A stretch of DNA of 55,854 bases, from contig NZ_JABIOQ010000023.1 in the NCBI RefSeq assembly GCF_018698455.1, forward strand, positions 1-55,854, given 5' to 3'. Below, in pieces: positions 1-55,854 of the stretch. The notes under the pieces are model-generated. The model was not told where the DNA came from, searched no databases, and worked only from the letters and a program-made list of their open reading frames with translations. The number at the start of each line of letters is the position of its first letter. Within the stretch, counting starts at the first letter, position 1. The stretch comes from Sulfurimonas sp. Lineage in GTDB: Bacteria > Campylobacterota > Campylobacteria > Campylobacterales > Sulfurimonadaceae. The position numbers were made by a program, and so were the translations under genes.

Positions 1-1
1 A

Positions 2-136
2 CAAGATAGAAACATCGCTATAATGAATGCACATTTAGATGGATACTCACAAGCGAGTATCGCAAGTTATCTCAATCTTTCTAAATCTTTGATTAGCAAA
101 GTTGTAAAAAGTGGAGATTCATTCACAGGGGTGTAG
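2..136 (+). CDS. C-terminal end of a REP-associated (RAYT-like) transposase, cut by the window edge
   Basis: The frame is open from base 2 to the TAG at 134-136 and encodes 44 residues. They include a helix-turn-helix-like stretch (SQASIASYLNLSKSLISKVV) ending in SGDSFTGV. I associate this type of C-terminal HTH tail with the IS200-like tyrosine transposases (RAYTs) of epsilonproteobacteria, which act on REP-type repeats. The last 28 nt of the gene are themselves a repeat found twice more in inverted orientation (1514-1541 and 4511-4538). The catalytic HUH domain lies outside the window, so the family call rests on the tail and the repeats only. Confidence 0.6.
   Translation, partial: QDRNIAIMNAHLDGYSQASIASYLNLSKSLISKVVKSGDSFTGV
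109..136 (+). repeat. 28-nt RAYT-associated repeat, copy A
   Basis: The segment is the coding end of the transposase tail and matches the reverse complement of 1514-1541 at 27 of 28 positions and of 4511-4538 at 24 of 28. The core in this orientation is TTCACAGGGGTGTAG. Copies A and B face each other and enclose 144-1513, like a stretched REP doublet. Confidence 0.8.
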
Positions 137-143
137 TTTTAAT

Positions 144-1067
144 ATGAAAAAGTCAATTTTAATTTTATTCGTTATTGTATTAATAACAGATTTGGTAGCA
201 GATAATTCTTTAAAACAATATAGGTTTAAAGTAAAGGAACATAAAAATGGTGTGTTAAAGGTTGTAGCTTTCTTACGAAATAAGGAAGCATACAAAAATC
301 CCAAATATTATGATTTTAGAAAAATTATTGTGAAATTAGGTGATGAAATTATTTACAATGTGTCGACAAATAATAAACAATCTTCCTCGAATCTATTATA
401 TTTTTATGCCTTAGATAACAAAAGCATCTCAGAAGTTGAATTTATTATTACTGAGAATAGGAAAATAGAACATTACTTTGTAAAAATTAGAAGAAAACAA
501 ATAGGAAGTAATAGATATCCAAAACTAACAAGTAATCCTATAAGCCCATTAATCACTACAAAGGCTAGTAATGATAAGGATATAAAAAAGAAGCTTTGGA
601 ATGCAACAAATTTTACAGATGCAACAGAAATGTTTTATCAAACAAAAAAAATAATAGATATTGAATATAAAGTAGATACAAAATTTGATGATGGAAAAGG
701 TAGAACAATTATAGATCCTGTTAAGTTTACAGAATTTAGAATATTTTCTAAAAAAGATCTAGAGTCGGTAATGATATTAACAACAAGAGGTACTTATGTT
801 GTTAAGGCAATTATGAAGATTCCAAAAAGACAAAATATAGGTTACAGTTATATAGAAAGATGCGGGAGCCTTATAACTGATTGTGGAACTTCATTAAGTA
901 AAGAGGTTATTTCATTTGGGTTTCCAAATATTCGTATTATGCAAAATGATTTTGTGGATATTCTTTACAAAACTAGAGATGGAAAAATATATAGGCAAAA
1001 GATTAAGAACTTTTTAAGCACTACAAGTGAAGCTTATTCAGCTTTACCAATAAATATAGAATTATAA
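144..1067 (+). CDS. Predicted exported protein of unknown function
   Basis: The protein has 307 residues. It starts with a clear Sec-type signal sequence (MKKSILILFVIVLITDLVA, then DNS), so it is probably periplasmic. ATG at 144 is preferred over the longer reading from 111 because it begins the signal peptide directly and has a GGGG stretch about 10 nt upstream. The mature part is rich in alternating hydrophobic residues, suggesting beta structure. Two segments (about residues 30-115 and 190-295) look loosely SoxZ-like (a hydrophobic strand, then a final basic strand), but I do not assert homology. Two cysteines lie close together near residues 245-251. The gene sits between two inverted copies of the RAYT repeat. 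No neighbour suggests a function. Confidence 0.65.
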   Translation: MKKSILILFVIVLITDLVADNSLKQYRFKVKEHKNGVLKVVAFLRNKEAYKNPKYYDFRKIIVKLGDEIIYNVSTNNKQSSSNLLYFYALDNKSISEVEFIITENRKIEHYFVKIRRKQIGSNRYPKLTSNPISPLITTKASNDKDIKKKLWNATNFTDATEMFYQTKKIIDIEYKVDTKFDDGKGRTIIDPVKFTEFRIFSKKDLESVMILTTRGTYVVKAIMKIPKRQNIGYSYIERCGSLITDCGTSLSKEVISFGFPNIRIMQNDFVDILYKTRDGKIYRQKIKNFLSTTSEAYSALPINIEL

Positions 1068-1290
1068 AATACTAAAGGATATAAACATAACAATAGATAC
1101 ATATATAAATAAATATAAATTACCAACACAACAAGCTGCTATTTTACGAGTGTTTGCCAATAATTATAAGATTAAAAATGGTGTGGAATTAACTATTCCT
1201 TTTAAAACACTATCATCTTCTTCATATGGAGGATCTTTTGGAGGTATTTCTAACTCAATAGTAACTATAAATCTTAACTTTCGCACCTAA
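1060..1290 (+). other. Open frame without ATG, possible gene remnant
   Basis: A frame running from just after a TAG at 1057 to TAA at 1288-1290 encodes about 76 residues of protein-like sequence (for example KYKLPTQQAAILRVFANNYK, then a Gly/Ser-rich GGSFGG part). It has no ATG; GTG codons occur only well inside. It starts at the stop of the exported protein, so it could be a decayed 3' extension or an unrelated fragment. The rest of 1068-1480 shows nothing convincing apart from a TATAAT at 1442-1447. Confidence 0.25.
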
Positions 1291-1480
1291 TATTAATCAA
1301 CAAATAGCATAATAAAACCAAAACCACATACTACAGAGCAATTAAACTCATAACTCTATACAAAATAGTGAAAGATATGAAGGTGTAAATATATTTTCTA
1401 TATTCATTCTCAATAAAATCCTATTAATAGGGGTTTAAGAGTATAATTCTACTTCTAAATCAAATCTAAAAGAGCCAGAA

Positions 1481-1719
1481 ATGATAGCTGAACAACTGAT
1501 AAATATTCTAGAGCTACACCCCAGTGAATGAATCTCCACTTTAAAAAGGAAAAGCCAAAAATGCAACCCCTGAAAAAAGCTGCTAAATCTAATCTCTCTA
1601 GAACACTGAAAACATTACAAAGATATGGCATAGTAGAACTTCATAAACAAAACAATGCTCTAGTTCCAGAGGTTAAAGCTACTCACTTTAAAGTTGAGTT
1701 TGGGCTTGATGCTGCTTAA
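1481..1719 (+). pseudogene. Broken HTH regulator (MarR/HVO_A0114-like), disrupted by the RAYT repeat
   Basis: An ATG at 1481 begins MIAEQLINILEL and runs into the repeat at 1514-1541, where the frame ends in TGA. Beyond the repeat another frame (from 1528) reads through AAKSNLSRTLKTLQRYGIVE and ends VPEVKATHFKVEFGL, typical of the winged-helix C-terminus of small HVO_A0114-type regulators: recognition helix, beta wing, then a conserved VxxxxxxVEFGL-like strand. A TATAAT at 1442-1447 could be the original promoter. The simplest reading is an intact regulator gene split by insertion of the repeat, with loss of the middle. The 63-residue frame from 1528 could still be translated, but probably not as a functional regulator. 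Confidence 0.5.
1514..1541 (-). repeat. 28-nt RAYT-associated repeat, copy B
   Basis: It is the reverse complement of 109-136 with one mismatch (27/28). It lies inside the broken regulator gene and creates the TGA that ends its first frame. Confidence 0.8.
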
Positions 1720-1737
1720 AAGTTAAATATAAAATAT

Positions 1738-1794
1738 CCGTAATATATTATAGAATTATCTATATTTATGCTATAATTCTTTAATATATTACGG
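1738..1794. promoter_or_regulatory. Promoter and long inverted repeat controlling the HipBA-like pair
   Basis: The arms 1738-1759 and 1773-1794 are 22 nt each and pair with a single mismatch. Each arm carries CCGTAATATATTA or its complement. A consensus TATAAT (1772-1777) overlaps the inner edge of the right arm, so a protein bound to both arms would cover the promoter. HipB-type antitoxins autorepress through such palindromes. The antitoxin start codon follows 25 nt downstream. Confidence 0.65.
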
Positions 1795-1818
1795 AGTTTT
1801 TATTTTAAAGGAATTGCA

Positions 1819-2094
1819 GTGAACAAGTTATCAAATATAAACAACTATGAGTTTATGACATCTAATGAAATAGCTAAAGTAATTGGCAAGCGTGTTAAAA
1901 CTGTTCGTAAAAAACAGTTCAGCTCTCAAAAGATATTTGCTCAACATATTGGAATGCCTGAAGAAACATATGCAAGGTTTGAAAGAACAGGACTGATTTC
2001 TTTTACAGGATTGATTTCTGTTGCAAGGGGTCTTGAAAATCTCGAAGAAATTATAGAACTATTTGCCAAAAAAAAAGAAGTTATACAATGGTAA
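1819..2094 (+). CDS. hipB: HipB-like HTH antitoxin
   Basis: This 91-residue protein starts at GTG, with AAAGG about 7 nt upstream and a long inverted-repeat operator before it. An Xre-type HTH spans about residues 22-72 (IGKRVKTVRKKQFSSQKIFA, then HIGMPEETYARFERTG). It ends ten bases before the HipA-like kinase. HipB proteins neutralise HipA and repress the operon by binding palindromic operators, and the arrangement fits this. The name is by position and HTH type; residue-level similarity to E. coli HipB cannot be measured here. It lacks the long C-terminal tail of some HipB proteins. Confidence 0.75.
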   Translation: MNKLSNINNYEFMTSNEIAKVIGKRVKTVRKKQFSSQKIFAQHIGMPEETYARFERTGLISFTGLISVARGLENLEEIIELFAKKKEVIQW

Positions 2095-2104
2095 GGAATA
2101 AAGG

Positions 2105-3358
2105 ATGGAAATAACAGTAAAAGCATGGGGAGAAAGGGTAGCTAAACTAAAAGAAGTTGATGGGATTAGCTATTTTTCTTTTGCTCCAGATTGTAAACAA
2201 AATTTCTCGCCTATTAAGATGCCAACAAAAGGAAAAACATATGAGTTTTCACATCTAGCTTATCAAAGAGGATTACCAGGATTGATTAATGATTCTCTAC
2301 CTGGTGTATATGGAAAAGAATTTCTTGATGAATTTTTCATGAAACACTTTAAATATACACCTAGTTATCTAGAAACCTTACAATTTCTCGGTGAAAATAC
2401 AATGGGTGCTCTTAGTTTTGAGCCTGGGCTAGACATAAAAGAAAAAAGAAGTAATCTAATACTTGACGCTACAGAGCTATACAGCGAAACTAAAGCAGCT
2501 CTTAGAGGTGAAGCAGACTTCTCTATTAAAGAAGTTATAGCGATATCAAACTCAGCCGCTTCTGGAGCTAGACCAAAAGCAATTGTGGGCTATAATCCTA
2601 ATAACGAGAAAATGTTTGTATCACAAAAGTATAAGTCACTTCCTGATGGATACAAACATTCAATTGTAAAGTTTGACAATTTACTTTATAAAAGTAATTT
2701 AAATAGTATTTCAAGTAAAGAGATTTATTCTCAGACAAAAGCAGAATACTTATATTCTTTAGTTGCAAAAAGAGTTGGAATTAAAATGCCTAATACACAC
2801 TTAGTGGAATTAGATGGACATTCTCATTTCGTTGTTGAACGATTTGATATATCACTTGAGAACTCAGAATTAAAACGATACCATATGCACTCCTTGTCCG
2901 GATTAATGCACCAAAATCCAGCAGAAACAACTTTTGATTATACAAATTTGTTTAGACTTGGGGATAATCTCAATATACCCCATCAGGATAAAATACAATT
3001 CTTTAAAACAATGATATTTAATTGGATATTTGGGAATAAAGATGACCATACGAGAAATTTTTCTTACTTAATGGATAGTGATGGAAAATGGAGAGGATCC
3101 CCTGCATATGACTTAACTTTTTCTACTAATACAAAACATCAAATGATGTTTAACTATATAGATGGATACAGTTTAACCAGAAAGGACATTATAAATATAG
3201 GTCAAGAGTTTGGGCTTAATGGAGCAGAGGAAATCATAGATACAATGATAGATGCAAAACATACTTATCTTCTTGAACTTTGCATACAGTACAATATGAA
3301 AAACTGGTATAAAGATATACTGCAATCAACTAGTCATATAAAAAAAAATGCTAAATAA
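2105..3358 (+). CDS. hipA: HipA-like serine/threonine kinase toxin
   Basis: The protein has 417 residues, close to the usual 410-440 for HipA. HipA kinases phosphorylate a translation component (Glu-tRNA synthetase in E. coli) and induce dormancy. Visible features: the Gly-rich activation segment SAASGARPKAIVG (about residues 149-161), an ATP-binding lysine in HSIVKF (about 185-190), VVERFD (about 245-250), the catalytic NKDDH motif (N311, D313, D314, H315) and the metal-binding SPAYDLTF (D336). All catalytic residues appear present, so the kinase is probably active. It lies 10 nt after the antitoxin gene and shares its promoter. The BatD-like gene overlaps its 3' end by 11 nt, so that gene may be co-transcribed. 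A phosphorylatable-loop autoinhibition role for the Gly-rich segment is known for the family only. Confidence 0.88.
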   Translation: MEITVKAWGERVAKLKEVDGISYFSFAPDCKQNFSPIKMPTKGKTYEFSHLAYQRGLPGLINDSLPGVYGKEFLDEFFMKHFKYTPSYLETLQFLGENTMGALSFEPGLDIKEKRSNLILDATELYSETKAALRGEADFSIKEVIAISNSAASGARPKAIVGYNPNNEKMFVSQKYKSLPDGYKHSIVKFDNLLYKSNLNSISSKEIYSQTKAEYLYSLVAKRVGIKMPNTHLVELDGHSHFVVERFDISLENSELKRYHMHSLSGLMHQNPAETTFDYTNLFRLGDNLNIPHQDKIQFFKTMIFNWIFGNKDDHTRNFSYLMDSDGKWRGSPAYDLTFSTNTKHQMMFNYIDGYSLTRKDIINIGQEFGLNGAEEIIDTMIDAKHTYLLELCIQYNMKNWYKDILQSTSHIKKNAK

Positions 3359-4484
3359 AAGACTACTGATGAGAAAAAGCCTTACTAGCATAGTTGTTTT
3401 TTTAGTAGTTATACTACTTGACTTAAGTGCCTCCACATATAAATGGAGTGCACAAGCAGATAAAAAAACAGCCTATGTAAATGAAGCAATTTTTCTCAAC
3501 TATGTATGTGAGTTTAGTGATGCTACTGAGCTTTATACCATAGACTTTAATCCAGTACAAGATAATGAAGACTTTACTATAAAGCTTCTAAAAGAGAGCC
3601 AAGCAATAAAAAACTCCAAAAGAGTCAACACTTATGAGTATATGGCATATGTAAAAAGAGAAGGCCCAATCTCTTTTGATTTTGACATAGCTATGAAAAA
3701 GACGACACAAGAATCAATAGAGTCAACAACCAAGGGACATTATGATGATTCTGTACGTGCATCGTTTATCTCAGTTCCTATGAAACAGTTAGCTCTCTCC
3801 ATAAATATTAAAGAGACTCCCTCAAAACTAGTTGGCGAGTTTGCTTTAGAGGTCAAACAAGATATACCTAAGCTTAACGCATACCAGCCTTATCATTTGG
3901 AGATAGAGATACAGGGAGTTGGAAACTTCTTTAATATAGCTCCTGTTAGTTATATTATCGATGGTGTGAAGGTATTTACCCAAGGGGTGGTTTTAAAGAC
4001 TGACTTATCCCAAGGTGGAGAAAAAGGTGTTTGGAGCCAGAAGTTTGCCTTTGTGAGTGAAAAATCATTTGTCATACCTGAAGTAGCCATCGAGTACTTT
4101 GATGTAAAAAGTGGTAAATTAAAGGTACTTACAGTTGATGGAGTAAATGTTAGTGTAGAGAAGTCTGTGTACAAAAAAGAAGACCTACTTGATATAAAAG
4201 AAAAAAAATATTTATTCTATAAAAAAGAGTTCTTGTATTTCCCATTAATCTTTTTAGTTGGTTTCTTGATGGCAAAAATTAAATTAAAGAAAAAAAAACC
4301 ACAGAACTCACAAGAAAAACTCTTTTTCAACAGTATTAAAGAGACGACTTCTTTAGCAAAACTATGTTTTCTTTTGGTGAATAAAGATGCAAAAAAGTAT
4401 GAAGAACTAATCTCTAAAATAGACTCAAAAGAAATTACATCTTTAAAAAAAGCTAAAAATATAGTATCAAAAAGCATCTTGTAA
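3348..4484 (+). CDS. BatD-like membrane protein (oxygen-tolerance family)
   Basis: The protein has 378 residues. It has an N-terminal signal/anchor (about residues 8-29), a large beta-rich periplasmic region that starts with YKWSAQADKKTAYVNEAIFL, one C-terminal transmembrane segment (about residues 295-312), then a Lys-rich cytoplasmic tail. This is the layout of BatD, a component of the MoxR-BatA/B/C/D membrane complexes linked to stress or oxygen tolerance. No moxR or batA-like gene is nearby, so it is an orphan in this window. The start at 3348 overlaps the HipA stop; ATG at 3369 gives a more compact signal peptide. Neither has a good Shine-Dalgarno, so coupling to hipA translation is likely. 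Confidence 0.65.
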   Translation: MLNKRLLMRKSLTSIVVFLVVILLDLSASTYKWSAQADKKTAYVNEAIFLNYVCEFSDATELYTIDFNPVQDNEDFTIKLLKESQAIKNSKRVNTYEYMAYVKREGPISFDFDIAMKKTTQESIESTTKGHYDDSVRASFISVPMKQLALSINIKETPSKLVGEFALEVKQDIPKLNAYQPYHLEIEIQGVGNFFNIAPVSYIIDGVKVFTQGVVLKTDLSQGGEKGVWSQKFAFVSEKSFVIPEVAIEYFDVKSGKLKVLTVDGVNVSVEKSVYKKEDLLDIKEKKYLFYKKEFLYFPLIFLVGFLMAKIKLKKKKPQNSQEKLFFNSIKETTSLAKLCFLLVNKDAKKYEELISKIDSKEITSLKKAKNIVSKSIL

Positions 4485-4510
4485 ACTTTTTTTCAAATTT
4501 ACACCCCAAT

Positions 4511-4538
4511 TTATACCCCTGTGAGTGAATTTCCACTT
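4511..4538 (-). repeat. 28-nt RAYT-associated repeat, copy C
   Basis: It matches the reverse complement of 109-136 at 24 of 28 positions. A partial further copy (TTACACCCC) starts about 14 nt upstream. It lies in the gap between the BatD-like gene and the HicA promoter. Confidence 0.65.
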
Positions 4539-4614
4539 TTCTAAAAAATTCTTTCAAATTGTAATATTTTCCTAGGTTACTTTATTTTTATGAAATAATA
4601 TAAAAAAGATAATA

Positions 4615-4643
4615 TTGATTTTGCAACTAAAAAATGGTATCAT
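4615..4643 (+). promoter_or_regulatory. Promoter of the hicAB unit
   Basis: TTGATT (4615-4620) and TATCAT (4638-4643) are separated by 17 nt. The predicted transcript start falls at about 4650, on the ATG of hicA. The toxin mRNA could therefore be leaderless. Confidence 0.5.
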
Positions 4644-4649
4644 ATCGTT

Positions 4650-4904
4650 ATGAGTAGAAAAGATAAACTGCTTCAAAGATTTTTACATATGCCTATAAAA
4701 AAAGATTTAACTTTTAGTGAGTTAGAAACTCTTCTTGTAACGTACGGATATGTAAAAATAGAGGGGAATGGCTCTGCCGTAAAGTTTTTCAACAGAGAAA
4801 AAGATAGTTTGATAAACTTACATAAACCACACCCGGGCAATATTTTAAAAATATATCTCATTAAGCAGATTCAAGAAAAACTGAGGGAGGTTTGTGATGG
4901 CTAA
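4650..4904 (+). CDS. hicA: HicA-family mRNA interferase toxin
   Basis: This 84-residue protein has the dsRBD-like HicA fold signature: a helix with SELETLLVTYGYVKIEGNGSA, then VKFFN and the conserved LHKPHPGNILKIYLIKQI. HicA toxins cleave mRNA and are held by HicB. The GSH histidine of E. coli-type HicA is replaced here (NGSAVKF), as in the HKPHPGN-type branch, in which the HKPH histidines may take its place. No Shine-Dalgarno lies before 4650, so the mRNA may be leaderless; an internal ATG at 4689 would remove the first helix. The hicB start codon lies inside its 3' end. Confidence 0.8.
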   Translation: MSRKDKLLQRFLHMPIKKDLTFSELETLLVTYGYVKIEGNGSAVKFFNREKDSLINLHKPHPGNILKIYLIKQIQEKLREVCDG

Positions 4905-5238
4905 CACTATAGAATACAAAGGTTACATCGGGAGTATAGAGTACTCTAGTGAAGATAAATGTTTCTTTGGAAAACTAGAGATGATAGACGATTTAGTTAC
5001 TTTTGAGTCTGACAACGCCAATGACCTTGAAAAAAACTTTCATAACGCCGTAGATGGGTACCTTCAAACATGTAAAGAGCTTGGTAGAGAACCGCAAAAA
5101 GTGTACAAAGGTGTTTTTAATGTCAGAATAGACCCAAAACTACATAAAAAAATATATAAAGAAGCGCTAAAGTCTGGTATGTCGCTCAATGCCTTCATAC
5201 AACAAACTCTAGCGAGTAGAGTTTTCTCAACTCACTAG
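4897..5238 (+). CDS. hicB: HicB-family antitoxin
   Basis: This 113-residue antitoxin has the partial RNase H-like HicB domain at the N-terminus (YKGYIGSIEYSSEDKCFFGK, then DLEKNFHNAVDGYL). A ribbon-helix-helix DNA-binding tail follows (VFNVRIDPKLHKKIYKEALK, then SGMSLNAFIQQTL). ATG 4897 is preferred over GTG 4894 because GGGAGG (4885-4890) is then spaced 6 nt away. It overlaps hicA by 8 nt, so translation is coupled. It binds and neutralises HicA and probably represses the promoter at 4615. Confidence 0.85.
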   Translation: MANTIEYKGYIGSIEYSSEDKCFFGKLEMIDDLVTFESDNANDLEKNFHNAVDGYLQTCKELGREPQKVYKGVFNVRIDPKLHKKIYKEALKSGMSLNAFIQQTLASRVFSTH

Positions 5239-5247
5239 CAATTGTAG

Positions 5248-6729
5248 ATGAACCTCTCAAAATCCCTATACACCAAAGGCATCCAATGCCAAAAATTACT
5301 TTGGCTTAAAAAGTATAAGCCTTCTGTTCTCACTCCTCCAAATGCAGCGGCTTTGGCCGTGTTTGAAACTGGTAATGTCGTTGGTGACTTGGCTTGTGAG
5401 CTTTTTCCTGATGGCAAAGAGATCGCGTTTAGTAGAGACTACGACTCGATGATGGCCCAAACACAGGAGTATCTTGACTCTGGAGTTAGGTACATTTACG
5501 AGGCGACTTTTGCTTATGATGGCATTTTAGTTATGGTGGATGTTTTAGAAGTAAAAGCGGATGGTGTTTGCATTTACGAAGTGAAGAGTTCCACTTCGGT
5601 TAAAGACATATATCTGCATGACGTTTCCATACAGAGTTATGTTTTACAAAAGCTTGGCTTTAATGTATCTCACTCTTATGTCGTACATATAAACAACACT
5701 TATGTTAGAGATGAAGCACTCTCGCTCGAAGAGCTTTTTAGTGTAGTCGACGTCACTGAAGAAGCCTCACCTTTAGTAGATGGTGTTCCTCGCGTTTTAG
5801 CAGAGTTTGAAGAGTCTCTAAGTGACAAAGAAAGAGAACCAGACATAGACATAGGCAAACACTGTAACAAGCCTTACGAGTGTGATGCCAAAGACTACTG
5901 TTTCAAAGTTCAAAGAGACATACCTGACTACTCGGTGTTTAACATTTTCAACCTTGGAAGTAAAAAACAGTTAGAGTTGTACGAGATGGGAATTGTAAAC
6001 ATACAAGACATTCCAGAAGACTTTACCATGACTCAAAAACAAGCACAAGCGGTACAAAACTACAAGTCAAACGCTGTGCATATAGAAAAGAAAGCCATTG
6101 CTGCGTTTGTCGATACTTTGACTTATCCAATCTATCATTTAGATTTTGAGACGTTCCAGCAAGCTGTGCCTCAGTTCAAAGGTATAAAACCATTCATGCA
6201 GATTCCTTTTCAGTATTCACTTCACATAGAACACGAAGATGGAACACTTGAGCATAAAGAGTTTTTAGCAGAAGATGGCATAGACCCAAGAGAAGTACTC
6301 GTTCGCAGACTTTGCGAAGACATACCGACGAACGTAACGGTTTTAGCTTACAACATGAGTTTTGAGAAGGGTGTTATAGAAAAGTTGGCATTGCGGTACC
6401 CTGCGTTGAGTGAAACTCTCCTTGGCATTAGTGCAAACATTAAAGATCTTATGGTACCTTTTGCCAAAAAGAGTTATGTCACACCAAGTATGAATGGCAG
6501 TTACTCCATAAAGTACGTATTGCCCGCACTTGTTCCCGCAATGAGCGATGCTTATGCTGAGTTAGATGGTGTGCAAAACGGAAGTGATGCTATGAGTGCA
6601 TATGCTACGATGTCAAAACTAGAGGCGCAAGAAAAAAAGAAGCTTAGAGAGTCGCTTTTGGCTTACTGTAAACTCGACACCTTGGCGATGGTAGAAGTGT
6701 TGAAAAAACTAAGAGAGGTTAGTGAATGA
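5248..6729 (+). CDS. DUF2779 nuclease: RecB/Cas4-like domain fused to a DEDD exonuclease-like domain
   Basis: The protein has 493 residues. The N-terminal half looks like a Cas4/RecB-type PD-(D/E)XK nuclease: the metal ligands are D98 and the EVK triad E111-V112-K113 (in YEVKSST). Cysteines at C14, C206, C212 and C218 are placed like the four [4Fe-4S] ligands of Cas4/AddB. The C-terminal half (DUF2779) starts with YHLDFETF (D299, E301) and has AYNMSFEKG (about 370) and YCKLDTLAMV (near 477), a DEDD-type 3'-5' exonuclease pattern. It overlaps the dGTPase gene by 4 nt (ATGA), so the two are co-translated. Possible roles are DNA end processing or phage DNA degradation; the substrate is unknown. 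Confidence 0.75.
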   Translation: MNLSKSLYTKGIQCQKLLWLKKYKPSVLTPPNAAALAVFETGNVVGDLACELFPDGKEIAFSRDYDSMMAQTQEYLDSGVRYIYEATFAYDGILVMVDVLEVKADGVCIYEVKSSTSVKDIYLHDVSIQSYVLQKLGFNVSHSYVVHINNTYVRDEALSLEELFSVVDVTEEASPLVDGVPRVLAEFEESLSDKEREPDIDIGKHCNKPYECDAKDYCFKVQRDIPDYSVFNIFNLGSKKQLELYEMGIVNIQDIPEDFTMTQKQAQAVQNYKSNAVHIEKKAIAAFVDTLTYPIYHLDFETFQQAVPQFKGIKPFMQIPFQYSLHIEHEDGTLEHKEFLAEDGIDPREVLVRRLCEDIPTNVTVLAYNMSFEKGVIEKLALRYPALSETLLGISANIKDLMVPFAKKSYVTPSMNGSYSIKYVLPALVPAMSDAYAELDGVQNGSDAMSAYATMSKLEAQEKKKLRESLLAYCKLDTLAMVEVLKKLREVSE

Positions 6730-8168
6730 TTGATTACAGTACGAAGATAACTACAGATAGAGAGTTAAACGCGATAGAAAACTTAGATGGTTCGGTTGAG
6801 AGCGATAGAGGTCGTATACTGTCTGCTCCTGCGTTTAGACGACTTCAAAAGCGAACACAAGTGTTTGCACTAGAGTTAAATGCTTCCATAAGAACGAGAC
6901 TCACTCACTCTTTAGAAGTTGCTCAGAGCGCTCGTTACATCTCAAAGAGCATTCTTACTGAACTTAAACAAGAGGGGCTTAGTTCCTATGGACTAGAAGA
7001 CATGGAAAATGCTTTCGTCTCAACATCTGAGATGACGAGTCTACTTCATGACATAGGAAACCCTCCTTTTGGGCATTTCGCAGAACAGACTATAAACAAG
7101 TGGGTACAAGTAAACGCCATTGAGATGTTAGAGTCGTTTGAAGGGAGTTCTGCTAAAAGTAAAGAGCTAAAAGAGATAGTGGCTAAAGACATAACAAACT
7201 ATGACGGTAATGCTCAAGCCATCAGAGTTATAACGAAACTACAAAGACTCAACCTTTCATATACTCAAGTCCTTTCGGTGTTAAAGTACACAAGAGGTGC
7301 TTATGAAGACAAACCCAAAGAGGGCGACTTAGACTACTTAAAAAAGAAGCCTGGGTTTTACTACAGTGAAAAAGATTTTATTGAGAAGCTACAAGACACT
7401 TTAGGAGTAGAGCATGGGCATAGGTTTCCGCTGACTTACATCATGGAAGCTGCCGATGACATCTCGTACCTTACTGCCGACTTGGAAGATTCTGTGGAGA
7501 AGGGCATTCTCTCTTTAGAAAAAGTATATAGTCTCATAAAAACCGAATGCGAGAAAGAGGGCGAGACATATCTTCTAGAGCTTATGCAAAGCAGGTATGA
7601 AAAGGCTCAGCAGAATGAAGAAGCCTACCAGTTTAGTATGTTCTTTACTATCTTTCGGACTTCCATCGTTGGTGCTTTAGTTCGTCATGTTGTTGGCATC
7701 TATGTAGAAAATCATGAGGCAATTTTTGATGGAAGTTTTAACTCTGCATTACTCGATTATGACAAAGAGAGTAAGTACTACAAAGCTATTAAAATCTTAG
7801 AAAAGATATCTAGCAAGTACATCTACCAAAACTTAGAAGTGCAAGAGTTAGAGTTACAAGGTTACTCCATTGTAAATGGACTTTTAGACATCTACAAACC
7901 ACTTTTAGAGTTAAGTCACAAAGACTTCGAGACATTGTTAAAAGACGAGAGAATAGGGTGCTTTATATCTATGAGACTTATAAAAAGAGTTTCTTCAAAA
8001 CAGATAGTGGCATACCAAAACGATGTTAAAAACCTTGATAAAGACTTAGAAGAAGAGTATGTAATCATGGAGTGGTACTACAGAGTACGACTGCTCATAG
8101 ACTATGTAAGCGGTATGACGGATGATTATGCTTTACATGAGTACCAGATGTTAACAGCGATGAAATAA
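6726..8168 (+). CDS. dgt: Deoxyguanosinetriphosphate triphosphohydrolase (dGTPase-like, HD domain)
   Basis: The protein has 480 residues, typical of the longer Dgt proteins. The HD-superfamily metal site is visible: RTRLTHSLEVAQ (His near residue 60), LLHDIGNPPFGH (HD near 107-108), and a downstream aspartate in EAADDISYLTADLED. The N-terminal DRGRILSAPAFRRLQKRTQV is the standard dGTPase opening. The enzyme hydrolyses dGTP (or other dNTPs) to the deoxynucleoside and triphosphate. dGTPases can act in antiviral defence by depleting dNTPs, and coupling to a nuclease gene upstream makes such a role plausible here. Housekeeping is equally possible. The gene converges on the minus-strand gene with only 4 nt between stops. 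Confidence 0.88.
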   Translation: MIDYSTKITTDRELNAIENLDGSVESDRGRILSAPAFRRLQKRTQVFALELNASIRTRLTHSLEVAQSARYISKSILTELKQEGLSSYGLEDMENAFVSTSEMTSLLHDIGNPPFGHFAEQTINKWVQVNAIEMLESFEGSSAKSKELKEIVAKDITNYDGNAQAIRVITKLQRLNLSYTQVLSVLKYTRGAYEDKPKEGDLDYLKKKPGFYYSEKDFIEKLQDTLGVEHGHRFPLTYIMEAADDISYLTADLEDSVEKGILSLEKVYSLIKTECEKEGETYLLELMQSRYEKAQQNEEAYQFSMFFTIFRTSIVGALVRHVVGIYVENHEAIFDGSFNSALLDYDKESKYYKAIKILEKISSKYIYQNLEVQELELQGYSIVNGLLDIYKPLLELSHKDFETLLKDERIGCFISMRLIKRVSSKQIVAYQNDVKNLDKDLEEEYVIMEWYYRVRLLIDYVSGMTDDYALHEYQMLTAMK

Positions 8169-8172
8169 AGAC

Positions 8173-9399
8173 TTATTTTCTTATGTCAGAATCTATCGCG
8201 TTTATAGCAGCTTGTAGAGTCTTCTCTTTTGAAAAGCATCTTCTAATAGTACATGAGAGATAGTCATTGTACTTAGCACTTTTAGTCAAAGTATATGGGT
8301 ACTTTATGGCTTTTATTTGTTTATATCCATCTTGTAGGTTACTTTTTTGACTTTTAAGTGTGGCTATGTTTAGTTTTTGCATTAAGTAGGCAGTTGCTAA
8401 AGCTGGTGCATCTGCTTGTTTTTCTTGGAGTTCTGACTTTAGGTTGTCTAGTGATTTCACAAGTAGTTTTTCATAAGTAAAAGAAGCTTTGAGCGAGGCT
8501 AGTTTGGCAATGTTTTGTAACATTTTTGAGAGTGCCGATGTATAGTACTTATCTTTACTCCCTGCTTTTATTTTCATGCTATCATCTGAAAGGTACCAAG
8601 TTCCTTTTTTATAAAACTTACTCTTTGCCTTAGCCAAAAGATACTCTGCAAAGTCAAGTTTTCTTTCATCATAGTTATACTCATACCCACTAATCAAAGC
8701 AGATATATAAAAGCTATAGTCTTCTAGTAAACCTTTTTGTTTTGGCTGTAAACCTAAGATAGTTTGATGGTACAACTCTCCTCTATAAAACATCAACTCT
8801 TCTAGTTTGGACAAATGTAACTCTGCTTGAAGTGCATACTTTTTATCTATATAGGCCGCATTATATAGTGCTTCTATGGCTAGTGAGTTCCATGCTGTGT
8901 TTATTTTCTTGTCAATAAATGGGTACTCTTTTGTAGCACGTACTTTTGAGAGTTTTTCACGGAGTTTATAGTAGCCATTTGGTCTTTCATCTCCATAGAC
9001 ATTTAGATGGATTTTTCCTTCAAAATTTTCATCAAACGCGAAGCCTGTTTTTGCAATCTCTTTTGAGGTGAAAGTAAAGTACTCACCTTCTATATGGTTA
9101 GTGTCAGCATCACTTGCTCCATAAAAAAGGTCATCTTTTTTATATCTTTTATTTAACATGTCTATAGTCTCAACAACAACATCTTTATATAGTTTTTTAT
9201 TGCTATAAATATATGCTTTTGTATATACACTAATGAGTTCAGACTGAGAATAAAGCATTTTTTCAAAATGAGGAATTTCCCAAGCTGCATCAACACTGTA
9301 TCGAAAGAATCCACCATCTATGTGGTCATATAGACCACGAAGTGCCATTGTGTCAAGCATTTCATAACTGTACTCTTTAAGCTCTTCATCACCTGCCAC
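8173..9399 (-). pseudogene. 5'-truncated YyaL/SSP411-like gene (thioredoxin-domain protein, DUF255 family)
   Basis: The 408 residues match the C-terminal two-thirds of YyaL/spermatogenesis-associated protein 20-like proteins: LYDHIDGGFFRYSVDAAWEI, PHFEKMLYSQSEL, YGASDADT and EGEYFTFT, then an (alpha/alpha)-barrel. Family members are about 650-700 residues with an N-terminal thioredoxin-like domain, which is absent here. The reading starts at GTG (9399). Upstream the same frame reads VALTLV from a TAA, and homology should continue there, so the start is an artefact of truncation. The break lies at about 9400-9415, where the sequence changes to the end of a primase gene on the other strand. This is best explained by insertion of a mobile element followed by deletion. 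Confidence 0.75.
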
Positions 9400-9420
9400 A
9401 AGAGTTAAAGCAACTTACTC
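9399..9420. other. Junction between the truncated yyaL-like gene and the truncated primase gene
   Basis: To the left, minus-strand coding for a YyaL-like protein loses its frame. To the right, a plus-strand frame begins in mid-protein with no start codon of its own. Two genes, both missing their 5' parts, meet head to head. This marks an illegitimate junction, possibly the left edge of the integrated element. No direct repeat can be assigned as an attachment site because the other edge is outside or unclear. Confidence 0.55.
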
Positions 9421-9656
9421 AAAATAAAGTACTCGTAATCCTACAAGACAACGATGATAGCTTTAAAAGAATAGTGCCTGCAATTGAAGATTTTTTTTCT
9501 ACATCCCTAGGTATTGTGATAATTGACTTTGAAAAAGTACTTGGTACAGAGTTGGAAAAAGGTTACGATTTTAGAGATTTCTGTAACCAAATTGCTGATG
9601 TACAAGAGATAAAAAATAAACTTATCCAGGAGATAAAAAATGGGTTTAGGACTTAA
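9402..9656 (+). pseudogene. 3' remnant of a toprim-like primase gene
   Basis: The frame is open from the junction and encodes KVLVILQDNDDSFKRIVPAI, then a domain ending KNKLIQEIKNGFRT. The pattern of a hydrophobic strand followed by QDND resembles the DxD strand of a toprim domain in mobile-element primases. A GTG at 9474 could start a 60-residue product, but the recognisable strand lies upstream of it, so this is a truncated gene. It overlaps the SF3 helicase gene by 17 nt and carries that gene's Shine-Dalgarno, consistent with a former primase-helicase pair. Confidence 0.5.
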
Positions 9657-11274
9657 AGTAGAAGATATCCAAGGAGCTAAGGAAAAATTAGCTCTTGGTG
9701 GAAATGAGATACCAGTAGTGGGGACTATAGAAAATATTTCTAATGAGAATTATACAATAACTCAAGAAAATAGACCAGCCAATAATATGCTTTTAGGTAA
9801 AAAGTTCAATAAGGTTACCAATCCTCTAGAACTAATAGCATACATGTTGGATTCTCTTAGTGAAGTTGATTTGATTGCAACTTTAACAGAGAAAATTGGC
9901 GATGATTTAAATAAGTACCAGAAGAAGGTAGTGGACGAAAATGGCGTCGAAACAAGTGTTATAGATCCATTGAAAGTTCCCAGAAATTTATACATTGTAG
10001 CTGTTATTGAAGAGTTGAGAATTGCTGGTGAAAAGTTTGGCTGGTCGTTGGCTCAGCAAGATAACATGTTATATCTTTACAATGGAACATATTGGGTAAG
10101 AATTGAAGATTCTGTAATGAAAAATTTTATAGCTAAAGCAGCAATAAAAATGGGTTACTACTCTCCAGCAGATGCTATGACTTCTGGCTTTGAAGTTGCA
10201 GCTTTTAAGCAATTTCTGACATCTTCATACTTACCAAGTCCAGAGGTTGATAAATCAAAAGTATTGATAAACTTGCTTAATGGTACATATGAGGTAACTG
10301 AGAACGGTGGAGTTTTACGAGAACACAGAAAAGAAGATTTTATCACATACTGCTTAGGATTTGAGTATGATCCAACTGCTACAGCACCTCTTTTTACACG
10401 CTATCTTAACAGAGTCCTACCAGATACAAGTAGTCAAATTGTCTTACAAGAGTTTCATGGGTACATTTTCACTAAAAATCTCAAGTTAGAAAAAGCAATG
10501 GTTTTAAAAGGTAATGGCCAAAATGGTAAGTCTGTTCAGTATGAAATAACATCTGCAATGCTTGGGGAACATAATATTGCAACTAAATCTCTCGGTGACC
10601 TTGTAAACAACGATAGTGGGAATGATAGCCGAGCAAAACTAAAAGATAAGCTTGTGAACTATGGTTCAGAGATAAGTGCTGCTAACATGGAGATTGATAT
10701 ATTTAAACGATTAGTATCTGGTGAGCCAGTTGCTGCACGTGAAAAGTATAAAACTTCATTTGATTTGCGTAACAACTGTAAGTTTATATTTAACGCGAAT
10801 AAGCTTCCTTCCAATGTAGAAAATACAGAAGCTTATTTCAGACGTTTTCTTATAGTTCCTTATGATGAGACTATAACTGAAGATGAAAAAGATCCTGAAC
10901 TTCATATCAAGATAATAGCTAATGAACTTCCAGGAGTTTTAAATTGGGCGATTGAAGGCTTAAATAGAATACTTAAAAATAAAAAGTTTAGTGAATGTGC
11001 TGCATCTGAAGAGGCTCTTGATACTTACAAAAAAGAGAGTAATAGTGTTGCGATGATGATAGAAGATGAGTGCTTTGTTGATGGTCGTAAATATGATAAA
11101 GACTATCGTATACCTAATAAAGCCATATACAATATTTACAGAGAATATTGTGCAGGCAGTGGCATGAGAGCATTAAACAAAATAAACTTTTCTAAAGAGC
11201 TTAAACACTTAGGTTTTGAGCAATATCGTTCCGGTGGTGAGCGTGGTTTTCTTATTGCTAAAGTAACCCAATAA
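9640..11274 (+). CDS. Phage/plasmid primase, P4-type: D5-like N-terminal region and SF3 helicase
   Basis: The protein has 544 residues. The Walker A motif is GNGQNGKS (about residues 291-298). The SF3 B and C motifs follow in LVNYGSEISAANMEIDIFKR and CKFIFNANKLP, and a D5-like winged-helix C-terminus (residues 470-544) completes the domain. The N-terminal half contains the D5_N-like YLYNGTYWVRIEDSVMKNFI. ATG 9640 has AGGAG (9628-9632) about 7 nt upstream. Such proteins open the origin and unwind DNA for replication of satellites, plasmids and integrative elements. It marks the flanking DNA as a mobile element remnant. No integrase, capsid or relaxase gene is in the window, so the type of element is unresolved. 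Confidence 0.85.
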   Translation: MGLGLKVEDIQGAKEKLALGGNEIPVVGTIENISNENYTITQENRPANNMLLGKKFNKVTNPLELIAYMLDSLSEVDLIATLTEKIGDDLNKYQKKVVDENGVETSVIDPLKVPRNLYIVAVIEELRIAGEKFGWSLAQQDNMLYLYNGTYWVRIEDSVMKNFIAKAAIKMGYYSPADAMTSGFEVAAFKQFLTSSYLPSPEVDKSKVLINLLNGTYEVTENGGVLREHRKEDFITYCLGFEYDPTATAPLFTRYLNRVLPDTSSQIVLQEFHGYIFTKNLKLEKAMVLKGNGQNGKSVQYEITSAMLGEHNIATKSLGDLVNNDSGNDSRAKLKDKLVNYGSEISAANMEIDIFKRLVSGEPVAAREKYKTSFDLRNNCKFIFNANKLPSNVENTEAYFRRFLIVPYDETITEDEKDPELHIKIIANELPGVLNWAIEGLNRILKNKKFSECAASEEALDTYKKESNSVAMMIEDECFVDGRKYDKDYRIPNKAIYNIYREYCAGSGMRALNKINFSKELKHLGFEQYRSGGERGFLIAKVTQ

Positions 11275-11306
11275 AATGTTCCATGTAGTGTCATAACTGT
11301 TATATC

Positions 11307-11334
11307 TGTCATTTATGTTGTGACATAAGTGACA
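11307..11334. repeat. Inverted repeat after the SF3 helicase gene
   Basis: The 12-nt arms TGTCATTTATGT (11307-11318) and ACATAAGTGACA (11323-11334) pair with one mismatch around a 4-nt loop. Further TGTCAT/ATGAC words lie on both sides (11289-11342). This could be an operator, an iteron-like site for the replication protein, or a transcript-end hairpin; no U-tract follows directly. Confidence 0.45.
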
Positions 11335-11395
11335 GGTATGACGCTCCTGAAGAACTTAATTTAAGCAAAAACGATTTTTTTTACAATATTTCCCT

Positions 11396-11401
11396 TATAA
11401 T
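11396..11401 (+). promoter_or_regulatory. -10 element before the methyltransferase-HNH pair
   Basis: A perfect TATAAT lies 45 nt upstream of the ATG at 11447. No good -35 hexamer is seen, but a run of T (11374-11382) precedes it, as is common for sigma-70 promoters in epsilonproteobacteria. Confidence 0.4.
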
Positions 11402-11446
11402 TAGTACAGAAATCCAAGTTTTATTTCATTTAGCTAAAATCATACT

Positions 11447-12040
11447 ATGCGAACAGTAGAGTACTATGATAAAAACTCTTTAACATTAATAAAAAGATAT
11501 GATAGTGCTGATATGTCACTGCTGTATCAAGTACTTCTGAAGTATATTCCAAAAAAATCAATTGTTTTAGATATTGGGTTTGGTTCTGGTCGTGACTTGA
11601 GTTTTCTAAATAATGAAGGTTATGACATATGGGGCATAGATCCATCTAATAACTTTGTAATGAACGCAAAAAAAAGATTTCCAAGCATTCAAAATCATTT
11701 TCTTCAAGCTGCAGTACCATTTGATGCAAATACAATAGGGTCGGATAAGAAGTTTGATGCTATTGTTTGTATAGCTATGTGGATGCATCTTAATCGTGAT
11801 ACTTATGCTGATTCAGTTGCTAGTATAGTAAGTGTGGCTAAATCAAATGCAACAGTGGTTATTAGCTATTCTGAAGGTAGTAGGGTGGATGATGAAAGAT
11901 GTTTTGAAGAGGTTGATTTAAAATATATGAATAAATTATTTAAAGATAATGGTTTTACTCTTGTTGAAACTATTGTAAATGGGGATAGTCTCAATAGAAA
12001 TAGCCTATCTTGGGTTACGGTTGTATTTAAGCATGATTGA
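11447..12040 (+). CDS. Class I SAM-dependent methyltransferase
   Basis: The protein has 197 residues. SAM-binding motif I is VLDIGFGSGRDLSFL (about residues 40-54), followed by the acidic loop WGIDPSNNF (about 63-71) and a motif IV-like FDAIVCIAMWMHL (about 104-116). No target-recognition domain and no DPPY/NPPY signature is visible, so a small molecule, protein or RNA base is more likely the substrate than DNA. It overlaps the HNH gene by 8 nt, so the two form a coupled pair at the left end of the helicase-nuclease array. Confidence 0.8.
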   Translation: MRTVEYYDKNSLTLIKRYDSADMSLLYQVLLKYIPKKSIVLDIGFGSGRDLSFLNNEGYDIWGIDPSNNFVMNAKKRFPSIQNHFLQAAVPFDANTIGSDKKFDAIVCIAMWMHLNRDTYADSVASIVSVAKSNATVVISYSEGSRVDDERCFEEVDLKYMNKLFKDNGFTLVETIVNGDSLNRNSLSWVTVVFKHD

Positions 12041-13160
12041 TACTGAAGCGTTAAGACAAATCAATTATATTATTGAAAATGATTCAACTTCTAGCACTTA
12101 CAAGTATGTATTATTAAAGAGTGTTATTAATGCTTCTCAAAAGTACGACCACCTCATAAGCATAGAAAACTCTAGAGCAAACATTCCTTTAGGACTTATA
12201 GTTGAGCAATGGATACTAGACTATATGCCATTTGTATTTAAAAACATCGCCCAGCAACATAACAAGACTGTTCTTGATAAGCCTATAACTACAATCTACA
12301 ATAATATATTTATGCTTCTTAATCTAGACACATCAGTAGAGTGGACATATGCATATATACAATTCACTAAAGCACTGCAAAACCCAAATATGTCAGTAGA
12401 ATTATCTAAAGAGTTTTTAAAACTATCAAAAAAGATAGCAGATAAAATTGTAAAGATGCCTATGCGTTTCACTGGAAAACTAGATTATGAGTTTTTTACT
12501 CCAAATCAACTTAATTTTGGAACAGTGAAACTTGCTAAAGATGAAGTTTATAATTCTAGCTTTTTAGTCAACAGTTTTGAGTATTTTTCTATATCTGAAC
12601 AACACTATAATATTTTTAGATATTTAGGCCAGACTCTTTATGGTACATCAACAATTATGTCTAAATGGAAGCAAAAAACTATATCTTTAAATGCTGATCA
12701 GGAGATTACAAGAGATATTATAGATAAACTTTCAAGTGATACCTTAGAGATTAGAGAAACATCTTCTATAAGAAAGATACTTACTGGAGAAAAAGAATGT
12801 ATTTGGTCTGGTAAGGAACTTAAAGATAGTAACTATGATGTAGATCATGTACTGCCATTTTCAGTATGGTTTAATAATGATTTGTGGAATATGTTGCCAA
12901 CTGATAGAGTAGTTAACCAAAAAAACAAAAGAGATAAGATACCAACTAGAAAACTTATTGAAAATAGATCTGATGTGATTATCAAATATTGGGAAAGTTA
13001 CGAGAAGGCTATGCCTTTACTATTTAAGTCTCAGGTTGAGGTTTCATTAGTGGGAACTGGCATACAAATAGATAAAATGTTTGATACTGCTATTGAATCA
13101 CTATGTAGGAAAAGTGATTACTTAGTTTTTGATAGAGGACATGACAGTTTTAGTATATAA
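12033..13160 (+). CDS. HNH endonuclease-domain protein
   Basis: The protein has 375 residues from ATG 12033. A longer reading from 11979 runs through the methyltransferase gene and is rejected. The HNH nuclease lies at about residues 255-310: CIWSGKELKDSNYDVDHVLP, then WNMLPTDRVVNQKNKRDK, with the DH pair near 270 and the last Asn/His position supplied by NQKNK. The N-terminal 240 residues are helical and not recognised. The 8-nt overlap with the methyltransferase gene makes it a two-gene module. A methyltransferase plus HNH nuclease could be a modification-dependent nuclease pair; this is inference from linkage. Confidence 0.75.
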   Translation: MIDTEALRQINYIIENDSTSSTYKYVLLKSVINASQKYDHLISIENSRANIPLGLIVEQWILDYMPFVFKNIAQQHNKTVLDKPITTIYNNIFMLLNLDTSVEWTYAYIQFTKALQNPNMSVELSKEFLKLSKKIADKIVKMPMRFTGKLDYEFFTPNQLNFGTVKLAKDEVYNSSFLVNSFEYFSISEQHYNIFRYLGQTLYGTSTIMSKWKQKTISLNADQEITRDIIDKLSSDTLEIRETSSIRKILTGEKECIWSGKELKDSNYDVDHVLPFSVWFNNDLWNMLPTDRVVNQKNKRDKIPTRKLIENRSDVIIKYWESYEKAMPLLFKSQVEVSLVGTGIQIDKMFDTAIESLCRKSDYLVFDRGHDSFSI

Positions 13161-13211
13161 AACATGTATTACTATTCAGTAAGAAAAACTAACAAAAATA
13201 AACATAAAAAA

Positions 13212-13276
13212 TATAATAGTTGTTTATATTATCTTTAACAATCTCTAGGGCATAATAAGTTAAAAATATTATTATG
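13212..13276 (+). promoter_or_regulatory. Putative promoter and inverted repeat before the first large operon
   Basis: TATAAT at 13212-13217 is the best -10, without a clear -35. An inverted repeat with 8-nt perfect arms (CATAATAA 13251-13258, TTATTATG 13269-13276) lies just before the start codon at 13288 and could be an operator or leader hairpin. The 18-bp operator found before 39842, 52600 and 55164 is not present here. Confidence 0.35.
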
Positions 13277-13287
13277 GGTAAGTATAA

Positions 13288-16125
13288 ATGTCAAAATCTA
13301 ACAAATCATATACACCAGGCCAAAGAGTAATTATCCGAGATACTGAATGGACAATACGAAAAGTTGATATATTAGCTGATGATGGTTATGAGCTGACATG
13401 TGATGGAGTTTCAAACTTTGTAAAAGGTAAAGAAGCGATCTTTCTGACTACATATGAAAAAGAGATTCAGGTAGTCGATCCACTTGAGACAAAATTTATC
13501 ATAGATAAGTCTAGCGGATTTACTAAATCATTACTCTATATGGAATCACTTTTAAAAGATGTAGTTCCAACGGATAACAAAATTCACAGAGCTAATAAAG
13601 CTGCTATGGATACAGTTTCTTATCAATTTGAACCAGCACTACAAGCACTGAACCAACCAAGACAAAGAATCCTTATGGCTGATGCAGTGGGTCTTGGTAA
13701 AACACTTGAAGCTGGTATTCTTGCTACAGAACTTATTAAAAGAGGAAAGGGTAAGCGTATACTTGTTCTTGCAGTTAAAAGTATGTTAACACAGTTTCAA
13801 AAAGAGTTTTGGAACCGTTTCTCCATTCCTTTAACTAGGCTTGATTCTCAAGGTATTCAAAGAGTAAGAAATAAGATTCCTGCAAACATGAATCCATTTT
13901 TCTACTATGACAAATCTATTATCTCTATAGATACGCTAAAACAAGAAGCTCTTTATCGTTCTTATATTGAAGAGTCGTATTGGGATATTATCATCATAGA
14001 TGAAGCACACAATGTTGCAGATAGAAACAGTGGTTCTCAGAAGTCAAAATTGGCGAAACTTATCTCATCGAGATGTGACACCTTAATGATGCTCTCAGCA
14101 ACTCCTCATGATGGTAGTGCTAAAAGTTTTGCATCACTGCTTAATATGCTAGATCCAACAGCTATCTCAAATTCTAATGATTACAGTATAGATGATTTTA
14201 AAGATAAGGGTTTAGTGATACGAAGATTTAAAAAAGATATCGCTGATCAAGTAAGTGATGAATTTAAAACTAGAGAGATCTTTACAATAAAATCAAATGC
14301 CAGTATCGCTGAAGAGGCTGTGTTTGAGTTTATTTCTACTATAAGTTTTAAATCTATTGATAACAAAAAAAGAAAAGCAAGTGAGCTTTTTAAAACAACA
14401 CTTACTAAATCTCTTCTCTCTTCACCTATAGCATGTATAGAGTCTATAAAAAACAGAATCAAAAAGATAGAAAAACTAGAAGATGATTATAGTGACGATA
14501 TTGATACACTAGAGCTATTACTTGAAAAACTAGAAGATATAGATGAAAATAGCTTTTCAAAATACAATGAACTTGTAAACTTGATTCAAAAACAGATGAA
14601 ATGGAAAAAAGCAACTGACGATAGAATAGTTATCTTCACTGAGCGTATTAAAACATTAGAGTTTTTAAAAGAACATCTTCAACGTGATCTTAAACTTAAT
14701 GATAAAGCTATCGTTACTATGACAGGCTCTACTATGAGCGATATAGAGATAAACAAAGTAGTTGAAGACTTTGGTCAAGAAAACTCAAAAGTGAGACTTC
14801 TTATAGCTACAGATGTTGCTAGTGAGGGTATAAACTTACACTATCTATCTCACAGACTTATTCACTTTGATATACCATGGTCGCTTATGACATTCCAACA
14901 AAGAAATGGTAGGGTAGATAGATACGGACAAGAACAAAATCCAGAGATCTACTACATGCAAACACTCTCGCAAGATGAAGAGTTTAAGGGTGATAACAGA
15001 ATCTTAGAGATACTCATCAAAAAAGATGAACAAGCCGCTGAAAATATTGGCGATCCAAGTGCATTTCTCAATGTATATGATGTAAATGAAGAGGAAAAAA
15101 TAGTAGCTGAAGCTATGGTTAACGGTAAAGATGCTGAGCAGTTTAGTAAAGAGTTGGATGATAATGCAGGAGAGGCTGAGTTTGATTTTTTATCGAGTCT
15201 AAATGAGACAGAAGATGAAGGCAGTTCAACAACATCTACAAAAGAAGAGCTTATAGAAGCACTTTCTTTTTATGAAGATGATTTAAAATACACATCAAAT
15301 GCACTCAGATTTTTACAAGAGTCTCAAACTATAGATGTACGCTATGAAGAGGACAGAATAGAGCTTTTTGCAAGTGAACTTGAAGATCTCAAATACCGAT
15401 TTAAAATGCTCCCTCGTGAGGTTATTCCAGAAAACTGGCACTTTGAACTTACAAATGATATAGATGTAATAAATCAAGAGATAAAAAACTCTAGAAAAGA
15501 TGAATCAGCATGGCCAAATATTCATTATTTGTGGGAACAGCATCCACTTTTAGAGTGGATTAAAGATAAGCTCCTTAGCAACTTTGACAGACTGCAAGCC
15601 CCAGTTCTAAAACTTACTACTCTAGGAGCTGATGAACTCATATATATCATTAGTGGACTCATTCCAAATAAAAAAGCACAGCCAATGATAAATGAATGGG
15701 TAGGGGTTAAGTTCAAAAACAACTCTTTCGACTCCATCTTAACCTTAGATGAAGTGTTTGAGCAAACACAGATAACAACCAAGAAGTTTCCCAACTCTGC
15801 AAATGATTATGAGTTATCAAGCATAGAACAAAACCTATCAGAAGCTATAGAAGAAGCGAAAAAGCATATTCAAAAACAAAGAGATGCTTTTGATGACGTA
15901 ATGAGTACGAAAGTATTAGAACAACTCGAAGAGTTAGAAAAATTAAAAATAAGACACTTAGGGCAGTTAGAGATTGACTTTAACCAAGAGTCAAAAAGAT
16001 TAGAAAAGCAAAGAGATATAGATAAAATATTTAAAGATTATCATAACTGGATCAAAGACTCTATGGAGATTGAGAATGAACCGTTTATTCAAGTTATATC
16101 TGTTTTAAAAGGGAGTGAATCATGA
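13288..16125 (+). CDS. SNF2-family helicase, DrmD-like
   Basis: The protein has 945 residues. After about 110 residues of N-terminal domain comes a SNF2/RapA-type motor: Walker A DAVGLGKTLEAG (about 131-142), DEAH (about 237), LSATPHDGSA (about 268), and the second RecA lobe with ATDVASEGINL (about 509) and QQRNGRVDRYGQ (about 535-546). The last 100 residues are a charged coiled coil (EEAKKHIQKQRDAFDDV onward). Size, layout and a 4-nt overlap with a giant adenine methylase gene are as in drmD-drmMI of class 1 DISARM. It probably translocates on dsDNA to help sense or process unmethylated DNA. A RapA-like housekeeping role is unlikely in this context. First gene of a seven-gene operon. Confidence 0.85.
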   Translation: MSKSNKSYTPGQRVIIRDTEWTIRKVDILADDGYELTCDGVSNFVKGKEAIFLTTYEKEIQVVDPLETKFIIDKSSGFTKSLLYMESLLKDVVPTDNKIHRANKAAMDTVSYQFEPALQALNQPRQRILMADAVGLGKTLEAGILATELIKRGKGKRILVLAVKSMLTQFQKEFWNRFSIPLTRLDSQGIQRVRNKIPANMNPFFYYDKSIISIDTLKQEALYRSYIEESYWDIIIIDEAHNVADRNSGSQKSKLAKLISSRCDTLMMLSATPHDGSAKSFASLLNMLDPTAISNSNDYSIDDFKDKGLVIRRFKKDIADQVSDEFKTREIFTIKSNASIAEEAVFEFISTISFKSIDNKKRKASELFKTTLTKSLLSSPIACIESIKNRIKKIEKLEDDYSDDIDTLELLLEKLEDIDENSFSKYNELVNLIQKQMKWKKATDDRIVIFTERIKTLEFLKEHLQRDLKLNDKAIVTMTGSTMSDIEINKVVEDFGQENSKVRLLIATDVASEGINLHYLSHRLIHFDIPWSLMTFQQRNGRVDRYGQEQNPEIYYMQTLSQDEEFKGDNRILEILIKKDEQAAENIGDPSAFLNVYDVNEEEKIVAEAMVNGKDAEQFSKELDDNAGEAEFDFLSSLNETEDEGSSTTSTKEELIEALSFYEDDLKYTSNALRFLQESQTIDVRYEEDRIELFASELEDLKYRFKMLPREVIPENWHFELTNDIDVINQEIKNSRKDESAWPNIHYLWEQHPLLEWIKDKLLSNFDRLQAPVLKLTTLGADELIYIISGLIPNKKAQPMINEWVGVKFKNNSFDSILTLDEVFEQTQITTKKFPNSANDYELSSIEQNLSEAIEEAKKHIQKQRDAFDDVMSTKVLEQLEELEKLKIRHLGQLEIDFNQESKRLEKQRDIDKIFKDYHNWIKDSMEIENEPFIQVISVLKGSES

Positions 16126-19100
16126 ACTTAGTAGGAATCACTAATGAAAATGAGTTTTACACGAACCACTACCTTAACGAGATATTTGAAGGCGACATAA
16201 AAGAGCATATCACTTCATGGCAGGAAAAAGAGAATGAGAGTGAGACATATAAAACTCCATTTAAAAAATTACGTGGAATTGGTCCTGGCTACTTAGAGCT
16301 ATTAAAAGATCTCGGCAAAAAGACAAATACTACTCAAGAGAAACTACAAAGCACAAGAAGGTTTTATAAAACTTTTCTAGATATATTTGGCTACAGTTTT
16401 TCATATGAGACTAAAGAACTAGATGAATTTTCAGTTCCACTCCTAGCTCAAGTAGATAAAAGTGATGGAAGTCCTTATCTGTGGATAGTGGAGAGTTATT
16501 GTGATGAAAGTTGTGATGTACTTACAAGCACTATAGTAAAAGAGCAATTGAGTGAACTAGATGTATGCAGTAGTGAGTTAAACTATGATGCCATAATTAC
16601 TTCACATATATTTACACTGCCTGAGCCTCCAAGATGGATTATGTTAGCCAGTCCATATCAAATAGTTCTCATTGAGAGAGCAAAATGGGCTCAAAAAAGA
16701 TATTTACGATTTGACATAGAAGATATCATTGCTAGAAAAGAAGATGCAATGCTAAAAGCAGTTTCTGTCCTTTTGCATACAGAATCATTAGCCTCAAAAG
16801 ATGGATTGAGTTTACTTGACACTTTAGATGAAAACTCTCATAAACATGCATTTGGTGTCACAGAAGATTTAAAATACTCTCTAAGAAGTGCAGTTGAACT
16901 ACTTGGTAATGAAGCAATCTATTATCATCAAAAAAATAATCCTGCCTTTTTACAAACACCAAACCTAGAGAGTGATTTAACAAGAGAATCATTACGTTAC
17001 ATGTATAGAATGCTCTTTCTCTTTTACATTGAATCTCGTCCTGAACTTGGCTTTATCCCCTCAAAATCACAAGCCTTTGTAAAAGGTTATTCCCTAGAGA
17101 CATTAAGAGATTTGGAACTTATGCCACTGCTTACTGACAGTGATAAAAATGGATACTATTTTAGCGATAGTATTTCTCTTTACTTTGACATGATATACAA
17201 TGGAAGAGTGAGCCATAAAGTAAATATGACGGGTAAAGATATTTTTTCCATATCTCCACTTCGTTCACACCTATTTGATCCAGATAAAACACCACTCTTA
17301 AATGAAGTCAAACTTCGTAACCATGTTTGGCAAGAGATTATCCAAAGTTTGTCTCTTTCTAGAGTGAAAAAAGGAAATAAAGGAAGAGGACGAATCTCTT
17401 ACGCTAATCTTGGAATCAATCAACTTGGAGCTGTGTATGAAGCACTACTCAGCTATAAAGGCTTTATAGCAAAAGAGACACTTTATGAAGTAAAGAAAGC
17501 TGGAACTGAACCAACACCATTGGAGAATGCTTATTTTGTGACAGAAAATCAGCTTAGTGAGTACAAAGAAGAAGAGAGAGTTTTTAATAAAGAAGATGGA
17601 ACTATAAAAGCCTATAAAATAGGTAAATTTATTTATCGTTTAGCAGGAAGAGATAGAGAAAAATCAGCCTCATACTATACTCCAGAGGTACTAACTAAAT
17701 CACTTGTCAAGTATGCACTCAAAGAATTACTTGAGATAGATGATGATGGTCGTATCGGTAAAAATGCAGATGAGATACTAAACTTAACAGTATGTGAACC
17801 AGCGATGGGAAGTGCAGCTTTTTTAAATGAAGCGATTAACCAACTAAGTGAGGCTTATCTACATAAGAAGCAAATAGAAACTGGTAAAAAAATACCACAT
17901 AGTAGTTATAAAGAAAAGCTAAAAAATGGTGAAGTAATAAAACATAAAGGTTATATAGAAGAGCTGCAACGTGTAAAGATGCACATAGCAGACAACAATG
18001 TATATGGAGTTGACCTTAATCCTACAGCTGTAGAGTTAGCAGAAATCTCTTTATGGTTAAATGCTTTGAGTGGCTCATTTGTACCGTGGTTTGGCTTCCA
18101 GCTTGAAAATGGAAACTCACTTATAGGTGCAAGACGTGAAGTGTATGAAACACATCAATTAACTGCTACAAAAAAAGCACTAATTTGGTATGAAGACGCT
18201 CCAAAAAGATTAACTCCTACAACAATTTTAAAAGGTTTTAAGAAAGAGACTCAACCTGAAAAACCAAAACAACAAAAATTTGATGTATTTACAAAACCAA
18301 AACAACAGAAACTTGATTTGGAAGAGACAAGAAGTGCAGGAAGAAAAAAAGATACTCAAATCTATCACTTCTTGGTTGGTGATAAAGCGATGGTTAACTA
18401 TACTGATAAAGTAGTCAAAACTCTTAAAAAAGAAAAAATTGAGCATATCAACAAGTGGCGAAAAGAGTTTATAAAACCTCATGTAGATACAGAAGTAAAT
18501 GTACTGTTAAAGCTCTCTCTAGCCATAGATAAACTTTGGCAGGAACAAACAAGACACCTAGACGATATGAAGAAAAAAACTACAGATACTCTGTATGTTT
18601 GGGGACAACCAAAAGCTAAAAAACAACAAACCAATATAGAATATAAAGATACTGTTTTTATGCAAGAAAAACTCTCGGCTGATGTAAAAAGTTCATCTCC
18701 ATATATGAGACTAAAGATAGTGATGGACTACTGGTGTAGTTTATGGTTTTGGCCTATAGAAAAAGCTAAACTTCTACCAACAAGAGCAGAATTTTTACAT
18801 GATATATCTCTACTTGTAGAAAAAAGAGATGACATCATCATGAACTTTGATAAAGACCTCTTTAGCGATACCATAGATGATGAGATAAGAACTACACAAC
18901 TAACAGAACTAGGTTTTATAGATGTAGCAGAACAGATAGAGAAAAACCCACGACTTCAAGTAGTTCAAGATGTAAGTGCAAAACAGAAGTTTTTGCACTG
19001 GGAGTTAGAGTTTGCGGATGTATTTGCTAAAAAAGGTGGGTTTGATTTAATTCTTGGAAATCCTCCGTGGCTAAAAGTAGAATGGGAAGAAAAAGGAATA

Positions 19101-21011
19101 ATGGGTGAAGTTAATCCACTTTTTGATATACGAAAATTTACTGCCAATAATTTGAACTTATTGAGAGAAGAGACTTTAGAAAATTATCCAAATCTTTTGA
19201 ATGAATATATAAATGAATATGAAAGTGCATCAGCAACACAAAATTTTTTAGGTTCAAATTCAAATTATGCATTACTTGATGGAAAAGCAAATCTTTATAA
19301 ATGTTTTTTGCCTCTTGGTTGGAATATAGCAAATACTAAAGGAATATGTGGATTTCTACACCCTGAAGGTGTTTATGATGATCCTAAAGGAGGACCATTA
19401 CGAAGTGAAATTTATAAACGGTTGAAGTATCATTTTCAATTTGCAAATGGCTTATTTTTATTTCAAGAAGTACATGATCAAGTGCGATTTGGAATAAATA
19501 TTTTTGCAAATTCAAATAAAGAAGTCGATTTTAAAATAATAGCCAATCTATTTTTGCCCCAAACTATTGATGGAAGTTTTGAAAATTTTTCTAATGAAGT
19601 AGTAGGTGGTATTAAAGATGACAACAATAAATGGAACATTGAAGGACATCAGAATAGAATTCTACGTATCAATAAAGAGACGCTTAAGCTGTTTGTAAAA
19701 CTTTATGATGATGAAGGTACATTATACCTTCAAGCAAGACTTCCAGCACTTCATTCCATTGAACTCATAAGTGTACTTGAAAAATTTTCAAATTATTCAC
19801 AAGTATTAGGGGGTATTAATGGTAAATATATCTCATCAGTAATGTTTGATGAATCAAAGTATCAAAAAGAAAATAAAATAGAAAAAAAATCACAATTTAT
19901 TGATGATATTAATGATTTGATTTTAAATGGTGTTCAATTTCATATATGTAATATATTATCTAAAACACCTAGGAAAGTATGTACTCAGAATTCACACTAT
20001 GATTCGATAGATATATCTAATGTAAATATTGATTATTTACCACGAAGTAATTTTGTTCCTACGGTTGACTTAGCAAATAATGTACCGAGTGTCCCTTGGG
20101 ATTCAACTAGAAAGTTTGATTCATTTTATCGAGTTATTAATAGAGAAATGATGAGTAGTCCGGGTGAAAGAACCTTTATAAGTAGTATAATCCCTAAAAA
20201 TACAAAGCATATTTTATCATGTGTCTCAACTGCATTTGAACAAAGATCTCACATGTTAGAATATATTTCGTTTGGAGCCTCAATAGTAGGGGACTTTTTT
20301 ATCAAATCTACAGGAATGGGACATACTGGTACAAATCTTTTAAGAAAGTTAATTTTAGTAAAAGATAATATAACAGCTGATATGAAAGTTAGAATATTAA
20401 TTTTAAGTTGTCTTACTTCTCATTATAAAGAACTATATGAAGATCAATATGAGAAATTTTTTATAAATAATAGTTGGACAAAAAAAGATGATCCAAGATT
20501 AAATCATAATTTTTTTACAAACCTCACAGCAACTTGGCAAAGGGATATAGCATTAAGAACTGACTATGAAAGAAGACAAGCATTAGTAGAGATAGATGTA
20601 CTTGTAGCTCAGGAGCTAAAACTCACACTAGAAGAGCTAAAAACCATCTACCGCATCCAGTTCCCAGTTTTAAAACAAAATGAAAATGAAACATTTTACG
20701 ATATGAACGGACGAATAGTATTTACAGTAAGTAAAGGCTTAACAGGAGTAGGCTTACCAAGAAAAGCAGTAAGAACTGCAGCCCCATATAAGATAGTAGT
20801 AAGTGGAGAAACAACCGAAGAAAAACCACTAGGCTGGGAAGACATAATAAACATGCAATCAGGAGAAATCCATAGAACTATCCAAGATGACACCATGCCA
20901 AACGGCCCAATAGAAAGAACCATAATCTACAAAGCCCCATTCGCCAAATGCGACAGAGAAAAAGATTATGAAGTAGCATGGACTGAGTTTGAGAAGAGAA
21001 ACAACTCATGA
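16122..21011 (+). CDS. Large N6-adenine DNA methyltransferase (Eco57I/PglX-like, DrmMI-like)
   Basis: The protein has 1629 residues. An N-terminal region of about 480 residues is followed by the methylase domain: motif X-like SASYYTPEVLTKSLVKYAL (about 514-532), SAM-binding CEPAMGSAAFLNEA (about 558-571), NNVYGVDLNPTAVELAEISL (about 625-644) and catalytic NPPWLK (about 977-982). NPPW marks N6-adenine transfer. About 400 residues separate motifs I and IV, with a Lys/Gln-rich linker and a small tandem repeat. Residues 985-1480 should contain the target-recognition domain, and this part is visibly more AT-rich than its surroundings. In DISARM, DrmMI marks host DNA as self; I infer that here. Whether it also cleaves (type IIG) is unknown; I see no PD-(D/E)XK motif. 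Confidence 0.88.
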   Translation: MNLVGITNENEFYTNHYLNEIFEGDIKEHITSWQEKENESETYKTPFKKLRGIGPGYLELLKDLGKKTNTTQEKLQSTRRFYKTFLDIFGYSFSYETKELDEFSVPLLAQVDKSDGSPYLWIVESYCDESCDVLTSTIVKEQLSELDVCSSELNYDAIITSHIFTLPEPPRWIMLASPYQIVLIERAKWAQKRYLRFDIEDIIARKEDAMLKAVSVLLHTESLASKDGLSLLDTLDENSHKHAFGVTEDLKYSLRSAVELLGNEAIYYHQKNNPAFLQTPNLESDLTRESLRYMYRMLFLFYIESRPELGFIPSKSQAFVKGYSLETLRDLELMPLLTDSDKNGYYFSDSISLYFDMIYNGRVSHKVNMTGKDIFSISPLRSHLFDPDKTPLLNEVKLRNHVWQEIIQSLSLSRVKKGNKGRGRISYANLGINQLGAVYEALLSYKGFIAKETLYEVKKAGTEPTPLENAYFVTENQLSEYKEEERVFNKEDGTIKAYKIGKFIYRLAGRDREKSASYYTPEVLTKSLVKYALKELLEIDDDGRIGKNADEILNLTVCEPAMGSAAFLNEAINQLSEAYLHKKQIETGKKIPHSSYKEKLKNGEVIKHKGYIEELQRVKMHIADNNVYGVDLNPTAVELAEISLWLNALSGSFVPWFGFQLENGNSLIGARREVYETHQLTATKKALIWYEDAPKRLTPTTILKGFKKETQPEKPKQQKFDVFTKPKQQKLDLEETRSAGRKKDTQIYHFLVGDKAMVNYTDKVVKTLKKEKIEHINKWRKEFIKPHVDTEVNVLLKLSLAIDKLWQEQTRHLDDMKKKTTDTLYVWGQPKAKKQQTNIEYKDTVFMQEKLSADVKSSSPYMRLKIVMDYWCSLWFWPIEKAKLLPTRAEFLHDISLLVEKRDDIIMNFDKDLFSDTIDDEIRTTQLTELGFIDVAEQIEKNPRLQVVQDVSAKQKFLHWELEFADVFAKKGGFDLILGNPPWLKVEWEEKGIMGEVNPLFDIRKFTANNLNLLREETLENYPNLLNEYINEYESASATQNFLGSNSNYALLDGKANLYKCFLPLGWNIANTKGICGFLHPEGVYDDPKGGPLRSEIYKRLKYHFQFANGLFLFQEVHDQVRFGINIFANSNKEVDFKIIANLFLPQTIDGSFENFSNEVVGGIKDDNNKWNIEGHQNRILRINKETLKLFVKLYDDEGTLYLQARLPALHSIELISVLEKFSNYSQVLGGINGKYISSVMFDESKYQKENKIEKKSQFIDDINDLILNGVQFHICNILSKTPRKVCTQNSHYDSIDISNVNIDYLPRSNFVPTVDLANNVPSVPWDSTRKFDSFYRVINREMMSSPGERTFISSIIPKNTKHILSCVSTAFEQRSHMLEYISFGASIVGDFFIKSTGMGHTGTNLLRKLILVKDNITADMKVRILILSCLTSHYKELYEDQYEKFFINNSWTKKDDPRLNHNFFTNLTATWQRDIALRTDYERRQALVEIDVLVAQELKLTLEELKTIYRIQFPVLKQNENETFYDMNGRIVFTVSKGLTGVGLPRKAVRTAAPYKIVVSGETTEEKPLGWEDIINMQSGEIHRTIQDDTMPNGPIERTIIYKAPFAKCDREKDYEVAWTEFEKRNNS
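18261..18317 (+). repeat. Tandem 24-nt in-frame repeat in the methylase linker
   Basis: Two units (18261-18284 and 18294-18317) match at 22 of 24 positions with a 33-nt period and encode KPKQQKFD and KPKQQKLD. They lie in the flexible Lys/Gln-rich linker between methylase motifs I and IV. Confidence 0.7.
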
Positions 21012-23923
21012 AAAAAGCAATCTATTTACCCACCAACACAAGTATCATAATACTCAATGAGATAGATGAAAATTATGTAAATGTATTTTTAGATGGGGAA
21101 GAGAAAACTGTTTCTCGTAGAGATATTGAACTCAAGTCTGAAGCTAAAGGTATTTCATTTGATGCCATGAATGCAGCTGTATTTTCAACACTAATATCTA
21201 ACCCTGTAACTGATCTTTTATACTCATATAACTCTAGTCGTTTAGTACCAAAACATTATCAATACCGACCACTTATTAAAATGTTAAACTCTCCAAACAA
21301 CCGTCTTTTAATAGCGGATGAAGTTGGTTTAGGAAAAACAATCGAAGCAGGGATTATCTATAAAGAGATTGATAAAAGAGATGACGTAGAGATTGCTTTA
21401 ATCGTCGTACCTTCATCTTTAACTCTCAAGTGGAGAGATGAGATGTATATGCGTTTTGGAGAAGAGTTTGAAGTTAAAAAAGTAAATGAATTTAGAGCAT
21501 TTTTAAAAGAATATGATGCCTATAGCGATAGTAAACTCTTTACAAATAAAATCATTATTTCATATCATACCTTACGTGATGAAGTGATTACAAGTATGCT
21601 TCAAGATACTCTGCTTCATATAGATATGCTAATAATGGATGAAGCGCATAGTTTTAGAAACAATGAAACATCAACTTTTGAGGGCGCAGCACTAGTAACT
21701 GGATTATCTGAGAACATATTATTTTTAAGTGCTACACCAGTTCAAAACTCGATTCGTGATCTTTTTAATATTTTGTCACTGCTTGATGAAGACACTTTCC
21801 TTGACGAAGACTACTTTTTAAAAACAATCAAACCTAATAGTTTGATTCATGAGGTAGTAGCTAATTTAAAAAATGGGCAACCATTAGAAACATTAAAGTC
21901 TCTGATAGCTAAAAAAGATCTCAAAACTCTACATTTAAATCAACATCAAGAGGTTTTATTTCAAACTTTTTCTAGAGAAAATGAATTAACACAAGAAGAG
22001 CGAGTTGACTATATAAAGCAATTTACTGAAGCTGATAATCTAAGTTATATCATCAATAGAACAAAGAAAAAAGATGTAGGCATGTTTATACCTAGAGAAG
22101 CTGTCTCACAAACTATACCTGGTACTGAAGAAGAGATTGCTTTTTATGAAGAGGTTGTTGATTTTGTGAAGCTACTGTTTAAATACAGAAACCCTAAAAT
22201 ACCATCAGGGTTTATAACGATTATGCCTGAACGTATGGCTTCTTCATGTATGCTCGCTTCTATTGAGAGTTTTGAAAATATGCGAAAAACAAAGAAGTTT
22301 TTTGTAGGGGATATTGATGATCAAGATGATGAACTCATTGATGTTGATTTAGAAGAATTTTTACTTGCAAAGCTTGACATCTTAATTGCTAAAGGTAAAG
22401 AGATAGGAAGTGAGGACTCTAAATATAAAGCGTTTGAAAGCACTATTGATAAGTTAATATCTGAAGATGTAAATAAGATGATTGTGTTTTCTTTTTTCAA
22501 AAAAACATTGGCTTACCTTGAAGAAAAACTTATTAAAAAAGGTTTGCGTGTTGGAAAAATAGATGGAGACTTGACTCCAGAAGAACGTTATGAAAAAATC
22601 AATGAATTTAGAGATGATAAATTTGATATTTTACTATCAAGTGAGGTTGGTTCTGAGGGGCTAGATATGCAATTTTGTAATGTTGTATTTAATTATGATC
22701 TGCCTTGGAATCCTATGCGTGTTGAACAACGAATAGGTCGTATAGATAGAATAGGGCAGGTTGCTGAAAAGTTATTGGTATTTAACTTGTGTATAGAGGG
22801 TACTGTAGAAGATCGAATACTCAATAGACTTTATTCTAAACTAGATATTTTTGAGAGTTCTCTAGGGGAGCTTGAGCCTATTTTAGGAAATATACAAAAG
22901 ACTTTTAATGTACAAAATATGATTAATCTTTCTGATGAAGAGTTAAAGAGAAAAATAGATTTAGAAGCACAATCTCTTATTAGACAGAAGAAAGATGTTT
23001 CTGAGCAGAACACTGCAATGGATGCAATGCTTAATGATGATTATAACTTTGATGAAACATATGAGAAATTTGCAAATAGCACAAAAGAAAAGTTTGTTGA
23101 AGTAGGAGTTGAAAACTTTGTATTAGGCTTTTTGAAAAAGAATAATATTAATTATTTGACAATGGCAAATGGAGTGTATAGGCTTAATGCTACAGAAGCT
23201 AAAGAGTTGTTTAATACCCTTAAACCATTAATGGCAGATTCAAGAGAAAAAAGTGCTTATATCACACAAAAGCGTGTATTAAATCGCTTACGAAAGTCTA
23301 AGTCATTTCATTTTACTTTTACTAAAGAAGAAAATCATGATTTTAGCCTTGAATATATCTCACTATCACATCCATTTTTAAAGTTGATGGAAAGTAAATC
23401 TGATGAAGTATGCTATTCAAGTGTAAATAACAATAGCTACAGTAATGGTTATGCAGTAGTATACAGAGAAGAGATATATGCACATAAAAAATTCACTACT
23501 CTTAAAACAGTTATCGTTGATGAGAATCTAAAGCTTGTTGATAGTTTAGATTATTACTCTTTTGCATCAAGCTGTAATAGCACAAGTGATATTGCTCCTG
23601 TAGATGATCTGGAGAAGAAAAAGAATGCAATAGAGTCACAAATAATTAAGCAATTAAGCATAAGCGTAGCATCTAAAACTTCAGAAACTGAACAGTTAAT
23701 TAACCAGAAAATACGTGTATTACAAGAGCATTATGAAAAGAAGAAGGCTTATGCTCAAAAGATGGAAGCTAAGGTAAGCAATCTTGATGTGATTCGCATG
23801 AGACAAGCTCAAGTGGAGAATATAAAGCAATTAGAAGAACAAAAAGTCTCTGCGTTAAAAAAACAAATGGAAGTGAGTGGAAACTATAAGATACTTGGGA
23901 TTGTGGAGTTAACTCATGGCTAA
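21008..23923 (+). CDS. SNF2-family helicase (second)
   Basis: The protein has 971 residues. Motor motifs are ADEVGLGKTIEAG (about 103-115), MDEAHSFRNN (about 208), LSATPVQNSIRD (about 239), SSEVGSEGLDMQF (about 545) and EQRIGRIDRIGQ (about 572-583), a complete SNF2/HepA-like ATPase. The C-terminal 300 residues include a Lys/Glu-rich coiled coil (near 890-955). It overlaps the methylase gene by 4 nt and the next gene by 8 nt, so it belongs to the same translated series. Presence of two distinct SNF2 motors on both sides of one methylase is unusual for DISARM, which has one. It is not a recent duplicate of the first: sequence outside the motor motifs differs throughout. Confidence 0.85.
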   Translation: MKKAIYLPTNTSIIILNEIDENYVNVFLDGEEKTVSRRDIELKSEAKGISFDAMNAAVFSTLISNPVTDLLYSYNSSRLVPKHYQYRPLIKMLNSPNNRLLIADEVGLGKTIEAGIIYKEIDKRDDVEIALIVVPSSLTLKWRDEMYMRFGEEFEVKKVNEFRAFLKEYDAYSDSKLFTNKIIISYHTLRDEVITSMLQDTLLHIDMLIMDEAHSFRNNETSTFEGAALVTGLSENILFLSATPVQNSIRDLFNILSLLDEDTFLDEDYFLKTIKPNSLIHEVVANLKNGQPLETLKSLIAKKDLKTLHLNQHQEVLFQTFSRENELTQEERVDYIKQFTEADNLSYIINRTKKKDVGMFIPREAVSQTIPGTEEEIAFYEEVVDFVKLLFKYRNPKIPSGFITIMPERMASSCMLASIESFENMRKTKKFFVGDIDDQDDELIDVDLEEFLLAKLDILIAKGKEIGSEDSKYKAFESTIDKLISEDVNKMIVFSFFKKTLAYLEEKLIKKGLRVGKIDGDLTPEERYEKINEFRDDKFDILLSSEVGSEGLDMQFCNVVFNYDLPWNPMRVEQRIGRIDRIGQVAEKLLVFNLCIEGTVEDRILNRLYSKLDIFESSLGELEPILGNIQKTFNVQNMINLSDEELKRKIDLEAQSLIRQKKDVSEQNTAMDAMLNDDYNFDETYEKFANSTKEKFVEVGVENFVLGFLKKNNINYLTMANGVYRLNATEAKELFNTLKPLMADSREKSAYITQKRVLNRLRKSKSFHFTFTKEENHDFSLEYISLSHPFLKLMESKSDEVCYSSVNNNSYSNGYAVVYREEIYAHKKFTTLKTVIVDENLKLVDSLDYYSFASSCNSTSDIAPVDDLEKKKNAIESQIIKQLSISVASKTSETEQLINQKIRVLQEHYEKKKAYAQKMEAKVSNLDVIRMRQAQVENIKQLEEQKVSALKKQMEVSGNYKILGIVELTHG

Positions 23924-26900
23924 AGAAAAGTTTCTCAGTTACTTAAAGTATGACTATAACAAGTATATAAAAAAGCTTGATTCGCTTGAAGAAGAGATTG
24001 AAAAAGAAACAGCCACAAAAATAATTGCATCAAGTCCTGATGTGATAACAAGTAGCACTTGGCAAAATGCTCATAATGAAGAGAGTTATTCTGATGCTAA
24101 AGAAAGAATGGATGTTGTCACTGCTAAAAAGAAATCACAATATAAATCGAAAGATTTACAAAAGTGGATAGATGAAGGGTTATTTATAAGAAGGCTAACA
24201 TTTGAAAATGGTGTTAGCTTTTATATTACCACTGCTCCCATAGAAGTTAATATGTCATTTGGAGATGATTTTATTATCTCTCCTTGGAATATAGAAAAAG
24301 AATGGACCGTAAAACAGTTTATGCAAATGGATTTAGGAAGTGATCCTTCTCCAAAGCACGGTGAGCTAGATATGTTAGGGTACTTTACACCATTAAAAGA
24401 TGATTTAACAAAAGTTAGATACAAAAACTTAAATGGTAAAGAAGAATTTTTAAGTGCCAAGAATACATTGAGTGGAAAAGAGATAGTTGATAGTAATGAA
24501 GCATCATTAATAGACACCAGTAGTTTTTTTAGACTTGAATTTAAACTAGCAGAATTTGGAGATCAGTCTAGAGCTTTATATGATATGGACAATGCTATTA
24601 TTGATGGTGCTGCAGGGACAGGAAAGTCAATAACAGCATTACAAAAACTAAAAGTTTTACATGAAAGTAAAAATATCATGCAAGACAAAATGCTTGTTGT
24701 TGTGAAAAACAGTGAAGCAATTAAAAATTTTGAAGGTTTGTTAAAAAGTGATGTACTAGCACTTGATGAAGTTAATATTTATCATGTAGATGAATTTTTT
24801 AATAGCTTAGGTATTGATTCTTCAATAAGTATTGAGCATTTAAATAGTTTGCAAAATAGTGCAGAATCTATTAAGAAAAAAATTGAAAGTATGATTCAGC
24901 TGATTAATCTAGAAAATATTCAACACCATTTCTCTATTTTAATTAATGACATTGGAAAAGAATTTTTTGTTAATACTATAGAGTCAATGATTGAAGAAAT
25001 TGAAAATGACAAAGATAAAACTTTGCAAATCAGTGATCTGAGAATAGATCTAGAAGATATTAATAAAAGCTTACTAAATGAAGATGTAGATGATGAAGAA
25101 AAACTTGAACTGATAGAGTTGCTAAAATCAAAAACTAGAAAAATTGAACAGCTGAGTGGAGATAATTATAAAAAGGCTCTCAAAACTATTCATGAGGATA
25201 TGGAAAGCATATCGACTTCATTGCTAACTGATATAGTTGGATACAGCTATAATTCAAAAGAACTGACTTCCTTAGAAGTGCTTCTTTGGTTAAAGACATA
25301 TATAAACTTTCATTTAAATAAAATAAAAAATGAACAGCAACTTCAAGAAATTATTGAAGAGATGAAGTCCCTAAATCCAATTGCAGAAGATAAGTTAGAA
25401 TTAGATGAGATTAAGAAAGAACTTGATGAAGTAGCATTTTATGCATCAGAGACTCCTAATGATAAAGAACTGCAAAAAGAGTTAAGGGCGTTAAAGTCCA
25501 AATATAAAAAGCAAACTGCATTAGTAAATAGACATGATGTGTTACCGAAAAAGAAAGTTGATCTTGAAGAGAAAACTCTTAAAACATTTACAATAGAACC
25601 TTCTGAAAAAAGGAAATATATAGGGCTTATACAAAAGATTTATTTTGCAAAAGCTTATATAATTAATACTTTTTTAGAAAGCTTAAGTGAGGCAGATAGG
25701 TATCTATCTTTATGTTATTTATTAGGTCAAGAACATGTTGTGGATACACTCATAGTGGATGAAGCACAGGATTATACTTTAGTGGAGTTAGAATTATTAA
25801 GGTTTCAGGCTAAAAGAATAATCCTTACTGGGGATATTTTACAAAACCTAGATCCTACGCATATGCAATCTTGGAAAAACATATTAAATGTTGACACTGT
25901 CTATGGCGTTGAAAATAATGTAGGCGATAAAATACTTAATATTTTTAATTTAAAGCATAACTTTAGGCAAACATACCAGTTGGCTAATGCAAGTTATAAT
26001 TTTCGCCAGCTCTTGCTAGATAGTGGCTTAGAAGATATACAGCAGGAGTATTATCTAAGTGAAAAAGAGTTTAATGGAAAACCATATCGACTACCTACAA
26101 TTAATCAAGTTAAGGATAGCGATAATTTATATAGTTTTATAGAAGAAAAAATTGAAAAAATTACTAATAGATATAGCTCAAAAATCCCAATAACAATTAT
26201 ATATAAAACAGATGTTCAAAAAGAAAGATATATGTCTGTTTTACATGATTACAAAATATCAGAGCAAAGTGATAAGCATACTGAGCTGGATATATTATTA
26301 GTTGATATATTTGATTCTAAAGGTAAAGAGTTCCCTCTTGTTATAAGTGATTTAGATTCGCTTACAGATAATGAAATATATTTAATCATGACCAGGGCTC
26401 AATTTGAACTCGATTTCTATACGGAAGAAGAAAGGTGTCCAAATAAAAATCTTCAAGCTTTAATTGATGAGAATTGGGTTGATGGGGGAAATATTTTAGA
26501 CTTTGAAGCTAATAATATCGTTATAGAGGATTCCTTAAAAGAAGAAGATGTAGGCGAAAATGAGTCAAAAACTACAGCAAGCACTTCTGTCATTGATAAA
26601 TTAAAAAATATAGTTAAGCACTACGGAAATGTTAAGCAAAAAAAAGATGAAATTGAACCTTCAATTATTAAAAACGAGCAGAAATACAAAAATGACTTTC
26701 TTGAGCAACTTAATAAACAACAGTTGTTACCTAGAAAAAAAGATGTTGTTTTTCTTAGAAAGGAAGTCGATAAAGATACTAGTAGAGTAAATAATGAAAT
26801 TAAAGCTTTTCTATACAGCACTTACAAGGGATATTGTCAGTTATGTGGTTTTACATTTAGAAAAGTAAATGATGGAGAAAACTCATTTGAAAAATTTAAT

Positions 26901-27281
26901 TGGAATGATAAAAGGGTTGTAAAAGTAAAAAAAGATTTTGTGTCATCAGCTGACTCATTATGTTTGTGTAGAAACTGTGCAGCCAATATCAAGTTTGGGG
27001 ACTTTGAACCTATATTTGTAGATAAAATTAGTTCTATAAGCAACTTTGAAAGCCAAAGCTTTGAATTTATAATGCAAACTCTACACAGTGTAGTAGATGA
27101 TGGTTTGCATGATATATTTAAAGATCACATTGACTTTGATGACATTTTTGCTTTAGAAATTAAGTTAAATCAAGAAAGTAAAAATCTGTGTTTTACACGA
27201 GAACATTTAATACAGTTTATAACATTTTTGCAGTTAGAAGAAAAAAATAGTGTAGAAAATTCTATGTATGGAGTTGATTAA
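23916..27281 (+). CDS. UvrD/Rep-type (SF1) helicase with C-terminal Cys4/HNH-like domain
   Basis: The protein has 1121 residues. Walker A is DGAAGTGKSITA (about 229-240), Walker B LIVDEAQDYT (about 612-621), motif III-like ILTGDILQNLD (about 639). A late SKGKEFPLVI (about 805) and IMTRAQFELDF (about 828) correspond to SF1 motifs V-VI. A long coiled coil (about 300-570) is inserted between Walker A and B. The C-terminus has CQLC (about 974-977) and CLCRNC (about 1014-1019), a paired CxxC zinc motif preceded by YKGY, like treble-clef/HNH domains; no clear HNH catalytic histidine is visible. The ATPase is probably a DNA translocase. The next gene carries a similar tail, suggesting a shared partner or ligand. 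Confidence 0.8.
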   Translation: MAKEKFLSYLKYDYNKYIKKLDSLEEEIEKETATKIIASSPDVITSSTWQNAHNEESYSDAKERMDVVTAKKKSQYKSKDLQKWIDEGLFIRRLTFENGVSFYITTAPIEVNMSFGDDFIISPWNIEKEWTVKQFMQMDLGSDPSPKHGELDMLGYFTPLKDDLTKVRYKNLNGKEEFLSAKNTLSGKEIVDSNEASLIDTSSFFRLEFKLAEFGDQSRALYDMDNAIIDGAAGTGKSITALQKLKVLHESKNIMQDKMLVVVKNSEAIKNFEGLLKSDVLALDEVNIYHVDEFFNSLGIDSSISIEHLNSLQNSAESIKKKIESMIQLINLENIQHHFSILINDIGKEFFVNTIESMIEEIENDKDKTLQISDLRIDLEDINKSLLNEDVDDEEKLELIELLKSKTRKIEQLSGDNYKKALKTIHEDMESISTSLLTDIVGYSYNSKELTSLEVLLWLKTYINFHLNKIKNEQQLQEIIEEMKSLNPIAEDKLELDEIKKELDEVAFYASETPNDKELQKELRALKSKYKKQTALVNRHDVLPKKKVDLEEKTLKTFTIEPSEKRKYIGLIQKIYFAKAYIINTFLESLSEADRYLSLCYLLGQEHVVDTLIVDEAQDYTLVELELLRFQAKRIILTGDILQNLDPTHMQSWKNILNVDTVYGVENNVGDKILNIFNLKHNFRQTYQLANASYNFRQLLLDSGLEDIQQEYYLSEKEFNGKPYRLPTINQVKDSDNLYSFIEEKIEKITNRYSSKIPITIIYKTDVQKERYMSVLHDYKISEQSDKHTELDILLVDIFDSKGKEFPLVISDLDSLTDNEIYLIMTRAQFELDFYTEEERCPNKNLQALIDENWVDGGNILDFEANNIVIEDSLKEEDVGENESKTTASTSVIDKLKNIVKHYGNVKQKKDEIEPSIIKNEQKYKNDFLEQLNKQQLLPRKKDVVFLRKEVDKDTSRVNNEIKAFLYSTYKGYCQLCGFTFRKVNDGENSFEKFNWNDKRVVKVKKDFVSSADSLCLCRNCAANIKFGDFEPIFVDKISSISNFESQSFEFIMQTLHSVVDDGLHDIFKDHIDFDDIFALEIKLNQESKNLCFTREHLIQFITFLQLEEKNSVENSMYGVD

Positions 27282-30200
27282 ATGGATATAAAAGATTTAT
27301 ATGAGAAAAGAAAAGCTTATGTTGATAGTGCTAGAGATAATAATTTTGAAGAGGGTTTATTAAATCTTCTCACAAAGTTATATCCAGACAACGCTCATTT
27401 TATATATGAACTTCTGCAAAACGCTGAGGATACTGGAGCAACTAAAATATTGTTCGAGCTAGATAAGGAACAATTGATCTTTTCGCATAATGGGCTAAGA
27501 GCTTTTAGTTTCAAAGATGTTGAATCAATTACTAGTATTGGAAATAGTACAAAAACAGATGATATTAATAGTATTGGAAAGTTTGGTGTTGGTTTTAAAG
27601 CAGTTTTCTCTTATACAAAAACACCTAAAATATACTCACAAGATATAAGTTTTGAAATACTTGACTTGTTTATTCCTAAAAAAATACCTTCGATCAATAT
27701 AAATCAAGAATATTCTACGGTAATGGTTTTCCCTTTTGATCATAAAGATAAAACAGCCAAAAAAGCATTTGAAGAAGTTTCGAATCATTTAGATAATTTA
27801 TCTGACGTAACTTTACTATTTTTAAGTAATATTAATGAAATTGCATGGGATATTGGCAATGGTATATCAAGTTTAAAGCGAGTAGATGATGTTGATAATA
27901 AAATACAAATTCATAACTCAAAGACTCTTAATACATCATATTGGTTGCAATATAAAAAGTTCTTAAATGGTAGTAGTAAGTTATATGTTGCTATTGCATA
28001 TGAACTAAGACAAAATGAAGAAAAAGATATGTTTGAAATAGTACCCACTGATGGTACTGTTTCAATATTTTTTCCAGCGGAAAAAGAGACTAGTAAATTA
28101 AAGTTTCACATACATGCTCCTTTTGCTTCAACTGTTGCTCGAGATAGTATTATCAATTTGCCAGAAAACATTACTTTAATGCGTGATATAGCTGATTTAA
28201 CATCAGAAAGTTTATTTGATATTAGAGATAAAAATATGTTAAATGTTGATTTCTTGCATGTATTGCCTTTCCCTGAAGATTATTTATCAAACTTGTATAT
28301 TCCGATCCAAAAAAAGATTTATGAAGTTTTTCAAGAAGAAAAGTTACTTCCGACCGAATTGGGAGATTACGCTAGTGTAGAGTATTGTTACAATGTACCC
28401 AGTGATATAAAAAGAGTTCTAGCTGAAGAAGATTTAGCAACTTTAATTCAAAAGGATCCTAATCAAATATATTTTGTCAGAAGTCCATCAATGATAAATA
28501 GTAGAGCAGGGAAATTTCTTCAAAGTTTAAAGATAGAAAAATGGGAATGGAATGAATTAGAAAATTCAGTTCGTATATTAAATGATGAAATAAGTAGATT
28601 TGGTCCAGAATATATAAAATCAATTTGGCTTGAAAGTAAAGATATTGAATGGGTTCAAAAGCTATATGCATTGCTCTTAGATGCAATGAGAAAACATGAT
28701 GCAAATTTTCAAGACAGAAACTATGATAAAACAGTTTATCCATTGACGTCATTAATTAAACTTGAAGATACTTTTAATTTTAAACAATTAGATATATATT
28801 TTTTAGATCATGAAAATAGACTTGATGGAATTAAATATGTAAATGACTTAGTTTATAATACTGGTACCAATAAAAAACAAAAAGAAAAAGCAAAGCAATT
28901 TTTAATTGAAATGGGTGTAAAGGAAATAACTGAATCTGAGCAATTAAAAATCTTATTAGAAGAACAATATACTTTTACCAGTTATGAAGAAGACTTTAAT
29001 TTTAAGCAATACATAAACCATTTAAAAAGATTTCTTGCTTATCAAATTGCAGGTAATGATACTTCGTTTATTGGAAATTATAAAATCATTTTAGTCAAAG
29101 ATGGAGATAGAAAAAAATGGGTTAAACCAATAGAAATATTTTTAGATGAACCATATGAGAAGACAGGAATTTCATCCCTTGCTGATACGTTAAATTTATA
29201 TTCATTAGATGATCTTTATACTACTTTTCAAAATGATGAAGATTTTATTAAATTTTTAAAGTTGCTTGGTGCTAAGCATGAATTGAAAATAGATGAAGTG
29301 ACTATAGATAATAATCTTAATTTTATGATGTTAACTGATGGAAAATCAATGAATAAGTTAACATCAAGAGCCATTAATATAGATTATACGATTAAGGATA
29401 TTAATCAAATTTTAAAAAAAGCTACAATAGAAAAATCTTTACTTGTATGGAATACGATGTGTCATTCAGCACCATCTGCTCTTGAAGCTAGTTTTAGGCC
29501 CCATGGAAAAGCACCAGTTAAAACTACAAAATCTCAGTTAGTACAAGCTTTAATAAATACAAAATGGATACCTTCACTTAATGAAGAGTTTTGTTATCCA
29601 GCAGATATATCAAAAGATACTCTTCATCCACTGTTTAAGTATGAAAATAAAAATGGTTGGCTTGATGTAATAGAGTTTGGTAAAACTATAGAAAAAGAGA
29701 AAGCTGGATATAAAGAAAAAGAAGCAATTGTGCAAGAGCTTGGTTTTGAAAGTTTAGATGAATTAGACTTGTTAAAGCAATTAAAAGAGCAATATTCTAT
29801 TGACCAATTGCAGAACTTAATTAGTAAGAAAAAAGCAACAGTTAAAGATGAGAAAAAAGTTCAAACATTAAAAGAAGCAATTACTTCAAAGAAATCAGAT
29901 GGAGAAACGAAGCAATTTGTTGAATCTAATGATGTGGGAACTATTATTAAAGATGAAGAAAAGCATCAAGAGAATATCCATCAAGAAAATAAAAATTCTA
30001 CCAATACTATTACCCAAGTTGATAGAGTGGTTAAGAAGCAAGACACTGAAGAACTTCACAAGATTGATACCTTCTTATATGAAGAATATGAAGGACATTG
30101 TCAGATATGTGGAGATACATTTGCTCATGGAAATAAAAATGTTTCTAAAAATAAATCATTAAACCTTGGAGCAAATCGTGATATTAATCGTAAAGGGAAT

Positions 30201-30512
30201 ACTATATCCCTCTGCCATAAACATTGGGAAATATTTAACCGAGATTTAGTAGGGCATTCGTATTTAGGGCGGCTAGAAGATCAAGAAAGCTTATCAATGC
30301 AATTTATAGAAGGAAGCTTTGAATCCTATGATTGGGTAACAAAAGAAGATATAAATGAAAGAGACGATGCATTTTATATGCTTGATGATGAAGATCCTTT
30401 TAGCAGGGATAATTTATATTTTCTACCTATTAAAATTTTTGGAAAAACTAAATATATGAAATTTACTAAAACACATATTATGGCATTTATTGATGTATGG
30501 AATCATAATTAA
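27282..30512 (+). CDS. Sacsin-type GHKL ATPase with C-terminal zinc motif
   Basis: The protein has 1076 residues. The N-terminal sacsin/HSP90-like ATPase has the GHKL motifs FIYELLQNAEDTGATKILFE (about 40-59; catalytic E and Mg-binding N), FSHNG (about 67-71) and SIGKFGVGFKAVF (about 97-109). The middle region is long, helical and unrecognised. A basic, Gln-rich linker (about 860-925) leads to YEGHCQICGDTFAHG (CxxC at about 939-942) and LCHKHW (about 976-981), a CxxC...CxxH zinc site like the tail of the preceding helicase. Its ATG directly follows the preceding TAA, so translation is coupled. GHKL ATPases act as ATP-driven clamps or chaperones; a sensing or assembly role in defence is inferred. 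Confidence 0.8.
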   Translation: MDIKDLYEKRKAYVDSARDNNFEEGLLNLLTKLYPDNAHFIYELLQNAEDTGATKILFELDKEQLIFSHNGLRAFSFKDVESITSIGNSTKTDDINSIGKFGVGFKAVFSYTKTPKIYSQDISFEILDLFIPKKIPSININQEYSTVMVFPFDHKDKTAKKAFEEVSNHLDNLSDVTLLFLSNINEIAWDIGNGISSLKRVDDVDNKIQIHNSKTLNTSYWLQYKKFLNGSSKLYVAIAYELRQNEEKDMFEIVPTDGTVSIFFPAEKETSKLKFHIHAPFASTVARDSIINLPENITLMRDIADLTSESLFDIRDKNMLNVDFLHVLPFPEDYLSNLYIPIQKKIYEVFQEEKLLPTELGDYASVEYCYNVPSDIKRVLAEEDLATLIQKDPNQIYFVRSPSMINSRAGKFLQSLKIEKWEWNELENSVRILNDEISRFGPEYIKSIWLESKDIEWVQKLYALLLDAMRKHDANFQDRNYDKTVYPLTSLIKLEDTFNFKQLDIYFLDHENRLDGIKYVNDLVYNTGTNKKQKEKAKQFLIEMGVKEITESEQLKILLEEQYTFTSYEEDFNFKQYINHLKRFLAYQIAGNDTSFIGNYKIILVKDGDRKKWVKPIEIFLDEPYEKTGISSLADTLNLYSLDDLYTTFQNDEDFIKFLKLLGAKHELKIDEVTIDNNLNFMMLTDGKSMNKLTSRAINIDYTIKDINQILKKATIEKSLLVWNTMCHSAPSALEASFRPHGKAPVKTTKSQLVQALINTKWIPSLNEEFCYPADISKDTLHPLFKYENKNGWLDVIEFGKTIEKEKAGYKEKEAIVQELGFESLDELDLLKQLKEQYSIDQLQNLISKKKATVKDEKKVQTLKEAITSKKSDGETKQFVESNDVGTIIKDEEKHQENIHQENKNSTNTITQVDRVVKKQDTEELHKIDTFLYEEYEGHCQICGDTFAHGNKNVSKNKSLNLGANRDINRKGNTISLCHKHWEIFNRDLVGHSYLGRLEDQESLSMQFIEGSFESYDWVTKEDINERDDAFYMLDDEDPFSRDNLYFLPIKIFGKTKYMKFTKTHIMAFIDVWNHN

Positions 30513-30528
30513 TTATGGAGGTCGATAA

Positions 30529-33500
30529 ATGATACCATCAGTCCTAGCATCGCAACTTATCAAAGGTACAAAAGACTTCCTTAATACAACCTTTCCAAGT
30601 AGCACACCAGCATTTTTTGAGATGATGGATAAGTTTGTAAGTGAAGAGGGGAAGCTTTTTAAAGGTCCCTATGTATCTGTAGCATTACCATTTAGAAAGG
30701 GTAATGAAAACACTCATTATTTCCCAGATATTTTAAGTGAAAACTTTAAACCATATTACCATCAAGAATTGGCATTTAAACGACTAGGTGGAGATGTTGC
30801 TAAACCTACACTCGTAGCAACTGGAACAGGTTCTGGTAAAACAGAAGCATTTATGTACCCTATACTTGATTATTGTTATAAAAATAAAGACAAGAAGGGC
30901 ATTAAAGCTATTATCATCTACCCTATGAATGCTCTTGCAACAGACCAAGCTAAAAGGTTTGCTAAAACTATTTCGGGCACCGGGGCTTTATCAGATACTA
31001 GAGTAGGGTTATATATAGGTAGTTCTGAGCAGAATCCCCATAAAAGTATGTCAAAAGACTATGTTATTACTGATAAAGATATCTTAGGAGATAACCCTCC
31101 AGATATACTCTTAACAAACTATAAAATGCTTGACTTTATGCTTATGCGCCCTCGTGATCAAAAGATATGGAAACATAATATTGACACTGATGTTCTAAAG
31201 TTTATCGCAGTTGATGAGATACATACATTTGATGGAGCTCAAGGGACTGACTTGGCTTCACTCATGAGAAGATTAAGAGCTAAGCTAGGTGTTAAAAAGA
31301 ATCATTTAGCTTGTATAGGTACATCTGCAACATTAGGTGGAGATGGCACACAAGAGATTAGAGGTTTTGCAACAAATATTTTTAGTGAAGAGTTTGATGA
31401 AGACTCTGTAGTACAAGAGTATAGAATAACACCAGAAGAGTTCTTTGAAGGTAATGAAGATGAGATACACTTTTATCCACATATATCACAACTCAAAGAG
31501 CTAAATTACAATAACTATAAAGATGTAAACGAGTATATTAAAGTGCAGTATTCGCTCTGGTTTAATGAAGAGATAGATGATGTTGATAATGATACTTTTA
31601 AAGTGGAACTTGGGGTTAAACTCAAAGAACTTTACTTTTTTAAACTATTACTTAAAACTTTAGACGGAAGTATAAAATCAAGAGATCAAATTATAGATGC
31701 CTTCATAAGAAAGATACCAGTGAAGAGTTCATCTGAGTATTTTGAGCATATGATAAATTCACTTTTAGCACTTACTTCATGGGCTAAGAATGACAAGGTA
31801 GGTAAAAGTTATCCTCCATTTCTTTTTGTAAGAGTGCAGCTTTGGCTTAGAGAATTAGCTCGTATGGTAGCTACTTTAGATGAGAAACCTATGCTTACAT
31901 ATTCGGATGATTTACAACCAAGTGAATTAGGTATGCATTATCCAGTTATGCATTGTCGTGATTGTCATGCTACAGGCTGGGGTGGTGTGAAAAAATCTGG
32001 AACTAGTGAGCTTCAAAGTGATCTAGATCTCTTTTATCAAGCTTTCTTTAGTCATGATCCAAGAGTAAAGTTTATCTTCCCTATTGATGAGAATCCTAAA
32101 AACCTAATAGGTCATATCTATTATATCAACAAAAGTGGTATGGAGATGCCAGATGGCGATAGTGATGGTTGTATCAAAGTGTATGAAAATGATAATATTA
32201 ACAGTAGAGGTAAAAGTCATTCTAACTGCCCATTTTGTAATTCAAAAGACTCTTTAACTATTCTTGGTGCAAGAGCTGCGAGTCTTACAAGTGTTCTTAT
32301 AGGTCAAAACTTCACAAGCTACTACAATGATGACAAAAAGCTTATTGCGTTTTCTGACAGTGTTCAAGATTCTGCTCAGCGTGCTGGTTTCTTTGGTGCA
32401 AGAAGTTATCAGTTTACTATCAGAGCTGCAATGCAACAAGCACTTGTAGCGTATGGTGGGACCGTTGGATTAAATGAATTCAGTGCTGTTATACACAAGT
32501 ATTGGGAAAATATCTTTCAAGATGACAGCCAATATGTCTCTACACTTATAGCTCCAGATATGGAGTGGTTAAGAGAGTATGATAACTTAGTTAAAAACAA
32601 TGAACTCAACTCTCCAGAAGAGTTAAAGTCTTTGATTAACAAAAGAATAGACTGGATGCTTCATAGTGAGTATGGATTTAAATCTCATATAGGAAGAACA
32701 TTAGAGAGAAGTGCTGCTTCAACTCTATATGTTGATGGTCTTGAGAGTGTAATAGAGGCTATATTACCAATAATGAAAAATGAGATAGAGCTATTAAGAG
32801 ATGTCACTAAAGAGGAACTAGAAAAGTTTGTATTAGGATTTGTGCTTTACTTGAAAGATTCTGGGGCTATTTATAGTCCTCATGTTGAGCCATTTATAAA
32901 GAGTGGTGGAGATAATGTTTGGGCTATTAATGAGCAGTATCCTAGAAATAAATATATGGCCAAATGGAATCCAAAGAAAGGGAATCCAAGGTTTTTAACA
33001 AATGGTGGTTTTAAGTCTTTTGATAAAGTAAGCAACAAGGGAAGAACAACTTGGTGTGATAGATGGCTAATGTATAACTTTATAGATAAAAGCACTTTAA
33101 TCCCTGATACAGAGTCAGTTTATAAACCAATCATTGATGCTTTAATGAAGCAAAAAATTGTGTTAGAAACCGATGTTCAAGATAAATCGATTTGGGGTCT
33201 TAATCCCGAGAGATTATTTATCACTACTGAGACTAAACAGTTTAAATGTGACACATGTAATCACATAGTGTGTGTTGATACAAATCATGTAAATCAAGCT
33301 CTTGGAATGAAGTGTATGAGAAAAGAGTGTCCGGGAAGTTATGAGAACTATATAAGTGAAGAGAGTTATTATAATCTTCTCTATACTAATGGAGATCTAC
33401 AAAGAGTCGTAGCACGAGAGCATACTGGACTTTTAGGAAGAAGTGCACGAGAAAAAGTTGAAACTGATTTTATTCAAAGAAAGTCCAATGAACCGTGGAA

Positions 33501-36500
33501 ACCAAACCTCTTAAGTGCTACACCAACATTAGAGATGGGTATCGATATAGGGGATTTGAGTTCTGTAGTGTTGTGCTCTGTTCCACCTAATGGAGCAAAC
33601 TATCTACAGCGTATAGGTCGAGCAGGTAGAACAGATGGAAATGCTTTTAATGTAACTCTAGCAAATGCAAGTAATCATGATCTTTATTTCTATGAAGAAC
33701 CAAATGAAATAATGCAAGGCAGCATTGACGCCCCTGGTGTATATATAGATGCTTCTGCAATACTACAAAGACAGTTTTTAGCGTTTTGTATTGATAATTG
33801 GGTCACTAAACAAGCGGTTACTTCTCAAGAGTTACCTCATAAATTAAATACAGTGTTGAATAATATTGCTAAAAATAATAAAGATAGTTTCCCATATACT
33901 CTGTTTGAGTTTATTCAAAACAATACTAATGATCTACTGGAAGACTTCTTTGAACTCTATGAAGATAAATTGCAAACAAATTCTAAAAGTAAGTTGACTG
34001 AGTTTGTATTAGGTAGTGATGATTCTAATAGCTTAGTTTTTCTAGTGTTAAATAGACTTGAACTTGTACTTCAAGAACAGAAATCTTTGTCTAGTCAGAT
34101 AAGTGCTTTAAAGAAAAGCTTGAAAAAACATGAGAATAAAGAAGCTAAAGATAAAGATCATGACGATGTAGCGAAGAAAATACAATCTGAACTAGATGGG
34201 TTAAAGTCTGTGTTACTACTTCTGAAAAGAAAAAAGACATTTGAATTTTTTGCAGATGAAGGTCTTTTACCAAACTATGCTTTTCCAGAGAGTGGAGTCA
34301 TTCTTAAATCAGTTATATACAGAAGAAAAGATACGAAAGCTGATGAAAGTGGTGGGAAGTATGAAACCTACACTTACGAGTATGAAAGAGCTGGAAGTAG
34401 TGCGATAAGTGAGCTTGCACCAAACAATAGTTTTTATGCAGGTGGACGAAAAGTAACTATAGATCAAATAGATATGAGTGCTTCTGAAGTAGAGACTTGG
34501 ATATTTTGTGATAAATGCTCATATACGCAAAGAGTTACTAATGAAGAGATAAGTTCTTGTCCTAAATGTTCTAGTGAGATGTTTTGTGATGATGGCCAGA
34601 AAAAAGAGATACTCAGAATGAAGCAAGTCCTCGCTACAAGTGATGATAAAAGTAGTAGATTAAAAGATGATAAAGATCAGAGGGATATAAAGTTTTTTAA
34701 TAAACAATTGCTCATAAACTTTGATAAAAAGCATATTGAAGATGCTTATGCAATTATAGGAGATGAAACATCTTTTGGATTTGAGTTTATTGAAAAAGTA
34801 AACTTTAAAGAGGTTAACTTTGGAGAGACTACATTAATTGGTAATGACATTAGCATAGCAGGAAAATCAGTTCCTAGAAAAGGGTTTGTTATTTGCCGTA
34901 GTTGTGGAAAAGTACAGTTTGGAAAAACAACAGATGAAAAGTTTAAGCCAGAACACTCTTTTTCATGTGATATAGAAGATAATCTTGATCCATTAAATTA
35001 CTTCGAGTCATTGTATTTATATCGAGAGTTTAATTCTGAAGCTATACGATTGATGTTACCAATATCATCGCTAGATATTGATGATGAAAAACTACACTCT
35101 TTGATTGCTTCATTTCAATTAGGACTAAAAGCGTATTTTCAAGGCTCTGTAGAGCATTTAAGGGTTGGTATCTACGATGAGGTTGATTCTATTGATGAAA
35201 TGCCTAAACGCTACCTAATCCTTTACGATACGGTGCCAGGTGGAACGGGTTACCTCAAGCAACTCATGAGAGACGAGAAACCATTGTTTGAAGTGCTTGA
35301 TGTTGCTCTTGAAAAACTACAAACTTGTAAGTGTAATGAAGATCATGAGAAAGATGGGTGCTACAAATGTATATATGCATATAAAAATAATTTTGATAGA
35401 CCTCTCATCTCTAAAAGGAAGGCAATAGAGGTAATCAAAAATATCCTTTCTTCTCGTGAGCACATCTCAAAGGTAGAAAGTGTAAGTGATGTGAACTCTG
35501 ATAGTCTGAGCGAGAGCGTACTTGAAGAGTTGTTTCTCTCTAAATTAAAAGATATTAGTCTTTCATGGAAGGCAGTTATAACTTCTAGAGGTCATAGCGG
35601 TTACTTTTTTGAATTATTAGATGAAAATAAAAATAAGTTTGCATATGAATTAGAGCAGCAGGTTGAATTAACCTCACAAGAAAATGTTGAAGTGTATTCT
35701 AAAGCAGACTTTGTGATATATCCAATTAAAAATAAAGAGTTAAAACCTATTGTTGTATTTACAGATGGATTTTCATACCATGAAGAAAGAATAGATGTAG
35801 ATAGTGCACAAAGAATGGCAATTGTTCAAAGTAATAACTACATTCATTGGTCTTTAACTTGGGAAGATATTGAAGAGTTTGATAAAAAAAGACCTAGCTA
35901 TAAGTATGAAAACTATTTAGAAGAAGGCTTTCTAGGTAAATATAAAGATGTCTATAAAACTGGAAGTAACTATTTACATAGTTCAAGTATGGAACTATTA
36001 GTAGAACTGTTATCATGTAAAGAGGCGGGTGTATGGACAAAAAGAGCCGAGACAATATCTACATCGATGATAAAAGGCCAATATAATATCAGTGATAAGA
36101 TACTTATACAATCGCTAAATGAAGAACTATATGAAGACTTATTTGATGATGAAGCCACATATTATGCTGGAAAGTATGATAACGAAGATATTTCCATGCT
36201 TGCATTGTCGAATTTAGAATATTTAAAAATGAATGATTTCACAAAGAATATTTTTATTCTTCATATAAAAGACAAACATACAAAAATAAGTTTTAAGGCT
36301 TGGGCTGGAATACTTAGAATGTATAACTTACTTCAATTTTCTAAATTTACGTTCTTTACAACTACTAAGGCACTAGAGAATGTTTTATATGATGTAATTG
36401 ACTTTAATTTAAAACCTAAAGATGTATCTGCTGATGATTGGTCTTTTGTATATGAAGAGGTATTGGATGAAGCAAAAGATTTAGTCAAGTCATTATCAAA

Positions 36501-36705
36501 GATAGCAGAGATTCCTATTCCAACTGTTGGGGAAGAGATTGTTGATAGCTCAAGTACAGTAATTTGTGAAGCAGAGCTAGTTTGGAATGAATTCAAAGTA
36601 GCTGTTACATTTGAAGAAAACATAACGATTGAAGAGTGGACAGTGTTGAGTATAAATGACGTAGAACAAATAATAGAAACTTTAAAAACAAGGACTCATT
36701 CATGA
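30529..36705 (+). CDS. Giant DEAD/DEAH helicase with DUF1998 (DruE/DrmAB-like) and Vsr-like C-terminal region
   Basis: The protein has 2058 residues, about the size of DruE. RecA lobe 1: ATGTGSGKTEAFMYPIL (about 97-113), VDEIHTFDGAQGTDL (about 227-241), GTSATLGG (about 263). Lobe 2, after a long insertion: LLSATPTLEMGIDIGD (about 992-1007) and QRIGRAGRTDG (about 1027-1037). Several zinc knuckles (CRDC near 475, CPFC near 567, CDTC near 907, CDKC/CPKC near 1327-1345, CRSC near 1456) lie between and after the lobes. The DUF1998/MZB domain has LYDTVPGGTGYL (about 1564-1575) and CYKCIYAYKNNFDRP (about 1615). A Vsr/DUF559-like segment follows (SKADFVIYPIK, VVFTDGFSYHEERIDVD; about 1724-1760). GGAGG (30517-30521) precedes the ATG. 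It could be a fusion of DrmA- and DrmB-type functions. Confidence 0.85.
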   Translation: MIPSVLASQLIKGTKDFLNTTFPSSTPAFFEMMDKFVSEEGKLFKGPYVSVALPFRKGNENTHYFPDILSENFKPYYHQELAFKRLGGDVAKPTLVATGTGSGKTEAFMYPILDYCYKNKDKKGIKAIIIYPMNALATDQAKRFAKTISGTGALSDTRVGLYIGSSEQNPHKSMSKDYVITDKDILGDNPPDILLTNYKMLDFMLMRPRDQKIWKHNIDTDVLKFIAVDEIHTFDGAQGTDLASLMRRLRAKLGVKKNHLACIGTSATLGGDGTQEIRGFATNIFSEEFDEDSVVQEYRITPEEFFEGNEDEIHFYPHISQLKELNYNNYKDVNEYIKVQYSLWFNEEIDDVDNDTFKVELGVKLKELYFFKLLLKTLDGSIKSRDQIIDAFIRKIPVKSSSEYFEHMINSLLALTSWAKNDKVGKSYPPFLFVRVQLWLRELARMVATLDEKPMLTYSDDLQPSELGMHYPVMHCRDCHATGWGGVKKSGTSELQSDLDLFYQAFFSHDPRVKFIFPIDENPKNLIGHIYYINKSGMEMPDGDSDGCIKVYENDNINSRGKSHSNCPFCNSKDSLTILGARAASLTSVLIGQNFTSYYNDDKKLIAFSDSVQDSAQRAGFFGARSYQFTIRAAMQQALVAYGGTVGLNEFSAVIHKYWENIFQDDSQYVSTLIAPDMEWLREYDNLVKNNELNSPEELKSLINKRIDWMLHSEYGFKSHIGRTLERSAASTLYVDGLESVIEAILPIMKNEIELLRDVTKEELEKFVLGFVLYLKDSGAIYSPHVEPFIKSGGDNVWAINEQYPRNKYMAKWNPKKGNPRFLTNGGFKSFDKVSNKGRTTWCDRWLMYNFIDKSTLIPDTESVYKPIIDALMKQKIVLETDVQDKSIWGLNPERLFITTETKQFKCDTCNHIVCVDTNHVNQALGMKCMRKECPGSYENYISEESYYNLLYTNGDLQRVVAREHTGLLGRSAREKVETDFIQRKSNEPWKPNLLSATPTLEMGIDIGDLSSVVLCSVPPNGANYLQRIGRAGRTDGNAFNVTLANASNHDLYFYEEPNEIMQGSIDAPGVYIDASAILQRQFLAFCIDNWVTKQAVTSQELPHKLNTVLNNIAKNNKDSFPYTLFEFIQNNTNDLLEDFFELYEDKLQTNSKSKLTEFVLGSDDSNSLVFLVLNRLELVLQEQKSLSSQISALKKSLKKHENKEAKDKDHDDVAKKIQSELDGLKSVLLLLKRKKTFEFFADEGLLPNYAFPESGVILKSVIYRRKDTKADESGGKYETYTYEYERAGSSAISELAPNNSFYAGGRKVTIDQIDMSASEVETWIFCDKCSYTQRVTNEEISSCPKCSSEMFCDDGQKKEILRMKQVLATSDDKSSRLKDDKDQRDIKFFNKQLLINFDKKHIEDAYAIIGDETSFGFEFIEKVNFKEVNFGETTLIGNDISIAGKSVPRKGFVICRSCGKVQFGKTTDEKFKPEHSFSCDIEDNLDPLNYFESLYLYREFNSEAIRLMLPISSLDIDDEKLHSLIASFQLGLKAYFQGSVEHLRVGIYDEVDSIDEMPKRYLILYDTVPGGTGYLKQLMRDEKPLFEVLDVALEKLQTCKCNEDHEKDGCYKCIYAYKNNFDRPLISKRKAIEVIKNILSSREHISKVESVSDVNSDSLSESVLEELFLSKLKDISLSWKAVITSRGHSGYFFELLDENKNKFAYELEQQVELTSQENVEVYSKADFVIYPIKNKELKPIVVFTDGFSYHEERIDVDSAQRMAIVQSNNYIHWSLTWEDIEEFDKKRPSYKYENYLEEGFLGKYKDVYKTGSNYLHSSSMELLVELLSCKEAGVWTKRAETISTSMIKGQYNISDKILIQSLNEELYEDLFDDEATYYAGKYDNEDISMLALSNLEYLKMNDFTKNIFILHIKDKHTKISFKAWAGILRMYNLLQFSKFTFFTTTKALENVLYDVIDFNLKPKDVSADDWSFVYEEVLDEAKDLVKSLSKIAEIPIPTVGEEIVDSSSTVICEAELVWNEFKVAVTFEENITIEEWTVLSINDVEQIIETLKTRTHS

Positions 36706-38798
36706 AAGTAGCAATATCATCTGATTTCTTTACAGCCTTATCAAAACTACCAAAAACGCAATTAAATAAGACTATAAAGTTAGTTGAGAAATTTAAAAGT
36801 AATCCAAAGTCTCCTGGATTAAACTATGAAAAGCTGCATTTTGCTAGTAACATGCATTCTATTAGGGTTGATGGTTCCTATAGATGTATTGTAATGAGTC
36901 CAGAGAAAAATGATGTATATCTGCTTCTTTGGGTGGATAATCATGATGATGCATATGATTGGGCTAAAAAGCATAAGTGTACAGTCAACTCTCAAACAGG
37001 TAGTTTAGAGATTATACAAGCTACTCATGATATTGAAGCTATATCAGTATCAGAACAACCTGCCAATGATGCATTTTTTAGTAAGTTTAAAGATAAACAA
37101 TTATTAAAACTTGGTGTGAAAGAAGAGTTGTTAGAGCATGTAAAATCTATAAATGATGAAAATGAACTTGATGAGTTCAGAAAGTATATAACTGAAGAGG
37201 TTTATGAAGGGCTTTTTTATCTTTTATCTGGGGATAGTTACGAGGATGTATATAACTATTTATATGCTGAAAACAACACTGATGTGGCAGAAGATGATTT
37301 TACTAAGGCATTGGATAACAGTAGTTCTAAAAGAACTTTTTATGTTGTTGAAGAAAATGATACTGAGCTTATGAATATGTTAAATGCTCCATTAGAGAAA
37401 TGGAGAGTGTTCTTACACCCATCACAAAGTAAACTTGTGGAAAAAGAATACAATGGGCCAGTGAGAGTATTAGGTGGTGCTGGTACTGGTAAGACAGTAG
37501 TAGCTATGCATAGAGCTAAACAACTAGCATCTAATGCTAGCTTGTTTGGGAACAAAAAAATACTCTTTACAACTTATACGAAGAACTTAGCAATTGATAT
37601 ACTTGAGAATCTTAAAAAGATATGCGATGAAGATGTTTTGTCAAACATAGAAGTGAAAAATTTAGATCAATGGGTATATGAATTTCTTACTAAGAATGGC
37701 TATAAAAATGAAATCGTTTATGCTGACAAAACTAAGGCTTTATGGGAACAGGCATTAACTTTAAAATCCAATGAATTGGATTTATCTGATGGGTTTTTTA
37801 AAGAGGAATGGGAAAGGGTTATCCAAGCAAACTCCGTAGGTAATTTAAATGATTATATAAAAGTTTCAAGGGCTGGTAGGGGTACAAGACTAAGTCGTGC
37901 ACAAAGGAAACTAATTTGGGAAGTTTTTGAAGAATACAAGTTGTTATTATCTGCTAAAAATTATAAAGAACCTAGTGATGCTATGCGAGATGTTAGAACT
38001 TTATTGAAAAATAGTGAAACAGATAGTTTGTATGCCCATATTGTTGTGGATGAAGCTCAAGATTTTAATGCAGAAGCATTTAGGCTCCTAAGAGAGATAG
38101 TTCCAGAAGCAAAAAATGATCTATTTATTGTTGGAGATGCTCATCAAAGAATTTACGGCCATAAAGTTGTGTTAGGCCAATGTGGAGTTAACATTAGAGG
38201 TAGAAGTAAAAAGTTAAAACTTAATTATAGAACTACAGATGAAATCAGAAAATGGTCAGTTGCACTCTTAAATGGAGAGAAAATTGATGATATGGATGAT
38301 GGTGTAGATACTAATAGTAACTATAAATCCTTATATCATGGGCCAAGCCCTTTAGTAGAAGGTTTTTCTAGTTATGAAGAAGAATTGCATTATATTGAAG
38401 AGTATATTAAAAATTTAAAAAAAGATGATGAGAATAGCAGGATTTGTATTGTAGCTAGAACACAGAAAATTATTGATAGTTATAGCAATTACTTTACTGA
38501 TAGAAATGTTTCAACTATAAAAATATCTAGAAATACGAAAGATAATATTTCAAACAACGGAATAAGATTAGCAACTATGCATAGAGTTAAAGGTTTAGAT
38601 TTTGATCATGTAATAATAGCTAGTATGAATAATGGAGTTGTACCATTAGAGTTTACTCAAAAGTCTGATGAACAGCAAATTGAAGATGAAAAACAATTAA
38701 AAGAGAAGTCTATTGTATTTGTTGCAGCTACTCGAGCTAAGAAGTCTTTATTGGTGACATATTATGGGAAAGGATCTTGTTTTTTAAATTCAAAGTAG
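36702..38798 (+). CDS. RelE-like domain fused to a UvrD-type helicase
   Basis: The protein has 698 residues. The first 90 look like a RelE/ParE-fold toxin: ISSDFFTALSKLPKTQLNKT, LHFASNMHSIRVDGSYRCIV, then LLLWVDNHDDAYDWAKKH. A linker leads to the SF1 motor: VLGGAGTGKTVVAMHRA (about 251-267), VVDEAQDF (about 447-454), FIVGDAHQRIYGHKV (about 472-486), LNYRTTDEIRKW (about 505), ATMHRVKGLDFDHVII (about 623-638) and FVAATRAKKSLLVTYY (about 675). All SF1 motifs are present, so the motor is probably active. It overlaps the giant helicase gene by 4 nt and ends the first operon. The RelE-like part could be a ribosome- or RNA-directed effector, or merely a protein-interaction module. Confidence 0.8.
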   Translation: MKVAISSDFFTALSKLPKTQLNKTIKLVEKFKSNPKSPGLNYEKLHFASNMHSIRVDGSYRCIVMSPEKNDVYLLLWVDNHDDAYDWAKKHKCTVNSQTGSLEIIQATHDIEAISVSEQPANDAFFSKFKDKQLLKLGVKEELLEHVKSINDENELDEFRKYITEEVYEGLFYLLSGDSYEDVYNYLYAENNTDVAEDDFTKALDNSSSKRTFYVVEENDTELMNMLNAPLEKWRVFLHPSQSKLVEKEYNGPVRVLGGAGTGKTVVAMHRAKQLASNASLFGNKKILFTTYTKNLAIDILENLKKICDEDVLSNIEVKNLDQWVYEFLTKNGYKNEIVYADKTKALWEQALTLKSNELDLSDGFFKEEWERVIQANSVGNLNDYIKVSRAGRGTRLSRAQRKLIWEVFEEYKLLLSAKNYKEPSDAMRDVRTLLKNSETDSLYAHIVVDEAQDFNAEAFRLLREIVPEAKNDLFIVGDAHQRIYGHKVVLGQCGVNIRGRSKKLKLNYRTTDEIRKWSVALLNGEKIDDMDDGVDTNSNYKSLYHGPSPLVEGFSSYEEELHYIEEYIKNLKKDDENSRICIVARTQKIIDSYSNYFTDRNVSTIKISRNTKDNISNNGIRLATMHRVKGLDFDHVIIASMNNGVVPLEFTQKSDEQQIEDEKQLKEKSIVFVAATRAKKSLLVTYYGKGSCFLNSK

Positions 38799-38861
38799 AA
38801 AACTATAGATGAGTGGAAAATATTAGTTTAAATTTAGTGAAGATTTCAACAAGGAGAAGTT

Positions 38862-39773
38862 TTGTCAACAGCTACATTAGCAACTAGACTAGTCTTTATT
38901 ATTCATAAGCTAAGTCATGGAGAAATTCTAAATATAAAAGAACTCTCAACAGAGTTTTTAATCTCAGAACGTCAAGCTCAAAAAGACATCTTATTATTTA
39001 GTACCATTTACGAGATAGAAAGCCTAGGACAGCAAAACTATCGCCTTAAGAGTGGATTTAAAGTCCTAGATGCAAGTAATGAAGACACAGAAATAGCATT
39101 AGCATTACTTAAAAGTTTACAGCACAGTGCACTCCCGCAGATGAATGAATATATTGATGAAGCAATACCAGAAACAAGAGAGTATAAAAATATATTTGTT
39201 CTTAGTATTGATTATGAAGATATCTTGCACAAAAAAGAGTTTTATAAACTCCTTCAAGCGATAAAAACTCAAGAAAGTTGTTCATTTAACTATACGAAAA
39301 AAGATGGATCTTCTAAAAAGGTTCACATACATCCTTACAGAATTGCTAACTTTTCAAACTTTTGGTATCTATTAGCATATGATGTAGAAGCTCAAAAGTT
39401 AAAGAGCTACCATATCAATAGCATTGAATCAGTGGAGTTCGCAGGAGAAAACTATATAAGTAATGTAGCTATAGAAAAAGAGATAGAAGATACCTTTGCA
39501 AAGTTCAACTCTGTATGGTTTGATGGTAACTTGAAAAGTGTTGAACTAGAATTAGTTGCTAATGCTAAACTATATGCACAAAGAAATCTATCAAAGAACT
39601 CTACGGTTATTTCACAAGATGATGAAACATTGACAATCAGTTTTGAATATTACAACTCAGCAGAAGTGCTGTCATTTGTGAAGGGATGGCTTCCTGATAT
39701 TAAGATTATAGATAATAAGCCACTTGAAGATGAACTAAAGGAGCTTATGCAGAGATACTTGCAAAGCATATGA
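38862..39773 (+). CDS. WYL-domain transcriptional regulator
   Basis: The protein has 303 residues and starts at TTG 38862, with AAGGAG (38851-38856) 5 nt upstream; no ATG fits the N-terminal HTH. The winged HTH covers about residues 5-55 (LNIKELSTEFLISERQAQKD). The WYL domain covers about 135-200 (SCSFNYTKKDGSSKKVHIHP, NFWYLLAYDVEAQKLKSYHI), with a WCX-like C-terminal domain to the end. WYL regulators such as BrxR and CapW repress defence operons and respond to a nucleic-acid or nucleotide signal. The gene lies between the two large operons. An 18-bp operator-like palindrome begins 8 nt after its stop and recurs before two other units, so it is the likely repressor of these. Confidence 0.88.
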   Translation: MSTATLATRLVFIIHKLSHGEILNIKELSTEFLISERQAQKDILLFSTIYEIESLGQQNYRLKSGFKVLDASNEDTEIALALLKSLQHSALPQMNEYIDEAIPETREYKNIFVLSIDYEDILHKKEFYKLLQAIKTQESCSFNYTKKDGSSKKVHIHPYRIANFSNFWYLLAYDVEAQKLKSYHINSIESVEFAGENYISNVAIEKEIEDTFAKFNSVWFDGNLKSVELELVANAKLYAQRNLSKNSTVISQDDETLTISFEYYNSAEVLSFVKGWLPDIKIIDNKPLEDELKELMQRYLQSI

Positions 39774-39781
39774 TCAAATAG

Positions 39782-39815
39782 TGCGAACTCATAGGTCGTA
39801 AAATAGTTATAGAAT
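39782..39815 (+). promoter_or_regulatory. Promoter with shared 18-bp operator, site 1 (addB-like operon)
   Basis: The operator TGCGAACTCATAGGTCGT (39782-39799) is an imperfect palindrome. The -35 position (CTCATA, 39788-39793) lies inside it and TAGAAT (39810-39815) follows after 16 nt. The same geometry occurs at 52539 and 55108. The start codon of the first operon gene is at 39842. Confidence 0.65.
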
Positions 39816-39841
39816 TCAATAAACAGTATAAAAGGGAATAT

Positions 39842-42508
39842 ATGTCAATACACTTTATGTTAGTCTCAGATGCCCAGAGTGGTGCAACTATACGAGATGA
39901 GTTTGCCAAAATTAGTGCGACAAATATAAAAGTAGGTACTTTTGATATTTTGTTAGACCTTTTAATGGAGTATTGGCTACTACCAAGCCTTGATGATAAG
40001 AAATGGAAAACAAAGCTAACTCATCAAGCGATAAGAATGAAGGAAGCCTTTTGGGCTAAGAGTATACAAGTTGATGAAAAAAGCGTTATAGATGACTTGG
40101 ATACAAGTTTACAATTGCTTTTAAATACACTCTCAATAGAAAATAAAATACTTCCTACAATCAACAAAGATGATACTCGTTATAGTAAATATTATAATGA
40201 TCTGTGTGACTTACATGAAAAAATGGATTATATATTTCCTATGAGTCTTGAAAAGTCTCGTCTTTGGAATACACACTCTCATTTAAAACCCTTAGAAGAG
40301 GTATTTATTTATGCAGATGATTTACTTAACTTAGAAGTGTGGCAAAAAGAGATTGTTGCTAAACTGCAGCCAAAAACTGAAAATGAATATTCTAGGATAT
40401 ATAAACAATCTTTTCTAGCAGAGCTAGATACTAAAAATGAGGATCTTAAGCATCTTCAAAATATGTTGTTTTCTAGTGAACAGGCTAAAGGTATTCCAGT
40501 CATAAAGAATCTTCAATGGCTTGTTGCTAGAGATGTGCAGCAAGAGGTTGAAGTTTTAGCTGGCATGGTGCAAAACACTGGAGTTGATTTTAAAGAGATG
40601 GCGATTGTTATCCCTAAAGATGGTTGGTATAAAGAGTTTTTAATTCAAACATTTAATACTTTTAATATACCTTTATCAAGAGCAGGGCAGATTGAGGAGT
40701 ATTCCGATATTGGAACTCAATGGATTTTTGATGCCCTGCAAGCTCAAGAAGTATTTGCACCACCTATGGTGTTTGCATCGCTTCTATCATCCCCATTGAT
40801 GCCACTTTCTAATTATCATAGACAGAACTTAGCTTCTATCGCACTTGATAATAACTGGAGAGATAAAGAGGGGAATATAAAAGAGGGTATTTTAAAAGAC
40901 TTGAGTGGAAATGCCCGGGATTTAGTAATGATAATAGTTTCGTGGCAAGAGATGAAAAATGAGCAGCCTGCAAGGGAGTTCCTTGATGAATTAGAAGAAC
41001 TTTACTCATTGATAACTTATAGAGAAAATATACAACTACACAAAGAGAGATTTAAATCCTTAGTTCAAGATTTAAAAGTATATTTTGAAAGTTTCCCTGA
41101 GACTAACTTTAGGACTTTACTTAATCAAGTTCAGCCATATGCGTTGCAAGAAAACTCTAGTAGAGAATCATATTTAAATAGTATTCATGTTGTTCATGAA
41201 GATGATTGTATGATCCAAAAGGTAAAACATCTTTTTGTATTGGGTTTTAATGATGGGCATTATCCACGAAAACTTGAAAACGTGGGTGTTTTCTCTCGAA
41301 GCAATTGGCATTTGTTGGGTCAAGAACTAAATCTAAAACTAGACCATCAAGAGCAATTTTATGAAAAGGCAAAATCAGTATTTAAAAGGCAGCTGCAATG
41401 TGCACAAGAGAGTATCACATTTTTATCTTCAGCTTTAGATTTACAGGGCTCTTCTCAAAGTCCATCAAGTAGCTTGAGTGATATAGCATTTTGTTTTTAT
41501 AATGGAGAAGGGGAGTTTGAACCAGAGGAGTTGCTTATATCCCTTGAAAAAGAGGATACTGCCCCTTTCTTTTATGCTACAAATAATGAAGTTCAAATGA
41601 AAGAGTATAAAGAGCTCATTTCAGATGATCTACAGTTCTCTCAAAATATTTTTGAGCTAAGAAAGAATAGTGATGGTAGCTTAAGACCAGAATCACCAAG
41701 TAGTTTGGAGAAATTGATGATATCCCCATTAGGATGGTTCTTATATAGACAAGGATTAGAGCCTAAAACTTGGGATGTCGAAGAGTTAAGTGTGGCAACA
41801 CAAGGGACAATTGCTCACGGTGTATTTGAAGATATGTTTTCACCAGAGAACCCTACATACGATTTGTCTAATATTGATGCTTGTATAGAGAAGAGAATTC
41901 AAGAGGAAGCAATATTTTTAACTAAAGCACATAGAAAATTAGATTATGAGCAGTTAAAATCGAGTATTTTAAAAGCAGCAGATGAGTTTAAAGCATTACT
42001 GGATAATACCAATACAGATGTAAAAAGCACCGAAGAGAAGTTAACTGGAGAGATTTTTGGGATACCAGTAGCAGGAAGAACAGATGCTATATTGACTATT
42101 CTAGGAAAACAGCTTGTTCTTGATTATAAGAAGTCTGGTTCTAAGGGTCGTATTAAAAGAATGGAATCAGGTTATGATCATCAACTGTTTTTATACAGAG
42201 TAATGCTAAATGATAGCAGTGCGCTTACAGCTTACTATACAATGAATGATGCAACTCTTGTAGTAGATGAAAATATTACACTAAAAAGTGGAGATAATTA
42301 TACCATTGTGGGTTTAGATAATGATTGTACTGGTAGTGCTTCAGCGTTAATACAAGAGAGAGTTGATGAAATTTCTAATGGAGAATTAAAGCTCAATTGT
42401 GAAGATGATAATAAAATATGGGAAACTAGGGGTGTAACAGCCTCATATACCTTGGAAGGTTCGCCTCTTATTGGCTTGTTTATAAAACCAGAATGCGAGG
42501 AAGTATAG
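39842..42508 (+). CDS. AddB/RecB-like PD-(D/E)XK nuclease protein
   Basis: The protein has 888 residues. The C-terminal nuclease domain begins at SPSSLEKLMISPLGWFLYRQ (about 619-638), has GTIAHGVFEDMF (about 654-665), and carries the metal-binding residues in GRTDAILTI (Asp about 746) and LVLDYKKSG (Asp-Tyr-Lys about 760-763). The N-terminal 550 residues resemble an inactivated helicase, as in AddB: a late HLFVLGFNDGHYPRK (about 461-475) matches the motif V-like position, but no Walker A is seen. The Cys cluster that binds Fe-S in classic AddB is not evident. It directly abuts the AddA-like gene (TAG then ATG), so the two probably form a dual-nuclease complex. Divergence and context suggest a defence paralogue, not the housekeeping AddAB. 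Confidence 0.78.
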   Translation: MSIHFMLVSDAQSGATIRDEFAKISATNIKVGTFDILLDLLMEYWLLPSLDDKKWKTKLTHQAIRMKEAFWAKSIQVDEKSVIDDLDTSLQLLLNTLSIENKILPTINKDDTRYSKYYNDLCDLHEKMDYIFPMSLEKSRLWNTHSHLKPLEEVFIYADDLLNLEVWQKEIVAKLQPKTENEYSRIYKQSFLAELDTKNEDLKHLQNMLFSSEQAKGIPVIKNLQWLVARDVQQEVEVLAGMVQNTGVDFKEMAIVIPKDGWYKEFLIQTFNTFNIPLSRAGQIEEYSDIGTQWIFDALQAQEVFAPPMVFASLLSSPLMPLSNYHRQNLASIALDNNWRDKEGNIKEGILKDLSGNARDLVMIIVSWQEMKNEQPAREFLDELEELYSLITYRENIQLHKERFKSLVQDLKVYFESFPETNFRTLLNQVQPYALQENSSRESYLNSIHVVHEDDCMIQKVKHLFVLGFNDGHYPRKLENVGVFSRSNWHLLGQELNLKLDHQEQFYEKAKSVFKRQLQCAQESITFLSSALDLQGSSQSPSSSLSDIAFCFYNGEGEFEPEELLISLEKEDTAPFFYATNNEVQMKEYKELISDDLQFSQNIFELRKNSDGSLRPESPSSLEKLMISPLGWFLYRQGLEPKTWDVEELSVATQGTIAHGVFEDMFSPENPTYDLSNIDACIEKRIQEEAIFLTKAHRKLDYEQLKSSILKAADEFKALLDNTNTDVKSTEEKLTGEIFGIPVAGRTDAILTILGKQLVLDYKKSGSKGRIKRMESGYDHQLFLYRVMLNDSSALTAYYTMNDATLVVDENITLKSGDNYTIVGLDNDCTGSASALIQERVDEISNGELKLNCEDDNKIWETRGVTASYTLEGSPLIGLFIKPECEEV

Positions 42509-45500
42509 ATGTCAGAAATAGATTTTACAAACCTAAATGTTATATCTGCAGGTGCTGGTTCTGGTAAGACATATACTATACAGCATACATTAGCTAGCTG
42601 GTTGCAAGAATATCCTGACACTATTAGACCAGATAAGATTTTAGCAGTAACTTTTACAAAGATGGCTGCTAGTGAGATGCAATCAAGAATTCGAGCTGCA
42701 TTACTTAGTTCTGGTAACATAGAAGCTGCAAAGAAAGTAACATCATCACAAATCTCTACAATACATAGTTTTGGACAAAACATTATTCATTCTTTTGCAT
42801 ATGAATCTGGGATGTCACCAAAAGTACGTCAACTAAGTGAGGCTGAAGAGAAAATATTATTACAATTATCGCTAAGTGGACATAAAGAGATTAATACTAT
42901 TCTGCAAAAGCTAGAAGTTTTAGGTTATAAAGGAAAGTATAACGGTAAAGAGTTCTCAACAGCACTAGAGCAATTACAAAAAAAAGTTCTTCAGTTAAGT
43001 AACTCTTTAAGAACAATAGGGGCCACTAAAGAAAAGCTCGATCAATATATAGAACAATTATCACATGAAATACGATTAATATATGGAACACCTCTTGAAG
43101 CAAAAAGCTTAAATGAGGATTTGCATAACGCAGTAAAAGCGATGCTAAGTAGCTATCCAAATAATATGAAAGATGAATTTGGTGGAAATGCAACAGCAGA
43201 TAAAGCATTAAATGCTGACTATAAAGCGCTAAAAAAAGCATTAGATATCAATACCATAGAGAATGATTGGAATTTATGGAAAACACTACAAACACTAAGA
43301 GTTACTTCTGTAAAAGATGATGATTATATTGCTTTGGCCCAGGAAGTAATGGAAGCTGCTAAAAAACTTCATTTACACCCAGGGCCTCTAGAAGAAGCTC
43401 TTTTTCATATAAAAATGTTGTTGCAAATTAGTATAGATACATTAGAAAACTACAATGAAGCGAAGCGTGAAAATGCTCTTATAGATTTTTCAGATATGGT
43501 TCATTTGTCAAATTCGATTATGAATAACGATTCATGGATAAATGAAATGGCTGAGACTTATGACTGTTTAGTTATTGATGAGTTTCAAGATACAAATCCT
43601 ATCCAGTTTGCTTTGCTGTGGAAGTTTAAAGAAGCAGGTTTGAATACCATTATAGTTGGAGACTTGAAACAGTCTATTATGGGCTTTCAAGGAGCTGATT
43701 CCTCTTTGTTTGAATCGTTAATTAGTGGAGATAATGCTACACAACATCAATTGGAGAGTAATTGGAGAAGTACACCAGCACTTATGGAGTTTATTAATGC
43801 AATGGGAAATAGCTTGTATGGAGAAAAATATACTCATTTAACTCCAATGGCAAAGTTTGATTCCATGTTGACACCATTACAAATAATTGACTTTGATGAT
43901 GGCAACTGGAGTGCCAATGGTAGTGCTAAGAGTGGTAAAGAGAGTTATTCAAAAGAGCATACCAGTGTTATCAGTGTGCATATTAAAGATCTCATTGCTT
44001 CAAAAACAGTTATTTATGATAAAAATACAAAAGAAAATAGAGCTATTCAAGCTTCGGATATTGCTGTTTTAGGACCAACGCATTCTGGACTAGGAAAAAT
44101 GGCAAACTCACTCAGAGAAAGTGGACTAGAGGCTCAAATTAAACAAGATGGATGGTTTAATTCAAGGATAGTTCAGGTTGCATTTTATGCATTATCATAC
44201 TTAGCAAACCAACAAGATAAACATGCTGCACTTTATATCTTAGTGACTGAATTAGGGGATGTGAATCTACAAGAAGCTTTAGATATGTATATAAAAGATA
44301 AAAAGTTTTCTCATGATTTACTTCAAAAATTAGATAGTTTAAGAGAAAATATATCAATGTTAACGTTATCTGGACAGCTTATAGCAATGATAGAAACTTT
44401 GGACTTGTGGAGTTATGTAGTTGAGTATAAAGATGGTTTGCAGCAACGTGCTAATCTTTTAAAATTTATTGACCTATGCTCTGAATTTGAATCATTACAA
44501 TATGAATCACTTAATGCTTTGGGAATCTATGGGAGAAACATCAATAGTTTTTTAGCATGGTTGAACTTGAATGAAAACGATGCTCAGCCTAAATCAAAGT
44601 CTATCAATTCTCAAGCAGTACAATTACTTACTTGGCATGCGTCAAAAGGTTTAGAGTGGCCAGTTGTTATCGTACTTGGATTAGATAATGATAAAGCACC
44701 AACTTTGCCAGATATATCGCTAGGTTACACAGATTCATCTCGAGATAAGCCACTTAATAATACTTATATACAGTTTTTTCCAGAATTTAAAGATAGTAAT
44801 ACTAATGAAGCTTTTATTAAAATACTAGATGCATCTGCACATGCAACAGCAGAAAACCTTTTATATGTTGCAATGACTCGAGCAAGAGAACAGCTGATAT
44901 TACCTTGGCCATCTTTTAAAGAAGCCAAAGTTGGAGAGTTTAGTATTATGCATAAATTAATGCATAAATGTAAAATGCAAGTGAATAGAACTGGTATTAC
45001 TATGAAAGCTTTAGAAGAGGATTTATTTAAGTCATCAGTTGTATTAGCAAATATTGTAGATGAAAGCAATGAAGGAACTCAACACTCTTTAATTAATTAT
45101 GGACGAATAGCAATAAAACACTTAGAAAAAAAAGCTCAAATACCTGCACAAATATCTCCATCAAAAATGCAAGAAGATATTTCCATAGACCAAACCAGTG
45201 TTTCTATACAAGACTATGGAGCAAAAGTTGATTTATCTAAAATCACTATGAAAGCATCTGAATTAGGGACTATTTTACACCATTGCTATCATGCATTTTT
45301 AGTAGATATTGATATGAAGGAAAGATTATTTTCCCATTTATCTGCATCTATGCCCCAAGAAATACTTGAGCAAGTATATGCTCAAACTAGGGAGTTTGAA
45401 AAATTTGCACAGAATAATTTGGCAATGAGAAGTATCAAATGTGAAGTACCAATTCTTGGTAAAACACAAGAAGGCAGTGTTGTTAGTGGTAGTATAGATT

Positions 45501-45709
45501 TATTAATTGAGACAGAACAAGGCTACTGGGTAATAGATCATAAAAGTGATAAGGTAGATGATGATGGTTTTACATCACAGTTTACACATCACTATCCTCA
45601 ACTAATGACGTATGTAAAGCATACAAAGTTAGATAAGCCTATTTTAGGGGTTGGAATAAACTGGATTAGATATGGGATGATGAATTTAAAGGAAGTATCT
45701 TATGATTAA
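42509..45709 (+). CDS. AddA-like UvrD helicase-nuclease
   Basis: The protein has 1066 residues with a full SF1A motor and C-terminal RecB-type nuclease. Motifs: ISAGAGSGKTYTIQHT (about 11-26), AVTFTKMAASEMQ (about 49), STIHSFGQNI (about 83), LVIDEFQDTNP (about 353-363), IIVGDLKQSIMGFQGA (about 384-399), ESNWRSTPAL (about 413), LLTWHASKGLEWPVVIVLG (about 708-726) and LYVAMTRAREQL (about 785). The nuclease shows LGTILHHCYHAF (about 917), GSIDLLIETEQGYWVIDHKS (about 994-1013), with Asp and DHK as the catalytic signature. The expected function is processive unwinding and degradation of DNA ends. It directly follows the AddB-like gene and overlaps the next by 8 nt. Confidence 0.88.
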   Translation: MSEIDFTNLNVISAGAGSGKTYTIQHTLASWLQEYPDTIRPDKILAVTFTKMAASEMQSRIRAALLSSGNIEAAKKVTSSQISTIHSFGQNIIHSFAYESGMSPKVRQLSEAEEKILLQLSLSGHKEINTILQKLEVLGYKGKYNGKEFSTALEQLQKKVLQLSNSLRTIGATKEKLDQYIEQLSHEIRLIYGTPLEAKSLNEDLHNAVKAMLSSYPNNMKDEFGGNATADKALNADYKALKKALDINTIENDWNLWKTLQTLRVTSVKDDDYIALAQEVMEAAKKLHLHPGPLEEALFHIKMLLQISIDTLENYNEAKRENALIDFSDMVHLSNSIMNNDSWINEMAETYDCLVIDEFQDTNPIQFALLWKFKEAGLNTIIVGDLKQSIMGFQGADSSLFESLISGDNATQHQLESNWRSTPALMEFINAMGNSLYGEKYTHLTPMAKFDSMLTPLQIIDFDDGNWSANGSAKSGKESYSKEHTSVISVHIKDLIASKTVIYDKNTKENRAIQASDIAVLGPTHSGLGKMANSLRESGLEAQIKQDGWFNSRIVQVAFYALSYLANQQDKHAALYILVTELGDVNLQEALDMYIKDKKFSHDLLQKLDSLRENISMLTLSGQLIAMIETLDLWSYVVEYKDGLQQRANLLKFIDLCSEFESLQYESLNALGIYGRNINSFLAWLNLNENDAQPKSKSINSQAVQLLTWHASKGLEWPVVIVLGLDNDKAPTLPDISLGYTDSSRDKPLNNTYIQFFPEFKDSNTNEAFIKILDASAHATAENLLYVAMTRAREQLILPWPSFKEAKVGEFSIMHKLMHKCKMQVNRTGITMKALEEDLFKSSVVLANIVDESNEGTQHSLINYGRIAIKHLEKKAQIPAQISPSKMQEDISIDQTSVSIQDYGAKVDLSKITMKASELGTILHHCYHAFLVDIDMKERLFSHLSASMPQEILEQVYAQTREFEKFAQNNLAMRSIKCEVPILGKTQEGSVVSGSIDLLIETEQGYWVIDHKSDKVDDDGFTSQFTHHYPQLMTYVKHTKLDKPILGVGINWIRYGMMNLKEVSYD

Positions 45710-46853
45710 TATGTCTTTTTTGACATTACCAGATCCAAGAATTAAGCCATCTGGATCACGGGATCCATTGGGGTTTCAAACTATTTGGGTTAAATTGGGT
45801 CGTGAACTTGTGGGTAGTAATTTAACTACAATCACATCTTCTATTGATAATTTTATCATAGCACTTTTAGCTAGTCATTATTCTTTCCAAGAAATAGATG
45901 AAGATAAAAAAATGGAAGTATTTTTTAAAGTTGAACAATTAGGGGCTTATTTTAGAATTGCAGGTAATTATAAAAATAATATTATGGGAATTACTCAGGC
46001 TCAGAAAAACTATACTACGAATAATATAGTTCTTGGGGATGATGGGCAAATATTTGGTAACCAAAAAACATCTGGCTTATGGGGATATTATTCAAGTGCA
46101 CTAATGATGTCTGGTTTAGTTAATAAGGATAAGGATCAAGTACAAGAAGAAGGTAGCGAAATTGTAAATAAGTTCTTAAAAGTTTTCTCTTTTGATGATT
46201 TTTTAGAGTTGTCATTTATTGGGACTGATACTTTAGAAAAGCATGCTGGCAGCTTCATAAAGGCACTTGGATTCGTATATAAAGATATGGTGCATTTTGT
46301 ACTTCAAAAATCTAAATTCGATATTTATAGTAAAACAGAGCTTTTTTTTCAATCAAGTGTAGATAATACAACTTATCAATTATTTTATGACTGGATGCAA
46401 AGAAACTATACTAATGATCCAATAACAATCAAGTTACTTGAAATAAAAGAAATAGATAAAGCATTATGGATAGCAAGTAAAATTTTTGAATATTGTAGAA
46501 CACAAAAAGGTAAGACAGTTAATGAAGTGGCTAAGAGTATTGAAGAATCAACATTGGCAATGATTAAACTATCTTCATCTGATTTAAAAATAAAAAAATT
46601 TATTGAATTATGGAATAGTAAGCAGTTTAAAGAAGTTATTTATGAACTAGAGTTTATTCATTCAGAATCTATGAAAAATAGATCGAGTGCGAAATGGCTG
46701 ACAATAAAAAATGATAAACTAAATGTTACTGTTGCAGCAAAGATGAGCTTGCCAAAATCAATTGAAAAGATACCTTGGCAATATAACTATTTTTTGCACT
46801 CATACATTAGTGTTGCCTTTCAGGTTTATACAGAAGGCAAAAGTCATGAATAA
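45702..46853 (+). CDS. Uncharacterised 383-residue protein of the second operon
   Basis: I do not recognise this protein. ATG 45702 has AAAGGAAG (45687-45694) upstream and overlaps the AddA-like gene by 8 nt; the next gene overlaps its end by 8 nt, so it is locked into the operon. The N-terminus (LPDPRIKPSGSRDPLGFQTI) is rich in Pro and Gly, followed by WVKLGRELVGSNLTTITSSI. The rest is mostly helical, with no signal peptide, membrane segment, zinc motif or nucleotide-binding loop that I can see. Its place between an AddA-like enzyme and a PLD-fold protein suggests an adaptor or recognition subunit. Repetition of the gene order in other genomes would support this. Confidence 0.7.
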   Translation: MINMSFLTLPDPRIKPSGSRDPLGFQTIWVKLGRELVGSNLTTITSSIDNFIIALLASHYSFQEIDEDKKMEVFFKVEQLGAYFRIAGNYKNNIMGITQAQKNYTTNNIVLGDDGQIFGNQKTSGLWGYYSSALMMSGLVNKDKDQVQEEGSEIVNKFLKVFSFDDFLELSFIGTDTLEKHAGSFIKALGFVYKDMVHFVLQKSKFDIYSKTELFFQSSVDNTTYQLFYDWMQRNYTNDPITIKLLEIKEIDKALWIASKIFEYCRTQKGKTVNEVAKSIEESTLAMIKLSSSDLKIKKFIELWNSKQFKEVIYELEFIHSESMKNRSSAKWLTIKNDKLNVTVAAKMSLPKSIEKIPWQYNYFLHSYISVAFQVYTEGKSHE

Positions 46854-48825
46854 TGCAGTAGTTACTGATAGTTATATAGAAGCTCTAAAAGGCAAAAGAG
46901 TCATTGAAGCAATATTTACTACATATACCTTGGATATAGATTTTTTTGAAGCAGAAGTATTATGGACTTTAACAGGTAAGGAAATGAATAAGTTTTCACC
47001 AAATAATGATGTTCGAAGAAGAGAACTGGCACATTACTATCAAAAAAATAAATTACCAATTAGTGTTTTTTTTGATAGAAAGGTCAATGACTGGGATACT
47101 GAAGAATCTGAACAAGCAATTAGTCCACTTATCGAATACTTGTTAGTACCAGTTCATAGCGGGAATCATGCTTTCCACCCAAAAATTACATTGCTCTTTT
47201 TAGAGGATTCTATCACAAATGAAAAGAGTATTTTATATGTTAATGGCTCTAATAATCTTACATATTCTGGTTGGTGGGAAAATGTTGAATGTGTAAATAT
47301 GGGTTTGCTGTCTGAGAAAGAGGCAGTGTCTCGATCATTATTGGAAGAATGCCAAAAAAGTATCGAATATTTATCTGAGAAAAGAAAAGAAATTGATAAA
47401 GACGATTCATTTTTATTATTTGATGAATTTTTAGTAAAAGAATATCGTTTTGACAACAATAGGGACAAATACTTTTCTTCTTATAAAAATAATACTACTT
47501 TTTCTGAGTTTATTAAGAGTGTAGTTGCACTTGAAAACTATGATGTATTAGAAGTGATTTCTCCATATTTTGCTGAACAGGAAACAACAGTTATAGAGTT
47601 ACTTTCACTAATATCTAATCAAGGATGCAAAGTTAAACTTTTTTTACCAAAGAATGAACAACATGAACTTCTATGTAATGAAATACTCTTTGATAAAATA
47701 AATGAGCAAAAGAATATCTTCTGGGCTGACCTTGATCAAAACATACAAGAAGAGTTACAAATAAAAACAGTGATTAAAACTGATAGTGAAGAGCATAATA
47801 AAATAAGAAATGTACATGCAAAAGTTTTTCATTGGCACAATAGTGAGACGAAAGAGTCAATTTATTTTACTGGATCTCTAAATTTGAGTTACAAGGCATT
47901 TAATGAAAATGAGGAAGCTGGAAAATTATTTTTTGTAGATAATGGGCAAGAGCACTTAATAAGTATTAAAGAAGATAAGCCTGTTTTTGCAGATGATTTG
48001 GATATTTTTGAGAAAAATATAGATTCTACAAATCAGACAGTTTATATGTTTTCTTTTTTATCTTTAATCTATGATTGGAAACTAAAGACACTAGTTGCAA
48101 GTGTTACTCTCGATACAGTCAATATATATGATTTTATTTTGTTATTAGAGAGTCAAGAAATAAACCTCAAGAAAAGTATTGAATTTGTTGATTTCAATAC
48201 AATTGAGAAAGTGATTAGTTCTAATCCATATCTTGATATTAAATATGATAACAAGATACAGAAAGTATTTGTAAATCAAAAGAATTTTACACATAAGCCA
48301 TTAGATCTTGGAAGTTTGTCTGTGAAAGAAATATTAGATATATATTCAAAATTTGAAATACATAATAAATCTAGTGAACTAATACAAAAAGCAATACAAA
48401 GAGCACTTAATACGAAGGGTATAGAATCTGACATTGACTTTTTAAATGATGATATAAGACAAAAAAACTTTTTCTCAGAATATTCAGAAATTTTCTATGG
48501 TTTAAGGCACTTAAAAAAGCTATTACAAGAAGATTCAGCCAAGCAAGAGTATTTTTTAGATGAAACTACAAAGGCTATGGATAGCATACCTATACTTATA
48601 CAAGAAACTTCAGAAGATAAAAACATGGATATTGTGTCAAAGTATATAACATTTTTATATATAAAACAGATGTATGATGAATTTGGTAGAAATGTAGAGT
48701 TTCTTGATAAGTTTATATCAAGACTTAAAGAAGAAAACAGTACACAATTCACAGAAAATAAAGACTTTATAGAGTGGTTTGAGTCTGCATTTATTATGGA
48801 GTTTTCTAGTGGAGCGTCAACTTGA
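46846..48825 (+). CDS. Phospholipase D-fold protein with two HKD motifs
   Basis: The protein has 659 residues from ATG 46846; the longer reading from 46762 overlaps the previous gene by 92 nt and is rejected. Two PLD half-sites are seen: HPKITLLFLEDS (His about 111) with YVNGSNNLTYSGWWENVE (about 131-148), and NVHAKVFHWHNS (His about 325) with YFTGSLNLSYKAFNENEE (about 340-357). Each has the HxK(x)nGSxNL core, and the following Glu takes the usual acidic position. This gives one composite active site, as in DNA-cleaving PLD nucleases such as BfiI or in DISARM DrmC. The C-terminal 280 residues are helical and unrecognised. It overlaps the next SNF2 gene by 4 nt, a common pairing in defence loci. 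Confidence 0.82.
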   Translation: MNNAVVTDSYIEALKGKRVIEAIFTTYTLDIDFFEAEVLWTLTGKEMNKFSPNNDVRRRELAHYYQKNKLPISVFFDRKVNDWDTEESEQAISPLIEYLLVPVHSGNHAFHPKITLLFLEDSITNEKSILYVNGSNNLTYSGWWENVECVNMGLLSEKEAVSRSLLEECQKSIEYLSEKRKEIDKDDSFLLFDEFLVKEYRFDNNRDKYFSSYKNNTTFSEFIKSVVALENYDVLEVISPYFAEQETTVIELLSLISNQGCKVKLFLPKNEQHELLCNEILFDKINEQKNIFWADLDQNIQEELQIKTVIKTDSEEHNKIRNVHAKVFHWHNSETKESIYFTGSLNLSYKAFNENEEAGKLFFVDNGQEHLISIKEDKPVFADDLDIFEKNIDSTNQTVYMFSFLSLIYDWKLKTLVASVTLDTVNIYDFILLLESQEINLKKSIEFVDFNTIEKVISSNPYLDIKYDNKIQKVFVNQKNFTHKPLDLGSLSVKEILDIYSKFEIHNKSSELIQKAIQRALNTKGIESDIDFLNDDIRQKNFFSEYSEIFYGLRHLKKLLQEDSAKQEYFLDETTKAMDSIPILIQETSEDKNMDIVSKYITFLYIKQMYDEFGRNVEFLDKFISRLKEENSTQFTENKDFIEWFESAFIMEFSSGAST

Positions 48826-51800
48826 ATAAGCTGTCAACACAATATAAAGAAGAATTTATTGATTTTAGTGCTGGTAATGCAGAATTTAATGATTTAGCAA
48901 GTATTCAGCAAGAGGGATCAATTGCTTTATATAATATTTTAAAAGAAAATACTGAAAGCATTGCTTATTTAGCAGATGAAGTGGGCATGGGAAAAACTTT
49001 TATCGCATTAGGTACAGTGATGCTCATGAGGTATTTAAATCCATCCCTTCGAGTATTATATATTGCACCAAACAGGCAATTAAAAGATCAATGGATAGAT
49101 GAGTACCGTCGATTTATTAAAAACCATGTTAAATTGTCTCATGGACATATTAGATCGTTTTCTGGTAGTAGTGCTGTTCCTTATACAGACTGCAAGTCTT
49201 TAGCAGAATTAATTAAAAATACTTCAGAAGGTTATTTTGCTGATTATTTTGTTCAGATGAATAGTTTTAGTTTTGCAATGGATAGTAAACAAGAAAATGA
49301 TCATGATTTTTATGCGAAAAAATTGAAATTGTTAAAAGAGTATATTCCTGCATATACAGAAAGCATATTATCTGATGAGAAAAGTATTGAAAATAATGAA
49401 GAAGTAAAACAGCACTATGCTTTAGCACTAAACTATGTATTACCAAGGTTTGATCTCATTGTAGTTGATGAATCACATAAGTTTAAAAATGGTCTCAGAT
49501 CTTCAACAAGAAATCAAATGCTTGCTTTGATACTAGGTACATCTGATAAAGGAATTGGAAAAACAACTTTGAGTGATGAGCAAAAAAGAATTCAAAAAAA
49601 GTTAACTTCCAAAACATTACTTTTGTCAGCTACTCCATTTGATAGAAATTTGGGACATATAAGAAACCAAATAGAATTGTTTTCTGGAGAGAAACTTGCA
49701 CAAAAATATTTTCCAGTGGATGATAAAGGAAACATAGAGTTTTCAATAAAAGATAAAGAAAAGCTCAAAAATACTTTGAGAAATTTTTTAGTAAGAAGAC
49801 TTAATAGAATTAAGATAGGTAAAGATACAGCTACAAGGAATATGTATAGGTTAGAACACAGAGACAATGCTGTAGATTTGAAAGGTTTTCAAAATAAATT
49901 AGTTATGGCATTGGTACAAAAACATGTTGGTGATTTAATTGAAGATAAACAAACAAGTAGCCCTTCTTTTCAAATGGGTTTATTGGCTTCTTTTGAAAGT
50001 TTTGCTGATTCTGCTGGTGTTAAAGTCTTTGATGGGGATGAAAAAGTTGATGATGGTAAAGATCAAGCAAGAGATGCTAATTTAATACAACAATTAAATA
50101 ATAGTTATAAAGAGGCTGGTTTAGGGTTTATTATGCCTCATCCAAAAATGGATGAAGTAGTCAATAATCATAGCGGAGAGAATTTTGCAAATGGAGAAAA
50201 GCATCTTTTTTTTGTTCGTAGGGTAAAAAGTGTTTCTGAGTTAGTACAAAAATGGAACCACCAATACAATCAATGGTTAATTAACTATTTAAATGACAAC
50301 AGTAAGTATATATGGAATGATTTGTATGAGGAATATAAGCTTGCTAACCCTAATAAACAATATAGTAGTAATTCTGATTTAGCAAATGAAGATACTGATA
50401 TAGAACCTGAAGACTTAAAAACAGATACCTTCTTTTCTTGGTTTTATAAGGGAAAGCATTTAGGGGAAGCCAGCTCAATTGCTGATAATATTCCAAATAA
50501 AGACTTCAAACTTAAAATGACAAAAAAAGAGGATCCATTTTCTCTTTATTTTGAACTAAACTGGGTCCTATATTTTGTTGAAAAGTATAACTTGAAAATT
50601 AATCTAGACAGTAGTATATTTCAAAAATCATATTTATCATATGTAAAAAAATATAACTTCAATGATAAAAATAAGACTAACTATTTTAATAGATACCATG
50701 CAGCACAATACGCAGCTCTAAACTGTATTGAATGTTATGAAGCAAAGATAATTATGGATACTATGTATGAAAATATTGAAATTCATAATGATGTAGATAT
50801 GAATCTGTTTAATAAAGAAGTCATAAATAGTGATCTAAATTCAAGATCACTATTTAATGAGTTGGATCTTATTAATGATAATAACTGTATTGAAACTTTT
50901 ATTTTAAAAGAATTGATATTAACTCAATTTCGACAAGATCATTTAATGGTGGATTTGTATTTAGCATTATTAGTAAGTGAAAGTATGGACGATTCTTTTA
51001 TAGATAATTTTATAGACTTATATAAAAAGCAAGCTGAATATAATAGTGATATAACATCTTTCTCTATTATTAGAAATGTTAAAAATAATATATCATTAAT
51101 ATGTGAAACAAGTTTACAAAGCTATTCAAGAGAAATACACGGATTAGTGTACAAGGGATTAGTTAATGTATATAATAGAAATAAAAATCGTATAAATTTA
51201 AGTCCTTTAGACCCAGTTGTAGGTGTTTCGGGCGCTACTGGAAATAAATCGGAACCTGCAAGAAAATTTCGTTTACCAGGTTATCCAATTGTAATGGTGG
51301 CTACTGATGTAATGCAAGAGGGGGTAAACCTACATACATTTTGCAGAAGTATTACCCATTATGGTCTTTCTGGTACACCAATACATATTGAACAGAAAAA
51401 TGGTAGAGTAGATAGGATTAATTCACTTACTCACCGAAAAATACAAAACAATAAATATGCTTCATTATTAGATTTTCATAGTGACAAAATTCAGGTTAGA
51501 TTTCCATTTGTCCGACAAAGTTATGAATCCTTTCAAGTTAGAAGACTATCGCATAACCTTAATGAATATTTAGAAAGTTTACATGATATAGAAGTCGCAG
51601 GCTCTTCCGATGAAAAACTTTATATTGATAAAGAGTTAAATAATAACTTGCCTATACCCGAAGCATATACTAAGTATTTAGAAACACCTTTTGAAATCAT
51701 GGAAAGTCAAAAATGTATTCCTGGTAATCTTTTTCATTCCATAGAGCTCAAAGCTAATGAAACCTTTAATCTTTTAAAGCTTTTATCAATGCATATAGAA

Positions 51801-52487
51801 GATATTTTTAATGAAAACGAAACATTAAATAAGTTACAAAATGGCGAAAAAATACTTCTTAGCTATTTAGATTATGATAATTTTTATATTGAACTTAAAC
51901 CTGCTAAAGCTAATGGAGAGTTTTTACTGGAGTTTACCAAAGAAAAAGATGAAGATAGTTTAATTGAATTACTAGTTGGAAGTGAGACTTATATTGATAG
52001 TGATGAACAACTGACACATAAAGAAGAAATTATAGGTGCAGTAGAAAGGTTATTCACAAAAATAAATCTTAATGAAAAAAAAGAACTTAGTCCATTAGAA
52101 TTAACAAATATTATTAAGTATTGGAAAAAAGAAAAAAGAATTCCTTTTGCAAGGTATGAAAATATTAGTTTTGAGTTTAGTAACAAGAGTATATTATTTC
52201 ATATTGGGCAGAAAAGGCGTCATAGAATTGATATATATTCGATTGAGGTTTGTAAGAGAAAATATATTTTATTTTATACTAAAGTAGCACTAAAGACTTC
52301 GATAAAACAGGAGCTTAAGAAGGATATCGATATAGTAAAGTTTATAAATGAAAATGATCATATCATTGGTTATGTATTGCACGACTTTAAACATATACAA
52401 CCGAAAGAATTTATGTATAGTGCATATGTTTTGGCAATGGAAGCTGATTTTTATGAATATCAATTATCTATCGAAGATCAGTTTTAA
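48822..52487 (+). CDS. SNF2-family helicase (third)
   Basis: The protein has 1221 residues. It starts at TTG 48822, whose bases overlap the preceding TGA (TTGA), a coupled start; no closer ATG precedes the motor. Motifs: LADEVGMGKTFIALGT (about 50-65), VVDESHKFKNG (about 212-222; DESH in place of DEAH), LLSATPFDRNLGH (about 267), TDVMQEGVNLHTF (about 830) and IEQKNGRVDRINSL (about 856-869). About 500 residues are inserted between the RecA lobes. The PLD-SNF2 gene pair recalls helicase-PLD nuclease modules in which the motor loads or positions the nuclease. It is the last gene of the second large operon. Confidence 0.85.
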   Translation: MNKLSTQYKEEFIDFSAGNAEFNDLASIQQEGSIALYNILKENTESIAYLADEVGMGKTFIALGTVMLMRYLNPSLRVLYIAPNRQLKDQWIDEYRRFIKNHVKLSHGHIRSFSGSSAVPYTDCKSLAELIKNTSEGYFADYFVQMNSFSFAMDSKQENDHDFYAKKLKLLKEYIPAYTESILSDEKSIENNEEVKQHYALALNYVLPRFDLIVVDESHKFKNGLRSSTRNQMLALILGTSDKGIGKTTLSDEQKRIQKKLTSKTLLLSATPFDRNLGHIRNQIELFSGEKLAQKYFPVDDKGNIEFSIKDKEKLKNTLRNFLVRRLNRIKIGKDTATRNMYRLEHRDNAVDLKGFQNKLVMALVQKHVGDLIEDKQTSSPSFQMGLLASFESFADSAGVKVFDGDEKVDDGKDQARDANLIQQLNNSYKEAGLGFIMPHPKMDEVVNNHSGENFANGEKHLFFVRRVKSVSELVQKWNHQYNQWLINYLNDNSKYIWNDLYEEYKLANPNKQYSSNSDLANEDTDIEPEDLKTDTFFSWFYKGKHLGEASSIADNIPNKDFKLKMTKKEDPFSLYFELNWVLYFVEKYNLKINLDSSIFQKSYLSYVKKYNFNDKNKTNYFNRYHAAQYAALNCIECYEAKIIMDTMYENIEIHNDVDMNLFNKEVINSDLNSRSLFNELDLINDNNCIETFILKELILTQFRQDHLMVDLYLALLVSESMDDSFIDNFIDLYKKQAEYNSDITSFSIIRNVKNNISLICETSLQSYSREIHGLVYKGLVNVYNRNKNRINLSPLDPVVGVSGATGNKSEPARKFRLPGYPIVMVATDVMQEGVNLHTFCRSITHYGLSGTPIHIEQKNGRVDRINSLTHRKIQNNKYASLLDFHSDKIQVRFPFVRQSYESFQVRRLSHNLNEYLESLHDIEVAGSSDEKLYIDKELNNNLPIPEAYTKYLETPFEIMESQKCIPGNLFHSIELKANETFNLLKLLSMHIEDIFNENETLNKLQNGEKILLSYLDYDNFYIELKPAKANGEFLLEFTKEKDEDSLIELLVGSETYIDSDEQLTHKEEIIGAVERLFTKINLNEKKELSPLELTNIIKYWKKEKRIPFARYENISFEFSNKSILFHIGQKRRHRIDIYSIEVCKRKYILFYTKVALKTSIKQELKKDIDIVKFINENDHIIGYVLHDFKHIQPKEFMYSAYVLAMEADFYEYQLSIEDQF

Positions 52488-52538
52488 ATGCTTATAAAAC
52501 CACTGTATATAAATTAGTTTAAATCTTTTTTGTTTTAT

Positions 52539-52572
52539 TGCGAATTGACAGTTCGTATAATCATAATACACT
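52539..52572 (+). promoter_or_regulatory. Promoter with shared 18-bp operator, site 2
   Basis: The operator TGCGAATTGACAGTTCGT (52539-52556) contains a perfect -35, TTGACA (52545-52550). TACACT (52567-52572) follows after 16 nt. It is the most symmetrical of the three sites (TGCGAA...TTCGT). It drives the 52600-55097 unit. Confidence 0.72.
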
Positions 52573-52599
52573 TTTACAAATAGAGTAAAAGGATTTATT

Positions 52600-52884
52600 A
52601 TGACAGCTACACTTCATGCATCAGAGCGTTTACTTCAAAGAGCTTTTAAAATGAGCGAGTATACATTTCAAGATATCCAAAGAGCAGCAAAGCTTTTAGA
52701 AAAAGAGTTCTCTAGCATACATACGTCTTGTATACATACAAAAATATCTCTCCCGTCTTTTCCAACAATGGTAGCAGTAGTAAGAGAAGGAATGATAGTA
52801 ACAATAAAATCAAAACTAAAATCTCCTGGTATGGATGAGAAAAAGAGAAAAAGACTATTTCTTAGAAATAAATACAGTAACTAG
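52600..52884 (+). CDS. Small protein, possibly DUF4258/RelE-like
   Basis: This 94-residue basic protein has ATG 52600 with AAAAGG about 8 nt upstream. The opening LHASERLLQRAFKMSEYTFQ and the later MVAVVREGMIVTIKSK resemble the small DUF4258-type fold, in which a His-x-x-x-Arg helix is followed by a VxxxxxxxITV strand. This is a weak similarity by eye. It is the first gene behind an operator of the shared regulon and lies 14 nt before a helicase gene, so it is probably part of the same module. It might be a toxin-like effector or a regulator of the helicase. Confidence 0.6.
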   Translation: MTATLHASERLLQRAFKMSEYTFQDIQRAAKLLEKEFSSIHTSCIHTKISLPSFPTMVAVVREGMIVTIKSKLKSPGMDEKKRKRLFLRNKYSN

Positions 52885-52898
52885 AAGGGAAAGGTATT

Positions 52899-55097
52899 AT
52901 GCCAATACGACAAATAGAAGAGATCCATTCAGAAGCCATGCACTATCAAGAGCTACATTTTAAAATAGCTCATATATTTGTAAAACATTTAAAAGATTTA
53001 CTAAAAAATAATAGCGATAAATATGCAAGACTTTCTAAAAGAGATCTCTATAAAAATATTATATTTCCAGAGAGCTTGCTGGAGAGAATTAAGTGGCATG
53101 ATATGGAAGAAAACTCTAAGGCACACGAGTATGCAGTTGAACTAGGACTTGTTGATATGGACACATCTACAAGACCGTATGGGTATAAACTGATTGAAAA
53201 TACGATGCTTCTAAGACCCTATCAAAGTGATATTGTAAAAATTGTAAAAAATTCAGCTGGTTCTGTTCTAGTTGAAGCACCTACAGGAGCAGGGAAGAGT
53301 GTAATAGCATCACAAATAGCTAAGAATGAGACCATGAATGGTGGTAAAGTTTTAATAGTAGCACCTAAAATAATTTTATTAGAACAACTCCAAGAAACTT
53401 TTATAGATTTGGAACCTCAAATAATTCATGGTCCTAAAGATTATGATGCCACACATAATGTATTCATATCTACTATTCAAACTGCACATAAACGTGAACT
53501 TGGCTTTGAGCCAACAATGATTATGATTGATGAAGTACACTTTGGATTCAGTGGAAAGATGATCAAGCAGCTTTTAGAGGATTTCAATGGTAGACTTATT
53601 GGACTATCAGCAACACCATATGATCAAAACTCTAAGCCTATAGAGGGATTCGATAAACATATTAATCAATATGATCTTAAATATATGTTTGAATATGAAT
53701 ACTTAGTACAGCCAATATGTTATGCACCAGTAAAAGTAGATTTGTCAGGTATTACAATTCAAGCAGGGGACTATAATCAATTAGAGTTAGATAGTTCTTT
53801 TAATAACTTTGAAAATATTACTCAAATTGTAGAAAATACTAGAGAGCTTATTGAGAGGCAAAATTCTGCATTGATATTTTGTATCAATATTGCTCACGCA
53901 AAAGCTGTAGCAATTGCTTTTAGTGATGCTGGTATTCCAACAAAAGCAATACACTCTAAACTCTCAAAGCAAGAGCAAAAAGATGTAATGCAAGAATATA
54001 AGCAGGGTAAAATAAAAATGTTGGCTAACCCTATGATGTTAACAACTGGCTTTGATGATCCTGCAACAGACTGTATTGTATTAGCACGTGCTACAAAAAG
54101 CCAAAACCTTTACCGTCAAATGATAGGTCGTGGTCTTCGACTCTTTAAAGATAAAACGCATGCAAAAATTATTGATTGTGCAGGTGTGATAGATAATTTA
54201 GGATTACCAACGGAGCCTCAAAAGCCAAATGAAAAGCTATTTTCAAAAAGGGAAGTTGTATGTCCAGTTTGTGAAAGTACAAGAATCTATAGAGTGAAAG
54301 ACTACTACAATGATTTTGTTCGAAAATGTGCTGATTGTGGATATTCTGAAGAGATTAAGAGACGAGGTTGTGAATGTGAATCTTGTGGAGCAATTAACGA
54401 CTCTAGTGCTAAGTATTTTACAATAGAGAATTCGCTTTATCTAGAGTGTAGCAACTGCGAACACCATACACTTGTAAGCACCACTTCTTCAGCTGAAGAG
54501 CTTAGGGAGGTATTTAGCGAAAAACAGATTAAAGACCTTCAAGCAAAGTTTACAATAGCCTATATAAAGCCCCTTTACACAAAAGGGCCAGTTGATCTTC
54601 CGTTTGAAGAAGACGTGGCACGACATATTATTGCATTTCAATACTATATAGCGCAAAACGTTCCTGATTTTATGACTGAGAAGTTTGAGTACATTAGAAA
54701 AATGTATAGACCTTTTAGGGAATCTAAAGAGAATGATCCAGATGATTATCAGTCGGATTGGTTCGCACCATGGGAATGGAAGAGAGAAGGGCGTTTATTT
54801 GGCTTAGAACTAGAAGCAAAACTTCTTGGAACTGATGTGAATGATATAAAAGAGCAATTAGATACTACAAAAGATCCATTTGAAGCTCTAGAATTGATAC
54901 ATACCTTACTAAGTTCTAAAGGGGAAGAAGTACTTGATGGAAAGCAAAAGCAACTACTACATCAACAACTAAAAGATACAACGTTAAGTAATGTAGATGC
55001 AATGTGTGTGAAGCGTTTAAAAGATATCTACTACAACAATGAACCTATCGAGGATATATTGAAGTTTATTCCTATGATGCAGAGTGTAATGAGTTAG
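52899..55097 (+). CDS. SF2 DEAD/DEAH helicase with zinc ribbons
   Basis: The protein has 732 residues. After about 105 N-terminal residues: Q-like LRPYQSDIVKIV (about 107), Walker A VEAPTGAGKSVIASQI (about 125-140), MIDEVHFGFSG (about 207), GLSATPYDQNS (about 235), LTTGFDDPATD (about 383) and YRQMIGRGLRLF (about 404-415). This is an RecG/XPB-like SF2 motor. Cysteine pairs follow (CPVC about 455, CADC about 475, CECESC about 487-492, CSNC about 512), giving two probable zinc ribbons. The last 170 residues are unrecognised, with an acidic-aromatic patch (DDYQSDWFAPWEWKREGRLF). It lacks nuclease motifs I can see. It may unwind phage DNA or RNA with another island nuclease. Confidence 0.82.
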   Translation: MPIRQIEEIHSEAMHYQELHFKIAHIFVKHLKDLLKNNSDKYARLSKRDLYKNIIFPESLLERIKWHDMEENSKAHEYAVELGLVDMDTSTRPYGYKLIENTMLLRPYQSDIVKIVKNSAGSVLVEAPTGAGKSVIASQIAKNETMNGGKVLIVAPKIILLEQLQETFIDLEPQIIHGPKDYDATHNVFISTIQTAHKRELGFEPTMIMIDEVHFGFSGKMIKQLLEDFNGRLIGLSATPYDQNSKPIEGFDKHINQYDLKYMFEYEYLVQPICYAPVKVDLSGITIQAGDYNQLELDSSFNNFENITQIVENTRELIERQNSALIFCINIAHAKAVAIAFSDAGIPTKAIHSKLSKQEQKDVMQEYKQGKIKMLANPMMLTTGFDDPATDCIVLARATKSQNLYRQMIGRGLRLFKDKTHAKIIDCAGVIDNLGLPTEPQKPNEKLFSKREVVCPVCESTRIYRVKDYYNDFVRKCADCGYSEEIKRRGCECESCGAINDSSAKYFTIENSLYLECSNCEHHTLVSTTSSAEELREVFSEKQIKDLQAKFTIAYIKPLYTKGPVDLPFEEDVARHIIAFQYYIAQNVPDFMTEKFEYIRKMYRPFRESKENDPDDYQSDWFAPWEWKREGRLFGLELEAKLLGTDVNDIKEQLDTTKDPFEALELIHTLLSSKGEEVLDGKQKQLLHQQLKDTTLSNVDAMCVKRLKDIYYNNEPIEDILKFIPMMQSVMS

Positions 55098-55107
55098 TGT
55101 TGATTTT

Positions 55108-55141
55108 TGCGAACTGATAGGTCGTGTTTTCTAGTTATACT
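55108..55141 (+). promoter_or_regulatory. Promoter with shared 18-bp operator, site 3
   Basis: The operator TGCGAACTGATAGGTCGT (55108-55125) matches site 1 at 17 of 18 positions. CTGATA (55114-55119) is the -35 position and TATACT (55136-55141) follows after 16 nt. The start codon at 55164 has AAGGAG upstream. Confidence 0.68.
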
Positions 55142-55163
55142 TTTTATAAATAAGGAGCAATAA

Positions 55164-55532
55164 ATGAATAACAAAGTTGCATATGCAGAGGTAGAACAAG
55201 ACGATAACAATGAGAATATTTTTCCATTTTGTCCAGTGTGCGGTAAGGCTACAATGGAATTAGATGAGGAAGAAAACGGCAAAGTTACTGGATGTAAACA
55301 TTTAGAATTTATTTACGTTCAGGAAGTAAACGAATTCGAGTATAAGTCTGATCAATTTAAGGATAGGTTTAATAGTATTGACTTTGATGAATTTGAACTG
55401 GATAACTTGAAAACGACATTAGAAACTATAGGGTATACGAATAGTCTTTTGGCCTTAGAGGTTACTACTAATTCTATAGCATGTGGCCCATCTGCTTTTA
55501 CTAGTGTTTTTGGTTTTAATTATACGAATTAA
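55164..55532 (+). CDS. Small acidic protein with an N-terminal zinc-ribbon-like motif
   Basis: This 122-residue protein has a good Shine-Dalgarno (AAGGAG) and lies behind the third copy of the shared operator. FPFCPVCGKATMEL (about residues 20-33) supplies a CxxC pair, with another Cys and His in TGCKHLEF (about 42-49), so one zinc site is likely. The rest is acidic, with Ser/Thr-rich C-terminal strands. I do not recognise the family. Strongly acidic small proteins in such loci can be DNA mimics or regulators, but nothing here shows it. Confidence 0.65.
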   Translation: MNNKVAYAEVEQDDNNENIFPFCPVCGKATMELDEEENGKVTGCKHLEFIYVQEVNEFEYKSDQFKDRFNSIDFDEFELDNLKTTLETIGYTNSLLALEVTTNSIACGPSAFTSVFGFNYTN

Positions 55533-55560
55533 TATATATTTATAATAGAAAGGAAGAGAT

Positions 55561-55641
55561 ATGGAATTATTAGGAGCAGCATTTATAACTATTGTTGTAT
55601 TTTACTATGTATCTAAAGCATTTGTATCTCTATTTTGGTAA
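55561..55641 (+). CDS. Possible 26-residue membrane peptide
   Basis: ATG 55561 has AAAGGAAG a few bases upstream, an excellent ribosome binding site. The peptide (MELLGAAFITIVVFYYVSKA plus FVSLFW) is one hydrophobic transmembrane helix. It lies 28 nt after the zinc-motif gene, probably in the same transcript. It may be a small membrane toxin or stress peptide; without comparison it could also be chance. Confidence 0.45.
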   Translation: MELLGAAFITIVVFYYVSKAFVSLFW

Positions 55642-55647
55642 CTAATT

Positions 55648-55770
55648 ATGAAAAATAGCTGGATACTATCTAAACCACTACAAGGGAAGCATAGACATAG
55701 TTATTATTGCAAGTGTGCAAAAAACGGAGCAAATCGGACACCTATGACACTTCAGTTCGGACACCCATGA
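55648..55770 (+). pseudogene. 5' fragment of a gene cut by an insertion sequence
   Basis: ATG 55648 opens MKNSWILSKPLQGKHRHSYY. The frame then enters the presumed IS end at about 55714 and stops at 55768-55770 inside the IS repeats. The original product is not recognisable from about 22 genuine residues. Confidence 0.4.
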
Positions 55771-55854
55771 CAGTTTCATTCGGACAGTGATAACGGAAAT
55801 GAATCGGACGCTTTGGTCTAAAAACCGTCAAGAAAGAAAAATTTAAGAAAGGGA
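55714..55854. mobile_element. Terminal segment of an IS21-type insertion sequence
   Basis: From about 55714 the sequence becomes more GC-rich and contains a series of short repeats: ATCGGACACCTATGACA, TTCGGACACCCATGACA, TTCGGACAGTGATAAC and AATCGGAC (55735-55810). IS21-family elements typically carry multiple such repeats at their ends, which bind the IstA transposase. The transposase gene is outside the window, so the family is inferred from this pattern. The exact boundary is uncertain. Confidence 0.5.

Follow-up and report, generated by a model that had tools for sequence, protein, structure and literature searches.

A WYL regulator gene followed by three palindromic boxes at predicted promoters of an AddAB-like nuclease module, behind an ARMADA-like operon, in Sulfurimonas

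Background

Transcription factors of the WYL family are already known to control defence islands, and WYL activators with the promoter geometry reported below are also known. As described in the available parts of the literature, the defence-associated members BrxR and CapW are repressors, while the activators DriD, PafBC and SiwR serve in DNA damage. DriD of Caulobacter crescentus, according to the accessible part of its description (PMC12340889), is a WYL activator gated by single-stranded DNA (ssDNA), with the consensus ATACGAC-N7-GTCGTAT; its sites overlap the -35 element, all lie at one distance from the -10 element, and do not serve its own gene. SiwR of Mycobacterium smegmatis, in the available portion of its report (PMC10693628), is a WYL activator with a palindrome in the gap of about 60 bp between regulator and target, and two of its arginines, three residues apart, are required for ssDNA binding. 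Among the WYL proteins of defence islands, the best-known are BrxR and CapW, which act as repressors of defence operons; in the accessible sections of the reports (PMC9122601, PMC9122589, PMC9122588), BrxR_Efer has an R-BOX1 just downstream of the promoter and an R-BOX2 composed of 11-bp repeats with a 5-bp spacer, BrxR_Acin binds from -51 to -27 at a pseudo-palindrome overlapping the -35 element, and the CapW site lies over the -10 element.

Two kinds of candidate or established defence systems are relevant to the genes around the regulator described here. ARMADA type II, as presented in the available part of its description (Bell et al. 2025, PMC12458937), has the gene order DrmD/BrxHII, PglX/DrmMI, YprA/DruE and, in last place, a GajB-like gene whose product has a RelE-like domain at its N-terminus. 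For the PADLOC candidates named PDC-M27 and Zac, no paper was found in a literature search.

Here we analyze a stretch of 55,854 nt from Sulfurimonas sp. (contig NZ_JABIOQ010000023.1 of assembly GCF_018698455.1, positions 1 to 55,854), referred to as the window, in which a WYL gene stands between an ARMADA-like operon and an AddAB-like nuclease module. In the accessible parts of the literature searched, we found no description of three boxes on an AddAB-like module behind an ARMADA-like operon, nor of a family-wide promoter rule for this bacterial group.

Results

The WYL gene and its product

The WYL gene (38862-39773, forward strand) codes for a transcription factor of 303 aa and ends with a TGA at 39771-39773. 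As proposed in a preliminary description of this DNA, it has its own Shine-Dalgarno sequence, AAGGAG at 38851-38856, located 5 nt upstream of a TTG start codon at 38862. The protein probably has an N-terminal helix-turn-helix (HTH), followed by the WYL domain (PF13280, E = 4.3e-13, residues 128-192) and by a WCX-like C-terminus, the match to which is weak by itself (Pfam E = 0.056). The HTH can be seen only by alignment with relatives and in a profile match, spanning 12-197, to a CapW chain. A phmmer search with the protein against the PDB yielded no match; a profile made from it and 14 related proteins matched WYL chains there, among them PafBC, CapW and BrxR, and its alignment extended through the C-terminal region of 8tp8 and 9pfq, two chains which we take to be DriD. 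The AF2 model of the protein alone, built without an alignment, was poor (pLDDT 44). Four further WYL matches are present in the same genome, one of which may be the gene on contig C9 considered below, and among the WYL matches listed for 227 further genomes of the bacterial family, identity is 32% at best.

In our own alignment, the stretch taken as the SiwR arginine pair reads FRLDR in PafBC and YHINS in the window WYL protein, and the two arginines apparently correspond to His and Ser. With the pair apparently absent, the usual ssDNA contacts may be missing, which counts against canonical ssDNA binding by this protein. The 63-nt gap separating the WYL gene from the upstream operon (38799-38861) revealed no terminator-like site in a simple scan in which the terminator count was at background, suggesting that the WYL gene may be co-transcribed with the first operon, of which it is possibly the last gene.

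Three copies of one box

The preliminary description had noted a single candidate operator 8 nt after the WYL stop codon, none upstream of the WYL gene, and none at the first large operon. The copy behind the WYL gene is indeed there (S1, TGCGAACTCATAGGTCGT, 39782-39799, with a CGAA-N7-GTCG core), and neither the gap preceding the WYL gene (38799-38861) nor that preceding the first operon (13161-13287) contains one. The count, however, has to be revised, since two further copies are found on the same forward strand: S2 (TGCGAATTGACAGTTCGT, 52539-52556), with a CGAA-N7-TTCG core whose centre reads TTGACA, and S3 (TGCGAACTGATAGGTCGT, 55108-55125), again with a CGAA-N7-GTCG core.

Allowing up to 3 mismatches, the 18-mer TGCGAACTCATAGGTCGT is matched twice in the window, where 0.02 matches would be expected, and 0 of 100 shuffles gave two matches; it is not a chance repeat. 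The degenerate form TGCGAAYTNAYAGKTCGT was derived from the three copies and matches them exactly by construction (39782, 52539 and 55108, all on the forward strand); what is not by construction is that the 2.23-Mb genome contains no other match within 2 mismatches, the next-closest sites being nine with 3 mismatches, as compared with 29 sites at up to 3 mismatches for the reversed control. The core, CGAACT-N3-AGTTCG, is a palindrome of 6-bp arms and a 3-bp spacer, made imperfect by one mismatch in each copy. Taken alone at 3 mismatches, this pattern occurs in the window at the background level (13 matches as compared with 11.8 expected), so that only the one-mismatch copies are meaningful. 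Viewed as half-sites, two copies are GAA-N7-GTC and one is GAA-N7-TTC, with the N7 spacing of DriD. On the basis of mechanical ORF lists, a box is present in each of the three intergenic gaps of at least 60 nt between the WYL stop and position 55164, and in none of the six such gaps before the WYL stop. The number, position, geometry and recurrence of the boxes are shown by the sequence.

Across 396 other genomes of the phylum, the box (at most 1 mismatch) occurs nine times, every time inside a reading frame, which makes orthologous footprinting impossible. Eight pattern matches in viral contigs are likewise all inside reading frames, five of the eight falling in a single sequence, and a single-protein scan of viral contigs gave no match. 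At the loci of relatives of the SF2 helicase, on one plasmid and in four further genomes, nothing comes within 2 mismatches of the palindrome, and no Rfam family was detected in the window.

Promoter geometry

Each box covers the -35 region of a predicted promoter, and at all three promoters in the window a -10-like hexamer begins exactly 12 nt after the downstream half-site: TAGAAT at 39810-39815 behind the GTC half-site of S1, TACACT at 52567-52572 behind S2, and TATACT at 55136-55141 behind S3, all on the forward strand. The start codon follows 40-45 nt past the same half-site. When 20 offsets were allowed, a common -10 offset for the three promoters was obtained in a fraction of 0.0096 of 5,000 shuffles; with locus L182 (contig C9 of the same genome, G000) added as a fourth promoter, the fraction was 0.0004, L182 having been noticed before the offset test and being also one of the 11/33 upstream boxes counted below. 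The TTGACA at the centre of S2 is a perfect -35 element, 16 nt from the -10 hexamer.

At L182 (G000:C9, 104-5528), a divergent WYL gene faces three ORFs, with a box TGACAAGTTTTGTCA from which it is 12 nt to TAGAAT. By eye, the ORFs code for an ATPase of the AAA type, a PLD-like protein and part of an SF2 helicase (56% identity), the last lying at the contig end.

The corresponding distance could be estimated for DriD from the accessible part of PMC12340889. In an alignment of three published promoters, for which we chose the register of didA and bapE, an invariant CAA follows the end of the half-site at a distance of 12 nt, and an invariant G is found two bases before the CAA (G at position 10, CAA from position 12, with further invariant positions 0, 1, 2 and 6). 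As G-14 is named as conserved by the authors of that report, the -10 element of DriD promoters would begin 12 nt past the half-site, as it does in the window.

Genes behind the boxes

All genes behind the boxes are on the forward strand. S1 is followed by five of them: an AddB-like PD-(D/E)XK protein of 888 aa (39842-42508; PF12705, E = 1e-12), with relatives near WYL genes on plasmids; an AddA-like UvrD helicase of 1066 aa with a C-terminal PD-(D/E)XK domain (42509-45709; PF00580, E = 3e-46; PF12705, E = 6e-7); a PDC-M27A-like protein of 383 aa (45702-46853; PADLOC PDC-M27A, E = 6e-15); a ZacB-like protein of the PLD family, 687 aa with a TTG start (46762-48825; PF13091, E = 2e-11; ZacB, E = 3e-17); and a PDC-M27C/ZacC-like helicase of 1221 aa, also with a TTG start (48822-52487; PDC-M27C, E = 1e-79). 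The first gene after S2 is a 94-aa ORF from the ORF list (52600-52884), for which there was no Pfam family above the cut-off and none in PHROGs, and it is followed by an SF2 helicase of 732 aa (52899-55097; PF04851, E = 4e-19; PF00271, E = 1e-14). Behind S3 lies a 122-aa ORF, also taken from the ORF list (55164-55532), for which 227 other genomes of the bacterial family gave a single match, weak and partial (E = 1.7e-4). For the AddB-like protein, the matches in 396 other genomes of the phylum were all short and partial, none better than E = 2.7e-5.

Judged by the positions of the boxes, there would be three putative units: the AddB/AddA/PDC-M27A/PLD/PDC-M27C-ZacC operon, a pair formed by the 94-aa ORF and the SF2 helicase, and the 122-aa ORF. 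The earlier view that the operator controls the following operon is probably correct as far as position and promoter geometry go, but incomplete, with three putative units in place of one. The PADLOC candidates PDC-M27 and Zac share with this module the M27A-, ZacB- and M27C-like proteins in the same order, while the module in the window differs in having the WYL, AddB-like and AddA-like genes in front.

The first operon and the distribution of its parts

The operon upstream of the WYL gene (13288-38798, forward strand) is ARMADA-like, contains seven genes and is without a WYL box. Its genes are, in order, a DrmD-like SNF2 helicase, an IIG/DrmMI-like methylase, an SNF2 gene, an unknown gene, a TmtA-like gene, a DruE/YprA-like helicase and a GajB-like UvrD gene, with matches to DruE, DrmD/BrxHI-II and IIG/DrmMI/PglX, and to DEAD and MZB domains. 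The last gene matches GajB at E = 5e-34, and no RelE family was found in it by Pfam at E = 1e-3. The operon thus shares with ARMADA type II, in the same order, the BrxHII/DrmD-like helicase, the PglX/DrmMI-like methylase, the YprA/DruE-like helicase and the GajB-like gene in last place; it differs in the SNF2, unknown and TmtA-like genes added between methylase and YprA.

The YprA gene is found at 77-80% identity in three others of 228 genomes of the bacterial family (own genome included), two of these loci being cut by contig ends. In genome G012 the DrmD-like helicase is 85%, the methylase 73%, YprA 80% and UvrD 81% identical to those in the window, and the contig has no match to the WYL or nuclease-module genes, but it ends about 0.4 kb past UvrD. 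A WYL gene of 31% identity is located on another G012 contig with no other window gene found around it, and in this genome a distant link of WYL to the ARMADA-like operon is conceivable. Comparison of the window with loci L170 and L171 shows the stretch between methylase and YprA to be swapped (21008-30512 in the window), with the SNF2, unknown and TmtA-like genes here and different genes in G012.

The nuclease module was encountered elsewhere, among the matches listed in a contig scan (L067-L071), on contigs of metagenome-assembled genomes (MAGs) from Desulfuromonas (L067) and Pseudomonadales (L070). Both carry WYL, AddB, AddA, M27A, PLD and helicase genes in this order, L067 with a split AddB frame and an extra ORF after AddA, and neither has a match to the methylase of the first operon in the approximately 20 kb examined. 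Relatives of AddB on plasmids were inspected for 8 of 10 matches: a WYL gene adjoins AddB/AddA in L059 and L063, in L060 and L064 it is found one or two genes further upstream, and in L065 it is several kb downstream; L061 has no annotated WYL gene, and L062 and L066 are unannotated. Four alphaproteobacterial plasmids combine WYL with AddB/AddA and have no methylase annotated in the stretch shown, where annotation is incomplete.

A box and a 12-nt distance in the bacterial family

We sought related boxes near WYL genes of the bacterial family. The sample consisted of 70 loci, 69 of them from among the WYL matches listed for the family (part of a longer list) plus L182, and was reduced to 64 by removal of near-duplicates; shuffles were first-order Markov resamplings. 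An earlier test for 6-3-6 palindromes at these 64 genes, in which 13 spacers were tried, found 12 at spacer 3 (null 5.9, maximum 10, 30 shuffles), an excess that, with so many spacers, may be due to chance. It led to a GAC/GTC test, the DriD consensus being already known when this was chosen. Within 250 nt upstream, GAC-N8-GTC is present at 23/64 WYL genes (100 shuffles: mean 0.83, maximum 4) and GAC-N7-GTC at 7/64 (mean 0.71, maximum 3); the strongest spacer, N8, is not predicted by DriD. Spacers 3 and 16 gave 3/64 each, equal to the shuffle maximum, the remaining ones gave 0-2, and within the WYL genes themselves N7 and N8 were seen in 1/64 each. The CGA-N9-TCG form is not enriched upstream of other WYL genes (1/64, null 0.77), and the GAA-N7-GTC and GAA-N7-TTC half-sites of the window depart from the GAC/GTC of the bacterial family.

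The distance to the -10 hexamer recurs as well. For boxes just downstream of a WYL gene, the hexamer begins exactly 12 nt on in 12/18 cases (300 shuffles: mean 0.38, maximum 3; any gap, 4), a count that includes related loci, L021/L034/L035 and L205/L219 being close relatives, and corresponds to about nine groups by eye. Upstream boxes, when read towards the divergent gene, have it at 12 nt in 11/33 cases (mean 0.98, maximum 5; any gap, 8), again with related loci included; the same 33 boxes, read towards the WYL gene, have 2 at gap 12, and 6 and 5 at gaps 8 and 11. In ten relatives the box lies 2-16 nt past the WYL stop, so that the 8-nt arrangement in the window is a recurring one. In some relatives, by eye, the box is just downstream of the -10 element of the regulator's own gene, a repressor-like place, and such WYL proteins may both activate and repress. 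The -35 elements of these promoters are weak and say little, since 24 of the 25 WYL-adjacent promoters with the N12 distance match TTGACA at no more than 3 of 6 positions, as do about 84% of random positions.

Genome-wide, GACA-N6-TGTC-N12-TANNNT has 273 matches in 228 genomes, as compared with 126 in the reversed control, indicating that single matches are often due to chance and that the signal is in clusters; at least three matches are present in 34 genomes versus 8 in the control. Among four contigs examined, G018:C57 (L258) has eight and G019:C10 (L259) has seven boxes with TANNNT 12 nt on, and 15/18 box readings on these two contigs have a possible start codon 34-57 nt past the box. The G018 contig carries a WYL gene, and there is none for the G019 contig among the WYL matches listed. 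Both loci are apparently large WYL regulons.

Outside the bacterial family, a box upstream of AddB was not significant (3/12 loci, null mean 1.57, with L069 lacking upstream sequence). Two individual loci can be mentioned: on the Desulfuromonas contig L067, the WYL gene that belongs to the AddAB module is preceded by two exact DriD-type CGAC-N7-GTCG boxes (5950-6110), and L068, a Methylococcaceae MAG contig, has an ATACGAC-N7-GTCG box near position 7125, with TAGACT 12 nt on, 163 nt before an AddB-like gene.

Discussion

We consider it most likely, with a probability of about 0.58 on the sequence evidence, that the WYL protein acts as a ligand-gated activator of three units. It would be a dimeric transcription factor recognizing CGAA-N7-KTCG, an inverted repeat of 15 bp and a variant of the GAC-N7/8-GTC of its relatives, and would control three promoters downstream of its own gene: that of the AddB-AddA-M27A-PLD-helicase operon, that of the 94-aa ORF and SF2 helicase, and that of the 122-aa ORF. 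The regulator would probably be made at a basal level together with the upstream ARMADA-like operon, and binding of an infection- or damage-derived ligand to the WYL domain would lead it to load RNA polymerase. Its binding to the boxes, its dimeric state, the sign of its action and the nature of the signal are what we infer from sequence. A ligand-sensing switch, as suggested in the preliminary description, is the usual mode of WYL proteins and agrees with position and promoter geometry here. In favour of control by this protein are the exclusivity of the boxes to the locus within the genome and their occurrence in 3/3 gaps after the WYL gene versus 0/6 before it.

The closest parallel in the available part of the DriD report (PMC12340889) is in the half-site spacing (CGA-N9-TCG), the position of the site over the -35 element, the 12 nt to the -10 element in several promoters, and the lack of action on its own gene, matched in the window by the lack of a box before the WYL gene. 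The two differ in that DriD controls DNA-damage genes, while the WYL gene in the window neighbours a defence island, in the half-sites (CGAC/GTCG in DriD, CGAA/KTCG here), and in the SiwR-type arginine pair, which seems to be absent here. SiwR, in the accessible part of PMC10693628, resembles the present case in the location of its gene directly upstream of the target operon and in a palindrome upstream of the -10 element; it differs in its DinB-like targets and in its 19-bp palindrome, described as spanning the -35 to -10 region.

In BrxR (BREX) and CapW (CBASS), the available sections of the reports describe WYL regulators of about 300 aa that are likewise located in defence islands and bind inverted repeats at promoters, and repression is their documented mode, which is a point against activation. 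A repressor of this type, covering the -35 region of three promoters and leaving when its WYL domain binds an infection signal, would block sigma, as the pseudo-palindrome of BrxR_Acin over the -35 element might suggest; moreover, S2 holds a consensus -35 element, TTGACA, inside the box, and such a promoter should not need an activator. Steric blocking, however, does not need a fixed distance of 12 nt to the -10 element at many promoters, whereas an activator contacting the polymerase does need a strict distance, which favours activation. The sites are also unlike that in the window, as far as the accessible descriptions go: CapW sits over the -10 element and R-BOX1 of BrxR_Efer downstream of the promoter, while the present box is over the -35 region, and BrxR arms are 10-11 bp with a 5-bp spacer, as opposed to 6-bp arms with a 3-bp spacer here. 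In addition, the promoter on which BrxR or CapW acts is that of its own gene or operon, and no box precedes the window WYL gene. We regard repression as the main, though less probable, alternative. Given boxes over the -35 region, with a half-site exactly 12 nt before the -10 hexamer as at DriD promoters, the WYL protein is most likely an activator.

Two other explanations were considered. The preliminary description took the two operons for halves of one defence system, with a constitutive methylase half and an induced nuclease half, in which self-marking would precede cleavage. The operons are adjacent and on the same strand, and only the second has the box, which is in favour of this view, but the parts occur apart: no WYL gene was found on the contig of the G012 operon, which ends about 0.4 kb past UvrD, the modules in L067 and L070 (among the matches listed) are without the methylase in the approximately 20 kb examined, and for the four alphaproteobacterial plasmids the annotation of the part displayed, incomplete as it is, lists WYL and AddB/AddA but no methylase. 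We find this explanation unsupported and very improbable. With a WYL gene directly upstream of the module elsewhere and absent near the G012 operon, WYL is more closely associated with the nuclease module than with ARMADA, and as the ARMADA-like operon and the module each occur without the other nearby, the window looks like two defence systems side by side. It is also imaginable that the boxes are bound by a different regulator encoded elsewhere and that the adjoining WYL gene is incidental, given that the genome has four further WYL matches, one maybe the C9 gene; yet the boxes exist only behind this gene and have WYL-family geometry, and the loci of the SF2-helicase relatives (four genomes and one plasmid) have no palindrome within 2 mismatches, and we give this explanation hardly any weight.

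A broader and more speculative proposal, which we think rather unlikely, is that many defence-island WYL proteins of the bacterial family may be DriD-type activators with one promoter grammar (GAC-N7/8-GTC, 12 nt, -10 element), often serving several promoters each, and that the window may contain a two-layer circuit, in which the WYL protein encoded behind the ARMADA-like operon would sense DNA made during infection, such as ssDNA that the first layer leaves behind, and turn on the AddAB-like helicase-nuclease layer. If true, a defence WYL protein with the DriD promoter layout to the base would unite the repressor-type WYL proteins of defence with the activator-type ones of DNA damage, and would provide a simple, searchable promoter rule predicting co-induced defence genes together with their regulator.

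Two further features of the window lie upstream of both operons. An ORF for an HNH endonuclease with weak similarity to the HNH of Cas9 (11979-13160) is located just before the first operon, and a phage-type D5-like DNA primase/helicase (9640-11274), also ahead of the defence operons, suggests that these are carried by a mobile element or a satellite.
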